Positions 1 through 64,000 of a stretch of 64,000 bases of DNA are shown here, one piece after another. Both the position numbers and the translations under genes were made by a program. This DNA is from Apostichopus japonicus (lineage: Eukaryota; Echinodermata; Holothuroidea; Aspidochirotida; Stichopodidae), in assembly GCF_037975245.1 (NCBI RefSeq), contig NC_092569.1, positions 15,911,001 to 15,975,000 on the forward strand. Direction: 5' to 3'. Each line of letters opens with the position of its first letter. The stretch's first letter is position 1. The notes under the pieces were generated by a model. The model searched no databases. It was not told the DNA's origin and was given only the letters and a program-made list of their open reading frames with translations.

Positions 1-42
1 ATATTTGCAAACTGTTAATACAACTCTAGATAGTAAATTTGT

Positions 43-255
43 GGAGTGTTAGCTCAGTGGTTAACGACAGATTCTTTCAATCATGAGGTCGTGAGTTCGA
101 GTAACTCTAAGATTAATGTATGTCGTCCAGTTACAGAGTTTTGACAAAGTGATAACTCATATACATGGACGTTAAATATGAATGTAAGAGACTGACTTCG
201 GTCAGCTGGAGGGCTTTGAGGAGGATCTAAAATACATATATACATAAGTATCATT
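43..255 (+). mobile_element. tRNA-derived SINE
   Basis: A pol III A-box-like TAGCTCAGTGG lies at 50-60 and a B-box-like AGTTCGAGTAA at 94-104, with tRNA-like spacing. A non-tRNA body follows that ends in an AT-rich tail (ACATATATACATA) near 235-250. The B box departs from consensus at its 3' end, and no clear target-site duplication was found, so this is probably an old copy. A tRNA gene is less likely because the tRNA-like part does not fold cleanly and runs into an unrelated body. Confidence 0.6.
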
Positions 256-879
256 GACAATGCGCAGCAGAATACTATGCATAAGTTGCACGTTATTCTA
301 TTATGTACAGTGCATACACAAGCATTTTGACGTAATCGTTGTTTGCATCTGGAATATCAAACTTTGACCTCCTTAAAAGAATATCAAACAATACTGACGA
401 ACGGGTAATTCCATTAGCTTCGTTTTTAGATGTTTGTTGTATTTGTTTACTGTATTCATGTACGTGTATTACGTGTATTTGCAGCCCTACAGTCAGTGGA
501 GTAACAGGTAATTTTAAGCTTAAAATTTATGTACAGGTTATAACAGGTTGAATCGTATGAGTTAGCTGATATTGTTTATTTGTAATATTCTTGCTTGTTC
601 GTTATTTGGTGTAGCAGAATTGTACTGTGTACGCATTAACTCATATGAGACTACATCTGTTTGGCTCAGATACAATTCGAATGCGATTTGAAATATATGG
701 GTTGTATTTCGGTAATTGTTGTTGCTAAAGTTGACGACGTTTACCATATTTCAACCAGGTGAAGACAGTTATTGTATGTATTTTCTATTATGGGTAATCT
801 GTAAACAAAATAATGAAGTTGCAATGTATTTGAGTTGAGTTATAAATACGCTCTGATATCACTTTTATTAATCATAGAC
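256..879. other. 5' flank of IFIT-like gene
   Basis: No gene is recognised here. The frame that becomes the IFIT-like CDS is already open from 817 (TGA at 814-816) but has no ATG before 880. AG dinucleotides at 833-834 and 838-839 could be 3' splice sites for an upstream 5' exon. The short ORFs in this stretch resemble nothing I know. Confidence 0.4.
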
Positions 880-3800
880 ATGGCAACGACAGAAAACTGG
901 TGGCAAAACTTACCTTGCCATTTTCATCCATCATGGCGTCTGGACGAGATAACGAATCTTGATCTCCTACAACTGAAACGCAAAGCTCAAAATAATGCAG
1001 AAGACTCGATGGTAGTGGAACACAAGATATATCAAGCCTTTCTCGAGTATCCGTGTGGGAAATTCTGCAACAATAAGAAACCTAGTCTTACTAAAGCCCT
1101 GAAATTTCTCGAGCAGGCGGACGAATATATAACAAATACTTTAAGGGAAAACAACGAAGCTAGGATTGGCTACGGAATCGTGATTAATTGTTTTCGCATG
1201 TGGAAAGATCCACATCGAGTTAAATATGAAGATACATTGAGAACTCTGAACGAAGAGAAGGAGAATTTCCCAAAACACGAACATTACATATTTGCTACAC
1301 GTGCATACAGTCTTTCCCGTTTGGGGCCAAAATGGATCGAAGAATCACAAGTATTTTTTGATAAGGCATTGAAAGGATATCCCGATAACTGCCAGTGGCT
1401 GTTCGGAAAGGCCTTGATGTTCGGAAGAAGATCACGACTATCAATTGGTAGAGATGGTTGGACCAAAGATGCCATTAAGAAAAAGCAAGAAAACTTGAAA
1501 TCGGAAAAGGATATATTGCAAACCATATTACAAAAAGAACCCGATAATAGTCTTGTCAAAGTTTATATCGGTGAAGTGTTATTACTCTTAGGTGAGTCCG
1601 AGGATGCAGAGTTATATATTGCAGAAGCTTTAGCATGTAGCCAAAATGATGCCAAAGTTGCTGAAAAGGCAGGTTCAGTTTATAGAAAACTTGGCAAAAT
1701 TGATGTTGCGGAAGATATTTTTGAGGACCAACTTACATGGAAGGAAACATCTGAGGCGCATTTTCAGCTGGGCAAACTTAAGAAAGACCGCGTTAACACT
1801 AAAGACACAACTAAAAGTGAGGAATATCTTAGACAAGCCTTAGTTCATTTCACCAAAGGACATGAAATAGATCCTGCCCATAACCCTTGCTTGATAGGAA
1901 AAGCTGAGATGACAGCAAAAGTTGGATATTATGAAAAAGCTAAACATGTATTCACAGATATATTTGAACAAGAAATGAATGGTATGCTATCTGCTGGAGA
2001 TAGTCTATATGTTTACACGGTTGCTGCAAACTTAGGCCAAAGGTTACTTGAGAAAGTCTTCGACATGGACGAAATTGTCAATATCTACTACAGATTCCTT
2101 ACCCTTTGCACCATTCCTAAAAGAAGAAAACAAATCATTAAAAAATTAAAAAAAATAAGCGAAAACGTAAGCTCTGTACAATTTCAACTGTATGCAGTAT
2201 TCAAAATGGCGGAACTGAAAAGACGTTTCGGTTCCTACTGCGAAGCAATACAACTTTACGAGCAGTTACTCGACCTCAAGAATGGTGACGGAGAGCTCGT
2301 TAAAGTAAGGGAGATCAGAACCGGATTGTCTCTTGCACAGGCGAAGAAAAGACTCAACGAAGGAATTGCAGACAATAAGGAAGACGTACTGGAAATATAC
2401 TCATTGGTTTCCTCAACGATCGAGCAAGGAAGTCTCGAGGGTAGCTATCTATTTGCAAAGGCAGCTGAAAACCTACGTTCGATTTTTTTTCACATAAACT
2501 TAGGTATCCCTTGTACACTTGCACGGATAAAGTTAATCCTAGACGAGAAAGTCGACATATTGCATGCTGATTTTGAAGTAAAAGGTGACGACGATATCGC
2601 CGAAATGATTCATATAGACATGAAAAGGGATTTAATTAGAAATCTGGTGGAACAATTTTGCACTTACGATACTGGTCTTGCAGATAAAATGCAAACGAAA
2701 AACGACGGTTTCCTACTGAAGGTTTACGGCTCACTAGAGGGACTTCGAAGAAAACGCTTGGATTTTGAGTTGGAACTCTTCAAGGCCCACATCGATGGCA
2801 AATCATGGAATGATAATTGCGCGCATACGGCAACCGCAGTACTTCTACAATCAAGGGTAATACTGGACCATGCTATTCATTTATATCAGGTAAAAATGTC
2901 ATGTTTTTTTTTTCTAAATGAAACAACTCGAAGAGAACTACATTTGTTGAAACAAATCTGCTTTATATTGGACCAAAAACCAAGATAAGCATATGAACGT
3001 AATGTACTTTAACCTCTAAATGTTAAGCCTCTACAACTCAATTTGTCAACACTTGTGCATGACAGCTAAATTAAATATTAAACGAGGTCCTACCAAACTG
3101 CTAAAAAGGCTGTTTCGTCATTTCAATATTGACGAGATATGACTGCACATACAAAAGAGGGTACGTGTTGTTTTTCGATTGAATATGGTTGTCCTAACAA
3201 TATAAACTCCTACCTGAATGTAATCACATAATAAACAGTATATTTTTAATTCAAATCATATAATGTTCATTCACAAGAGGGAAGTATATTTATACTCCTA
3301 AATTAGATAGAAGTACTTCGAAAGGAACCAGGGCGTTCCATCTTTCCCATACATTTCGATTGGAAACAAGCATCTGTGGACAAGGAAACTACGAAGAAAA
3401 AGCTACGTGGATGGTGTGCGAGTGCATTTCCAGAATATAGTATGCCGCCAGACGTTTTTGAACATCTGCTCCAGGTAAACACTAATGTATAAAGAGAAAA
3501 GTTCACTGTATAAGAATTATCGCATATACTACAAAATGCTTAATGCTTGGAACGCTCCTTATCGCTAAATTGTCGACGAGGCCATTTTTCTCCTCAGTAT
3601 ACAGGCCTGAATGTTAATGTTACCACTGGACTAGCCTGAATGTTAATGTTACCATTGTACAGGCTTGAATGTTAATATTTACCATTATACAGGCCTGAAT
3701 GTTAATGTTACCATTGGACAGGCCTGAATGTTCATGTTTACCATTATACAGGCCTGAATGTTAATGTTACCATTGCACAGGCATGAATTTTAAATGTTTA

Positions 3801-5067
3801 CCATTGCACAAGCCTGTATGTTAATGTTACCATTGTAGAGGCCTGAATGTTCATGTTACCATTGTACAGGCCTTAATGATACTGTTACCATTGTTCATGC
3901 CTTAATGCTAATGTTACCATTGTACAGGTCCGAATGTTAATGTTACCATTGTACAGGCCTTAATGTAAATGTTACCATTGTACAGGCCTGAATGTTAATG
4001 TTACCATTGTACAGGCCTGAATGTTAATGTTACCATTGTTCATGCCTTAATGCTAATTTTGCCATTGTACAGGTCCGAATGTTAATGTTACCATTGTACA
4101 GGTCCGAATGTTCATGTTTACCATTGCACAGGCCTGAATGTTCATGTTTACCATTGTACAGGCCTGAATGTTAATGTTACCATTGTACAGGTCCGAATGT
4201 TAATGTTACCATTGTACAGGCCTTAATGTTAATGTTACTATTGTACAGGCCTGAATGTTAATGTTACCATTGTACAGGCCTGAAGTTAATGTTACCATTG
4301 TATAGGCCTTAATATTAACGTTACTATTGTTCAATACCATTGCACGACACTTATTATTGAAAGAAGAAAGGCTTCACCAACTTACTGAAAATAAAAGTTA
4401 CTTTGAATGATTAACTATGTCGCATTTAAGCACAGTAAATTATACAATAATACGGTCCTACAGTCCATAACATCGATAACTCGCTAAAATAAGCTCGATC
4501 GAGTATGTAATTTCACTTTGAATTGCTAAAATGTTATTTCAGTATATAACAGTATGAAGTTTTGCTGTTGAGTATCATATCAATTTGTTTTGTCGCATTT
4601 CACGTACAACTGTGCCCGTCCCCCGCAAACGCAAATCCCGTTCGAACGAAAAATGTACAAATATGAACTTTGGAGCGCTCATTTGATGTCGTACATGACT
4701 GATATTATTTGATACATGGATTTTCATATACACCCAAGTGAACACTACTGATAGGGGTGGGGAAAATTAACCATGAAAGTTGTACATAGGGACCTGGATG
4801 GATTTCCAGGTCATGTTTTTTTCTGCAGTGAACAATATGGTTGGACTTTAGACCACGCGGTGTTTAATAGAAAATGTCTGGATTGAGATAATACATAGCT
4901 GACTGAGTACGTCATAGTGTAAACTAGCCAATGATGTCATTTTCTTTTACATTTCTGACACTCCCATATAGGGACTTAACCCAATGACAAACCCTTGCAA
5001 TAAAAACGCCCAAAAATGAATATTCATAGTCACGCTCGTCTCGCCTTGAATACCCGTGCACAGTGCA

Positions 5068-5141
<74 letters not shown>

Positions 5142-6805
5142 CAGCATTACAAGCCCCGCCCATTCAACCAATCGGGATATACAATGAGGCAATATATACA
5201 TTATTCATTGCGTTGGCTGGACAATTGACAGCTGTGAAATTGACAGTGGAAATGCGACTCTTTCATTGAAGCAAATTTATATGTCAAGTTCCTGATTAAG
5301 ATTTGACTTAATGATCTGTGTGTTAGACAAAGTATAGTCCTGGCAGCCAATTTATTTTGTGCACCTCAGTTGTTAAGAGGGCCGACTCCCAAAGCATTAA
5401 AGAGATGTAGATGTACAACCTTCCAATGGCCTATTGCATATAAAAATTATGTTGATATGTTGTACCTACAGATATCTTATAACTAGATTAGAATGATATA
5501 GAAGTGAAGCTGTAATTTGTGTTCAAAACGGATTCAACGTACGTTTGGTTTTCATTGTAGACTATCAATTTAATAAATAGTTGTTAATTCATTTGTTCAG
5601 GTTCAGCCGATGTACGATAGCAATAACATCTGGCTTGCTGCTCTTGGAAGTTTTTCATCGGCCGAGAAGCATAAATCTTATCAAACAAGCGAAACCTTCC
5701 TATTAAAACTAAAAGATGAAACCAAACCACCCATTTATATTGCGATTTCAGAAATAATTGAAAAAAGCAATCATGAAGTGGAAAGGCTGTCGCTTTTCTT
5801 TATGGAAAAGTGCAAAGGTATGTGAAATCCAACTTCCGATGAATATTCGTGATAGATTCATTCTTGGTAATGAAGCCATGATTGTGGCGTACAAGCTTAC
5901 ACGAATCATTTAGAGTACTGATTAGTTTTCTTGTCCGTTTATACCCAATGTATAATCTAGGCATCACTCACAAAGCACCATTTGGTATCTAAATATATAT
6001 TTTGCTTATGGTGAACACTCTACGATGCACCTCCATCAAACATGTGAATCAGTTGTAACTACCCAAGGCCCTAAAAACCTCCTTGACGTCTTCATTCTCT
6101 CCTGACCGTAAGGTTCATACCCGCACCTAAGTCAGTATGGGGAAGGGGGGGGGGCTTGTTTAATTCCCCTGATGAAATATTGTACGTTACATACCTCACT
6201 AATTCTTATTGGGTTTTGAGTTGTTCACTACAAAACGGAAATCTTAACTGAGCTGTTGATTTTTTTGCTATCACTATATACTATAGATCTCTACCATCGC
6301 CGTCTTTCAATATTGGTTAAGACACGTCATGCAGATAGCTTTCCTTGATATGTTACATACCTTTTCTACTTGAGTCATTAACATACATCAAATTGATTTT
6401 GGACCTTGACATTTCATTTCTGGCACCTTATACGTTTGTCTGTGTGATCCCGTAGTACAGCCTCTGAAGTATAGGTAAAAATATCTTAACTTTGGCGATA
6501 TTTCCAGTATGATGACTCCCGTAATAATCAAAATTCCACAATTCTTTAAACGAGTTTTATTTTTTGGGGGTGGGTGTTTGAACCGTAAAGCAAACTCCTA
6601 GATGACAGTATGTTTACGCCTAGACAGTCCCTTTGTCTTCCCTCCGCATTCATACCATACAATTTCTCTCTTTTCTTTATTTTTAGAAATCGAAAACTAC
6701 ACGGGAGAAACTACATGTTCATTACTGGAACCGGTTACCAATTTAACTCTCAACGAAAATGATTCTCCTGAATTACCACAAGGCACCCCTGCGAGCTTTC
6801 GTTGA
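880..6805 (+). CDS. IFIT-like tetratricopeptide repeat protein, 4 exons
   Basis: Exons are 880-2889, 3307-3474, 5601-5817 and 6687-6805. All junctions are GT/AG, the phases agree (0, 0, 1), and the product is 837 aa. IFIT proteins are cytosolic TPR proteins that bind RNA or partner proteins in vertebrate antiviral responses. Near the N terminus LPCHFHPSW resembles the IFIT LxCHFTW signature. Helical TPR-type repeats follow through most of exon 1, including [22 protein letters not shown] and later [15 protein letters not shown]. The protein is longer than vertebrate IFITs (about 480 aa), and its last ~300 residues are a C-terminal extension I cannot assign. The ATG at 880 is the first in frame. 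The frame is open to 817 and encodes a hydrophobic stretch (ALISLLLIID), so an upstream coding exon is possible. The family call is by pattern only. Other TPR proteins are the main alternative. Confidence 0.75.
3596..4345. repeat. 29-bp minisatellite in IFIT-like intron 2
   Basis: About 25 head-to-tail copies of a 29-30 bp unit containing CAGGCCTGAATGTTAATGTT and TACCATTGTA. Variant units (CAGGTCCGAATG, CATGCCTTAATG) recur in the same order near 3889-3965 and 4035-4110, which indicates higher-order duplication. Confidence 0.95.
5073..5134. repeat. (AT)n microsatellite
   Basis: Uninterrupted AT dinucleotides in intron 2 of the IFIT-like gene. The Tyr-Ile ORFs on both strands are artefacts of this tract. 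Confidence 0.98.
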
Positions 6806-9490
6806 CTTATGGATGAGTTATACTAAAGCTCAACTACGCACTGTCTACCAATTGACTGTGTATTCATTTACCGTATCGATTAAGTGTTTGTTTACCTTCT
6901 TATATCTAGATTTCGATTTAGATCAACGGCCTTTGGATGCACAAGAACTATTGCGACCATTGTTGCTTAACACTATTTGATGTTTTTTTACAAATTCAAT
7001 GCAAACTTTACACGCTTTGCACATTCATCATACTGAAATGTCATGTCGTGTTGTTTTGAAGTAGTTTATCAAGTGTAAAATAGACTTTGTCCTTTTAGAG
7101 TACCTGAACAACATTAATTACGTCTCATGTACAGAATATAGTAAAGGATATTATACAACGGAATTATTTTATCCGGTAGCATGTTTTAAATTAAACTATA
7201 ATATCCCTCGGATAAAATAGTCAGAGGGAGATTATGCAAAGTCACACCTGTATTTTACTGAAAATACGATATATTTTGACAGTGTTAACCCTTATCAAAA
7301 CTGTATTAATTAATAGTTTATATTTATTTATCTTATATTTGATACCCCTGACAAAAAAATAAAACAAATGAAAAAAATCTATTGATTTGAGTCGGTAGTG
7401 AGCACCTTTCCTTCCAATTGGATATTCTTCTGACATTACATGAATATATAGAGCAATGAGCTATCAATAACATACAAAGAAAGTACGAACGTTAATTAAA
7501 TGAATTCAATATGTATTTCCTCCTTTTAATTTGTCTCTATAACGGATTATCAACAAAGTCTAACATTTGTCAATTTTACCAGTGATAAGTAATATTACTT
7601 ACTAGTTTTTTGTTCTAGTGAAATTCTTTTTTGCTTCCCCTTATTGATGAAGGATGCATTTGGATAGGTGGTTAGTTGTGTTTTTATGATTTTGAATTAT
7701 ATTTATATTACTTTTAGTATAGCGCCATCTTTATCTTTGCGACCACTCAGATCAGTTAAATTGTTTTTGTTACAGTTTGTTTTTTCAATGCAGCAGCATC
7801 GCTTGGTTTAGTTGCGAAAATTTAGCCTTAATCTTGCTCATTTTCTAACCTTTGAGTGTGATTGTCTGTGAGTATTAGTATTTTTCCACTGCTTAGTTAG
7901 GATTACAAAATTGCCAATCACAGTTATTATTGGCCAGTTTGCGCTGTGATTTTGAGAGGTGCCCTTATGTTTTTATCCCCCATTTTATGTATTACTGTAT
8001 ACCAGTTCCGCTACGTTCCAGTATTACATTGTTGCTACGGTTTGTGGGAATTATGCAAACTTGGGCTTACACGTTACCTGGTTGTTAGGGGTTTGCTTCA
8101 GTCGTACAAGGTTGTTTATTGTGGTATTTCTTGGTATCTTTATTATTGCAAGTACTTCACATCTATGCTTGGGAATTCTATTTACCATCACAACTCATTC
8201 AGTATGTGTCTTTACCTTGGGCTTCCAATTGCGTGATATTTAAACATCGTTATACGTAACATTCCCTACTTTGGTTCGTTATTCTCGAATTGAACAAGAC
8301 AGGTAACATTTGAACGCAATCGAGTTAACAACATCCTGCAAAAAGTTGCAAGCAAGAAATGTTAATCGTATTTATCCGCAACAAAGGCACTTATAACGTT
8401 ATTATTGGGGCATGGAATTAGTATATGCTATGGCCGTGTATGGCATATATTAGGTGTTTTAGATTATGATAAACCAGGGCCAGGAAATCGACTAAGCAGG
8501 TTTTAATAGACCGGATGGAGTTACATTTTCTATGATAGACTATAGGCCTATATATATTCATTATATTAATCGTTCACGAGGCCTTCGGTGCAAATCACTG
8601 TATGTTCGTATAATTTCGCTAACCAGGCGAGGATACCGTAACGTTAACATGTAGTTCAATTGACCCATCACTGTCCATGACTCTGTGAATTCTCTGTCAC
8701 GTCCGAAACAGGCGTGGCTCGTGATTGACAGCTTAGTTGTGATGGTTTTAGTCATCATTTAATATTTGATATTGCAGACACATATGCGTGTTAGAGTTTT
8801 CTTTATTAACATTACACAATGTAGCCTAGCCTTGGTCTACGTTAAGGGACCAAACGCCGAACTGGCTTCTTCGTGAAAGATAAAGGGGGTTCCAGCAACA
8901 AAGACCCCTCCATTGAATATGAACAACTAAATAACGTTGACCTTCACCACGAACTATAATTACATGTGTTTGTATACAAATACAGCTTTGTTTTGGGGTT
9001 GGAGGAAAAATCGGTTACATGGCTGTATAGCGCCCTCAGTTTTTAGCGTGAGGAGAGCACAGGTGGTGTTTACATAATTTCGTTATTGACCAGTAAGTAA
9101 GTGATAAACATTATTATTATATTTCTTCGGAGCATTAGCTACCAACAACATTGTTAGGCTATCCACTGTACATTAGTTGATGAATAATCATGTAAATTAT
9201 GGAATCGATCATGAAATTAAAAAAACACTATTTGATGTCTAAGCTTTAACTGGCGGTTGGCCCTCTTGTTTTTCACTAACACTATTCAAGATAATGATGA
9301 ACGAATCTTCACCTCATTGAATCTGAGATTACACCACATACTAGACTAGTCATAGCTGAACATGCTCTCTAGAGGCTTCTCCATTGTAAGTTTCCATTTA
9401 GACTGTCAGTGTTACATAAAGACTAACAGGTCCTGCTGTACTGGAACCGATTGTACTAGCAATCAAAATCACAATTAAAACATAGTTCAT
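6806..9490. other. Intergenic, nothing recognised
   Basis: AT-rich DNA with only short unconvincing ORFs. The pair at 7946-8243 overlaps in two frames and has no recognisable motif. The 3' UTR of the IFIT-like gene probably occupies the first few hundred bases, but no clear poly(A) signal was pinned down. Confidence 0.5.
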
Positions 9491-9494
9491 GTGC

Positions 9495-9660
9495 CACCAG
9501 CCGATGCTCATAGCTAGTAAAGTAACTACTGTTGCCACCTGTTACACAAGTTACCGTGTTACGAACATAAAGCAGTAATTACTGATGCACGGTTGTGGGA
9601 CAGGAACAGTAGTAACATGTGTTACAGGTGGCACCGGTAGTTACTGTACTAACTATGTGT
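9495..9660. mobile_element. Foldback MITE, family 1
   Basis: Inverted arms: the left arm reads GCTAGTAAAGTAACTACTG and the right arm GTTACTGTACTAACTATG. The interior also folds (GCCACCTGTTACAC against GTGTTACAGGTGGC). The block TACTGATGCACGGTTGTGG recurs at 61690-61710, so the two elements are relatives. Confidence 0.75.
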
Positions 9661-9869
9661 TTGATGTAAAGGAGGTACGGTACCGCTTCATTCCAGTTCA
9701 CACTTCTCTTTAAATCACGCCAATTATTCATGTCGAGAACGAAGAAAGGCCATGTTCGGGTTTATCCATATGTCTACCTATGACATAAAACGACTTGATA
9801 CGACTTCATTTTAGAATAGCGTATTAAAGAACTCGCATTCAATGAAAACGATATCTTTGGGGGAAAAAT

Positions 9870-11790
9870 TGCTTATTTAAAAAACGCATATCGACACCAA
9901 GGATAACATTTGCAGTTACGTAGCAGTCCCAATAAAAGGTGCTCGATTGACTCTTCGTCAATGTTGCAAAAGGAACACAGTAGAGATTCTGACTTCCCCT
10001 TTGGAAACAAAAGTCTATTGGTACCTAAAATCCTGTGATGGAATCTGAACTGAGAAAAATGGAAGCTTGGATTCAGAAAGGGTGCTCCAAGGAATATTAA
10101 AGATGCGACGCCAGTCGTGCTCGGTAATGTCAAACAAAACTATGTTGCCACTTGTGAATGGCGGTAGGCGGCCTATAGTTTCTTTTATGCAGGCGTCACA
10201 CTGTCGCGAAGTTGACACCAGATGGCCATACGAATATGGAATTTGAACTTCGCACGAAGATGGCCCCGAACTTGGTCAACAGCCAATCAACAGCCGAAGC
10301 AAGTACGATGCCTACAGAAGGTCACACGATGGCACCCGAACCACACACGAAGGCAACACGAAGATGTGCATTTCTATTTAAGTAGTTTACCCGCAGGACA
10401 CACGAATGCCACACGAAGGCCACACGATGGCTACAAGACGACGTATTGATAAGTACATTGTCGAATGCTAGAAAGGCAAATAGCAAGAAATGACAAAGTG
10501 AAATAAAATAATGCTTTCTTATTGTAAGAGGAGGTGCTGGGCCTGTAAGAAGTGCTCATCATGTTCTCTGAGGTACATCAAAAGAAGCAATGCTGCTGCT
10601 TTCTTTTTCCTGGTTGTCTCATCACCAAAGTATGCCATTCTGCAGGAACTGAATTGTGGTTAGTTGTAATTGTGATTGTAGCTTTGGGAGTTACACACGC
10701 CTCTACTGTAGAGTTGCTTAGGACTGTCTGTGGAAGATTCTTTGAGGCTGGCCTTTATATGTCCACGTTACCATGACACCTGGGAAACGCTTGAGGTTCA
10801 CAAATTCGGCTGTCTTCGCCGACACCGTGGTCCCATCTCGATGTCATCGTAATATAATACGATGGTTACTCGACGGCATTGCGAGGGCTTCACGTATTCG
10901 TGTTACCTTCATAAGACAACCGGGCAGCTTCTTGTTTCCTTCGTATTGTCTTCGTGAGGCGAAAATGCCCGATGGCACCGATGATCACACGAATTAAAAA
11001 CGAAGATGACACGATTTGATAAGATGCCCTCACGATGGCCTTACGAAGGGCAAAATGGTCACACGAATTCAACACGAAAACGAACCTTCGCAAGGTCTTC
11101 GGGCAATTTTTTGGCATGCCAAAGATTTGGCCACCACTCACGAAGTTGCTGCCGGAGCCTGAAAAACTCCACCGGCGGTCATACGATGGCTTAAGATGCC
11201 CTCACGAATGGCCCGATGTTTTTACGATCAGAGCCGAATTTGAACATTTTCTTTATCGTGTGTCCATCTGATGTCAACTTCGGGACAGTGTGACGCCAGC
11301 ATTAAGATAGAGTGGGTAGCAGAATTGAGAGGCTGATTAAGAACGAATACACCTTTCAAACAATTCAGAAGATGGATTTGAAAAGTTAACATTACTACAA
11401 CCAGACCTCCTCCATTCAATTGGAATGACATTAATTAAGCCCCAATAAGTTGTAACCGGGAAAGCACTTTATTTGCAAAAGCTTTACAAAACAGAGGAGC
11501 TCCGTTCACGTCGAAGAGATCGCCCACAAATAAAATCCCTTCTCTATACAAAATACTGTTAAAACCTACATTTACATTCATGCGTAAGTGAGAGTTATTC
11601 CACATATATTCATATCCGAAAGAGTCCGTGGGTGGCATATACGTGATGTCACACCACGCCACATATATTTGTTTAATAAAACCTTTCGAATGTTTTTGAC
11701 ATCGGATTTCTGACAATTGCATTAGAAAAAAAAAAACAGTGTTTAACCAAAAGGTAGTAGGTATAGATCGAAGAAAACTTTCCACGGTCC
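9870..11790 (-). pseudogene. Tx1/L1-like LINE relic, RT C-terminal region (split)
   Basis: Minus-strand fragments match the C-terminal part of Tx1-type non-LTR ORF2 proteins. From the 5' side these are YMPPTDSFGYEYMWNNSHLR and GILFVGDLFDVNGAPL (11435-11700), VIPIEW (near 11420), and then after the interruption DITEHDWRRIFNIPW, FRFHHRILGTNRLLFP and CSFCNIDEESIEHLL (9890-10140). The frame changes several times and no catalytic RT core is present. A TIR element at 10192-11297 sits between the two halves and accounts for the excess distance. No function is expected. Confidence 0.75.
10192..11297. mobile_element. TIR DNA element with subterminal CACGATGG/CACGAAGG repeats
   Basis: The left end reads GGCGTCACACTGTCGCGAAG and the right end, reverse-complemented, GGCGTCACACTGTCCCGAAG. 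The match continues with few mismatches for about 38 bp (TTGACACCAGATGG against TTGACATCAGATGG). Inside both ends are many degenerate copies of CACACGATGGC and CACACGAAGGC in both orientations. No transposase ORF is seen, so it is non-autonomous. It lies inside the minus-strand LINE relic. A target-site duplication could not be defined because the flanks themselves look palindromic. Confidence 0.75.
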
Positions 11791-11897
11791 ATCCATATCA
11801 TTTGTTTAACGGCGGACCCAGGTGCAATTCAGACTTTTAACAAAACATTCAATGTGAGGGGAACTTTTAATCCCCCCTCACCTAAACAATCTATTAT

Positions 11898-11915
11898 CGA
11901 TCGATTAATCGATCG
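11898..11915. repeat. 18-bp perfect palindrome
   Basis: CGATCGATTAATCGATCG is its own reverse complement. The surrounding non-coding stretch 11791-12300 shows nothing else recognisable. Confidence 0.9.
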
Positions 11916-12300
11916 TGTCTAGATTGCCATATGACTACACTCCCAAAGTGTTTGATTTCTGAAATGACTCCATACCAGAAGGACCAGAAGGACCCATGAA
12001 CGATTCTGAATGATTTAAGAGAGGGTATGAACGGTAATTTCACGATTTTGGTGGTTCTTCATAGTGAGCTAGTGTGATTTCTATGGAAAAAATGACAGAT
12101 TGAGTTTCGTAATTGTTTGTCTTGTGGCGCAACTAATAAAAACACAATTTTGTCATACAAAGGTGATAGTAGAGTACTGCATGAGAGCCCGTATCGTTTT
12201 ACGTAGTGCAATTGGTACTATTAGTATTACGTATGCTACGTATTAATAACAATCCTAGGGCGATACAGACAGTGTTGAATATGCTTGTGTGGCGGGTTTT

Positions 12301-15185
12301 ACATCCAATTCAAAGGAGGTATACCTGGCGGCGAAACAAATCCAGTTAAACAGAGCCGCTTAGATTTTGTCTTGGTTTCATCCGGATTACTTAATACTGT
12401 CAGTGTCAAATTCATTATTAACAGCAAGCCATAGGACTGATCATTCATTAATTAGCACATTTTTTAATTTAAATAAGGTCACAACAGGAAGAGGATTGTG
12501 GAAATTTAATAACTCTTTACTGAAAGATGACTACTATTTTACGATTGTTAAAGACACAATTGCCACAACTAATGATGAATATGCATGTTTTCCGTATGTT
12601 CGAGAGAATATTAATATAATTCCCAGAAAGGATATTCAGTGCGTTAATAATGATCAGCTGTTCTTCGAGATGCTTCTTTTAAATATTAGAGGGAAAACAA
12701 TTTCATACTCTTCATACAAGAAAAAGGTACAAGATTGCATGGAAAAAAAATAACTCAAACATGAAATTGACCGAATACATTCGTATTGTAATGAAAGTGA
12801 GGATACAAGAAACTATATTGATGAGTTAAATCGTAAGCTTCAGTCTATTCGTGAGAAAAGACTCCAAGGATGTATGGTAAGGGCCCGTGTGGAATGTTCT
12901 GAAGAAGGAGAGAAACCTTCAAAATTATTTCTCAATTTAGAAAAAGAAACCATGTTAGTAAACTCATTAGTCACTTGAAAATATTAATAATCAAGATATT
13001 TATGACCATGATCATATACAGAGAGTAATTTTTAATTTTTATCAACATTTATATAGTTCTCAGGATGCTTATTTAAGAAATGAAGATCTACAAGAGAAGT
13101 TTGGTCAAAGTGTTATAAAATTATCAGTCAATGAGTCTAGTAACCTTGAAGGTCTTTTGACTTATGAGGAAGTTACTTGTGTTTTATATGAAGAACAACA
13201 AATCTCTTGGCTCTGATGGTTTTACTGTTAAGTTTTTAACAAATTTCTGGAATGATCTTGGTCATATTTTGTTACGGTCATTGAATTTCAGCTATGAAAA
13301 TTTGTTATCGGTTACACAAAGGCACGGTGTCATCACCCTAATTCCTGAAGGTGATAAACCTCGTTTTTGTTTGAAGAATTGGAGACCAATTTCACTGCTT
13401 AATGTGTCTTATAAAATTGCATCTTCCTGCATTGCAAATCGTATGAAGGCAGTTCTTCCTAATATTATTATTCTTTCAACCAAAGTGGCTTCCTCAAGGG
13501 TCGGTATATTGGTGATAGAATTCGTACAGTGTATGACAATATTAATAGCCTTGAAGAAGACCAAACGCCAGGGATTTTATTTGGGATTGATTTTGAAAAG
13601 GCTTTTGATAGTACTCCGCCTTTTTATGTTCGGTCTTTCCATTATCCAGTGGTTTGATACTTTTTATAGTGATATGTATTCCTCTGTTCTTGTAAATGGC
13701 TTTTCATTTCTATTGATAGTGGTTGCAGACAAGGAGACTCTTTGTCTCCATATCTCTTTATTTTAAGTGTAGAATTATTGAGCATTCTTATTAATAATGA
13801 TAATTCTATCCAGGGTATTGATATTGGAGGAAGCTGTTATAAATTTGTTCAGTATGCTGATTATACAACCTTTTTCATGCACGGGGATGAAATATCTTTT
13901 AAAATGTATTATGAAACAGCTCGATGATTTTGGTTCTTTGTCTGGGCTAAAAATAAAGCCTAGCAAGTCTCTTCTTGTTAGGTTGAGGAGTTTGAAAGGG
14001 TCTTCGTTTCCTTTTAATGAAAAATATAATATATGTTGGAATAAAGGTGATGAATTTACACTATTGGGGATTGTTTTTAATACTAATCTAAGTAGTATGA
14101 TTGATAAGAACTATGATAATGCACTGACTAAAGTGTTAATATTTTAAAGATGTGGGAGAAACGTAATTTTACAGTGCTGGGTCGCATTACCATTGTTAAA
14201 TCTTTATTATTGCCTTGTTTTAATTACTATATTATGACGCTCCCATTACCCAGTCCAGAGTATATTGAAAGATTACACTCCATGTTTTTTGTTTTCCATT
14301 TTGTGTGAAAAAATAAACCAGACCGTATAAGTCGGTAACAATTAATACAAAGATACCCCGATGGGGGATTGGAAATGATAGATGTTTGTAAACATTGTAT
14401 TGCTCTTACGATATTTACGTTTGAACATTTGTTGAAGAGCAAGAGCTCTAGTTTTGTCTTCTGTATTTTACGTAGGTGCAATAAAAGTATTAAATCTTTC
14501 TTTGATCATAGGGATTTTTATTTGAAGTTAGTGAGTTCAAAAATCTGTAATCCTTTTTGGAAGAACCTTTTTGAAACTACCCATAATTTAATTCATGATG
14601 TTTTCTCTACTATTGACCATGATATTCACTATATTAAGATTGATAATTTGGAATAGCAGTTTATTTAAAGTTGGAAATAGCCCAGTATATATTACAAGCG
14701 TTGCTATGACAAGGCGATTTGATTAGTTATGGTACTTTTTATACTTTTGATAATTTAACTCAAGATTTCATAACATATCAACCAATTTTTTGGAGTATTA
14801 TGATATTATCAGCTATATTTAAAAAAATGGAAAGGTTTATCCAATGATACAATTTTAAGGGTTATTTTTCCTAATAATAGTTATATAAATATAATATAAA
14901 TACTCTGCATGCAAGTGCTTCTTTATTTCTCTAAACAGTTTACAATAGATTGCTGGAGTTCTCAGGTTATGAGCACAAATCCTATATTAAGTGGTGCCAG
15001 ACTATTGATATCAGTTAAAAGGATTGGTCTCTTTATTGTTTCGTCCCTTTTCGGTGTTCGAGTGACGTTAAAATTAGATGGTTTCAACATAGTCTGTTGC
15101 ATAGGATTATTCCAACTAACAAGTATTTGCATCTAATAAAAGTTATCACTTCTGATAATTGTGATTTTTGTCAATCGAAATAGAT
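12301..15185 (+). pseudogene. Tx1/L1-like non-LTR retrotransposon relic
   Basis: Frameshifted remnants lie in the expected order for a Tx1-type ORF2. The end of the endonuclease shows RYTWRRNKS, LDFVLV and SHRTDHSLIS (12320-12450). A linker contains GRGLWKFNNSLL. The RT core shows NNKSLGSDGFTVKFL, HGVITLIPEGDKPR and KNWRPISLLNVSYKIAS (13190-13430), then FGIDFEKAFDS (13580-13615) and SPYLFILSVELLS (13745-13785). The catalytic YADD box reads YADY at 13853-13864. The C-terminal segment has LHRIIPTNKYL and CDFC near 15095-15175. Many stops and frameshifts make it inactive. Confidence 0.88.
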
Positions 15186-15990
15186 CGTCGCCGTTATTAG
15201 TAAAGACAATGCCTAAGAAATGTTATGGACCTTGAGTAAGTTTAATACCGAAATCATTAATGAACATTGGACTACGGTGAATAAGAGGACCCAACGGAAA
15301 CATATATATAAGACTTGCTCAAATTCACGTCACGATCAGACGAACGAGAGCTTAACGTTATTAAGAACACAAAGAATTTCCTTAAGAAAATGTCTGTTAT
15401 GATCAATTAAAAAGACCGAATGTAATCCGCGTATTGAAGCAATCCTGTTTCATCTCCAGCAATATAAATGTTATCAAAATGACAATTAAACAGTTGTATA
15501 CTTGTTGTGTTGTTTTGTTGTATTGTTTTTTTGTTTTTTTTTTATTTACTGGCTATTATACCCAGTGAAACTGCCTGATCCAGAGGGAGATTATATTTTA
15601 CGGTGGAGATTTTCATAAAAATTGTTTTAGTTTTATTTTTATTTGCGTTCTTGTGTTCGTGTCCCCAGCGGCACTACAGACGGATATGGTCAAGACTTTT
15701 ATTGGAGGCTGGGTAAGGGCTTGGCTACCATTATGTTATTTCAGGTTAATATATACAATTAACTTGATTTTCTGTTAATCAGATCAGATAATATCACTTG
15801 AACACCGGCTTTATAATCACCCCATGCATTACCACACAAACACACACTACACGTTTCAATTCCTGTGTCGTGACATAAAACACATGCAGTACTTCTTGCC
15901 CTCATAGGAGTGTATATGGTTGATGGATACCTTTTTGAACCAATATCGATTTAGAAAAGGACAGAATGGTAAATAAAAACTATAACAAAG
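15186..15990. other. Non-coding, start of duplicated Penelope block
   Basis: No gene is seen. The motif CGGATATGGTCAAGACTTTT at about 15682 recurs near 18399 as CGGATATGGTCGGGACTTTT, so the duplicated repeat unit probably begins around 15680. Confidence 0.5.
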
Positions 15991-15997
15991 TAGAACA

Positions 15998-16990
15998 AAG
16001 TGAGGTGGCCGACGTCGACAGTGTTTTCCACAACTTTGAAACGCCAACATAGAGATAACATGGCTTGATTCTGATTTGTAAGGTCAGCACCATCGATATC
16101 GTTACGGTACTGTACCTGTACCATCATTACCAATACAAGGTTTACTGAAACATGAGTATGTTGGAAGTTCTGGCCATTGTTTGGGAGCCCTGGGTCAATC
16201 TACAAGTGGTAACACCTCCTTAGCGAGAGCCTGTAGGGCAAAACCAACCGTAGCAGCAAAACGTATGATCGTGTGCATTTGTTTATTACAGTTAACCTTC
16301 CGTCCTTTTTTAACCTCAGTTTAAGTACATATCCGCTTCTCCGCGTGTACCTTGAAGCTGATTTACTGGAGCCAAGACATGATATTGCTCTTCTATATAA
16401 GTGTTTGTTCTCATCAAAGTACAGTTTCTCTTGAACAAATAAATAAAGCCTAGCTGTGAGTAAAACAATTAGTCAGTTCTCACAGCCATTAATGAATAAA
16501 CTAACTGGTGTATTGAACACAATTGAAGCTTTATTAAAGACAATATGTTTCCTTCGATTTTTGGTTACCATGGAGAGGCATGACTATCGTGAGATTAAGA
16601 ATGGTTTTGTTAATATATCTTTGTTGCAGTTGCCAATGAATTAATTTTAAATGGGTTCAGATGAGAATCACACCTTATTAAAGACTTTGATTTTCTTCAA
16701 TTTTATTGAAAGTGAATAACCGAAAATATCATTTCATTTATTACGTTGTTGAAATCTGATTGGATGATATATTTCAATCTTTACTGCTGTCTGTTCACAA
16801 GAGTTTGAGCAATAATTAATCAACGCCATTCATGAATATTCTGAATGGTATATTGAACACAAAAGAAGATGTATCTCAATACAATATTTTCCCTTCGATT
16901 TTAGCTATCATGGAAGGGAAGGCTTCTGAAAATATGATTTAAGATCAGCATACTCCAGAAAAGTTTTTAACACTAAGCTACGGTGGTATG

Positions 16991-17068
<78 letters not shown>

Positions 17069-17530
17069 AATATATATATTTGTTGTACACAATAAACCCT
17101 AACAAAGAGGAAATTTCGACCTGCACAAAAGCACTCAAAGCGAAACGTGCCGAAAACCACGCTAAGGAAAAATTGGCTGAATTGATGCAGCTAAGCTTGA
17201 CCAGCAGTTATCTGCTGGTTGGCAGCAAACACTACCTCCAAATTCATGGCACTGCAATGGTTCCAAGATGACACCGTCTTTTGCCAACATCTTTATGGGA
17301 ATCCTCGAAAAAGAATTTCGATCTCGACAAAACTTGAAACCACACACGTGGTTACGTTTCATTGACGATATCTTCATAATATGGACCCATGGCGAGGCAA
17401 ATCTAAAACTCTAAAGATTTCTCTGGACACGACGTTCACTTCCTGGACACAACTGTGGCCCTACAAAATGGTTCACTCAAAACAGGCATGTTCAATAAAG
17501 TCACGAACAAGCTTGAACATAAAGTTACTT
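15998..17530 (+). pseudogene. Penelope-like element copy A, RT relic
   Basis: The coding part at about 17100-17480 gives, across frameshifts, EKLAELMQL, HYLQIHGTAM, SFANIFMGILEKEF and TWLRFIDDIFIIWTHGEANL. These match the Penelope-like reverse transcriptase core, whose catalytic box is FIDDIF. The 5' part (AGTGAGGTGG onward) and an (AT)n tract directly precede it. The same arrangement recurs at 18396-19400. The frame is broken several times, so it is not functional. Confidence 0.8.
16993..17080. repeat. (AT)n microsatellite in Penelope copy A
   Basis: AT dinucleotide tract with minor interruptions immediately 5' of the RT-like sequence. The same position in copy B also has an (AT)n tract, so it belongs to the element or to the duplicated unit. 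Confidence 0.95.
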
Positions 17531-18395
17531 CAAGTTGCAAAATATTGCACCAGATTGCACCTAAGGACCCTTAATTAATCTAAAATTTCTTAGGAGGAAC
17601 CATATTCCTCATAGACCCCTCCCCATTGATGGCATTCATTCAAATAAACATCGTGCCTTCAAATTAAGTGTTGTTTCTTCCTGTGCCCCCAAGTTTGAAA
17701 TGTCTGGCGACGCCACTGCCTCACTCCCTCCTTCCCACAGTATGTCTTTCTTGAATGTAACTGTTCTTTGTAAATTGTAAATGATCACACAATTTTTAAA
17801 TTTCAGCATCCTTACTTTTTAGTGGAGTGGATCAAAATGGGGAGGAGACATCCCTTCACGTGAAACCCTGATCACTTGGTGCCTGGTTTTCAGACAGTGA
17901 TATGAAATAAATATTTTCAAGAAATCGCAACCAATAAAATTGACTAAGGCAAGAATATTACTGAACCACACTAGTTTAGTAGAGTGAGATAACACGTTAT
18001 TTATACTGATTGACCGTGATAACCGAAATGATTGGTATTGCTTGAATCTGTGCAGAACACATCTTACTTTTTATTGTAAATATTAATATTGAAGCAAATT
18101 AAAAATATAACAGTAGAATGAAACGAGGAGTTACCAGGACGTCGATGCTGTTGAGGGGCGAATTCAGCACTTAACAATCATCCTTATATATGAGAGATAT
18201 AAAACTAAAATTTTCAAGTAACTTTCAACATATAGTGTATAGATCCGACATGCTTTCTCCACGTCCTTTAAACACGTAATGGAGTGTGCCATGAAGCTTC
18301 CTTAACATCACATCCGATCTTTGCAAATCGCTCACACACGATGCCATTAAGCGTAAATGTATCAATTTCATAAATGTTTAAATTTATTTTTTTAA
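17531..18395. other. Non-coding with possible hAT-type end
   Basis: CTGGCGACGCCACTGCC at 17704-17720 resembles the outward end of a hAT-type element (terminal CAGTGGCG when reverse-complemented), but the partner end was not found. Nothing else is recognised. Confidence 0.35.
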
Positions 18396-18790
18396 ACGGA
18401 TATGGTCGGGACTTTTTATTGGAGAATTAAGTGAGGTGGCTGTACGTCAACACTATTTCTAAACTTTGAAACGCCAACATAGAGACAACATGGCTTGATT
18501 CTGGTGTGTATGGTCAGCACCATCGACATTTCATTTATTACGTTGTTGATATCTGATTGGATGATATGTATATCAACCTTTACTGCTGTCTCTTCACAAG
18601 AGTTTAAGCGATAATTAATCAACGCCATTTAATGAATATTCTGAATGGTACATTGAACACAAAAAAAGCTGTATATCAATACAATATTTTCCATTCGATT
18701 TTAGTTATCATGGACAGGCACTGTGGCTTCAGAATAAATTATTAAAGATCAACACACTCCAGAAAAGTTTGTACCACTTAGCTACGGTGG

Positions 18791-18838
<48 letters not shown>

Positions 18839-19400
18839 AATTGTTCGATACAGGTGATAAACGCCGACAGTGGAATTACGACCTTCCTTACCGGTTTAGA
18901 ACCTCTGGACATACAATCAGCGTCCATGGCCTAGTTGGTTAGGGTGTCCGCGTGAGGGAATTTTGGCCTGCACAAAGGCATTCAAACCGAAACGTGGCAA
19001 ATCACCCACGAAGGAAGAATTGGCTGAATTGATGCAACTAATCTGGTATTTGGCAACAAACCGACTAGCTCCAAATTCATGGCACCGCAATGGGTACCAA
19101 AATCACACCGTCTTGTGCAATTTTTTTGATGGAAACCCTCTTGAAGGAATTTCTATCCCGACAAAACTTCAAACCACACACGTGGTTTCGTTTCATTGAC
19201 GATATCTCCATGATATGGACCCATGGCTAGGCAAATCTTAAACTCTTCATTGATTACATAAACTCGTTTCATCACACAATCAAATTTACTGCAGATTTTT
19301 CTGAATGTGACGTTCACTTCCTGGACACCACTGTGACCCTCAAAAATGGTTCACTAAAAACACATGCATATAAATGCAATTATTATATAGTAAACATTTT
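18396..19400 (+). pseudogene. Penelope-like element copy B, RT relic
   Basis: Parallels copy A block by block but lacks about 620 bp that copy A has between roughly 16100 and 16720. RT pieces include EELAELMQL, the codons for MGTKITPS, TWFRFIDDISMIWTHG, KFTADFSECDVHFLD and TTVTLKNGSLKTHA (18965-19360). An (AT)n tract lies at 18793-18832. Between it and the RT, the stretch CCATGGCCTAGTTGGTTAGG (18926-18945) looks like the 5' half of a tRNA. Frames are broken. Confidence 0.78.
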
Positions 19401-22083
19401 ACTGATTTAACTTTGGACACTCCCTCACCTCTTCTACTCCTCGTGCACCACCCCACCCCCTTCTTCCCCTCTTACATCCCTTCACCTCCTTCTCACCCTA
19501 TTACATCACCCTCTTCCTTGAACTCGATAATCTTGTTCATTTAGTTACTTTAATTTTGAAGCCGTGGTTGCTTCTATCAAGATTGATTATTTGAACACAA
19601 TGATCAGTTTAAAGACACACTTGACGATAAGCAACCCTTTGTCGTTCATTTTAATTGTCATTCATGGTGTTTTGAGATAATCGGTTTCAAACTCGTGTGG
19701 GCGGCCATTGTACTCTCAGTAGGATATATCTATTGAGACAGAAAGGTTCCTTTAAATTGGCCATTGAAGTGATTCAACAAGCAATATATAAACTCAACAT
19801 AATACGGTATAAACTAGGAAGGTTTCTGTATCTCTTTAGATTATTACATTTTTTTTTAAATTATTATTATTACCACAAGCATGGTAAATCTACTTTGAGG
19901 TAAATATATCTAATCTTAAAATTTTCTTATAAAGTTTCCATATTGATATTGTTGTGGTTATATGGCCTTATTACTGCTTTGCATATAATGAGCAAGGTTC
20001 GGTCGTGTTAATTAGCCAGATGTGCAGTGGCCTTAAAACAAATATCGTTATCGCAGTGAATTGGCAGTTTAATAATTAATCATAGGAAGCGCGTGTCACG
20101 TACGATTGCCAGCTTAGCTTCATAATATGTTGTTCGTGCAACAACAAATGACGAATCATAGAAAGGATGAGAACGCAGGTTGTCGTCGTCGTTGTGCATA
20201 CGTTTCGTGACACTCCATCGAGTGCGGTTAATTAGGCTATATATATTTTTTATTACGCAGTGGCCAACTATAGGCTTGTAATAGGCTATAGGCTAAAACT
20301 AGCTAATTGTATCTGCCAAACTAAGTAGCTGAATTAGTAGGCCTGAATGTTACAACAATTATAATCGAGTTAACGGAGCTGACGAGTATTCAAGATCAAA
20401 AGAGCACTGACAAAATACCATAAAAAATACAACATTTTTAAACTTTTTCTATTTACACTGAAAGGGAAGGAGCAGTTGCTCCCTCCCCCACCACCGGCTA
20501 CGACCCTGAGTTGAAAACTTTTATCTATGCTTTTGCGGTCTTGGAAAGTGGCGAATTTAGGGTGCACGTTATACAAGGGTAATTAATTGTGGTACGAGAC
20601 CTGCAGAATTTGATAATGTACGCGATTTTGCGGTTACTGGCTATATTTGTCATTTTGATGAGTGCTGACCTCAGACGTCTGACGTTTTACCTTATTACGT
20701 AATTGGTAAGGAATAGTTTGCGAAACGCATCTACGCACACATATGACCATGTTTGACGTTTACCAGTATATGAAATACACATCACGGGATAATTTGGTGG
20801 GCTAGGTAATGCGTCCTACCTAACCGCATACACGCCATCACCATCTTATATATTCCCTTTGCCTTCGGAAAGGGATAAGTAAAAACGACTCATGTTAATA
20901 GATTGTTCCTAACTATATATAGATACTAGATACCAAGAGCTTAAAAGAAAAGGTTGTGCTTACAAAAGAAAAAACATAATCTAACAGTTTTTGTAGTTTC
21001 ATATCTCCAAAGTTTCGAAGGGTCTGCCTAAGTTTATTGTTCCTGTTGCGATTACAATGAAATCATGTACGACATGAGTTTTGATGATCATCATAATTTC
21101 TTCGTTGATGGCATGCACAACTAGTCAACCACCATATTCAAACATTCACCACGTCTTCGTGTTCTTTTTGTTTATTTATTGTATTCTATATGCAGCTTGT
21201 ATTGATATGTAAATTAAATTTCCAATCAAAATGGGTCTTTACATCTTTTATCACGTCGGTTGATTGAGAAAGAGTCGACAATGCCGGTGAAGTTTGCATT
21301 AATTTCCATGTATAACTAGAACACAGTAGGAAAACGTTTTTATGGGCATATTTTATCGATCTTATAATCGATATTTGACAATATTGCTAGGAAATGTATA
21401 CAAACGACACTTCTTTCTTTGTAAAAAAAAATGGATGATATTATATGAAACCAAGTACAAAATGATGTTCAAATGAATCCGGTAGAGTAACTTTTTATTA
21501 ATACGAAAGCGTATATTGAGCTTAAAAGACAAAGCATATTACCATTAACAATGGAATATGAAAGTAAAAGATGGAGATATAGAATTAATCATAATGATCG
21601 GTACACGCTAATATGATATGTAGGAGTTGATTGCTAAATACAAATGCTGGAGTTTTTGCATCTTGAGGTCAAAACAAAATCCTGATAGAATTTTGTTTGG
21701 TACACATTTTAAGTTTTCAAATTCGGTTGTATTTGTTAATGTACAGTAAAGTGAATGATGTCATCACGGCAATTGAACTGAACAATCTTCTTGTTTTTAC
21801 ATATAATATTAAACTTGCATATGCACAGAGAAAAATAACATTTCCACAAAATGGAAACTTGCATTTTGATGAAAGTTTAAATGCTGACAACGTCGACAGC
21901 CAAGCAAATGTTTAGACTGTGGCCTATCGGGTTTATGGATAAATCGAACAGGATATTTTAATAGATACAGCAAAGGTCTCGATTTGTTTTCCATTATGTG
22001 ATTACTGCAGACCACGTATTGTAGACCACCCTGGAAAAAATGAAGGGTTTAGCAAGTCAAAACAGGCATATTCATTCAATCAG

Positions 22084-22084
<1 letters not shown>
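19401..22084. other. Intergenic, nothing recognised
   Basis: No coding region supported. A pyrimidine-rich stretch lies at 19440-19515. A CCCCACCACCGGCTACG stretch at 20485 could be a transposon end but has no partner. Confidence 0.5.

Positions 22085-22154
<70 letters not shown>
22085..22154. repeat. (AT)n microsatellite
   Basis: Uninterrupted AT dinucleotides. Confidence 0.97.
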
Positions 22155-22157
<3 letters not shown>

Positions 22158-23954
22158 TATCAACCATGTTTGCTGTCTTTGCATTTAAAAACTGTTTGCT
22201 AAATAAAACCGGTCGAAAGGAACTAAGCACTCATTGCTTTAGGATGTTCACTAAATTCCAATAATGAAGAGATGGTATTTTCTTCCCGACATTTAGTTGA
22301 AAATATGTTACACCTGTAAGAGTGGTAAATATTCTATATTCCCTTTAATTAGGAAAAATCATGCATACATTGGCTATGAGATTTATATCAATTTACCTAC
22401 TCTATTGGGTTAAGACAATTCTACGACGTTTGTTAAAAATGAGATACAAATCCATGTGTGCTATGAACGAAGCGCCATTATATCAAAAAGTTAATTGTTA
22501 CTTTTTTAATAATGTAAGCTCATATTTTTTATTTAAGGAACATAATACTGCAGTGGCTTTGCTCAGGTCTGTTGACACTTCTGTAAACAGAGGCTTCGCC
22601 GTTACCATCTATTGCCCACAATTGGGATAAAAAAAATGAATCGTAGGTTCAATTCAGATTTGTTTTGTCATAAAGGCTTCAATGATGAATAAATGAAGCG
22701 CTTTGCCTTGGGCACTCAAAATGTAACTTTCGCCTCAGTATAGACATAGTTATCAAAGTAAATATCAATTCAGTGTACCAGCTCACTCTGTATGTATTTA
22801 GTACTTTGGGCAGGTATTATGTCGGTAATCATTCTATCTGCTGAACATTTGCAATGTGATTCTTCCCAGGCACAAATTATATTCCTAATCGACAGGGTTA
22901 GCACCAGAACTCGTTACATGTCTTGTAGGGCGTAACTTTCTGTTATTCAGTCGATATATGTACCTTATATGCTAAATGAGACTAGTTACTAGGTACAGCA
23001 CATTGTTTTTGACAGTAGGTTATTAAGTCAAGTTTATTTTTTCGCTGTGTCTGAGGTCTACAAAATATTACTAACTTAACGATCTAAACAAGATAAGACC
23101 TCTAAAACTGTTGGCAATTCCTTATGTATATTGAATATAGGTTATTTTCATAAATGTTATTTATATAGAACGTCTATTACAATAACATTACGTTTTGACA
23201 AACATGATCAGGATTTCAATTAAATATGATGTTTTTTATATGTGATTTATTCTTTGAAAATATAAACTCAGAGCCAGGAGAGCCTGGTCGTAGTAATACC
23301 ATGTAACATCATATACAGTTAGAACGAAGTTTGCCCCAACTTTTAATTTGCCAATATGTAATTCTTCACTTGATATCAGAGAGGAATAAGTCATTTGCGT
23401 TTCCAGGTTTACAAAAATTGCCTTTTGATCGTCATTTTTTACTTACTAATTTTTCAGCTAGTTGGGTCTTAGAAAAAGATGTCAAACGTTCACCTTTTAC
23501 AAGGACAACTCACCTATTGTAAGTGCACGACTGGTTTTAGATGGGCTAGTATTTCAGTAGCGTGTGTCAGAAGGGGGCGGGAGGGAGCGTAGGCTCACAT
23601 TTCATAGTTATTCGGGGAATTTCGTACATCCAGGAGAAGAATGAATTCATTGGGTGGACAACCCCCACAATTTTTAATTTTAAACGAAAAAGGAAATATT
23701 TTTCAGTACATGCTTGTGTTTAGGGAGTATCACCCATATGTAAAGATACCCCAGTCCTAGAAGTGTTAAGCCCATCGTCGAGTGTGGTGAGTAAAGCAAA
23801 CGTTTAGTTGGTTCTGTTCATGCAAAGTAATAATTTTCATAAAAAAAAATATTTGCTACTTTCTCTTTGGTATCGAATCAAATTGGTTTTGCGTTGTGTT
23901 GGTTAGTTCAGTATATAGAGCACAAGGCTTGTAGTCGAATCATCTTTTGCAAAA
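22155..23954. other. Intergenic, tRNA-like sequence near its end
   Basis: No gene recognised. At 23901-23940, GGTTAGTTCAGTATATAGAG followed by GTCGAAT resembles A-box and B-box elements of a decayed tRNA-type SINE. The following (GAT)n tract may be its expanded tail. Confidence 0.35.
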
Positions 23955-24231
<277 letters not shown>

Positions 24232-24490
24232 CCAATTATCTGAAAGTTACTCAGAGAAAGATACCCTACAAAATACCCCACAGTCTTAAACAGTAGGCAT
24301 AATATATTCAAATAGCACAAACTTTAGCATTATCAAATGAAATTTCGAAAGAATGAAACTATAGAAAAACTAACGATAGAGATAGATATATATTCACAGT
24401 TACTGCACTACTTTATTAATACATGTCATTTGACATATAAGCATTTTCAAAGTTTATAACCACTTTTGAACCAAATTTTTTTATCTACAT

Positions 24491-24840
24491 TATATTGGTA
24501 TACTGATATTTGTTTAAGAACAAAGGTGATTCTGTAAAGAAAAAAATGGATGCTCATTGAAAAATTGTCATTATACCTCTAAGTCAGTCGTCTTTTTTTC
24601 GATTTTTTTTTTCATAGACGTATTAGTTGCACCCATGGTTTTCCCAATCTGTTGGCAATGTCTCCCATTCCGCTACCATCTTTGTCATTGTCGCACCCAA
24701 GTATACAAATCTGCCCACCCCTTGCAAATCTGGATTATATTGGTATACTGATATTTGTTTAAGAACAAAGGTGAATGTCGAAAGAAAAAAAATTGATGCT
24801 CATTGAAAAAGTTTCATTAAATCTTTAAGTCAGTTCTCTT
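24491..24840. repeat. Direct duplication, two ~105-bp copies
   Basis: The block starting TATATTGGTATACTGATATT at about 24491 repeats at about 24736, with the shared downstream words GATGCTCATTGAAAAA and AAGTCAGT. The period is about 245 bp. Confidence 0.9.
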
Positions 24841-25352
24841 ATTAATGATTTGCTTCAATCTGTTTATTAATATATCTGCTGTAAAGTAGGTTATTAACTA
24901 GTCCATCTATTCAGGGTCATTACAATGCTTACACTTCAACTCCATTCATTGCTTCAAATAACGAGCATATGCGTTTTCAGTGATATTTTGTTACATTCAA
25001 CTTCTTTTTTAATATCTTTTCGAATTCATAAAGAGCCCCTCTAGTAACAATAGCGCCTCTGTTTTAGCTGGGAATAAATAAAAGGTTATAAAATATATCT
25101 ACTGAATAGACCGGGAGTCGCGCTTTATCTCCTGTATAAGTATACGTTACATATTGCTGGAAGATTCATTTATTGTCTAATTCTAATGAAGATAACTAAA
25201 TGTAAACCTAAGTGACAAAAGCTGACCATCCGCCAATGACGTAATCACAGTATCGTTGTACAATTCGTGCTCTGATATTGATACTTATTCGATTCGTCCA
25301 ATCAGCTTTAAGTTAATACATTTACATATTTGTTGAGACTAGGTTATTTAGT

Positions 25353-25390
25353 CTATATTAAAGACATCACATCATCCAACTCAGTCATTT
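25353..25390 (+). promoter_or_regulatory. Candidate TATA box and initiator of FREP1
   Basis: CTATATTAAAG at 25353-25363 is followed about 29 bp later by CTCAGTCATT (25380-25389), a reasonable initiator. This would give a 5' UTR of about 60 nt before the ATG at 25443. Spacing and position support it; no transcript evidence is available. Confidence 0.4.
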
Positions 25391-25442
25391 AAAACTTCAC
25401 GGAGAACATCAAAGACAAGTAGAGCGGTCAACTTAGAACACA

Positions 25443-28400
25443 ATGGAGAGAAAGAAATTTTTTCAGCTTTTCCATTTGGCACTTATCCTCATCGATATGA
25501 CGGATGCCGGAAGTAAGTGTATATTTTAAGATGATAATAAGAGTTATGGGTTCCATTTTCTTTCTATTTTACCAATAACAATATGTTGAGTCTTTTAGAG
25601 TCTCCTGTGGGTTTGTCAGGCTGTCTTGGTTGAGGGGTTTGGGCATACATAAAGTACATCCTGTTTTTATTTTTCTAATGGCTTATTTTGGCAACCTTGT
25701 GAATTTAAAGCAACGTGAGCAAGGCAACTTTCAGCAAATTTCGAGCAAGGGTTCTTCAAGAGTAATTCACTTTTATGAGTACTCGAGCTGCTTGAATATT
25801 AACATAACTACCCCTCCCTACATATATCTCCGTCTAGATTACAGAAAATTGATTGGAAAATATAAACGGGCTTACCTATATTCTATTAACTTCTGCATGT
25901 CTAATTGGAGTTTTCTTGTGATATTATAGTCACATCAGTTGGTATCTAGAAATATGTTGTTTATAGTTCGTAGGGCTATTGATATATGAAAATCCTATGT
26001 CATTTAATGGCTGAGTTCTGAGTGTTTTATCACCCTTTCATCTATACGATATATAAAACCGAGAATACTGTATTATTCTTCACTCTCAGTACAGTCAACA
26101 TGTACAGAAACATATACGAGTACGAGAACTGCTACCAGTAACTTCATTTATGTTTTGATGTTTTTAATATTGGTTATCTATACCATCCATTTTATTTAAA
26201 TTATGCTGATTTACTTCTTTTATAAAGAATTCCATATTTATAACCATTACTTCACACTTCACATAAATCTTAAGCATTTGTTTGTTCCGTTCTTTTCTGT
26301 TCTGCTTCTGTTTTTTTTTTTTTTGCGTTTCGTCTGTTTCGTTTTGTCTTGTCTTATGTTGTCTTGTTTTAATCATAACTTAATTTTGTGGCTGAGTATT
26401 TTTTTTTACTCTTGTACATGTAGCTGTTTCTGAGGTTAGTTTCTTCTTGTTTTCTTATTCATAGAGTTGTGTGATTTTGCTGAGAAATTTCCATGTAAAG
26501 GAAGCCACTGTTTACCTTCACCTTGTAAAGGTAAGTAAAATGTAAACAGAACACAGAATTTTGTCAAATTATTATTTATATATTTTTAAGAAGTTTAACA
26601 TGCCACAAAAATGATGTTTTCCTTGTGCCTGTGAATTAGGTGGTTTTCCAACTTGACGTCTTCTTAACTGGTTTAATTTTTCATTTAAACCAAAAATACT
26701 AATACAAAATACCATTGTTTGAGAGACAGCATTTAATATCGGTGTGTTTGGTTCGTTATAGAAATTGACAGTATTATCTCTTTATGAACTGCGTGCATTA
26801 TTTCAATTCAATTTGAAAATATTCGTTTGAATAAAAAAAAAATCTTTTTTGGGGGGGGATTGCAAATACAATTAATAAGTCTATGAGATATCACCCAATC
26901 AACTTGCTAGTATGATTTTACAATTTTCGCATTATTAACAACATTCTGTCTATGAGGACAGCCATTTTAAACATCCGCTTACATTCATTTTGGTCTGTTA
27001 AAGTAACATCATAACGAAAAGAAGACCACTAGATTTGTAAATTATGATTCAATGATATATTATTTTCTGGTTAGAGTGGAATACGTTATCTATTTAGCTG
27101 TTAATATATTTGTGTTGTTAATGATATTCTTATTTTCCACCATCTAATACCACTTTCTAACGAAACAAGAGATGTCTATGGTCCAAACTGTAGTGCAAAA
27201 TAAATAGAAAGAGGAATTCTATTTCCATGTAATTGAACCTACTTTAAAGCATTAATATATTTATACAACATTGTCCATAAACATCCTTCCTATACTGTTT
27301 TCTAGGTAAGACAATGCAAGAATCAAAGGAACCATCTACTGCAGTCATTACTGAACCACAAGGCACGACTCTAGGTAAGTCCCGTAGCATACCAAGCGCA
27401 CTACTCATATCATGTGATAATAGAATAAATCACATTAATTTTGCATTAATGTGCATTTTGATTTAATTTACATGCTTTCTTGAAAGTCGCAATCAGCTTT
27501 CGGTCGTTAAGTTCATATTAGGATGTTACTACATGGAGAAATGAAACAAACCATAATAATCATGATATTTCAAAGCTAAAACTGCTCTTATCTCCATTCA
27601 GGTTCTTCGATATATACGTGTCCTCCGAACATGATCTATGGAAACTGCACTTGTGAAGCAACATGTGAAGATCCCAAAGGAGAGTTTGCTTGTAACAGTA
27701 CCTGTTTAGGTAGCACGGGCTGTATCTGCAAAGCTGGATTAATGCTGAATGGAAGTGACTGTATCAGTGCGAGTAAATGCAGCTGTTTCGTTACAGAGGC
27801 CAACTTGGTTATATCGGTGAGTTTTTGTGACATCTATTTAAATTTCAGATGACATTTCTAAAGGATATTTGATCACAGAATTAAATTTTATCTGACAACA
27901 ATTTTGTTCTTCTAACCTAAAATTTTACATTTGATCTGTTTTAGAATGGAAAAACATACGTTAACGATAACTGCACCCAGAAGTGTTCCTGTACCAATAA
28001 CCGACTGATCTGTGAAGACGAGTACAACTGTAGTACCAATGCTGTGTGTGATGTCAAGAATGAAGTACGACAGTGTTATTGTAATGAGGGATACGAAGGT
28101 GATGGTGAAACTTGTGTATCCTTGCCGTATAGAGACTGCCAGGATGTTTATGACGCTGACCATAGGCAAGATGGCGTTCATACAATCAAGCCTACTGGAT
28201 GGCCTGGTTTACCATTCAACGTATCTTGCAAAATGGAAAACGGTGGAGGATGGACCGTAAGTCTTGATTGAAACAATATGAATATTTCAAGTATGTTTCT
28301 GTGAGTTTTGTTGATTAAGTCTATTGTAGACGGTATTGCAAGTCCGAGTTCCTGTTTTCGGTTTGGTTTCACTTTATAATTCCTTCCCAAGTATTGAGTG

Positions 28401-30514
28401 TATCAAAATTACTTTAGTAGAAGCAAAGTGTGATAATCCTAAAAATAGCCCACCCCCTAAAGAAAACAAAAACAAAGAAAAATCCTACATTTGTCTTACT
28501 GAAATAGTATTCTATAAATATATATTCGTGCGGTGTTTCTTAAATTAAGTTTTTCTGTTAGCATGCTTCACGACTCTCATCATTATCTTTCTTTTATTAT
28601 ATTTACTCGCTATCTTTTCAGGTGTTTCAACGTCGTACTGATGGTTCTACGAGTTTTTATCAAAACTGGACTGCGTACAAAGAAGGGTTTGGTGACAGCA
28701 GGAACTTATGGCTAGGAAATGAAAAGCTTCATTACTTGACGAACCAGAGAAACTACAAGCTTCGCTTTGACATCACTACTTCTAGTGGATCGGCTAAATA
28801 TGCTGAGTATACAAAATTTCAAGTCGAGTCTGAGAGCAGCAACTACACAATGAATAAACTGGGCACTCGCAGCGGAAATACAGGTTTGTTGCATGTTTGA
28901 TATTTGCGCCTTGCCTTAGATAATAGGTCAAGGTATAGTTACTAGTATGATGACAATAAACTTCATGAGAAAATGTTCGTCACGGTTTCAACACATCTTG
29001 ATTTTAAATATAACCTACAAAATCTGCTTTAAGTACACTGGATCAGAAACCCTTAAACAGAGGGTTGGGTGTAACACCCCCAACCCCTCCCCCTTCCTTT
29101 CACAATTCACGCACACAGTTTCGAAGGTTGTATATACGAGATCATTATCAAGTCTTTAATGCATTTCTGGGTATGTGTTTGAAAACTGTCACGCATTAAT
29201 TAAAACAAAATACAGATAGAAACAGACAAAAAAGTGAAGAAATAATACCACGAATATTCATCCATCTTAATTAGTTGCAATTGATGTGAAGAACCATCCT
29301 AACATTCGCCAGTTTTGGTGTTGTAATATTGGAATAGGAAAGAAGGTTTTTTCTCGAACGATATTTGAGCCAGTGATCTTAACCATTTGCAAACAATTCT
29401 CGTCCCATCTGGATTCGTTACTTTAAAGAAACAGTAATGTGTTAGATAGTTACCGTATCATCGTATCAATTGGATACCGGTGGTATCATTTACAAAATAT
29501 TGAACTAGTCTGAATAGCCGATGAAAGAGAATGTATGCTGTTTGAGAAAGCATCAGTCTAAGAAAGGGACACATCATGGAAAAGAAATACGACCATATAT
29601 CTTCACAGAACCATTAACAGAGAATAAATATTGAGGGTTTCCAGTGGACACATACTACTAACAGAATAATGTTCTTACAAGATCTGCGAAACAATTACAC
29701 CAAGAAGAGTCACACACCATCTTTGAAGACAAAGAGACATAGATAAAATTACAATGTGAAAATAATAACTAAAATATAGTTAATGAAACGCCCAGTGGTT
29801 AGTTTCCCTGTAAAACCAAGTACAATATTTACTAATTTAATCATAATATTGAATATCATCAGACAATAATTTCTTGTAGACAAGCTTAATTTGTATGTTA
29901 CTATTCATCAGTTAATTTTAATCCAGATCACCTCCATTAGTAAGAAAACCTAATTAAAATAAAGCACTATAAAGAATAAATCAGCACATGAAATATAAAA
30001 TGATTACGGAATTATTACATTAACAATGAATTCTGAATCTCTCTAAATAAAATCACCCCCCCCCCCACCCACAACCCTTCCTTTTCCAGTATACTGGAAA
30101 ATTCATTTAATGTCCTAACAAAAATTTGCAATATATCAGGATACTAACGCTAATGTTTAATGACTAAGTATTAACCACTGAAGGTTCTTGCTGTTTTGCT
30201 TCGCAGGTAAAAAATTGTCTATTGGCAGAGGAAAACAATTCAGCACGCATGACCGAGACAATGACCAATGTGGTAATATCAATTGTGCAGAGAAGTACAG
30301 AAGCGGCTGGTGGCACTCGAATGTTTGGTGCAATTTTTGTGATAGTATTGACTCTTGCTATTTTGTCCAGGACGTCAATGGCTGCAAGTTTGCTTGTACG
30401 ACCGAAAACCTCAATGGTGTCTACAATGGAGGAAATGGGGAAATGATCTTCTCTGATTATTTTAAGAACTGCAATGTCCAATATGTTGAGATGAAAATTC
30501 GACCATCCTCTTGA
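25443..30514 (+). CDS. Secreted fibrinogen-related protein (TIL-EGF-FReD), 7 exons; FREP1
   Basis: Exons are 25443-25512, 26465-26530, 27306-27374, 27602-27816, 27945-28256, 28622-28883 and 30207-30514, all GT/AG, giving 433 aa. Domains in order: a signal peptide (FFQLFHLALILIDM); a Cys-containing N segment; a Ser/Thr/Pro linker exon; a TIL domain starting CPPNMIYGNC; a VWC-like stretch; an EGF-like module ending CNEGYEGDGETC; and a fibrinogen C-terminal domain from YRDCQDVYDA to MKIRPSS. The FReD has the Ca-site motif DRDND and ENLNGVYNGG. Between WW and ENLNG it has about 27 residues with four extra cysteines. FReD proteins of invertebrates are usually secreted lectins for pathogen recognition; that role here is inference. 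Exons 1-3 end in phase 1, which suits module exchange. No lesions are seen. Confidence 0.92.
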
Positions 30515-30804
30515 GTTGATGAACAAGATTATTGTGAAACTGAGCATTTTACGAAACATTTTACGATATAATTCAGAATTTAATTAAGTCTGACCAAACG
30601 GAGCGTGGTTGGAATATACTTTATGGATAACAACATAAGAAAACATTAAACCTTAAGACTGAAACATTCACTAGAAAGTTGATTGTTCGAAATGGAATGA
30701 AAACTGAAAAAATCGGATCAAAGACAAATATAACATTCATTGCTCTACTGGTGAGTCATTCATCACTGCAAATAATTACGAGACATTAGCATTACTTAAA
30801 ATAC

Positions 30805-30810
30805 AATAAA
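30805..30810 (+). promoter_or_regulatory. Candidate poly(A) signal of FREP1
   Basis: AATAAA about 290 nt after the FREP1 stop codon, overlapping a second AATAAA. It is the first good hexamer downstream. Confidence 0.5.
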
Positions 30811-31210
30811 TAAAGTAATACGAAATAAAAAAACGTTTCGAGTTTTTATTTAAATTGTAAAAGTTTGTTAAAAGGGAACCAGAGGCATTAGTCGTTCACA
30901 TTATACACACCGAAATTCATAAATAGTGATTAGCATAACATTACGTGTAGAACTTATACTATTGACATAATGTGTAGTCTGAATGTGTCACAGAACTCAC
31001 CTTTTCCCGCATATTTGATAAACCAGAACCAACCCCCCCCCCACCCCTGTACATGATTTAATGAATTAAAAATTTAACTTAAAATTTGAAACATTACTCG
31101 ACAACGTCTTAAACAGAATAAAGAGGAAAGTGTCTGAATTAAAGGAATGGAACTGTTGTGTTTCTATATCAAAATTCATTCGAAATGCAGTTTACCAAGT
31201 AAACATGTCT

Positions 31211-31211
31211 G

Positions 31212-31301
<90 letters not shown>
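31211..31301. repeat. (AT)n-(GT)n-(AT)n compound microsatellite
   Basis: AT dinucleotides interrupted by a GT run at about 31231-31252. Confidence 0.97.
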
Positions 31302-31303
<2 letters not shown>

Positions 31304-31462
31304 CTCCATATCTCCCTCCCCCCCCCTTCCCTCGATCGGTAAAGACGAATATTTCGTTCTATATCAATACCAGCGTAAATAATAGTGAACATATTTGTAC
31401 CAATATAATAACAAATATAATTACCAATCAAAATATAAATTAAATTCAACCAATACTGAGGC

Positions 31463-31465
<3 letters not shown>

Positions 31466-31501
<36 letters not shown>
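31466..31501. repeat. (AT)n microsatellite
   Basis: Short AT dinucleotide tract. Confidence 0.95.
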
Positions 31502-31507
<6 letters not shown>

Positions 31508-32259
31508 CCTAATACCTCTATCTCCCTGTATAAAATGAATGATCAGCAAGTGTTATTACAGATATATATCAAATCAATAAGAATAAGCACACCAGAGAAG
31601 TTCTTTTTCACGACCGGTTTCGTCTTTTTGGCTCTTATCAGGCGAAGGCTGGAATCGAACATCGGGTATCGTGTGACAGACCATACCATTCGATGGGATA
31701 CTACTGGCTATGAAGGCGTGATTTAATGGCTTTGTATAACTGCCAATGAGAGAGTATAACGCAAGTGTTTTATGATGTATATGTCCAACTGAAGGCATCA
31801 TTGAAGACTTTTATGACACCACAAATCTGACATTGAACCTACTTTTCAAAAATCGATATTTTTACTTTATCTCAATTGTGTGCAATTGACGGTACCAGGC
31901 GAAGCGTCTGTCTTACAAGTTGTCAACAGATGTGAGAAAAGTCACCGCACTATTATATTCTTTAATAAATAAATAAATATATGAGCTTACATTATTCAAA
32001 ATTGAACCTTTCATTTTTGTTTGTATCAAATGGCGCTTCGTTCAGAGCAAACACGTATTTAATAATCGTTTCATTATTGTCTGAACACAATGGAGAAGTA
32101 AATTTGATATACATCTTACAGCCTATGTATGCATAATTTTTCTTGATATATTTTTTTTATATGATTAATATTTTTGCTATATATATCAAACGATGAGCTA
32201 AGTCAACTTCAATTTCCTGAAATAGCGGGTGAATTTACATCATATTGCATTAGGCACGA

Positions 32260-32830
32260 GTGACAAGGGCTGGAAAACCTTGCGAACCGTCCGAACCAGG
32301 TTCGCGGGAAATCCGCGACGCTCGCGGGAAATCCAGCCCTGCTGGCGAAAAAAAAAATCGGAAAAAAAAAATAGAAAAAAACGGGACGAAAAACTAAAAA
32401 AAGACACAAAGGACAAATAAGTACATCTATAAAAAAAAAATAAAAAAAAAAGTAAAATTTCACAAGAAAAGTTTCAGAAACAAAAGGAAAATGTTCAGAG
32501 AGCGTGCTCGCAATTTTAGTCACAATACCAACGAGTAATGATGTGTCCCTAACCCACTTACAATGGCTATTTCGAAAGCTTCAGGGTATACGTGTCACAC
32601 GGAAACCCACGGCCTAGCGCGGGAAGGTTGCTGTAATAAATCAGCCTCGCGGGAAATGTTTTGAACAATATTGCCATTCCACGTTCTTTTATATTTGTAT
32701 TGTATGTTGGTTAGTAAACGTTTTCTTTCGTATGAATTTGACTTCAGTTCAGTGTTCCCACTAAGGTGCGGGATTCCCTTCAACTGACTCAGTAATCCCG
32801 CAAAGAAAACATTTGTCTGCTGGAAATCCC
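32260..32830. mobile_element. Transposon debris with inverted GGGCTGGA ends
   Basis: AGGGCTGGAAAACC at 32267 and GGAAATCCAGCCCT at 32326 form a short inverted pair around repeated CGCGGGAAATCC units. Further CGCGGGAAA copies and CAGTGTTCCCACTAAG (32750-32770, a hAT-like terminal sequence) follow. No complete element or target duplication was defined. Long A-rich runs lie between. Confidence 0.4.
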
Positions 32831-33083
32831 CGCATCGTTTTTTGCATTCGCGATGAGGTTATACTCAATGTACAACTTATTCACTTGACCGCATAGAGAA
32901 AAAAACTGAAAATCAATTGTGTACCAATTGTGTAAGGAAAGGTGGTAGGCTACACCTTTCAAATTTTACGAAAGATCGAGCAAAGCACTTTCGAAAAATT
33001 AACGCCAAACTTGCATATCGTACTAAATGCAACTAATGTCATGTAAACAAGGCTCTAGTGCATCCATTTATGAATATACCATC

Positions 33084-33550
33084 AAAAATTATCATCTCAG
33101 CCTGAATGATTTATTTAATAGGCACCACATCTGGTGTTAAGCGGGGGGGGGGGGGGAAAGAAAGTATTTTCTAGCATTTCCAAAAGTACCGAAAAAATAA
33201 TATCATACCATAGTTAAGTGTATAGCAAATAGCCTAACCACCTCGGCGGTTATGACGGATCTCACGTAACTACAAAATCACAACTAATTGTATTTTGCGG
33301 AGTTTACCTTTTCTACAAGAACATGGAAACAATATTTAGCATTGAGTTAATCATGCCAAGTGGCCTTAAACATGTGATTACAAGGGTAACTTTCATAAAG
33401 ATGGCCATAGCAAGGGGCCTTGATATCGTGCTATGCGTGTATGGTATGCATACATAATTCATTATGATTCGTCTTTATTTGGGAGTGGACTCTCACTGTC
33501 CATCTAAAATTATCATCTCAGCCTGAATGATTTATTTAATAGGCACCACC
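33084..33550. repeat. 45-bp direct repeat pair 423 bp apart
   Basis: The block beginning AAAATTATCATCTCAGCCTG at about 33085 recurs at about 33507 almost exactly, both copies ending TTTAATAGGCACCAC. A poly-G run (33143-33155) lies between them. Confidence 0.9.
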
Positions 33551-33659
33551 GGCTGGTCTGTACTCTGGTGCTCCAGATATTTGTCCTAACTTTTTTCATT
33601 AATTATGAAAAATTCCAGACATGAGATCTCAAAGCTGTCTACATGTGACTCAGAATACT

Positions 33660-33794
33660 CGGGAAAGGCCGTTTCCGGCCATCTGGGGGGTTTCCAAAAC
33701 CCAAAATTTTCTTGTACGCTCCGCGCCAACTGATGGTGGCGCTCCGCTTAGATAGTCCTGCCGGCACTCAATCCACCCTGGGCAGAACCCTGTA
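33660..33794. mobile_element. hAT-like fragment related to the element at 49533
   Basis: TACGCTCCGCGCCAACTGATGG and GGTGGCGCTCCGCTTAG here are the reverse complement of GGCGCGGAGCGTA and CTAAGCGGAGCGCCACC inside the hAT element at 49533-50726. The right end reads CAGAACCCTG. The left end is not defined. Confidence 0.5.
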
Positions 33795-33985
33795 ATACTA
33801 ATATTAATAATAATACTAATACTAATACTAATAATGATAATAATACTAATACTTATACTTATACTAATACTAATACTAATGATAATACTATTACTAATAC
33901 TAATAATAATAATAATACTAAGACTTATACTAATACTAACATTAATACTACTACTACTACTAATAATAATAATAATATAATGAGA
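33795..33985. repeat. (TAATAC/TAA)n microsatellite
   Basis: Imperfect runs of AATACT and AATAAT units over about 190 bp. Confidence 0.9.
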
Positions 33986-36900
33986 TTATGTCGGAAATAC
34001 TTTTATTCCTTTACCACACAGTTGCTAATTATTGTCTTCATTTGGCTATTTCGATTTAATTTTAAAACAAGCAAAACTTATACATCTCGAAAAAGAGTGT
34101 CATATTTTATGCAAAAGCGGTTTATGAAACAGAAGTATTAACTGATCTATAGCAATCTTGACCTACCGATCACATTTAACATTTGTTAAACTACTGTAAT
34201 ATTACTTCTTTTGCGGGCAAACCTTAACCCGAATGTCGTGATATTCCTACGAACAAAGGTCTTGGGTAAAACAATATTTTGCCCAACTTTTTACGAGTGT
34301 GCGTTGAGTTTAAGCTGCCGATAAGAATCTTATCCGTGCCTGAATTTTGATGGTCAGCTTTAGGGACAAGTAAAGCGCACACATTTCATCAGACATGCCG
34401 AGCAATTCAAGGAACTGCTGCCTCAGTAAATACACTTGGACTTGGAAACAAGAAGCATGGCAGGAACTACCACATGTAATGACTTTTTTGCCTTGTAACT
34501 TCAAACGTGGATAGAACAATACGTTAAGTATGTAATCCCTAACCCCCTCCACCTCCCCCCCCCCTCTCCGACAAGCACACATACTTAAGCAACTCCCGTA
34601 AATATTTTCGATGTGAGCAAAAGTAACATTTCTAGATATATACCTGGAGCCGAAAATGGGCATTCATGGTGTTCGTGGAGCTTTTATGGGATAATCATAT
34701 CTTTATTTAGAGCTTACACTGCTTCAGTCATTGTTGTAAAGACACAAAGAAGGACAAATTCGACGACCCAAACGTAGATGGGAATACGAAGGTTATAAAA
34801 AAAAAATAGGTAATCAGGATTTTCTTTTTGTTAGCGAGTTTTCAAGGAAAGAGATTTCAAGCTAAGTAATTTGTCACTCTGTTACGTATAGGAAACGTGA
34901 AGAACTTGTATGTGTACAGCTTATGTAACGAACATCATATTATGTGTCAGAGAGGTTCTAGCTGGGCCTATGAAGTGACAATAAAGAGCTCACTATTTCT
35001 GAGCCTTTGTTTGTCATGTATCCAGTGTGTAATCTAATGATTGAATTTGTCGTAAATATGTTATGAAATCAGTTACGTTCACTTATCATAACAATGTATT
35101 ACATGAAGTACAACATCCTCCTTTAAATTTAGATTGCATCTATATTCACAATTCATTAGAGAACTGCAAACGCACAACTGTGTGGGAAAAATCTAGCCAC
35201 TTGTGTAAGTTTAAAAGTTAACAATTTTGCTCTAATAAGTTTTGATTGAGGATTTTGGGCCAAAAATGTTATATTTGACTCAAGTTGATAATTCCCCAAA
35301 TCCTAATATTGGAGTTTCATTATATATTTTTATTATTTAATATTTAAATAGAAACATGGCTGTTTATTCCGGACGATGTCTGATGGCTGATATATTCTCT
35401 CAACAGCTACGTTTGCAAGGATAAGTTTTGATAACGAAGTTATTTGTGTCTCTGTTTCATTTTCTTCTTTTTTTTCTGTCAAAAACGTCAGTTTTGAGTC
35501 AATGTGTTATACCATACGAAATATTACACGTGCTAAGTATTATTATATCGTTACATGACTTCAGATCAGGCATAAATATTTTACAAAAATTTCATTTAAC
35601 AAAGTACGTTACTTCATCTTTACACTGTAACTACAAAACGTTGTTTTAATAATCCAAGCATTATAAAAAATCTACATTACAGAAGAAAAATAGATAAAAA
35701 ACTCGTTTAAATTGAATCTAAGTGTTGTTAATGTGAGTTAGAATCAATCGCGACTTACAAAACCAAAAAGTATTACTTTAACATCAATCCATCACAGCAG
35801 CATGAATAAGGAAATATATAACATTAATTGAAGATACTTTTCAGGCTAACAATAAACTTACTTTTGGTCACTGCGCCCTTTAAACATCTTTTCATTACAA
35901 TTTTTACACAAACATGTCACTATTTAGTTTGTTGAGAAATTATCTATTGAATATATATCAGGTAATCCTCTGTCACCTATTTCCTTTTCACTGGATGTTT
36001 ATTAACTTTTGTTTCTTTTGCTCTTTATCTGCTTAAAAAAGTGGTTATTTGACATGAAATTGTATAAATTCATTAGAGGTCGGACAATGGAATTATGATT
36101 TTCGTTCAAAGAGTGTGTGTGAGTGTGAGGGCATGGGGTAGGAGTATCATGCAACGTGCCTAACCTATCAAAATAAAATGTTAAGAATCAATATAAAAAG
36201 AACTGGGAAGCCTGCAATTTGAATGTCGTATACCTCACTAGAGAAATTGTAGTCTATCAAACTGCGTATTTTTTTTTGGGGGGGGGTATGTTTGATTTTT
36301 GTTACAAGATTAATTGATTTCCTAATTATTGCAAATAGGCCTACTAATGTACATCAATGAATAGAATGGTTTAGTTTACAAATTGCTCATTTACTATAGA
36401 ACCACGGTATTTAAAGTAAGTTGGTTCTAGAATTGTTGTCAATTGCGTCAAAGTTATCAGATAAAGAAAATGAGTATGAAAACATCAAGGAACAACTACA
36501 TAGAAAGACGTAGTGAACTTTTAATACGTTGATTTTATAGTTTTGAAACTTTATTGTACGAGCTTTTACTTCCATTGGAAATAGTAATGCAAAGTTTTAA
36601 TATGATTGGATGCCCATAAGATAATAGGAGGAATATTTTACAACTGAGATTAAAAAGAAGAAAACATTATCAAAAATTGAAAGCCGGAGATTCTCCTCTA
36701 TAGTATTTGATGGTTACCGTGACTGGTACAAGTTGGGTCAACAAGTAAAATGTAAAGTATTTAAATAATTTGGGTGATTAAAAATGCATTTTATGGATAT
36801 TTTGAAAAGCCATACAGAGAAATTTTAGGATGGAAAGTAAAAAGAAAACATAAATAGAAATCAAGTAAACAAGTCACATCAAGTATTTATTTGTTTTCTT

Positions 36901-39900
36901 GTGTACTATTTTGTGTCGACATTATGAAAAGCAACCTGTTTAAATAGAAAAGTGAGATTTACTAGTATGTATCGAATACAGGAGAATACTACTTCAATAA
37001 CGGTCAATATCATTTGATATTGCTGCTTTAACAACATCAGGTAGAGACACTATCCAAAGTATGTTCCTCATATCATATACTTTTTTTTTGTGTTCCTTTA
37101 TTTAATTATACAATGAAGAAAATAAACAAAGGAAATTTGTCTGGGAATTTTCAAACACATTAGGAAGAGCTCTTCCAATGTTGGAAACAAGCAAAACACT
37201 CTGTTTATTATCAAAAGGAAAAAGAAAAAAATCCAGTGTGATTTCTTTTCTGACGTGAGATTATGATTACTTTTAAAAGGAAAGACAAAGTGCCAATGTT
37301 TTTTTTTTTTCTAAGACAATTATATTGATTGAAACACAGAAAAATGTGTAAATTTATTAATTTAGCCAAAAATTAATTAAACTTAGACAACGCCACATTG
37401 AGTTGTATAGAATAAAAGATTAAATTGTGTGACAAAACAATGGATCTAAAATATTTCCAACTCGTGCAAAAGTTTTCAAATATTAACCCACCTCGGCCGT
37501 TTGATGAGACGAAGAAAATGCTATCAAACTTGTTGAACACACGAACAAGAAACTTTTAAAACAGCCGTGAGGTTTTCCATTGTTCGGAAATAGGGAATAG
37601 GAAAAGTGAGAATGACAGCTCGAGTCTCGGTAGAGAAGAGAAACAAGGAATGCTAGAAAACAACTTCGAAAATCAACCTACGATTTAACGTGACTTAACA
37701 ATAATTGAAAAGCCCAATTGGCTGTAGGCCAAACTTCTGCTTATGCTTAGTATGTTTGTACGCCACTTTTTTATTATTAATTACCACAGATGGATTTACA
37801 AGCATCCGTCCATCATCATATCGAACATTTCTCTGAATATGATTGGCTGCAAACAATGGGATGCATGAATCAAGTTTCTTCCTTAACGAGGTGTATGACC
37901 ATAGTCTCTCGATATGTTGAACAATCATCAACACAACTATGAACTGGATTGTAGGATTGTCGGCTTTACACAAAAAGTAAGAAATACAAATAGTTCACTT
38001 GCATCAACCCATTTACGGCATTTCCCGCCTTGCAAACATTTCATACTTTCCTAACACACATATTTTATTTTAAAAGCGTGGGACCCTCATTTCCCCACCT
38101 GTAAACTATACTGATGAGTGCAACAAATGCTTAGGCTTTTTTTGTCAACATTGAGCAAATATTATTTTGTTTCGTACAGTATATACCAGTACTCAGTTTG
38201 TTGTTGCCAAAGTTAAGCAAAATATGCAGTAATAATTGTTCATATATTAAATCATGTTTGACTTTTATTGTTTTGTATTTTAAGACTAAATTATAAATAA
38301 AGGAACTGTTTGGTAGTCAAAGTTGAAAGATTAAAAAAAAAATAGAATTTGGATTTGTGACAATATATCGATCACATTTATTTCACATTTTCCGCAAAGT
38401 AAATCTTGGCAGATAGCGTGTATTACAGCGTAAAATTTGTATGTGATCTGAGTAACACGGACTTTTCCTTAATTTGCCTTTCACTACAAATGTATATGTA
38501 AATAAATAAATAAATATATTTATTTGTTTGTTTGAAGGTTCATCAAGTAGATTCACCTGACTTCAGTTGGTGAAAGATAAGCTTCCATTCATCATAATTT
38601 AAGTCTAAGTGGTGATAGATCGAGATACATGTTCGTTATAAAAAAAAAAACACTCCCTTAATTGTTCAGTATAACCTTCCATTAAATCCTGAAAGCCATA
38701 AACACTTTCATAGGGGTGTCGAAACATATCAGATTATTGTCCTATGTTGCCCTCGCCTCCATAAAATAACACACGTGGCTATGTGGTCGTCAATATTAAC
38801 AATAATTTAAGCCTATATCATCACTTCACTTACTTCATTTTGCCACCATTTCAATAATTTAAGTACTTGTTCCATTAAAACGTTCTATAATAATATACCA
38901 TCTCCAAACGGAAAACTATTCGTTTGCCATTTTTATGGTTTCCACAGTGAGTCTCGAAACTGATTTGCATTGCAATCAGAATGTATATATCACTGTGGTG
39001 TTAATGTGTATACATGTATTTTCAACATGTCCAGCGACATAATTACGTAACTGTTGTATGTGTATAATCCTTAAGAAGAAAAAAGGTAGACTGTTCTTGT
39101 AACATTTTCCAGATACAACTGATCTACCATACAATTGATATCCTGCCTTTCTCCCGGCTCAGTCAAGTTCTAAAAAAAGGTGTAAACTTACTAGTGAGGT
39201 AGGATTGACCAAAGATAGTTCAATGTAATAACCGAATATTACCCAAATCAACATCATACATGTTAAACACTAAAGAAGTTACGACAAACACATACCACTG
39301 TCACGCTGTTAACCCGTTCAATCAGCTCTCTACCTCGACTGTCAAACACATTCTACATGACTATGTGCCATCACTTTCATATATTCTGTAGCAACTGTAG
39401 ATGAGCATTTCAAGTCCTACACAGTACTTTGTAGCAACACTTAATTTTTAATATGGGAATCATAGTATCAGCACAGTACTGTATTGTGACACGACCACCA
39501 TCTATCGCTGCGTGAATTTTCATTTTGTGGCCGAATCCTGATATACAAGAACATTGGGTACAGTACTAGTAGTATATATGCCAAGCGGTAAAAGGCGCAT
39601 CCTACAAGTGTATGTAATTGTATTTTACATTTAGTTTCTTACATTTATCTTCTTTTTCTACATAAAAATTTCCCTTTCGATCTACCATTTTTAATCTACC
39701 GTGGAACATAATAAACTAACGTCACGTTACCGCGCACAAAAGTCACAATGAAGAGCTATCCAGAACCGCCGTCACACTTCTATATCAGGACAGCAGATGC
39801 CATAACTGGCTCATTTCTATAGCTAATAGATGGACTATCACAAGCGTGCCACCATGATGGATACATACATGTCTGTAAATGTTCATAACAGTGTGTATAC

Positions 39901-40386
39901 TTGAAATTATGATATTCGAGTGACCGACTAATCGCTGAAGCATTGACGAGAAACTTATTTTATAGCGAATTCCATATACAAGACGGTAACTTCCGGGAGA
40001 GAGAGACATATGGAGAGAAGAAAATTGACATCATGATACATTCACAAAAGATACAAAAACAAAGCATCCTACCCCAGCTCTTTCTACCATTCCGCCGTCT
40101 CTAGCTCTCAACGACCGTAGCTTAAAATTCGTCTCTTCATTTTTGCATGATCATTATGGCTCACATACGCTTACTAATTTGAGTTGAATAACGGTACAAC
40201 CTTATCGAATTCACAACTTTCTCGTAATTGTGACCATATCCTGATAGTTTGATTAGTTGATTTTTATTACAGTTGTTTATGCAGAGTTCGTTTTTACTGA
40301 CTTTATCATTTCCATGTTTGTACTCCACTTAATCATGTACACGGACATCATAATGTCCACAAAGGTCATTTCGTTTGACTAAAGTT

Positions 40387-40389
<3 letters not shown>
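33986..40389. other. Long AT-rich intergenic stretch, nothing recognised
   Basis: Between the 3' sides of FREP1 (+) and FREP2 (-). Small ORFs at 34310-34663, 35428-35649 and 37695-37973 have no recognisable motif, no plausible splice context and AT-driven composition, so I do not call them genes. Confidence 0.5.

Positions 40390-40453
<64 letters not shown>
40390..40453. repeat. (AT)n microsatellite
   Basis: First of two long AT tracts just 3' of FREP2. Confidence 0.97.
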
Positions 40454-40456
<3 letters not shown>

Positions 40457-40505
40457 ATTGCAATGGAGGTAAACGACAAAGGCAAATGAACTCATTACGA
40501 TTTTC

Positions 40506-40625
<120 letters not shown>

Positions 40626-40654
40626 TTATTGAGACGTTAAGGTATGTTGCTCCT

Positions 40655-43600
40655 TTAGCTGGTTGGTCGAATTTTCATCTCTACGAACTTGATATTGCAA
40701 TAAACATAATCGGAGGAGAAGATATTTTGTCCAGATCCTCCATTGTAAACTCCGTTTAAATTTTCACCAGTACACGTATAGTAGCAACTGTTGACTTGGA
40801 AACATGAACAATAGTAACCAAAACAATCAGAACACCAATCATCCATGTGCCACCATCCACTCTTGTTCTTTTCAGCGCAGTTAAAGGAGCTACAACCGTC
40901 GTTATCGTTGTCATGGGTGCTGAAAGAGCTGCCTTTGTTGCGGGAGAGTTCCGTCCCTGGGATATGAAGGAATAAATCTCATAGATAACACAATTTGTTG
41001 CCATGATAATACCGGATATGAGCTTTAATAGAAATATGAAAAATGGCAGCAAGTCCTATGACATGAAACATATTCTTGATAGTAAGCAATGACCACCTGT
41101 CCTGTTTTAACTGTTCAATATATCATACCAAGAAAGCGAATGTGTGCAATCACCATAAAAAAGGAGAAAATCAAGGATATTTAGGGGTCAATGTTTTCTA
41201 CTTTTCCAACCAATAACGTTGCAATTTTGTAATTGCTAGCACAATCATTATATGCAGCCATTTGAATGTATTTTCCAAATGGGCTATTTTAAGGTTGTTT
41301 ACATTGTAAAGTGATTATATTAAAAAAAAGATCTTTACAACTATCAAACCAAACTTACAACTTGGTCAATTATAGTATGAGAAGTTTGGAAATTTCGAAC
41401 GAACCTGCGTTACCACTATGGCTGCCTAATTTGTTCATCCTGTATTTGGTGGTTTCCGATTCTATGGCAAACTCGGTATATTCAGCATACTGGGATTGTC
41501 CTCCTGAAGTAGTAATATCGAAGCGAAGCTTATAGTTTTTTTGTGCTGTCAGGTAATGAATTTTGTCATTTCCAAGCCAAAAGTTTGCGCTGACATCACC
41601 AAAGCCGATCTTGTATGTATCCCAGTTTTGGTAAAAATCTGTAGTACCATCAATGCGACGTTGAAAAACCTGTAAAAAATGAAGAGATATTTAAGCACGA
41701 ATTTTACATTTAAGTTATAATCAACAAAAAGGAGTTATGCAGACCAGGCGCTTGTTTTATTCTTGTTGGATTAGCTCTGTAAAGTATACATACCATTCAT
41801 CATGGCCATGCAATGGGCATGATACTAGTATAGGCCAATAAGACAAGTACGAAAGTCACTAGGATCAGCCGATTCACACAGAGCTTACAGTAACTACTGT
41901 AAATCTCAAAGTTTTGTACCACAGTCAATACTGGATTTTGCTGATAAATCAGTAGCATGTGCTATTAGGTTTACAGTAACAACTGAGGATATGTATAATC
42001 TTAACAGATACCAACAACTGGATTTGTTGGAATTACACATATCCTTAGTTCTTACTGTAATCATAATAGCACATGCTACCGATTTACAGCACGATCCAGT
42101 TTTTTACTGTGGTACAAAACTGTAAGATTTACACTAGTAACTGTGTTCTAGATGTGTATCGGGTGCTAGAATGGTTCGAACAAAGTAACTGAGCACATAA
42201 GTTAGAGATTCCATAAACAGCTACGAATGAAAATCGAGTATATGCAGCCATTTTGGCATTAGAGTACACGTGTAAGGACTTACTACAACCAGGGAGTACT
42301 TACAAACTAAAAGGTAAAGTCTGTTTTCAAGCCGTAACGAAATATGAGGTATCGTGGCATTGGAAGCACTAATGCTGTTTTTGTTTCCTCTGATTCTGAT
42401 GAAATTTTACGGTACAGGGTTAATACTGTCAACGTTATATCATGAAGAGTTTTGGATTCAGATAAAGATACATTGTAACTGACTTACTGTCCAACCCCCG
42501 CCATTATCCATTTTACAGTAAACATGGAATGCTGCGCCAGGCCATCCAGCAGGAAGGATTTTGTAAACACCATCTTGCGTATAACCAGCATCGTAAACGT
42601 CCTTACAGTCTGAATACAGTACTTTAAAACAAATAGACCAAAAAACAAACAATAAAACATTTTCAGCTCTCATGAAATACTTGATACAAAAACAAAATTA
42701 TTATACTTTCTATCCAATTTGAAGATATACTTTAACTTTTCTAAAATCTAGTAAACGTTTTCGAGCAATTGCAAATACTTCAACTTTATAATTTTCAGTA
42801 TAAATCAACACACTATCTACCAACATCTAATTCAGTCACAACTGGGTATACTCACATCAAACCAACAACTGCAATTCAATCAATTTTTTTTTCGGCATTA
42901 TTCAAAAAGGTAATTGAAAAGGAATCATGCAGCTATATTGATTTTTTTCACTTGGTAAGTAATATACGACATCATATTGTTTAAAACCAGGTCAAAAACT
43001 ACATATTAGAGGTAATAACACCAATGTCCAGACATGGTTAGAGAACAGTAGCTCGGCATCTAGTAACGATGTATTCTAACTTCTAACAAAGACGAATCTC
43101 ATATTTGTCAATAGGTATTCACTAGGTACATTGATCAATATATTTGGCAATATATACAACAGTTTGCGGTAAGATTCATTTTACGTTTACGTTGTTTGTC
43201 AAGATTTTTATATCTAGCCCAATGAAAGGAAAGGCCTAAGCAACATGAAAGAGATCCGCTCCTTCTGATAGAAAAGGTAAAAAACTATCACTTACAAACT
43301 TACCAGGTGGAGTAGTAGTGGGTGATTCCGTAGTACTTGGCTTTATTGTGTGTTGTGTCGTTCCTATGAAAATAAAAGGATAACGCCCATTTAATTTCAT
43401 CAAACTGAACCCTTTAACAGATACTACATAGGCAGTAATATATCCGTTACATTTATCAATCTTAAGCGTTAGCGGAAATCATAGTTCTGTTATGCATTAA
43501 GTCTTGTTGCAAAGTTTGTTAAATATTATGAACATATTTCATAGCTTTTTTCTAAAATGCAATATTTCATGAAACCTATTCGAGATGAAAAAAAAATGAG

Positions 43601-45798
43601 CTTAAAGCTTCAACAACACATACTGAAATAAGAGACTGACTAATGACATTACAAGGGGGAAAAAAATATTACCATCGGATTTAAATAAGAGAAAAATATT
43701 AAAATTAATCATACCAGATGACGTAGTAGTTGGTAATTCAGTTGTACTTGGCTTTATAGCTTCTGTCGTTCCTGTAACAAACAAACAATAAATCAACTTA
43801 CTTTTGTACACAAACCAAGTACCTGTAATTGCCGTATTTAATAATGAAAGACATTTTTCTGTTTATCTTACCAGGTAACGTAGTAGTTGGTAACTGAGTT
43901 GTACTTGGCTTTATTGTTTCTTCTGTGGTTCCTGTTAGAAACAAACAATAGTACAACTTAATTTTCACAAGAAACAAATCCCTGTAACGGCAGTATTATG
44001 TAAAGTGATTTGTCCATTTAATATATATATACACTCTTAATTTTTCCGGGTCACTTTTTCCTGATAAAAATAGTTTCATCCTTTTCAGGATAAGTTTAAT
44101 CCATTCCCGGATAAAATTCAACCATTCCCGATTCAATTTCATTAGGCATGGTATCATTCCTTTGTACCGTTCCTGATCAGAACGTAGCGCTTGATGCTAT
44201 TGGCTGATGTACATCATGTGACATAAGCTTTGATTGTGCTTGCAGCGCTCGAACGCTATTCGTAGCCATCTTTTCCAAACTTTGCACTCACGAAATGCTC
44301 TTATGGATCTCGTAAGAGCAAAATTACTTCAATGGGGATTGGAGAAGTACGTCAAGAATTTCAAAGGTGAGTTATTAGGCACTTTCCATTTCGTTTGTTG
44401 TGTTAATCATACGCAATAAATTTAGTGATTTGAAGAAGCTATGCTCACTCCGTGACGGGTTTACTCTGGCCTAGCGTTATACAGTGTGCACTATAGTGTG
44501 TAGCGTGTGGTGGTTTTTGATTGACTGTACTGTACAGTATACTACAGTACTGTACATGCCTACACACAACAGTATGCAGTACTATTGTGAAGCCTCTATG
44601 GTGCTACAGGGCAAACAGTATTACTGTATAGTGGCCTATTAGTGGGTTCTAATGTTCAGTTGCTACTTCACCACAAAGTGGATTGTCATTTTTCGATAAC
44701 CAAATAAATTGAATGACATAAGTAAGGCAGGCAAGGCCTAATAAGGGTTCCTGGTAATTTAGATTTAGGTAATGTAAGACTTGCCTCCAGTGGGAATCAG
44801 TCTTTCCCTGTACAGTATGTTCTATATAAGGTGATCATTTACAAATAAGGCATAAGCCTATATGCTACTGTAGTGTTGTGGTTGGACTGGGCCCAGTAGC
44901 GGAGTGTACTGAACTGTACTTTTGCGTTGAAATGAAAACAACACTGATTTTTCGTACTTTTTTTTTTAATCAATATTTATATAAATAAGTTTCTGCAAAA
45001 GAAAAAAACAGAGATGGTAAAGTCATCATTAAATCGCAAATACATTTGTAGGCTAGTGTCCATAGGTTCATGGTATTGTGTAATAATACAGTCGACGCTT
45101 GAAGTAGCGGTTCCGCGAATATTTCAGGTATACCCGGTTATACCGAGCAGGTATGCCGCTTTATGTTAATGCTTATACCGATACACCTTTGCATAAAGTT
45201 GCCTAGTAATGGCAAAAAGAGGGGTAAAATAACACACTAAATGGTATGCAGAAACTTCTCTGAATTCTTATACTGTTCATGGAAATAGATCATAAAGATC
45301 TGAGATCCGTATTGAAACGTTCTGTAAACTTCATTTATGGCAATATGTTTTAAAATGCAAAATAAGGTAAGGAAAAATTGGCCAAATACAGGTCTTTTAA
45401 AATTGTGTTCATATACCATACTGTGTGCAAAAGTGGGTGCTGTACAGTATGGCTTGTGATAAGAATAGGCTCTTAATTGCATGAGGTCTGCAGATAAAAA
45501 AAAAATGCAGAAATGAATTTTCATGGAGGTATTACTACAATAAATTTTTAGAGAAGTAACATTTTGCTATCATATGTTGTCTTTGCTAAATTTCAGGAAG
45601 TCTAGTTTTGTGCTGGCACAGGTCGCCATGAAGCAACAGTCAACCTGGAAAACCGACTGCGATACGTGAGGAGAAAGGACCAAAATAAGACAAAGAAGTC
45701 TGTTTGCGACCCTCATAAACCTTCAAAGCTGGTTGACACAACAGATTTGAAATTGATATCAGGTAAATTAAATTAAATATATTTATTTATTTATTTAC

Positions 45799-45833
<35 letters not shown>

Positions 45834-48800
45834 TTCATTCATTCATTCATTCATTCATTCATTCATTCATTCATTCATTCATTCATTCATCCATCCATCC
45901 ATCATCCATCCATCCATCCATCCATCCATCCATCCATTCATTCATTCATTCATTCATGTAGTTTTTGCATCTAGTTACTTTTGTTGCTTAAAACGATATC
46001 AATGATTGTTCTTCACAGATGATGCAGAGGAGTGTGTTATTTCAGCGGTGGTAACGTGTCTGGAAACTGGAGTATCACAGAGCCTTTAATATCAGAGACA
46101 ATAAGAAGAGTTCTGTGGGAGATATTCTCTCAGAAAATACACAACAGATGACATGGTAAGAGTTTTACTCACTACATGTGCTGTTCTAGCTCAGTCACTT
46201 GGCGAACAGGAACCCGAACTAAAGTGCCAAAAGCTTACTGTTGCTGTAAGACTTAAGAAGAGTGAATAATGCCATGTTGTAGGCTACACATTATATATCA
46301 ACGTTAATTGGGCCATAAGAGTGTGGTATGAGTGTTTTGCTGGTCCTTTTCTAGCCTTTCCTTGGGTACCTGTTAGGTTGATTGCAATTTTACTGAGCTT
46401 CAAAATCATGCAAATCTGCTATTTCTCTTTCTTTTATGACTCTACTATTTTTAGTACTTTAAGTTAACGAAGGTTGCCTCACATTCTTAAAATCATATAT
46501 GTTTCTCAGAGAGAATGACCTAACGGTTATGAAATGATTGAGAATCACAATGATAATGATGCATGGTGTTGGTGATGGTGGTGGTGATGATGATAGTGAA
46601 GATGGTGGTGGTGGTGGTGATGATGATGGTGGTATTGGTGATGATGATGATGGTGGTGGTGGTGATGATGGTGATGATGATGAGGAGCTGGTTGCAAAAT
46701 TTCAAAATTGTGGCAATGTATGGTTGTATCCTTGTATGTCAGAATGTTGGAATTTGAAAACAAAAATGTGTAATTTCTCATATATCTTTTCAATAGATTG
46801 GCACAAACATACCATCTGTCCTTGATAAAGTTCAACAGCCACAGCCTTTCGTTTTGGCATGAGGACCAAGAGAGCAACCAGAGCAGGTGTTTAGTAGAGT
46901 TGAAAAAAGGGGGCTACCTTGCAATGACTTCTGCAGACAGTTGACATATGTTTTAAAATGCTTGATACTTGAAATAGAATGATACTACCTGGGACTTTTT
47001 GAGAACTTTTTGAACCAGAAGACTGAGTAATCATCACCTTTCTCTTACCCGTCATGGTATTAATGGATATCACATTATCTTAGATAACAAATTTATCATA
47101 GTTTGAGTTCAGTTTGTCCACTAATGTTCAATATTGACAAGTCAAATTGCACTGGAATAGTTCGGGTGAGCCGGTTGCATAATTTAATTGCACAAATTCC
47201 TCATTGTTATGTGTGAGCTGTTCAGATTTTAAAGAGGTGAATAGAGGGATGGTGTTATTTCTAGTATAAAGAGTGAGTGATGCATTGGTACTTAACCTGC
47301 CCCCACCATCTCCCCCAACTCAAATCTGCCTATGCCACTCAAAGTAACAAGAGAAACATCATCAAGCATTCATACGTGATTATGCAAGCACTTGTCCATT
47401 TCCAAACATGTTGGTGGTTCAGTGAAATACTTAAGTTTTCGAAGTATTTTCATTTATTTTAATACATAGAACATTCGATGCAATTAATATTTAATAAAAT
47501 TTTGCAGAGGTAAACATAGTAAGGAAATTATTTTTACAAACATTTTCTTATTCCCATGACAAATCACATCTCTATCATTTCTGCTGTATGTAACAAAGTT
47601 TTGTGCATGCAATTTAAAGTCTTACCTATTGTTAAGTTGTACAATATCAAAGTTGTGTCATTCTATAGTACTAAGTTATTCGTAACAAACCAACATATAT
47701 CAAAGTATCATTATTTGGTAAATAATGTAAGACCATTCGTTGAGAGGCTGGTGGAGTAGCATTTTTCAGAATTGTTCATTTTCCTGCAATATGTAGATTT
47801 CAAAGGTTAAAGTTAGCAGGAGATGATCTCTTTTAAGCACATTCTAACATTTGAACCTATTGTGGGATATCTTTAGTGGAGATTTTAAAGCATAAGACAT
47901 GCTTCTAGTTAAAAAATAAATATTTTGAAAGAAAAAGTTACACATAAATTGCCACAACAAGTCACGAGTCACATATATAGCAGGGATATAACTAAAAATA
48001 GTATACACTTTTGCTGCCTTGATAAAACTCTCGCATTCCATCCACTTTTCCATTTCCGCTTTTGTTCATCAGTATTGTAACCCAAATCAACCTCTTTCTG
48101 TAAGTAGAAATAGTTGACGTTGTTTGTTAACGAAGTTGTTAAAAAGAATAAAGACATGGCCAAGTTATTTTCAGATTTGTATGTTGCTTCTTATTCATAA
48201 CATATCCAGAACGTAAGAACCCTTGAAACGGAAACAGGATCAAATTTATCCGGAATGGGGTCATTGTTTTTTTGATCCGGAAATCCGGATCATTTTGATC
48301 CGGGCGGGATCGGTGCCCCTGGGATCCGGAAGCCGGATCAAATTTGATCCGGAATGGGGTCAATGTTCTTTGATCCGGAAATCCGGATCATTTTCATCCG
48401 GACGGGGTCGGTGCCCCTGGGATCCGGAAACCGGATCAAATTTGATCCGGAATGAAACAAATTTGATCCGGATGTTTTAAGAGTGTATATATACATATAC
48501 ATATATATATATTTTTATATATATATATATATTAATTTGGGGAGTGTAATTAAGACCAAATAAGATATAAATATTTTGCATTACGATACTTTGGCCATTA
48601 GTTGTACGGTAAGAAAGAATAGTTAGTATTTCTCTCTATTTGTCATGATATAAAGTTTACTCGAATAAAGAAGAATATCGTAAAATACACGCTCCAATAT
48701 GGAAGCAAAAGACATCACCATAATGAAAGACATTTTTCTATTTATCTTACCAGGTAACGTAGTAGTTGGTAACTGGGTTGTACTTGGCTTTACAGTTTCT

Positions 48801-51800
48801 TCTGTTGTTCCTGTAAGAAACAAACAATACATCAACTTACTTTTGTACACAAACCAAGTCCCTGTGTAAGGATGTATCACCTAAAGGCATCCATAGTTTT
48901 CTCCTTGGTGGGCAGAGGATAAACAACTGCCCATAGTAACAACCCAGTGACCTTTGACATGGGTCTATTACATCATCCTTGTTTAGACCATGGTGTGTCA
49001 CATGGTCACAAAGGACACCATTTTGTTTTACTTTGGTTTATTTTTGGAATGAACAAGTCCAGACCTGTTGGGGAGGAGATATTGGGGGAAGAAAGAAGGT
49101 GAGAGGGAGAGTGTAATTAACTTTAGGAGAGGGTGGACGGCAGCTAGGGAGGAGAGAAGCGGTATTTTCTTATACTCTTGTCAGATTATTATGTAGAGAT
49201 TTTCAATAAATTAAATATGTAGCTTTTACCATATTATTGGTGTTCATCTCCATTTCTTTTGTGTGTGAATTGGACATTCTCAACCCAATGTTCCAGGTGG
49301 GTGCATTATGACACCCTGTAATTGCAGTATTTTATAATGAAAGACATTTTTTGTATTTATCTTACCAGGTAACGCAGTAGTTGGTAACTGAGTTGTACTT
49401 AATATTTTGCATTACGATACTTTGGCCATTAATTGTACGGTAAGAAAGAATATTTAGTATTTCTCTATATTTGTCATGATATAAAGTTTACTCGAATAAA
49501 GACGAATATCGTGAAATACACGCTCCAATATGCAGTGGCGTAGCTAGGATTTTTTGAGTGGGGGGGCCATGGGGGGGCTGTTCTTTCTAGTGGGGGGGCC
49601 GGAGGTTACTATCTAAGCGGAGCGCCACCATGGTTGGCGCGGAGCGTACAGAGAAAATTTGAGATTTTCAGCACCCCCCAGATCGCAGGAGATGGCACCT
49701 GTGAGGCAAAATAGCAACCAAAAAAGATGTGCAACTTTGGTGACAGAAATGCAAAAAAAGTTTTTTCTCTTTCATGCTGACTGGCCTTGCCAACTCAACC
49801 AGACTTTTAACTTGAGGGAAGTTGGCATCATTTGTAGGAATTTCAGAATTCCCAATATTTTATATCTCTACCATACACAAGATGCAAACCAAATTTCATT
49901 ACGGATGCGGTCCGTCTAGCTATTCATTTCGAGAGAAAAAAAGTGAAAACTACTTTCGGTCATATATAGTAACAAATTGTGACACGGTTAGACAGGCGCT
50001 TTGCGAGGAATTTGCCAAGGGAGGGGCAAAGCTTGTACCCAGACTTTCTAAGCGTAGCGCCACCATGAGTTGGCGCGAAGCGCAAAAGAAAATTTTGGCC
50101 GAAAATGCCTCCCAGATCGCTGGAAATGGCACTTCCCAGGCCTTGTAAGTTGCATCTAAGCATTTTCTGTTTTGAAATTACTAGCGATATCATAAAAAAA
50201 TACAAAACATATGCTTAAAAAAAAACTATGCCACCAAATATTGGGGGGGATATAAGATACTATATCCCCCACCTAAAATATTGGGGGGACATGTCCCCCC
50301 CGTCCCCCCCCCCCCATGATCGCCACCCATGAATACCTGATACCTCGGCTCAGAACAAACGGAGCCAATCTTTTGATAGATTGTTGCGCTAGGTGGAAGC
50401 ACTGAACATATTTTCAGCAGATATCGCTATCACGCAGCACAACAAGGTTCGTGGTGTATGGTCGCAATCGTCGCATCGACCATTGCTATGCCATGCTGTG
50501 TGACCATTCTCGATTACTACAGATATTGTATTATTCTTATTCTGCCAGATGCAGACGAGAAAATTGTGTAACTCTATTTCCCAAATTATTGAACAAAAAA
50601 TATTAGCGAATCGCACTGATGAGTGTTTTTTTTTACCCCATTCCCAGTGGGGGGGCCAGTGGGGGGGCCAGCCGATTTCATGGGGGGGCCTCGGCCCCCC
50701 CAGGCCCCCCCGTAGCTACGCCACTGCCAATATGAAAGCAAAAGACATCACGATAATGAAAGACATTTTTCTATTTATCTTACCACGTGACGTAGTAGTT
50801 GGTAACTGGGTTGTACTTGGCTTTATAGTTTCTTCTGTCGTTCCTGTGAGATACAAACCATACATCGCTCTATATTTTGCACAAAAACCAAATCCATGTA
50901 GTTGCAGTATTATTTATAGTGATTTATCTGTTCATTGTATAAATCGAAAGACTAGTGCAAATAAACCGAATCAGATATTAACATTTGGCGATACGATACA
51001 ATGACCATTGCTTGTACGGTAACAAGGAATAGTTGGTATTTCTCTCTATATGTCAAAGAGGAATATTATGCATTACACGTTCCGATATGAAAATAAAAGA
51101 CCACCATACTGAAAAATATGTTTCTATGTTTCCTACCAGGTGACGTAGTAGTTGGTAATTCAGTTGTACTTGGCTTTATTGTTTCTTTTGTCGTTCCTGT
51201 TAGATACAATCAATACTTCAATTTACTTTGCACAACAACCAAGTTCCTGTAATTACAGTATTATGTATAGTGATTTGTCCATTTAATAAGTGTCATTGAA
51301 ACCAAATCAAATATTAATATTTTGCATTACGATACATTGGTCATTAGGGTTAAAAAGAATAGTGGTATTTCTCTCTATTTGTCATGAAATAAAGTTTACT
51401 TGAATAAAGAGGAATATTTTAAAATACATGCTCCAATAAGAAAACAAAAGACATTAACAAAGTGAAAGAACACACACGCGAAAAAACAATTTTACTATTT
51501 ATCTTACCAGGTAACGTAGTAGTTGGTATTTCAGTTGTACTTGACTTTATTGTTTCTTCTGTCGTTCCTGTGAGATACATACAATACATCAACTGACTTT
51601 TCACAAAAACCAAATCCTTGTATTGGTAGTATTATGTATAGTGATTGTCAATTAAATCTATATATCTCGGAAGTGTCATTGAAACCAAATCAAATATTAA
51701 TATTTTGCATTACGATACATTGGTCATTAGGGTACGAAAGAATAATTGGTATTTCTCTCTATTTGTCATGTTATAAAGTTTACTCGAATAAAGAGGAATA

Positions 51801-54800
51801 TCATGAAACGCATTCTCCAATATGAAAACAAAAGACATCACCAAAGTGAGATAAAAAAAAAAAATTTTAAAAATCTATTTATCTTACCAGGTGACGTAGT
51901 AGTTGGTAACTGGGTTGTACTTGGCTTTATTGTTTCTTCTGTTGTTCCTATTAGAAACAAACAATACTTCAACTTAATTTTGAACACAAAAAAAACAAGT
52001 CTCTGTAATTACAGTATAATGTATAGTGATTTATCCGTTCATTGTTGTATAAATGGGAAGTGCAAATTAAACCGAATCAGATATAAATATTTGGCAATAC
52101 GATATAATTACCATTTCTTATATGGTAAAAAGACGTACTTGGTATTTCTCTCTATTTGTCATGATATAAAGTTTACTCGAATAAAAAGGAATATTATGCA
52201 TTAAACGTTCCGATATGAAAACAAAAGACATCACCACAGTGGGGAAAAAAATATGGTTCTATGTATCCTACCAGGTGACGTAGTAGTTGGTAATTCTGGC
52301 GTACTTGGCGGCTTTGTTTTTTGTGTCGTTTCTATCAAAATACAAGTATTACATCAAAAAGATTTATAGAACTTGCAATTATCAATAGCACCACTCTTTA
52401 TATTAAATATGTTAGAAATGATTTATCCAGGAAATATATGAATCCGAAGTGTATATTAATATTCACATTAATGATATTACACATTTGTTATTATATATTT
52501 TGATATACAATGATCTTTGTTAATGACAGCTATCACTACTAATACTATTGTTACTACTACTACTACAAATACTACAACTACTACTACTACTTAAAACAAT
52601 ATTTGTGTGTTGTAATATATCATGATGGGGCAAATGTAGTATATACTATATAAACTTACCAGATGGAGTAGTACTTGGTAATTCAGTAGAACTAGGCTTT
52701 CTTGTTTCTTCCGTCGTTACTTTAAGAATAGAAGGTTCGATTTCACTCACGTTTAATAAGTTATGCTTAAGTATATTTAATGTACAATATTGTACAATAT
52801 ATCAGTTGTTATATTTCCATTAAAAATACAACCCCGAAGTGTAAATGAAATTTAAGTAACATTTAGTTAATACTAGAGTTTCAGATAAGGTGAAAGTTAC
52901 CATCTGTAACAATTAAAGGAATTACTACAAGAGTTCAACGCTCCAAACCTGATGTTAGGAAAAGTAAATTTATATTACTTAAAACTTAACAGATGAGGTA
53001 GTAGTCAAGAAATTCACTAGTACTTGGCTTCAATGTTATTTTTGTCGTATATTAACTATAATGATATATAAAGTAAAACTTTAACCAATAATTAATTATA
53101 CTGGCATTAAACCATACAATAGTTTCATTATTAAACTCGCTGATTTTGATGCGCAATAATAAATGTTAGTAGGGATATTTAGATTCATTTGTAAGAATTT
53201 TACATGTATAATTCAAAGGTATGTGAATGGGTGAAACGAACAGTTCCTAATACTTTTTTAATTCCTATGTGTCTTTGTTTTCAAACAAATAGATTCTTTG
53301 TTTTACGAAATCATTAGGAGAAATGCAGGAGGAACACGAATCATAATCTATCTATAATTGGACAAGAATTGTAACACTTGCATATAATCAAACCTACTAG
53401 GTGACGTAATAGTTGGTATTTTACTTGTACTTGGATTTATCGCTTCTTGTGTTGTAACTATAGTAGAATATAAGAACAACGTTAACATATATGTAAGCAG
53501 GGTTATAGCTAGGAGATTGTGAGTGCTGGTTAAATAAATTTGCGAAGCGTAGCGAGCGTAGCGAGCGAAGCTCTCGCATCTCACGGCCGGGGGTCCAGGG
53601 GCCCGCTTAAGGTAAATAACAGAAAAAGGAAAAAGGAAAGATAAATTTGTTACTTTTGTTGTATTTCACAAGCATTTTACTATTTTTTTGTGCCGGCCAG
53701 TGGACTGTTTACTCACTTCCAATGCCGGCCGGCAGGCGTGAGTGGCGGTTACCACCGGCCGCCGCCGGCCCGGGTGGCTATAACCCTGTATGTAAGTATA
53801 CTTCCATCAAAGGTCACCTTTCTGTTTGAAAATCATTAAAGGCTTCGAAGGTCAAAACATCGTCAACCTTAGATATATTGTGTTTTACATAACCACATTA
53901 TTATGACAATGTCCTTTTATCTCTCTTTTCTTTTTCCTTTTTTTCCACCTAATCGCAGAGTTCGAAAGGATGAAATCTTCATAAAAGAGACAACGCATTT
54001 GTTATTCCAAGTAATTAAAAAAATACATGTTATAAAACGGAAAAGACAATACACCCGCGGCCGATTAATGTTTTATTGATAAACAACCGCGCTGTCATCG
54101 ACTGAATTTGTAATTTGCTTGTTCTCTGCGAATGTACCAACATTTTGGCAAATAAAAATAACATTTTCATTGTTGTATGATTATTAACAACGCAATAATA
54201 CCAACAACAAACAGAGAGTGTAGAGTCAGGAGGTATGGGGTGTGTTCGAGTTTTTGTTTTAAATTAAACGAATAGAGAGGCTTTAAGCAGTGGTGTATCC
54301 ATATCTTAACTATTTAGATGATTTAACTAAATTTTTAAGGAGCAATTCACATTGTGTAGCTTTCACTATTTTGTTACTCTGAAGAACACAGATCATTAAG
54401 TTTCTACCAACATAAGGAAGATAGTAACTATAATCACCTAGATTCAGACAATGGTGAAAGAAAGTAAACGAATATGACGATGACATACAATGACACTTAC
54501 AAGCAGGAGTAGTAGTCAGTTCTTTAACAGTACTTGGCCTTAATGGTTCGTGTGTCGTACCTACGAAAGTAATTTGAGTTATACTTAGTACACAACTTTA
54601 TATATAACATATTTTGGGGGCTGGGATTTACCCATTAAAATCAACAATAAATAGAGCAGAATAATAGGCTCGCGCTAGGACACATTCTGCCATATAATTA
54701 TACAATATGCATTGTTTTTACTCTCTATCTGTCTTTTTGCATGTTGCAAGCATACAAAACTTAACCAAAACTTACTCTCACTGGACTTTAAGCTCTAAAA

Positions 54801-57279
54801 AGCACGAAACACAAAACGAAAGAATAAAACTAGTGAAGCAATCATCAAAATAACCAGTTTGTGATAACAGTAAATTCTAGATACTAAATTCCAAATGATT
54901 TGTATAATAACGAGATAACATACCGTGTACGTGTTTACACTATTATGAAAACGACACACACACACAGAAAAACGACAAAAAGAAATCCACGCATATCCTG
55001 TACATATCTTAGCTACATGAAACCAAGTAGCAAATTTATGTTTTCATATTTAGTGTATTAATAATTGAAATAAAAAGCCCAGTCGTTAGAACAAATAACA
55101 TTAGTGTAGCGCAATGACCCTTCCTCGTTCAAATGAATAAGCTTACAATGGATAACTATATGTCTTATCTGTATGTATTGCTACTTTTCTTTCATTTTCG
55201 AAACTGATACGGTAACTCCACTTGTACTTACCTCCGTTTACCGATGGTCCAGTTGAAAATTTTGCCGTGTTGGTGCATGTCAAGTTGTCCCAAAATACAT
55301 ATTTATGAGCTAAATAATGTAATTAAAACGAAGAGCGATTCATTAAAATAAAAATAACATAAAATAATATAATATAGAATCAAGAACTTTAATAATGAAA
55401 ACACTGAAGGATTCATGCTACATAATCAACAGAGTTACTCTAACGATACGGAGATGGGCTTATTTACCCGTTAGCAGTTTTCCCCTTTAATTTAATTGCA
55501 ATATTATTTTCTCTTTTCTAAGCTGGCTCCAGTGAATTTAGCATGTCTGTTAAATTAGATTGATAAATTAAACACTAAATCTGTTCGTCATGTAGCAACC
55601 ATTTATTTTGAATAAACGTGAAGGCGATTTATGGTACCTTTAATGTATATTACATTGATTGCATGAACCAATGGAAAACCTCCCATGATATACCGCTAAA
55701 ATATATTCTAGTGACTAAAGGATAGAGTGCTTCACAAAATTGCTGAAAGCTTTATGTTCCTAGTATTTTGTATTGCAAAGGTATGGAATTCTAACATTTA
55801 GTGAATTATTGTAAATGCATCTGGCAACAGCAGAATGGATGATGTCATCATGGCAATTTAATGGCATATTGAAAATGTCTTGGGTTTTCTTTATAAATTT
55901 TGTCAATCATTTAACCACTGACAAAAGGAATACTTCTAAAAAACAAAGGAATTATTCTAAGTACAGTGAACCAATGACAGCTATGCAAACCATTGAAATG
56001 TATCAGTTTCAAGGAAAAGTCAACAAGAAGATTAAAGAAATGTAGGTAAAGCTTTCGAAGAGCATTTGCCCAGATGACGTCAGAGGCACCCGACTGTGAT
56101 CCAATTTCCTGGAGTAGTTGACGTAAAGATCACATAATTCAAACAAATATATCTCTAGGCAAAAATATTGAAAAAGGGTTTTCAACTTACAGTACAGAAT
56201 ACTTTATTAAGGAAAAGTCGCCCAGGAATGAACCTGGGCACGAAAACCAAACTACCGAACGACTGGTCCGCTCTCAACCCCAGTCCCCTTGCATCGGGAC
56301 TGTGACTGTGTGATCACAGTACAGAATATGTTTCTCTTCAATATACTTTTCACATAGTTTGTGGCCAGAAAATACTTTAACGTACCGTCACTATATCACC
56401 AAGTAACCTTGTTGCATTGTGAGTGTGAACAAGTTTTTAGAAAATCTATATGCATGATGTTAATTAAGCTGACTAGAGATAATAAAAAATAAAAAATAAA
56501 TACTTCATTTATTTAACCAAACGACACCTTTTTAACTATAAATATACATGAAAAAACCAAGCCCATTTGACTATGAATTTCCGAGAAGAGGTTCAATGAA
56601 GGGTTCCATAATTACCGTATTACCAAGTTGTTAAATTGAAAAACCGTCGTTATAGTTTGAATAAAGTTTCTTTAAAAGTTGACACATTCTTGTTATTTCC
56701 CATAAAATTCTTGTCCCTAGTAATCATTGTGATGGTCAATGCCGGCATTATAGAGTTTTGCTACTTAATGCATACAATTTACCATTATGCAAATAGCCTC
56801 GTGAATTTGATGTAAAACTTAATGTACTTTAAATTGACATAAAACAAACGGAATGACTCATTAGTATTACTCGCTTTCTCTGAAACAATAAATAACGTCT
56901 TCAAAGTTGCATATGAAGAGTATATACGTTAAAGTATACGTCCATGTATACAATGACCTTAATCATTTTAATTAACATTACTGTACATGAATTATTTTCT
57001 TAGACTAGGATTTTGTCTGAGACTTGCGTAGTGAACTTGATATCTTTTGGGTATAAGTAGCAACATTAAAACTCACAAACTAAAAAACATTTTAACGTAT
57101 ACAGCTTCTTAATTCATGAAGATATATTCTTTCTTCAGAGTTATAGGCCTAATTATTCATACATACACTAACAGTTACAAAGTATGTGGAATAGTAAACT
57201 TACCGTTGGTCAGGGATACGAGAAATACCAACAATATCTTCATAATCATTATAGATTGTGATATATCCCTCTTCTTCAT
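40655..57279 (-). CDS. Secreted fibrinogen-related protein with multi-exon mucin-like stalk; FREP2
   Basis: 5' to 3' on the minus strand: signal exon 57279-57204 (alternative ATGs at 57249 and 57243; core MKILLVFLVSLTN); exon 55309-55232 with an NLT glycosylation site; twelve usable linker exons (54560-54501, 53457-53398, 52719-52660, 52331-52272, 51947-51888, 51567-51508, 51196-51137, 50843-50784, 48810-48751, 43931-43872, 43771-43715, 43363-43304); then FReD exons 42609-42488, 41669-41405 and 40956-40655. If all are used the CDS is 1560 nt, 519 aa. The FReD runs from DCKDVYDAGYTQDG to MKIRPTS, with Ca motif DNDND and ENLNGVYNGG. A Cys-rich insertion (WCSDCFGYYCSCF) follows WW. Unlike FREP1 there is no TIL or EGF module. 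Known family role: secreted recognition lectin. The long O-glycosylated stalk is inference. Actual exon use is unknown. Confidence 0.87.
41888..42143. mobile_element. Foldback MITE, family 2
   Basis: An almost full-length hairpin. The left arm ACAGTAACTACTGTAAATCT pairs with the right arm AGATTTACACTAGTAACTGT, and further in ATCAGTAGCATGTGCTATTA pairs with TAATAGCACATGCTACCGAT. It lies in the FREP2 intron between the first and second FReD exons. A second copy is at 59474-59700. Confidence 0.85.
45776..45957. repeat. (TTTA)n-(TTCA)n-(TCCA)n-(TTCA)n tetranucleotide tract
   Basis: Successive blocks of related tetranucleotides inside the TIR element. Confidence 0.95.
46563..46685. repeat. (GGT/GAT)n trinucleotide tract
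   Basis: Imperfect mix of GGT and GAT units. The poly-His and Asp/Gly ORFs here are artefacts. Confidence 0.93.
48236..48478. repeat. GATCCGG-rich subterminal tandem repeats
   Basis: Two and a half copies of a unit of about 98-100 bp that begins GGATCAAATTTGATCCGG (itself a palindrome) and includes ATCCGGAAATCCGGATCA and GGTGCCCCTGGGATCCGGAA. They lie just inside the right end of the 4.46-kb TIR element. Confidence 0.88.
49366..49400 (-). pseudogene. Truncated FREP2 linker exon
   Basis: The donor (GTAAG) and the last 35 nt of a linker exon remain, encoding STTQLPTTALPG. The 5' part and the acceptor are gone, because 49401 joins directly to intron sequence AATATTTTGCATTACG of another unit. 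It cannot be spliced as a normal internal exon. Confidence 0.85.
49533..50726. mobile_element. hAT element with 8-bp TSD in the linker array
   Basis: Ends CAGTGGCGTAGCTAGG and (reverse-complemented) CAGTGGCGTAGCTACG. The 8-bp duplication CCAATATG lies at 49525-49532 and 50727-50734. Internally, GCGGAGCGCCACCATG (49618) and GCGTAGCGCCACCATG (50053) are repeated modules. G-rich and C-rich runs lie near the ends. No intact transposase is seen, so it is non-autonomous. Terminal sequence and TSD length fit the hAT superfamily. Confidence 0.92.
52535..52591. repeat. (ACT)n microsatellite
   Basis: Imperfect ACT/AAT trinucleotide run in the FREP2 intron between two linker exons. Confidence 0.9.
52990..53049 (-). 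pseudogene. Decayed FREP2 linker exon, both splice sites lost
   Basis: Still recognisable (ITLKPSTSEFLTTTSS), but the donor reads CTG|TTAAGT instead of CTG|GTAAGT, and no AG precedes the expected 5' boundary. It is the most diverged unit in the array. Confidence 0.85.
53498..53788. mobile_element. hAT MITE with 8-bp TSD
   Basis: Ends CAGGGTTATAGCTAGG and (reverse-complemented) CAGGGTTATAGCCACC. The 8-bp duplication TATGTAAG is at 53490-53497 and 53789-53796. The interior is GC-rich (GCCGGCC repeats), unlike its surroundings. At 291 bp it is non-autonomous. It lies in the FREP2 intron between linker exons 53398-53457 and 54501-54560. Confidence 0.93.
56202..56315 (-). mobile_element. U2-SINE body, 5'-truncated copy
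   Basis: Shares its body with the complete copy at 63174-63367: CCCAGG...CCTGGG hairpin, ACCAAACTACCGAACGACTG, CAGTCCCCTTGCATCGGGAC. It lacks the U2 head. It is flanked by a perfect 13-bp duplication ACAGTACAGAATA (56189-56201 and 56316-56328), which shows retroposition with 5' truncation. It lies in the first region of the FREP2 intron after the signal exon. Confidence 0.9.
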
Positions 57280-57299
57280 CTTCCTGTTTTATTTTAAAG

Positions 57300-57340
<41 letters not shown>
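57300..57340. repeat. (AT)n microsatellite upstream of FREP2
   Basis: Directly 5' of the FREP2 signal exon (21 bp from the upstream ATG), so it may lie in the promoter, in the 5' UTR or at an intron end. Confidence 0.95.
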
Positions 57341-57342
<2 letters not shown>

Positions 57343-59473
57343 TTTAAGAATCACTGAAGAATAATGTCACCTCGCTTCAATCAGTATAACTCTTTCAACG
57401 TTTTCTAGTTGGAATATTATATTCGAAATATTAACAACTTTCACCAGTGTCGAGATCTTAATGCCGTAGCGACTCAGGACTATACTATACTGTGTGACTG
57501 ACTTTGAAACACACAAAAAAACACCTTTTTCGGTTTTAATTGTATTTAGAGCAAACGCAGCAATGTATTTTCGATTTTCTTTTTCACTGATGCAATCGAT
57601 TTCATTTTGAGTGGAGGTGGGAAAATCTAAAATTATACCCCGGGGCTGCATTTTATGCAACGAAGCGTATCGATTAATCAAAATATTGTTTCTTTAAGAT
57701 ATTAAAAATTTGAGATAGTCGAATCAATTGTCTTGTTTAACCATGACTATGTTAATTCAACAGATGATATCTATGTTCTAAACTGTTAATACATTCCATT
57801 TTATGTGTAATATATTTCTTTTTTCTTTCTTAAAGTTCCTTACTTAAAATCGTTTTCTTTACATATACGATAATGTGTCTGAAATACTAACATTCTCTAC
57901 AGCTGTTTCCGTGGTGGAACATTTGCCAAATTTCCAGTTAATTTAATTGTATTTTCTATGTTTGAAATTGACTCACTTGTTTTATCTTTTGTATTGCAAC
58001 ATTTTCCTTCGGTTGCAATAATCAGATAAATGCGTCGATATTTCTTCCTAACTTACTCTGCAATATTTCGTACACAGTAGTCTGTATGATGATCTGAACA
58101 TGAATGTAGAAGAATAAAATGGCAATGCTAAAGAACGTGATTTCATTGAACATTTATTTCTTCATTTTTTATGGACCGTCTTTATAAACCTAATAGATAT
58201 GGGTGTCGGTATGGCCCACACCTCTCTCGGCAGTAGTCGGCAAATCATGCAGACGGGATAAGTTCTATATTTTATCTGGAAAGAAATGTTTCAGAGAAGA
58301 CATTTATGCACTTGACTGAATCATTTCTTATTTCTTGTGGGAGGGGAGAGTGTAGGGAGTGGAAGTATCCCCCCAGGTTTAAACTACTGCACATTTCATG
58401 GACTGTCATTGTTACTCTATCTGACAACGGACAAATTATGCTATCTCTCTCTATAGATGTCTTGCATTACTTAACCATGACATGTTCGTCTGTACCATCG
58501 CAAGGTGTGGTAACAATCTTATAGCTTCCCAGCTGTTCTAATTTATTGAAACTGTTCAATTACAACGTGCTGCTGTATGACTATTTAACTTTATTTTTAA
58601 CTGTTCATTTATTCTTGTTCAAATTATAGACGTCGTGGCTCGTGAGGAAAATTGTCATTGTCTTGACCAAAGCATTATCGACTGCCAAGACAAATTTGCT
58701 TGGAAGTTGCTATGACGACGAACTCCGTTTTGATAAAACATCGGAAAAATAAAACATCGGAGGCTGAGTCTAGTAGCAACATTTAATTGATCCTGTTCAT
58801 GTAAACCGTCTTACATATTGAATTGCTAAATTTGTCTACAAAAATCAATTACTAGTGCCATATTCGGTGTGTTCGAGACACTTAAAGTCCTTTCAATTGT
58901 ATTTTTAAATTATTTCATTTATACTTTTGCAGACTGGTGCAGAGATAGTAACTGGTAAATAATCGACGTAACAAGTCAATAAGGAAATCATTTTTTCGCT
59001 GGGTATTATTATTATTGACTGCTTTTATACCATTAGTTAATTTTTGCACTTTTTGCACTCCCAGGCGGGAGGGAGAGGAATGTTATCTTCATTTGCGCAA
59101 GGCAGAAGTTAATGCGAAATTCTAGACTCAACAATTTCAAAAGTGTATCATGTTGTTAATTATATTCGATCATTTGTAGCGTAATTTAAGTGCGATTCTG
59201 ACATGATTAGACAGAAAAATGACCAGTAAGTTGGTACTGATCTTAATTCTGTAAACTATCCAAAATTTGCTGAAACATTATTGTTCAAAATGTTTTCCAA
59301 ACGATAATATTAAGAACTTTTCAAATCAGGTTTATTCTTTTACAATACACATGCTGCCACGATATCATAATGAATAAAGGAAATAAAACTTATCACCATA
59401 CAATGCGCAAATCTGCTGAATCTTTCTGACAATGGGCCGCCCGATAGACACAGAAAACAACAGTTAAATTGTA
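57341..59473. other. 5' flank of FREP2, no gene recognised
   Basis: No coding feature supported. The minus-strand ORF at 57367-57681 shows no known motif and is probably fortuitous, though a 5' UTR exon of FREP2 could lie here. Confidence 0.45.
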
Positions 59474-59700
59474 AATCTTAAACTGTTGTACCAATTTGAC
59501 AAAGTAAAAACTGGATCGTGCTATAGATCGGTAGCATGTGCTATTAGGATTACAGTAAGAATTGAGGATATGTATAATTCCAAGACATCCAGTTGTTGGG
59601 ATTACACATATCCTCAGTTCTTACTCTAATCCTAATAGCATATACTACCGATTTATCAGCACAGTCTAGTTTCTTACTGTTTTACAACGTTTAAGAGTAT
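59474..59700. mobile_element. Foldback MITE, family 2, second copy
   Basis: Hairpin arms include AAAAACTGGATCGTGCTATA and GGTAGCATGTGCTATTAGGA, mirrored by TCCTAATAGCATATACTACC. The central block GAGGATATGTATAATTCCAA is shared with the copy at 41888-42143. Confidence 0.85.
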
Positions 59701-60119
59701 TTAATGTAATCTCTGTGTGAAACTCGGCTGAATGGTCAGTATTTCTATTTTAAGTTTAATAAGTAATTTTACATTTCACCTATCAGTTATTATATAACAA
59801 AGAAGTTTACTAGAAAGAACGTATTGGTACCAATAGAGATTCGAAGCTCTATGAAGTGGAATATAGTAATCATCAAACATTGGTTGTCCTCATACGAACT
59901 AGAGTAAGCAAAGACAAATGTCAGGTTTATTTCGGTTTCAGAATTTTCATTTCAGTTTATCGATTCCTCCAAGACTATGTTACTAAAATGCCATTTAAAT
60001 ATTTGCATCGTTCGCATAAGGTATGGAAAATAATCGATAAGCTTACAATCTATTTAAGTAATTATTTGTCGGAAAGTATTGACTCTACTGTGAACGATCT
60101 CTGCTATGGCAATGCTTGC

Positions 60120-60836
60120 AATTAATTGAAACTCTGTATGTAGGATACTAGCCTAATGGTTAGACCACCAATTAATGGAAACTCTGTTTGTAGGATATTA
60201 GCCTAATGGTTTGACCACCAATCAAAGGAAACTCTGTATGTAGGATATTAGCTTAACGGTTAGACCACCAACTAATAGAAACTCTGTATGTGTGATATTA
60301 GCCTAACGGTTAGCCCACCAATTAAAGGATACTCTGTAAGTAGGATATTAGCCTAACGGTGAGACCACCAATCAAAGGATACACTGTAAGTAGGATATTA
60401 GCCTAATGTTTAGACCAAAAATTAATTTCAACTATGTATGTAGGATATTAGCCTAACGGTGAGACCACCAATCAAAGGATACTCTGTAAGTAGGATATTG
60501 GCCTAATGTTTAGACCAACAGTTAATTTCAACTATGTATGTAGGATATCAGACTAACCGTTAAACCGCCAATTAAAGGAAACTCTGTATGTATGATATTA
60601 GCTTAACGGGTAGACGACCATTTAATAGAAACTCTGTATGTAGGATATTAGCCTAACGGAAGACCATCAACTAATGGAAGCTATGTATGTAGGATATTAG
60701 CCTAACGGTGAGACCACCAATCAAAGGATACTCTGTATGTAGGATATTAGCCTAATGTTTAGACCACCAAGTAATGGAAACTATGTATGTAGGATATCAG
60801 CCTAAGCGTTAAACCACCAATTAATTGACACTCTGT
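60120..60836. repeat. 50-bp minisatellite, about 14 copies
   Basis: The unit contains ACTCTGTATGTAGGATATTA and GCCTAACGGTTAGACCACCA. Part of the array has a 100-bp higher-order period (alternating AATCAAAGGATAC and TTAATTTCAACTATG units, 60350-60560). Each unit carries a word (TAGCCTAACGGTTAG) like a tRNA A box, but there is no B box. Confidence 0.93.
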
Positions 60837-60913
60837 ACAAGGGACATTTAATATAAAAAAAATATGTTGACACTCACTATGACCAAGTTAGCCTCTCGTA
60901 TAAAACAACTTAC

Positions 60914-61065
60914 TGCATTCATTAGCATGGACACGGTCACTTCCCTGCAGTAAGAACCCAGCAGGACAGACGCAATCTTCACTATCAATGCATTTTTCGT
61001 TATAACCAGATTCTCCTTTCACGTCTTCACTAACTACGCACTCCGTAGATCATGTTTGACGGACA
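60914..61065 (-). pseudogene. TIL-domain exon remnant of a third FREP
   Basis: Starts CPSNMIYG like the FREP1 TIL exon (CPPNMIYG), then after a one-base frameshift reads ECVVSEDVKGES, EKCIDSEDCVCPAGFLLQGS and ends at TGCA|GTAAGT. It is frameshifted, with several domain cysteines replaced. It lies downstream (minus-strand sense) of the FReD exon remnant at 61302-61950, the opposite of the order in FREP1. Confidence 0.75.
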
Positions 61066-61301
61066 GCAAAGGATCGATGCACCTGCGGTTGAAATTCTTT
61101 ACTACAGGAATGATAGCTGTTTGTACAATTTTTCTGAGCAGTTTTGGGTGTGTAATGCTAGGATTGCTCAAGCGTATCGAGATGAAGAACTGACAGTGAG
61201 CCACCTGCTATAATATAAACAATACAATAATTCAATAATAAGTAATAAAACTAATTCTATGTGTGATAATTAATACATGCGGTTTCTATTTAAATATTTA
61301 C

Positions 61302-61950
61302 CTTGACGGACACTTAGTGCAATTGCTTTCAAAGCACGGAAGCGTGTTGCTTTATATTGGCTCAATTCATCAGAGATGCGGAACAGCCAATACTCATTGC
61401 TAGTACAGTAACTACTGTTCATGTTCCACAACCGTGCATCAGTAACTACTGCACTGTGTTCGTAACACGGTAACATGTGTTACAGGTGGCACAGTAATTA
61501 CTGCAAGATTTTTCTTACTGCAAACTTAAAAATTTACAAATATAAAATTAAACAATTTATTTATTTTTTTTTTTTAACTACTGCAAATTGTCACCTGTCG
61601 GACTCGTAGTTCAACGTGTAACAGCTTTCCAGTAATTACTGTGCCAACTGTAACACATGTTTACCGGGTTGCGAACACACCGCAGTAGTTACTGATGCAC
61701 GGTTGTGGAACATGAACAGTAGTTACTGTACTAGCTCTGTGTATCGGGTGTGCGGAAACATTTTGTAAGCAATATCAAATGAATCTCCATTATAAAATAC
61801 AACATCAACAAGAACTTCGTACACTGCTTGGTTGGTCAAGTAGGAAAACTTCTTACTGCCAATCCAAGATTCTGTGAGAGATCCAACCCCATCTTTGTAC
61901 TCTGGCCAACTTCTGTTAAAATTCAGTGCCATGTTTCCTTGGTGTTAATG
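61302..61950 (-). pseudogene. FReD exon of a third FREP, split by a MITE
   Basis: 5' part (61745-61950): FNRSWPEYKDGVGSLTESWI, GSKKFSYLTNQAVYEVLVDV, then GDSFDIAYKMF. 3' part (61302-61394): YWLFRISDELSQYKATRF to SVRQG, ending at CAAG|GTAAAT in phase 1 exactly like FREP1 exon 6. Between them is a foldback MITE, so the exon is broken. No matching C-terminal exon or first FReD exon was found nearby. Similar flanking words recur at 62888-62925. Confidence 0.78.
61395..61738. mobile_element. Foldback MITE, family 1, inserted in a FReD exon
   Basis: Arms GCTAGTACAGTAACTACTG and CAGTAGTTACTGTACTAGC are exact inverted repeats, continued by TTCATGTTCCACAACCGTGC and GCACGGTTGTGGAACATGAA. Inner arms (ACACGGTAACATGTGTTAC) also pair. 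The centre has a T-run. Confidence 0.9.
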
Positions 61951-62430
61951 TAAAACGTGGAATACAGTTTTCACTATTCATTCTGTTTAAAATGATTTCA
62001 CAGTAATTAATGAAATATCCCAAGAAGATAAATACGAAGTTAACTTATAGTTATTCATATGTCACAGGCGTATATCACGAATACTTCCCCGCTGGGGAGA
62101 AATGTATTTCATATTTCAAAAATCAGGAGTCATGAACAATGTACCTTGACAAGTGCCCTTGCGTCAATCTTTAATTCAAACGTTATACATCTCTAGATAA
62201 CAAGTAAATGAAAAGTTTACTTTAATTGGGGAAAAACAACGATATATTTTAGGAATCTCAAACATGTAAAATCTATTTGTTTGAAATCTCTACTGAATCT
62301 TTAGATTAAGCAGAAATTATTGTACTTAACATTGAGCACAAAAACGAGGAAACTGCTGTCACATTCAGCTGGTACTCCATCGCTAAAAGTGAAAAAGAAT
62401 GTAGGGATCAAAACTGAAACCTTGGTTCAC

Positions 62431-62768
62431 ATCGAAAGAACTTTGATAAAAGAAACAGGAAAGACCTGACTGATAGAAACAAGATTGAAGTGATTGATCG
62501 TGGGGCCAAAAGGATTTCAGGAAGGTACATGACAGGAAAATCCTGTAAGCTTAATCTTTTCTAGTGCTTATAGTGCCTCCCGACGTGCTTTTTGTTGATA
62601 AAAACAAAATCATAAGTATCCGTCAATAAGTGTAGTTGAGCTTCTATTGATATTGCAATTTTTGCCGTTCGACATTTCGACAGTCATTTGAATATTCAGA
62701 ACTTTGATAAAAGAAACAGGAAAGACCTGACTGATAGAAACAAGATTGAAGTGATTGATCGTGGGGCC
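62431..62768. repeat. 70-bp exact direct duplication, 268 bp apart
   Basis: The block from GAACTTTGATAAAAGAAACA to GATTGATCGTGGGGCC occurs at about 62431-62500 and again at about 62699-62768 with no differences seen. The spacing DNA is unrelated non-coding sequence. Confidence 0.9.
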
Positions 62769-63173
62769 CCGGGGCTGTTACTCCTACCTAGCCCACCCCT
62801 CCCAACACACACACCCAAACTACCTTCGAACCATTATTTATACACATGTGTTAAGAATATCAGAGCAGGAGGATACAGTCACAATGACATGTTTCCTTGA
62901 AAACGTTGAATACAGTTTTCACTCGTCCATTCCACCACTTACTGGAGCGTATATTATACTAAATTGTTGTCTTTTTTTTCCATCTCATTAATTCAAAAGT
63001 ATCATAACATATGGTACACACTTGTTTAAATTACTAAATTGTTGTCAATATTTAGCGAAACACATTGTGAACATCATATTGTGGAGGGGGTAAGTGGACT
63101 TACCCCCTCACCACATACCTTTTCAGGGAAGAAATGGGGACGAATAAATACTTGGCAAATGAAAATATACGAT

Positions 63174-63367
63174 ACTTTTTAAGACAAGTCACCCAGGAAA
63201 GGACCTGGGCACGAAAACCAAACTACCGAACGACTGATCCGCTCTCAACCCCAGTCCCCTTGCATCGGGACTGTGACTGTGTGATCATCGTCGGGTGTGT
63301 ATCACCATTCCACTCGAAAGGGAACAGATACTACACATGATCTTAGCCAAAAGGCCCGAGAAGCGAT
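63174..63367 (-). mobile_element. Full-length SINE with U2 snRNA-derived head
   Basis: On the minus strand the first ~46 nt (63367-63322) read as the U2 snRNA 5' end: ATCGCTTCTCGG, CCTTTTGGCTAAGATCA, TGTGTAGTATCTGTTC, with one inserted G and one substitution. After that the sequence leaves U2 (no Sm site) and continues into the body also present at 56202-56315, ending CTTGTCTTAAAAAG. It is flanked by 13-bp near-identical duplications GAAAATATACGAT (63161-63173) and GAAAATAAACGAT (63368-63380). The element begins exactly at U2 nucleotide 1. Confidence 0.9.
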
Positions 63368-63380
63368 GAAAATAAACGAT

Positions 63381-64000
63381 TGCCATGCTATCTATGGTAA
63401 TTCGATGCATTGTTTTTATAGCGCGGTGCCATCTTTTTCTCAGTTAGTTTTTTTTTTCGTTATTAGCCATTCTACGCGTAGAACGATATTTCTCTGAACA
63501 AGTTTTTCTGAACAACATAGATTCAGTGGTTGGCACTTAAGCCAAAGGTCAGTGTCTCGTTTGAGCTTGATAGTCGTCACAATTATATATCTCTATTTGG
63601 GTCAATATAATACAGAGATATGAGATAACTGCGAGTGCCTTCACACACGTTTTCGTTCATGTTTGAAATCGTAAAAAGGCATGAGGTTCGTGACTCCTCC
63701 CCCACCAAACCCCACCCCACCAACCCACCCACCCACCCCCTGTTTTTACTGGCAAAATTTGAAAGTTGCACTACTCAATTGTAGTTAAGGTGATGGAACT
63801 TATAACATTTGTTAATTTTCCTTACCGAAACAAACATTTCTCAAAAAAGAGACCCAGGGACCCTGGACGGACGGAAGTCCCCTGCATGCGACTTATTATG
63901 ATGTATGTATGCACTTACACTGTGAACGGGACATACCAGTCAAAGAGAAACCATACACAGCTAATATGCGGGGGACTGGGTGTTTGGAAAGCTTGGAATA
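63381..64000. other. Window end, nothing recognised
   Basis: No gene supported. A C-rich stretch CCCCACCAAACCCC lies at 63700-63740. Confidence 0.5.

Follow-up and report, generated by a model that had tools for sequence, protein, structure and literature searches.

The FREP2 gene of Apostichopus japonicus, lying within the 64,000-nt stretch of DNA that we analyzed (the window, whose positions are used throughout), carries twelve intact, in-phase mini-exons whose core units are conserved, and a public protein model from the same species joins seven of them. Taken as a whole, these data incline us to the view that the array codes for a stalk module whose length would be set mainly by the choice of cassette exons. 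The gene is on the minus strand, and its exons, with two decayed units and two insertions, are given here in the order of transcription (P0001 is the public NCBI protein):

57204..57279, minus strand, signal-peptide exon, start codon to phase-1 donor (the same in P0001)
55232..55309, minus strand, second exon, single Cys, phase 1-1 (present in P0001)
54501..54560, minus strand, M1, 60 nt, final base T (in P0001; partners limited to M2, M3 and fibrinogen-domain exon 1)
53398..53457, minus strand, M2, 60 nt (missing from P0001)
52990..53048, minus strand, decayed unit D1, frame lost (profile match)
52660..52719, minus strand, M3, 60 nt (in P0001)
52272..52331, minus strand, M4, 60 nt (in P0001)
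51888..51947, minus strand, M5, 60 nt (in P0001)
51508..51567, minus strand, M6, 60 nt (in P0001)
51137..51196, minus strand, M7, 60 nt (in P0001)
50784..50843, minus strand, M8, 60 nt (missing from P0001)
49533..50726, no strand, 1194-bp insertion with inverted ends, between M8 and D2 (8-bp direct repeat on either side)
49366..49400, minus strand, decayed unit D2, 5' half lost (profile match)
48751..48810, minus strand, M9, 60 nt (missing from P0001)
44021..48496, no strand, ~4.45-kb insertion inside the M9-M10 intron, ending in inverted repeats (I1, 38 nt with 79% complementarity)
43872..43931, minus strand, M10, 60 nt (missing from P0001)
43715..43771, minus strand, M11, 57 nt (missing from P0001)
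43304..43363, minus strand, M12, 60 nt (in P0001)
42488..42621, minus strand, fibrinogen-domain exon 1 (frame, Pfam, P0001 join)
41405..41669, minus strand, fibrinogen-domain exon 2 (frame, Pfam, P0001 join)
40655..40956, minus strand, fibrinogen-domain exon 3, stop codon included (frame, Pfam, P0001 join)

An earlier note on this DNA had placed the array at 43304..54560, with twelve intact and two decayed exons of ~60 nt in phase 1-1. Those coordinates are exact (the first unit spans 54560-54501 and the last 43363-43304, both on the minus strand), and the count is upheld by the AG...GT flanks of the intact exons, eleven of 60 nt and one of 57 nt, and by an nhmmer model built from those twelve with D1 and D2 left out. 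The model found exactly 14 units above the inclusion threshold in the 64-kb window: the twelve that built it (E 1.6e-13 to 1.8e-18) and the two decayed copies (E 1.6e-8 and 2.9e-7), with none elsewhere. Six weaker matches (E 0.4-6.4) fell below the threshold, as did the four from the reversed-window control (best E 1.2). Chance or a simple tandem repeat is ruled out by the spacing of the units, 157-4879 nt from start to start, together with their conserved splice sites. The array does lie between the signal exon and the fibrinogen domain (FReD), as the note had it, but the additional Cys exon (55232-55309) stands between the signal exon and the first unit. FREP1, credited with one such exon, indeed has a single phase 1-1 stalk exon (27306-27374), but this is 69 nt long, of a different unit type (mean identity to FREP2 units 39%) and missed by the DNA profile.

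All 17 exons (signal, Cys, twelve mini-exons and three fibrinogen-domain exons) join into an open frame of 523 amino acids. Fibrinogen_C (PF00147; E 2e-48, residues 293-521) is its only Pfam match at E 0.001, with no immunoglobulin domain and no collagen match, and by this C-terminal domain the predicted protein is a member of the fibrinogen-related proteins. The predicted twelve-unit stalk, 239 residues with 47% Ser+Thr and 15% Pro, is a Pro/Thr/Ser-rich repeat of the kind that defines mucin-type PTS domains. The best sequence matches among solved structures (PDB) are ficolins, ficolin-1 at the top, and tenascins and angiopoietins are also among the solved relatives. Alignment with ficolin-1 retains both an acidic DNDND stretch and NCAEK in register in the FREP2 head, presumably a candidate sugar-binding-related motif.

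The FREP2 head is 100% identical to that of P0001, and M1, M3-M7 and M12 joined together reproduce P0001 letter for letter, the sole match in 4096 exon subsets; the public model therefore omits M2 and M8-M11. It uses 7/12 mini-exons with exactly the predicted junctions. Because M1 ends in T, joining it to any of M4-M12 gives TAA or TGA, and the 511 closed subsets are the number expected from this rule alone, leaving 3585/4096 open, so that the claim that nearly all junctions keep frame holds with this one exception. The seven-exon subset is compatible with exon skipping, though P0001 may be incomplete. A difference in copy number between assemblies is a less likely cause of its shortness, since P0001 is wholly identical to joined exons of the window. 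The stalk search returned P0001 alone among 7985 scored candidates, with no second FREP2 isoform; its 90% cluster comprises three sequences, one of which was examined. P0001 joins seven cassette exons rather than choosing one per transcript, as in mutually exclusive splicing of the Dscam type. The earlier interpretation is thus borne out in part, for the fibrinogen-domain gene, its modular in-phase stalk exons and the public subset, and an adjustable stalk length is plausible.

The exons have been held more constant than their surroundings. Over the 15 pairs of M5-M10, pairwise alignment gave a divergence of 0.087 in exons vs 0.183 in flanking intron, and no gap event across 900 aligned bases of exon vs 7.5 per 100 bases of intron. 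For the left-out M8-M11 alone the values were 0.088 vs 0.212, with 0.85 vs 5.97 gaps per 100; these pairs are not independent, the exons are short, and the comparison covered M5-M11. M8-M11 are as conserved relative to their introns as the used M5-M7, and therefore probably had a coding role through most of their past. Exon constraint of this kind points to past use, not present use, and the five omitted exons may enter some transcripts. By the exon/intron contrast and the gap counts, M5-M11 were not pseudo-exons during the greater part of their history; the introns of the outer units (M1-M3, M12) are too diverged for this test. Nei-Gojobori dN/dS ranges from 0.39 (M5-M10) to 0.58 (all twelve). 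In a rough neutral-decay simulation, with rates of our own choosing, a single unit stayed intact with a probability of 0.20-0.54, and five would therefore do so with 0.0003-0.045.

The same divergence bears on how the array grew. Core units differ by ~9% within exons and by 18-25% within introns (0.18 in pairwise and 0.25 in loose multiple alignment; in the loose alignment of all units, ~0.45 in introns vs 0.21 in exons). In stretches of 292-354 bp, M5-M8 show 76-84% similarity; the closest pieces reach 89% in stretches of 146-171 bp and 93-94% in those of 47-86 bp. There are no near-identical adjacent units, which leads us to reject active unequal crossing-over in FREP2, and the divergence of the core introns is evidence against active expansion. 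Unequal crossing-over, put forward in the earlier note, is thus disfavored as an ongoing process; what survives is a past duplication of a two-exon block, visible in the array, and the variation of unit number between paralogues.

The strongest competitor, still an unlikely one in our judgment, is a single constitutive transcript with all or nearly all intact exons and a stalk fixed at ~12 units, P0001 being short since annotation copes poorly with 60-nt exons that are near-identical and lie in a transposon-rich stretch. The conservation of M8-M11 agrees with this, as do splice-site scores: donors of the left-out exons match the consensus at 6-7/9 positions (mean 6.4) vs 6-8/9 (mean 7.0) in used mini-exons, so that weak splice sites are not clearly supported as the cause of the omissions. 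M8-M11 also lie in the transposon-rich half of the array, where two introns measure 1973 and 4819 nt and the 1194-bp insertion carries direct repeats of 8 bp on its two sides, at 49525-49532 and 50727-50734. Against it, the codon at the M1-M3 junction of P0001 is exactly the one predicted for M2 skipping, and repeat confusion fails to explain the omission of M2, which is distinct in sequence. Pairing between introns was also sought: at a minimum of 20 nt (seed 12) within 43000-55000, no base-paired intron sites link unit to unit, the five inverted-repeat pairs being transposon ends, two overlapping palindromes, one pair within the large insertion and one polypurine/polypyrimidine pair.

Harder to credit is a constitutive seven-exon transcript, P0001 itself, with M2 and M8-M11 as recently silenced relics that are going the way of D1 and D2. 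Two units have already decayed, transposons sit among M8-M10 and P0001 does use seven exons, but all five left-out exons retain frame and splice sites, and M8-M11, as the members of this set that were compared with their introns, show exon-like constraint.

Two readings concern function. That the stalk serves a regeneration-related protein as a spacer in matrix or adhesion, and is not a display device, is compatible with any mode of splicing and fits the tenascins and angiopoietins among the solved relatives and the rise of this species' FREPs during visceral regeneration (PMC5638244); the ficolins at the top of those matches speak against it, and we rate it a slim prospect. Immune diversity as the earlier note meant it, with each animal or cell making many forms for recognition, is improbable even given the 3585 open subsets and FREPs being the most expanded family in the species' genome paper (PMC5638244), since the core units are near-synonymous and alter length rather than the binding head, the array is old and not homogenized, and no second isoform appeared among the scored candidates.

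Returning to a stalk set by exon choice, we can present a proposal. Tandem duplication would have copied an ancestral unit, a phase 1-1 exon with its intron (~370 bp), in single steps and on at least one occasion two exons together, giving a secreted fibrinogen-domain protein its stalk module. Each exon would contribute a Thr-, Ser- and Pro-rich segment of ~20 residues, so that the stalk could range from 7 units, as in the public model, to 12 with the N-terminal part and head untouched. Its length would most likely depend mainly on which cassettes the spliceosome includes and, over evolution, on exon gain, decay and transposon insertion. Probably O-glycosylated and stiff, by prediction, the stalk could hold the head apart from an anchor or partner chains, with a putative role in reach or avidity.

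At least two stalk units, of several types, occur in at least 11 of the 120 listed relatives; 22 passed the S/T screen and the stalks of 15 of these were inspected. For the gene of P0014, two public models give different unit orders. In the comparison within and between units, P0044 and P0031 (no units matched by the patterns; those of P0031 were counted separately) and P0122 (one) are missing or under-represented. We speculate, tentatively, that sea cucumber FREPs diversify the stalk and not the binding site: several unit types (~20, 22, 23, 23 and 36 residues) would have been separately amplified, and in-phase cassette splicing would grade both the glycan load and the distance from head to anchor in the products of one gene, and so tune reach and avidity in coelomic fluid. 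Among open-licence papers on sea cucumber and echinoderm FREPs we found no description of mini-exon stalks; passages of PMC13228809 and PMC13428168 mention FREPs without such exons.

Other proteins set a lectin head on a stalk. Ficolins share with FREP2 a fibrinogen-domain head after a stalk, but theirs is collagen-like (Gly-X-Y), whereas that of FREP2 is Thr/Pro/Ser without a collagen match in Pfam. DC-SIGN and DC-SIGNR carry a lectin of another fold on a repeat-built neck of variable repeat number, as FREP2 might, but as a coiled coil coded within one exon. The FREPs of Biomphalaria share the fibrinogen domain with FREP2, which lacks the immunoglobulin domain of the molluscan (VIgL) type, and owe their diversity to gene conversion, point mutation, alternative splicing and exon loss (PMC12074976). 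Closest in layout is SmPoMuc of Schistosoma mansoni, where a 27-bp exon and its introns (~1 kb) are repeated in tandem and code for Ser/Thr/Pro units, repeat number differing between genes (PMC2576457), as unit number does among FREP2 paralogues. FREP2 likewise has tandem units with one tiny in-phase Ser/Thr/Pro exon each. SmPoMuc is a parasite mucin whose genomic repeats are >93% identical, attributed to concerted evolution, with 1 to 100 repeats in transcripts (PMC2576457), whereas FREP2 has a fibrinogen head and has kept its exons while core introns diverged. The same text notes repeated exon-intron units in Coccidioides SOWgp and spider silk genes, also homogenized, unlike FREP2, and coding for other proteins (PMC2576457). 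Repeated-exon mucin arrays are documented there on the parasite side of the snail-schistosome interaction (PMC2576457), and to meet this layout among host fibrinogen-domain proteins would suggest that invertebrate immunity diversifies stalk length as well as the binding site. With many in-phase cassettes and one strict junction rule (M1), FREP2 is also a natural test case for splicing models.

FREP2 lies on the minus strand, and its array comprises 12 intact mini-exons (M1-M12 in transcript order), 60 nt long in 11 cases and 57 nt in the other, with two decayed copies (D1 and D2). Every intact mini-exon is preceded by AG, followed by GT, and runs from codon position 2 to position 1 (phase 1-1). 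The gene is laid out as follows:

57204-57279 (-), signal exon
55232-55309 (-), second exon, with one Cys
54560 down to 43304 (-), mini-exon array
42488-42621, 41405-41669 and 40655-40956 (-), three fibrinogen-domain exons

A DNA profile built from the 12 mini-exons gave 14 matches above threshold in the 64 kb, corresponding to the 12 intact and two decayed copies, and no further mini-exons above threshold; on the reversed window it gave none (best E 1.2). The array described in the earlier note (12 intact and two decayed exons, phase 1-1) is confirmed and can be described more exactly. Joined to the signal, Cys and three fibrinogen-domain exons, the 12 mini-exons form a single open frame of 523 residues, whose sole Pfam match is Fibrinogen_C (E 2e-48) and whose closest solved structures, by sequence, are ficolins. 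That the array encodes a Ser/Thr/Pro-rich stalk is well supported.

Searching with the fibrinogen part (the 'head') retrieved P0001, an uncharacterised 424-residue protein from Apostichopus japonicus (NCBI), the one examined of three sequences in its cluster; over the head it is 100% identical to FREP2. With the first 300 residues of FREP2 as query, P0001 was the sole return among 7985 candidates scored. Exactly one of the 4096 possible mini-exon subsets (M1, M3, M4, M5, M6, M7 and M12) reproduces P0001 letter for letter, so seven mini-exons, their phases and their junctions agree with an independently made model, from which M2 and M8-M11 are missing. Adjustable stalk length is plausible; we infer that the stalk is glycosylated, and the array might conceivably contribute to immune diversity.

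Nearly all junctions keep frame, as had been suggested, with one restriction, on joining M1 to M4-M12; 3585 of the 4096 subsets are open. The last base of M1 is T, which creates TAA with M4 and TGA with any of M5-M12; the 511 closed subsets are exactly those that this rule by itself predicts. P0001 respects it, with M1 spliced to M3.

Do the exons left out of P0001 look like coding sequence? With splice signals removed from the flanks and M1, M2, M3 and M12 set aside, M5-M10 (15 pairs) differ at 78/900 exon sites with no gap events, and at 184/1008 sites of the intron flanks with 7.5 gap events per 100. The left-out M8-M11 (six pairs) differ at 31/351 exon versus 89/419 intron sites (gaps 0.85 versus 5.97 per 100), the used M5-M7 (three pairs) at 16/180 versus 38/196 (gaps 0 versus 8.16 per 100), and the used M4-M7 (six pairs) at 48/358 versus 99/392. 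These figures are descriptions without a p-value, because the pairs have a common history. Pooled dN/dS was 0.39 for M5-M10 and 0.58 for all 12, and a rough simulation without selection, at rates of our own choosing, put one unit's staying intact at 0.20-0.54. Donor match (6-7 out of 9 in left-out exons, 6-8 in used ones) and pyrimidine content (0.59-0.71 and 0.53-0.82) gave no clear sign of weaker splice sites in the left-out exons. The simplest reading is that M8-M11 have been coding over most of their life, and they may still be included in some transcripts.

Taken together with their introns, M5-M8 match one another at 76-84% over 292-354 bp, and M8 matches M9 at 89% over 171 bp; for the outer units, likeness hardly extends beyond the exon. 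The M11-M10 pair (100-nt intron) and the M9-D2 pair have in common a shortened intron (93% alike over 86 nt on the D2 side, 88-89% over 126-146 nt elsewhere), which argues that a two-exon block was probably duplicated. The compared units and introns show no sign of recent expansion. Three insertions split the array:

44021-48496, ~4.45 kb, inverted ends (containing, at 48229-48454, a GATCCGG-rich 98-bp tandem repeat)
48865 to 49315, ~0.44 kb, a break in alignment
1194 bp, with an 8-bp repeat on both flanks

The neighbouring gene FREP1 (25443-30514, +) has seven exons and encodes TILa and fibrinogen domains, with an EGF-like match below threshold; it is ~80-82% identical to P0047 (two units) and P0048 (one unit). 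It does carry one T/P exon, as had been noted, but this is a 69-nt exon encoding a 23-residue unit of FREP1's own type.

Among relatives (the best 120 of 1079 matches, all scanned), 22 of the 120 contain a Ser/Thr-rich, Cys-free stretch. Full sequences were inspected for 25 of the 120, plus P0121 and P0122. At least 11 proteins have two or more stalk units by inspection, a lower bound since the list is the best 120 of 1079: P0001, P0014, P0031, P0025, P0107, P0057, P0050, P0047, P0044, P0038 and P0046, each listed under the name A. japonicus; this set may include isoforms or sister genes (for example P0107 with P0025). Starfish P0103 and P0072 have Thr-rich short repeats of a different kind. 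Five unit types occur:

~20 residues, FREP2
22 residues, P0014
23 residues, FREP1 type (one unit in FREP1 and P0028, up to five matched in P0057)
23 residues, P0038 type
36 residues, P0025 and P0031 (the latter has nine such units plus a 33-residue one)

Pattern-matched units average 0.75 identity when they come from one protein (115 pairs), 0.36 when they come from different proteins (788 pairs) and 0.08-0.48 across the five types. Judged from sequence, this suggests that units were amplified, or homogenised, separately within individual genes. P0121, an older model retrieved with the P0014 stalk, is identical to P0014 across the first 119 head residues, and its six 22-residue units stand in a different order; the two look like models of one A. 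japonicus gene, and the difference hints at variation between animals or at model error.

Elsewhere in the window we observed:

817-2988 (+), 723-aa single open frame matching tetratricopeptide repeats, TPR-S among them, and resembling IFIT-like proteins
3600-4330 and 60119-60837, two minisatellites, the first with 25 copies of a 29-bp unit, the second with 14.4 of a 50-bp unit
13161-13763 (+), open frame that matches reverse transcriptase weakly (E 0.0026, under the curated cut-off)
23955-24231, perfect (ATG)n, 92.3 copies
63141-63367 (-), U2 spliceosomal RNA match (52.5 bits, gathering score 46), perhaps degenerate since it spans 227 nt against a 192-position model

According to the A. japonicus genome paper, FREPs are the most expanded family, include a 21-gene cluster and increase in regeneration (PMC5638244). 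The nearest published architecture we found is that of SmPoMuc, in which a 27-bp exon lies within 1-kb repeats that are reported to be >93% identical, and transcripts carry 1-100 repeats (PMC2576457). SmPoMuc and the FREP2 array have the repeated-exon layout in common, whereas the SmPoMuc repeats are homogenised and those of FREP2 are not.
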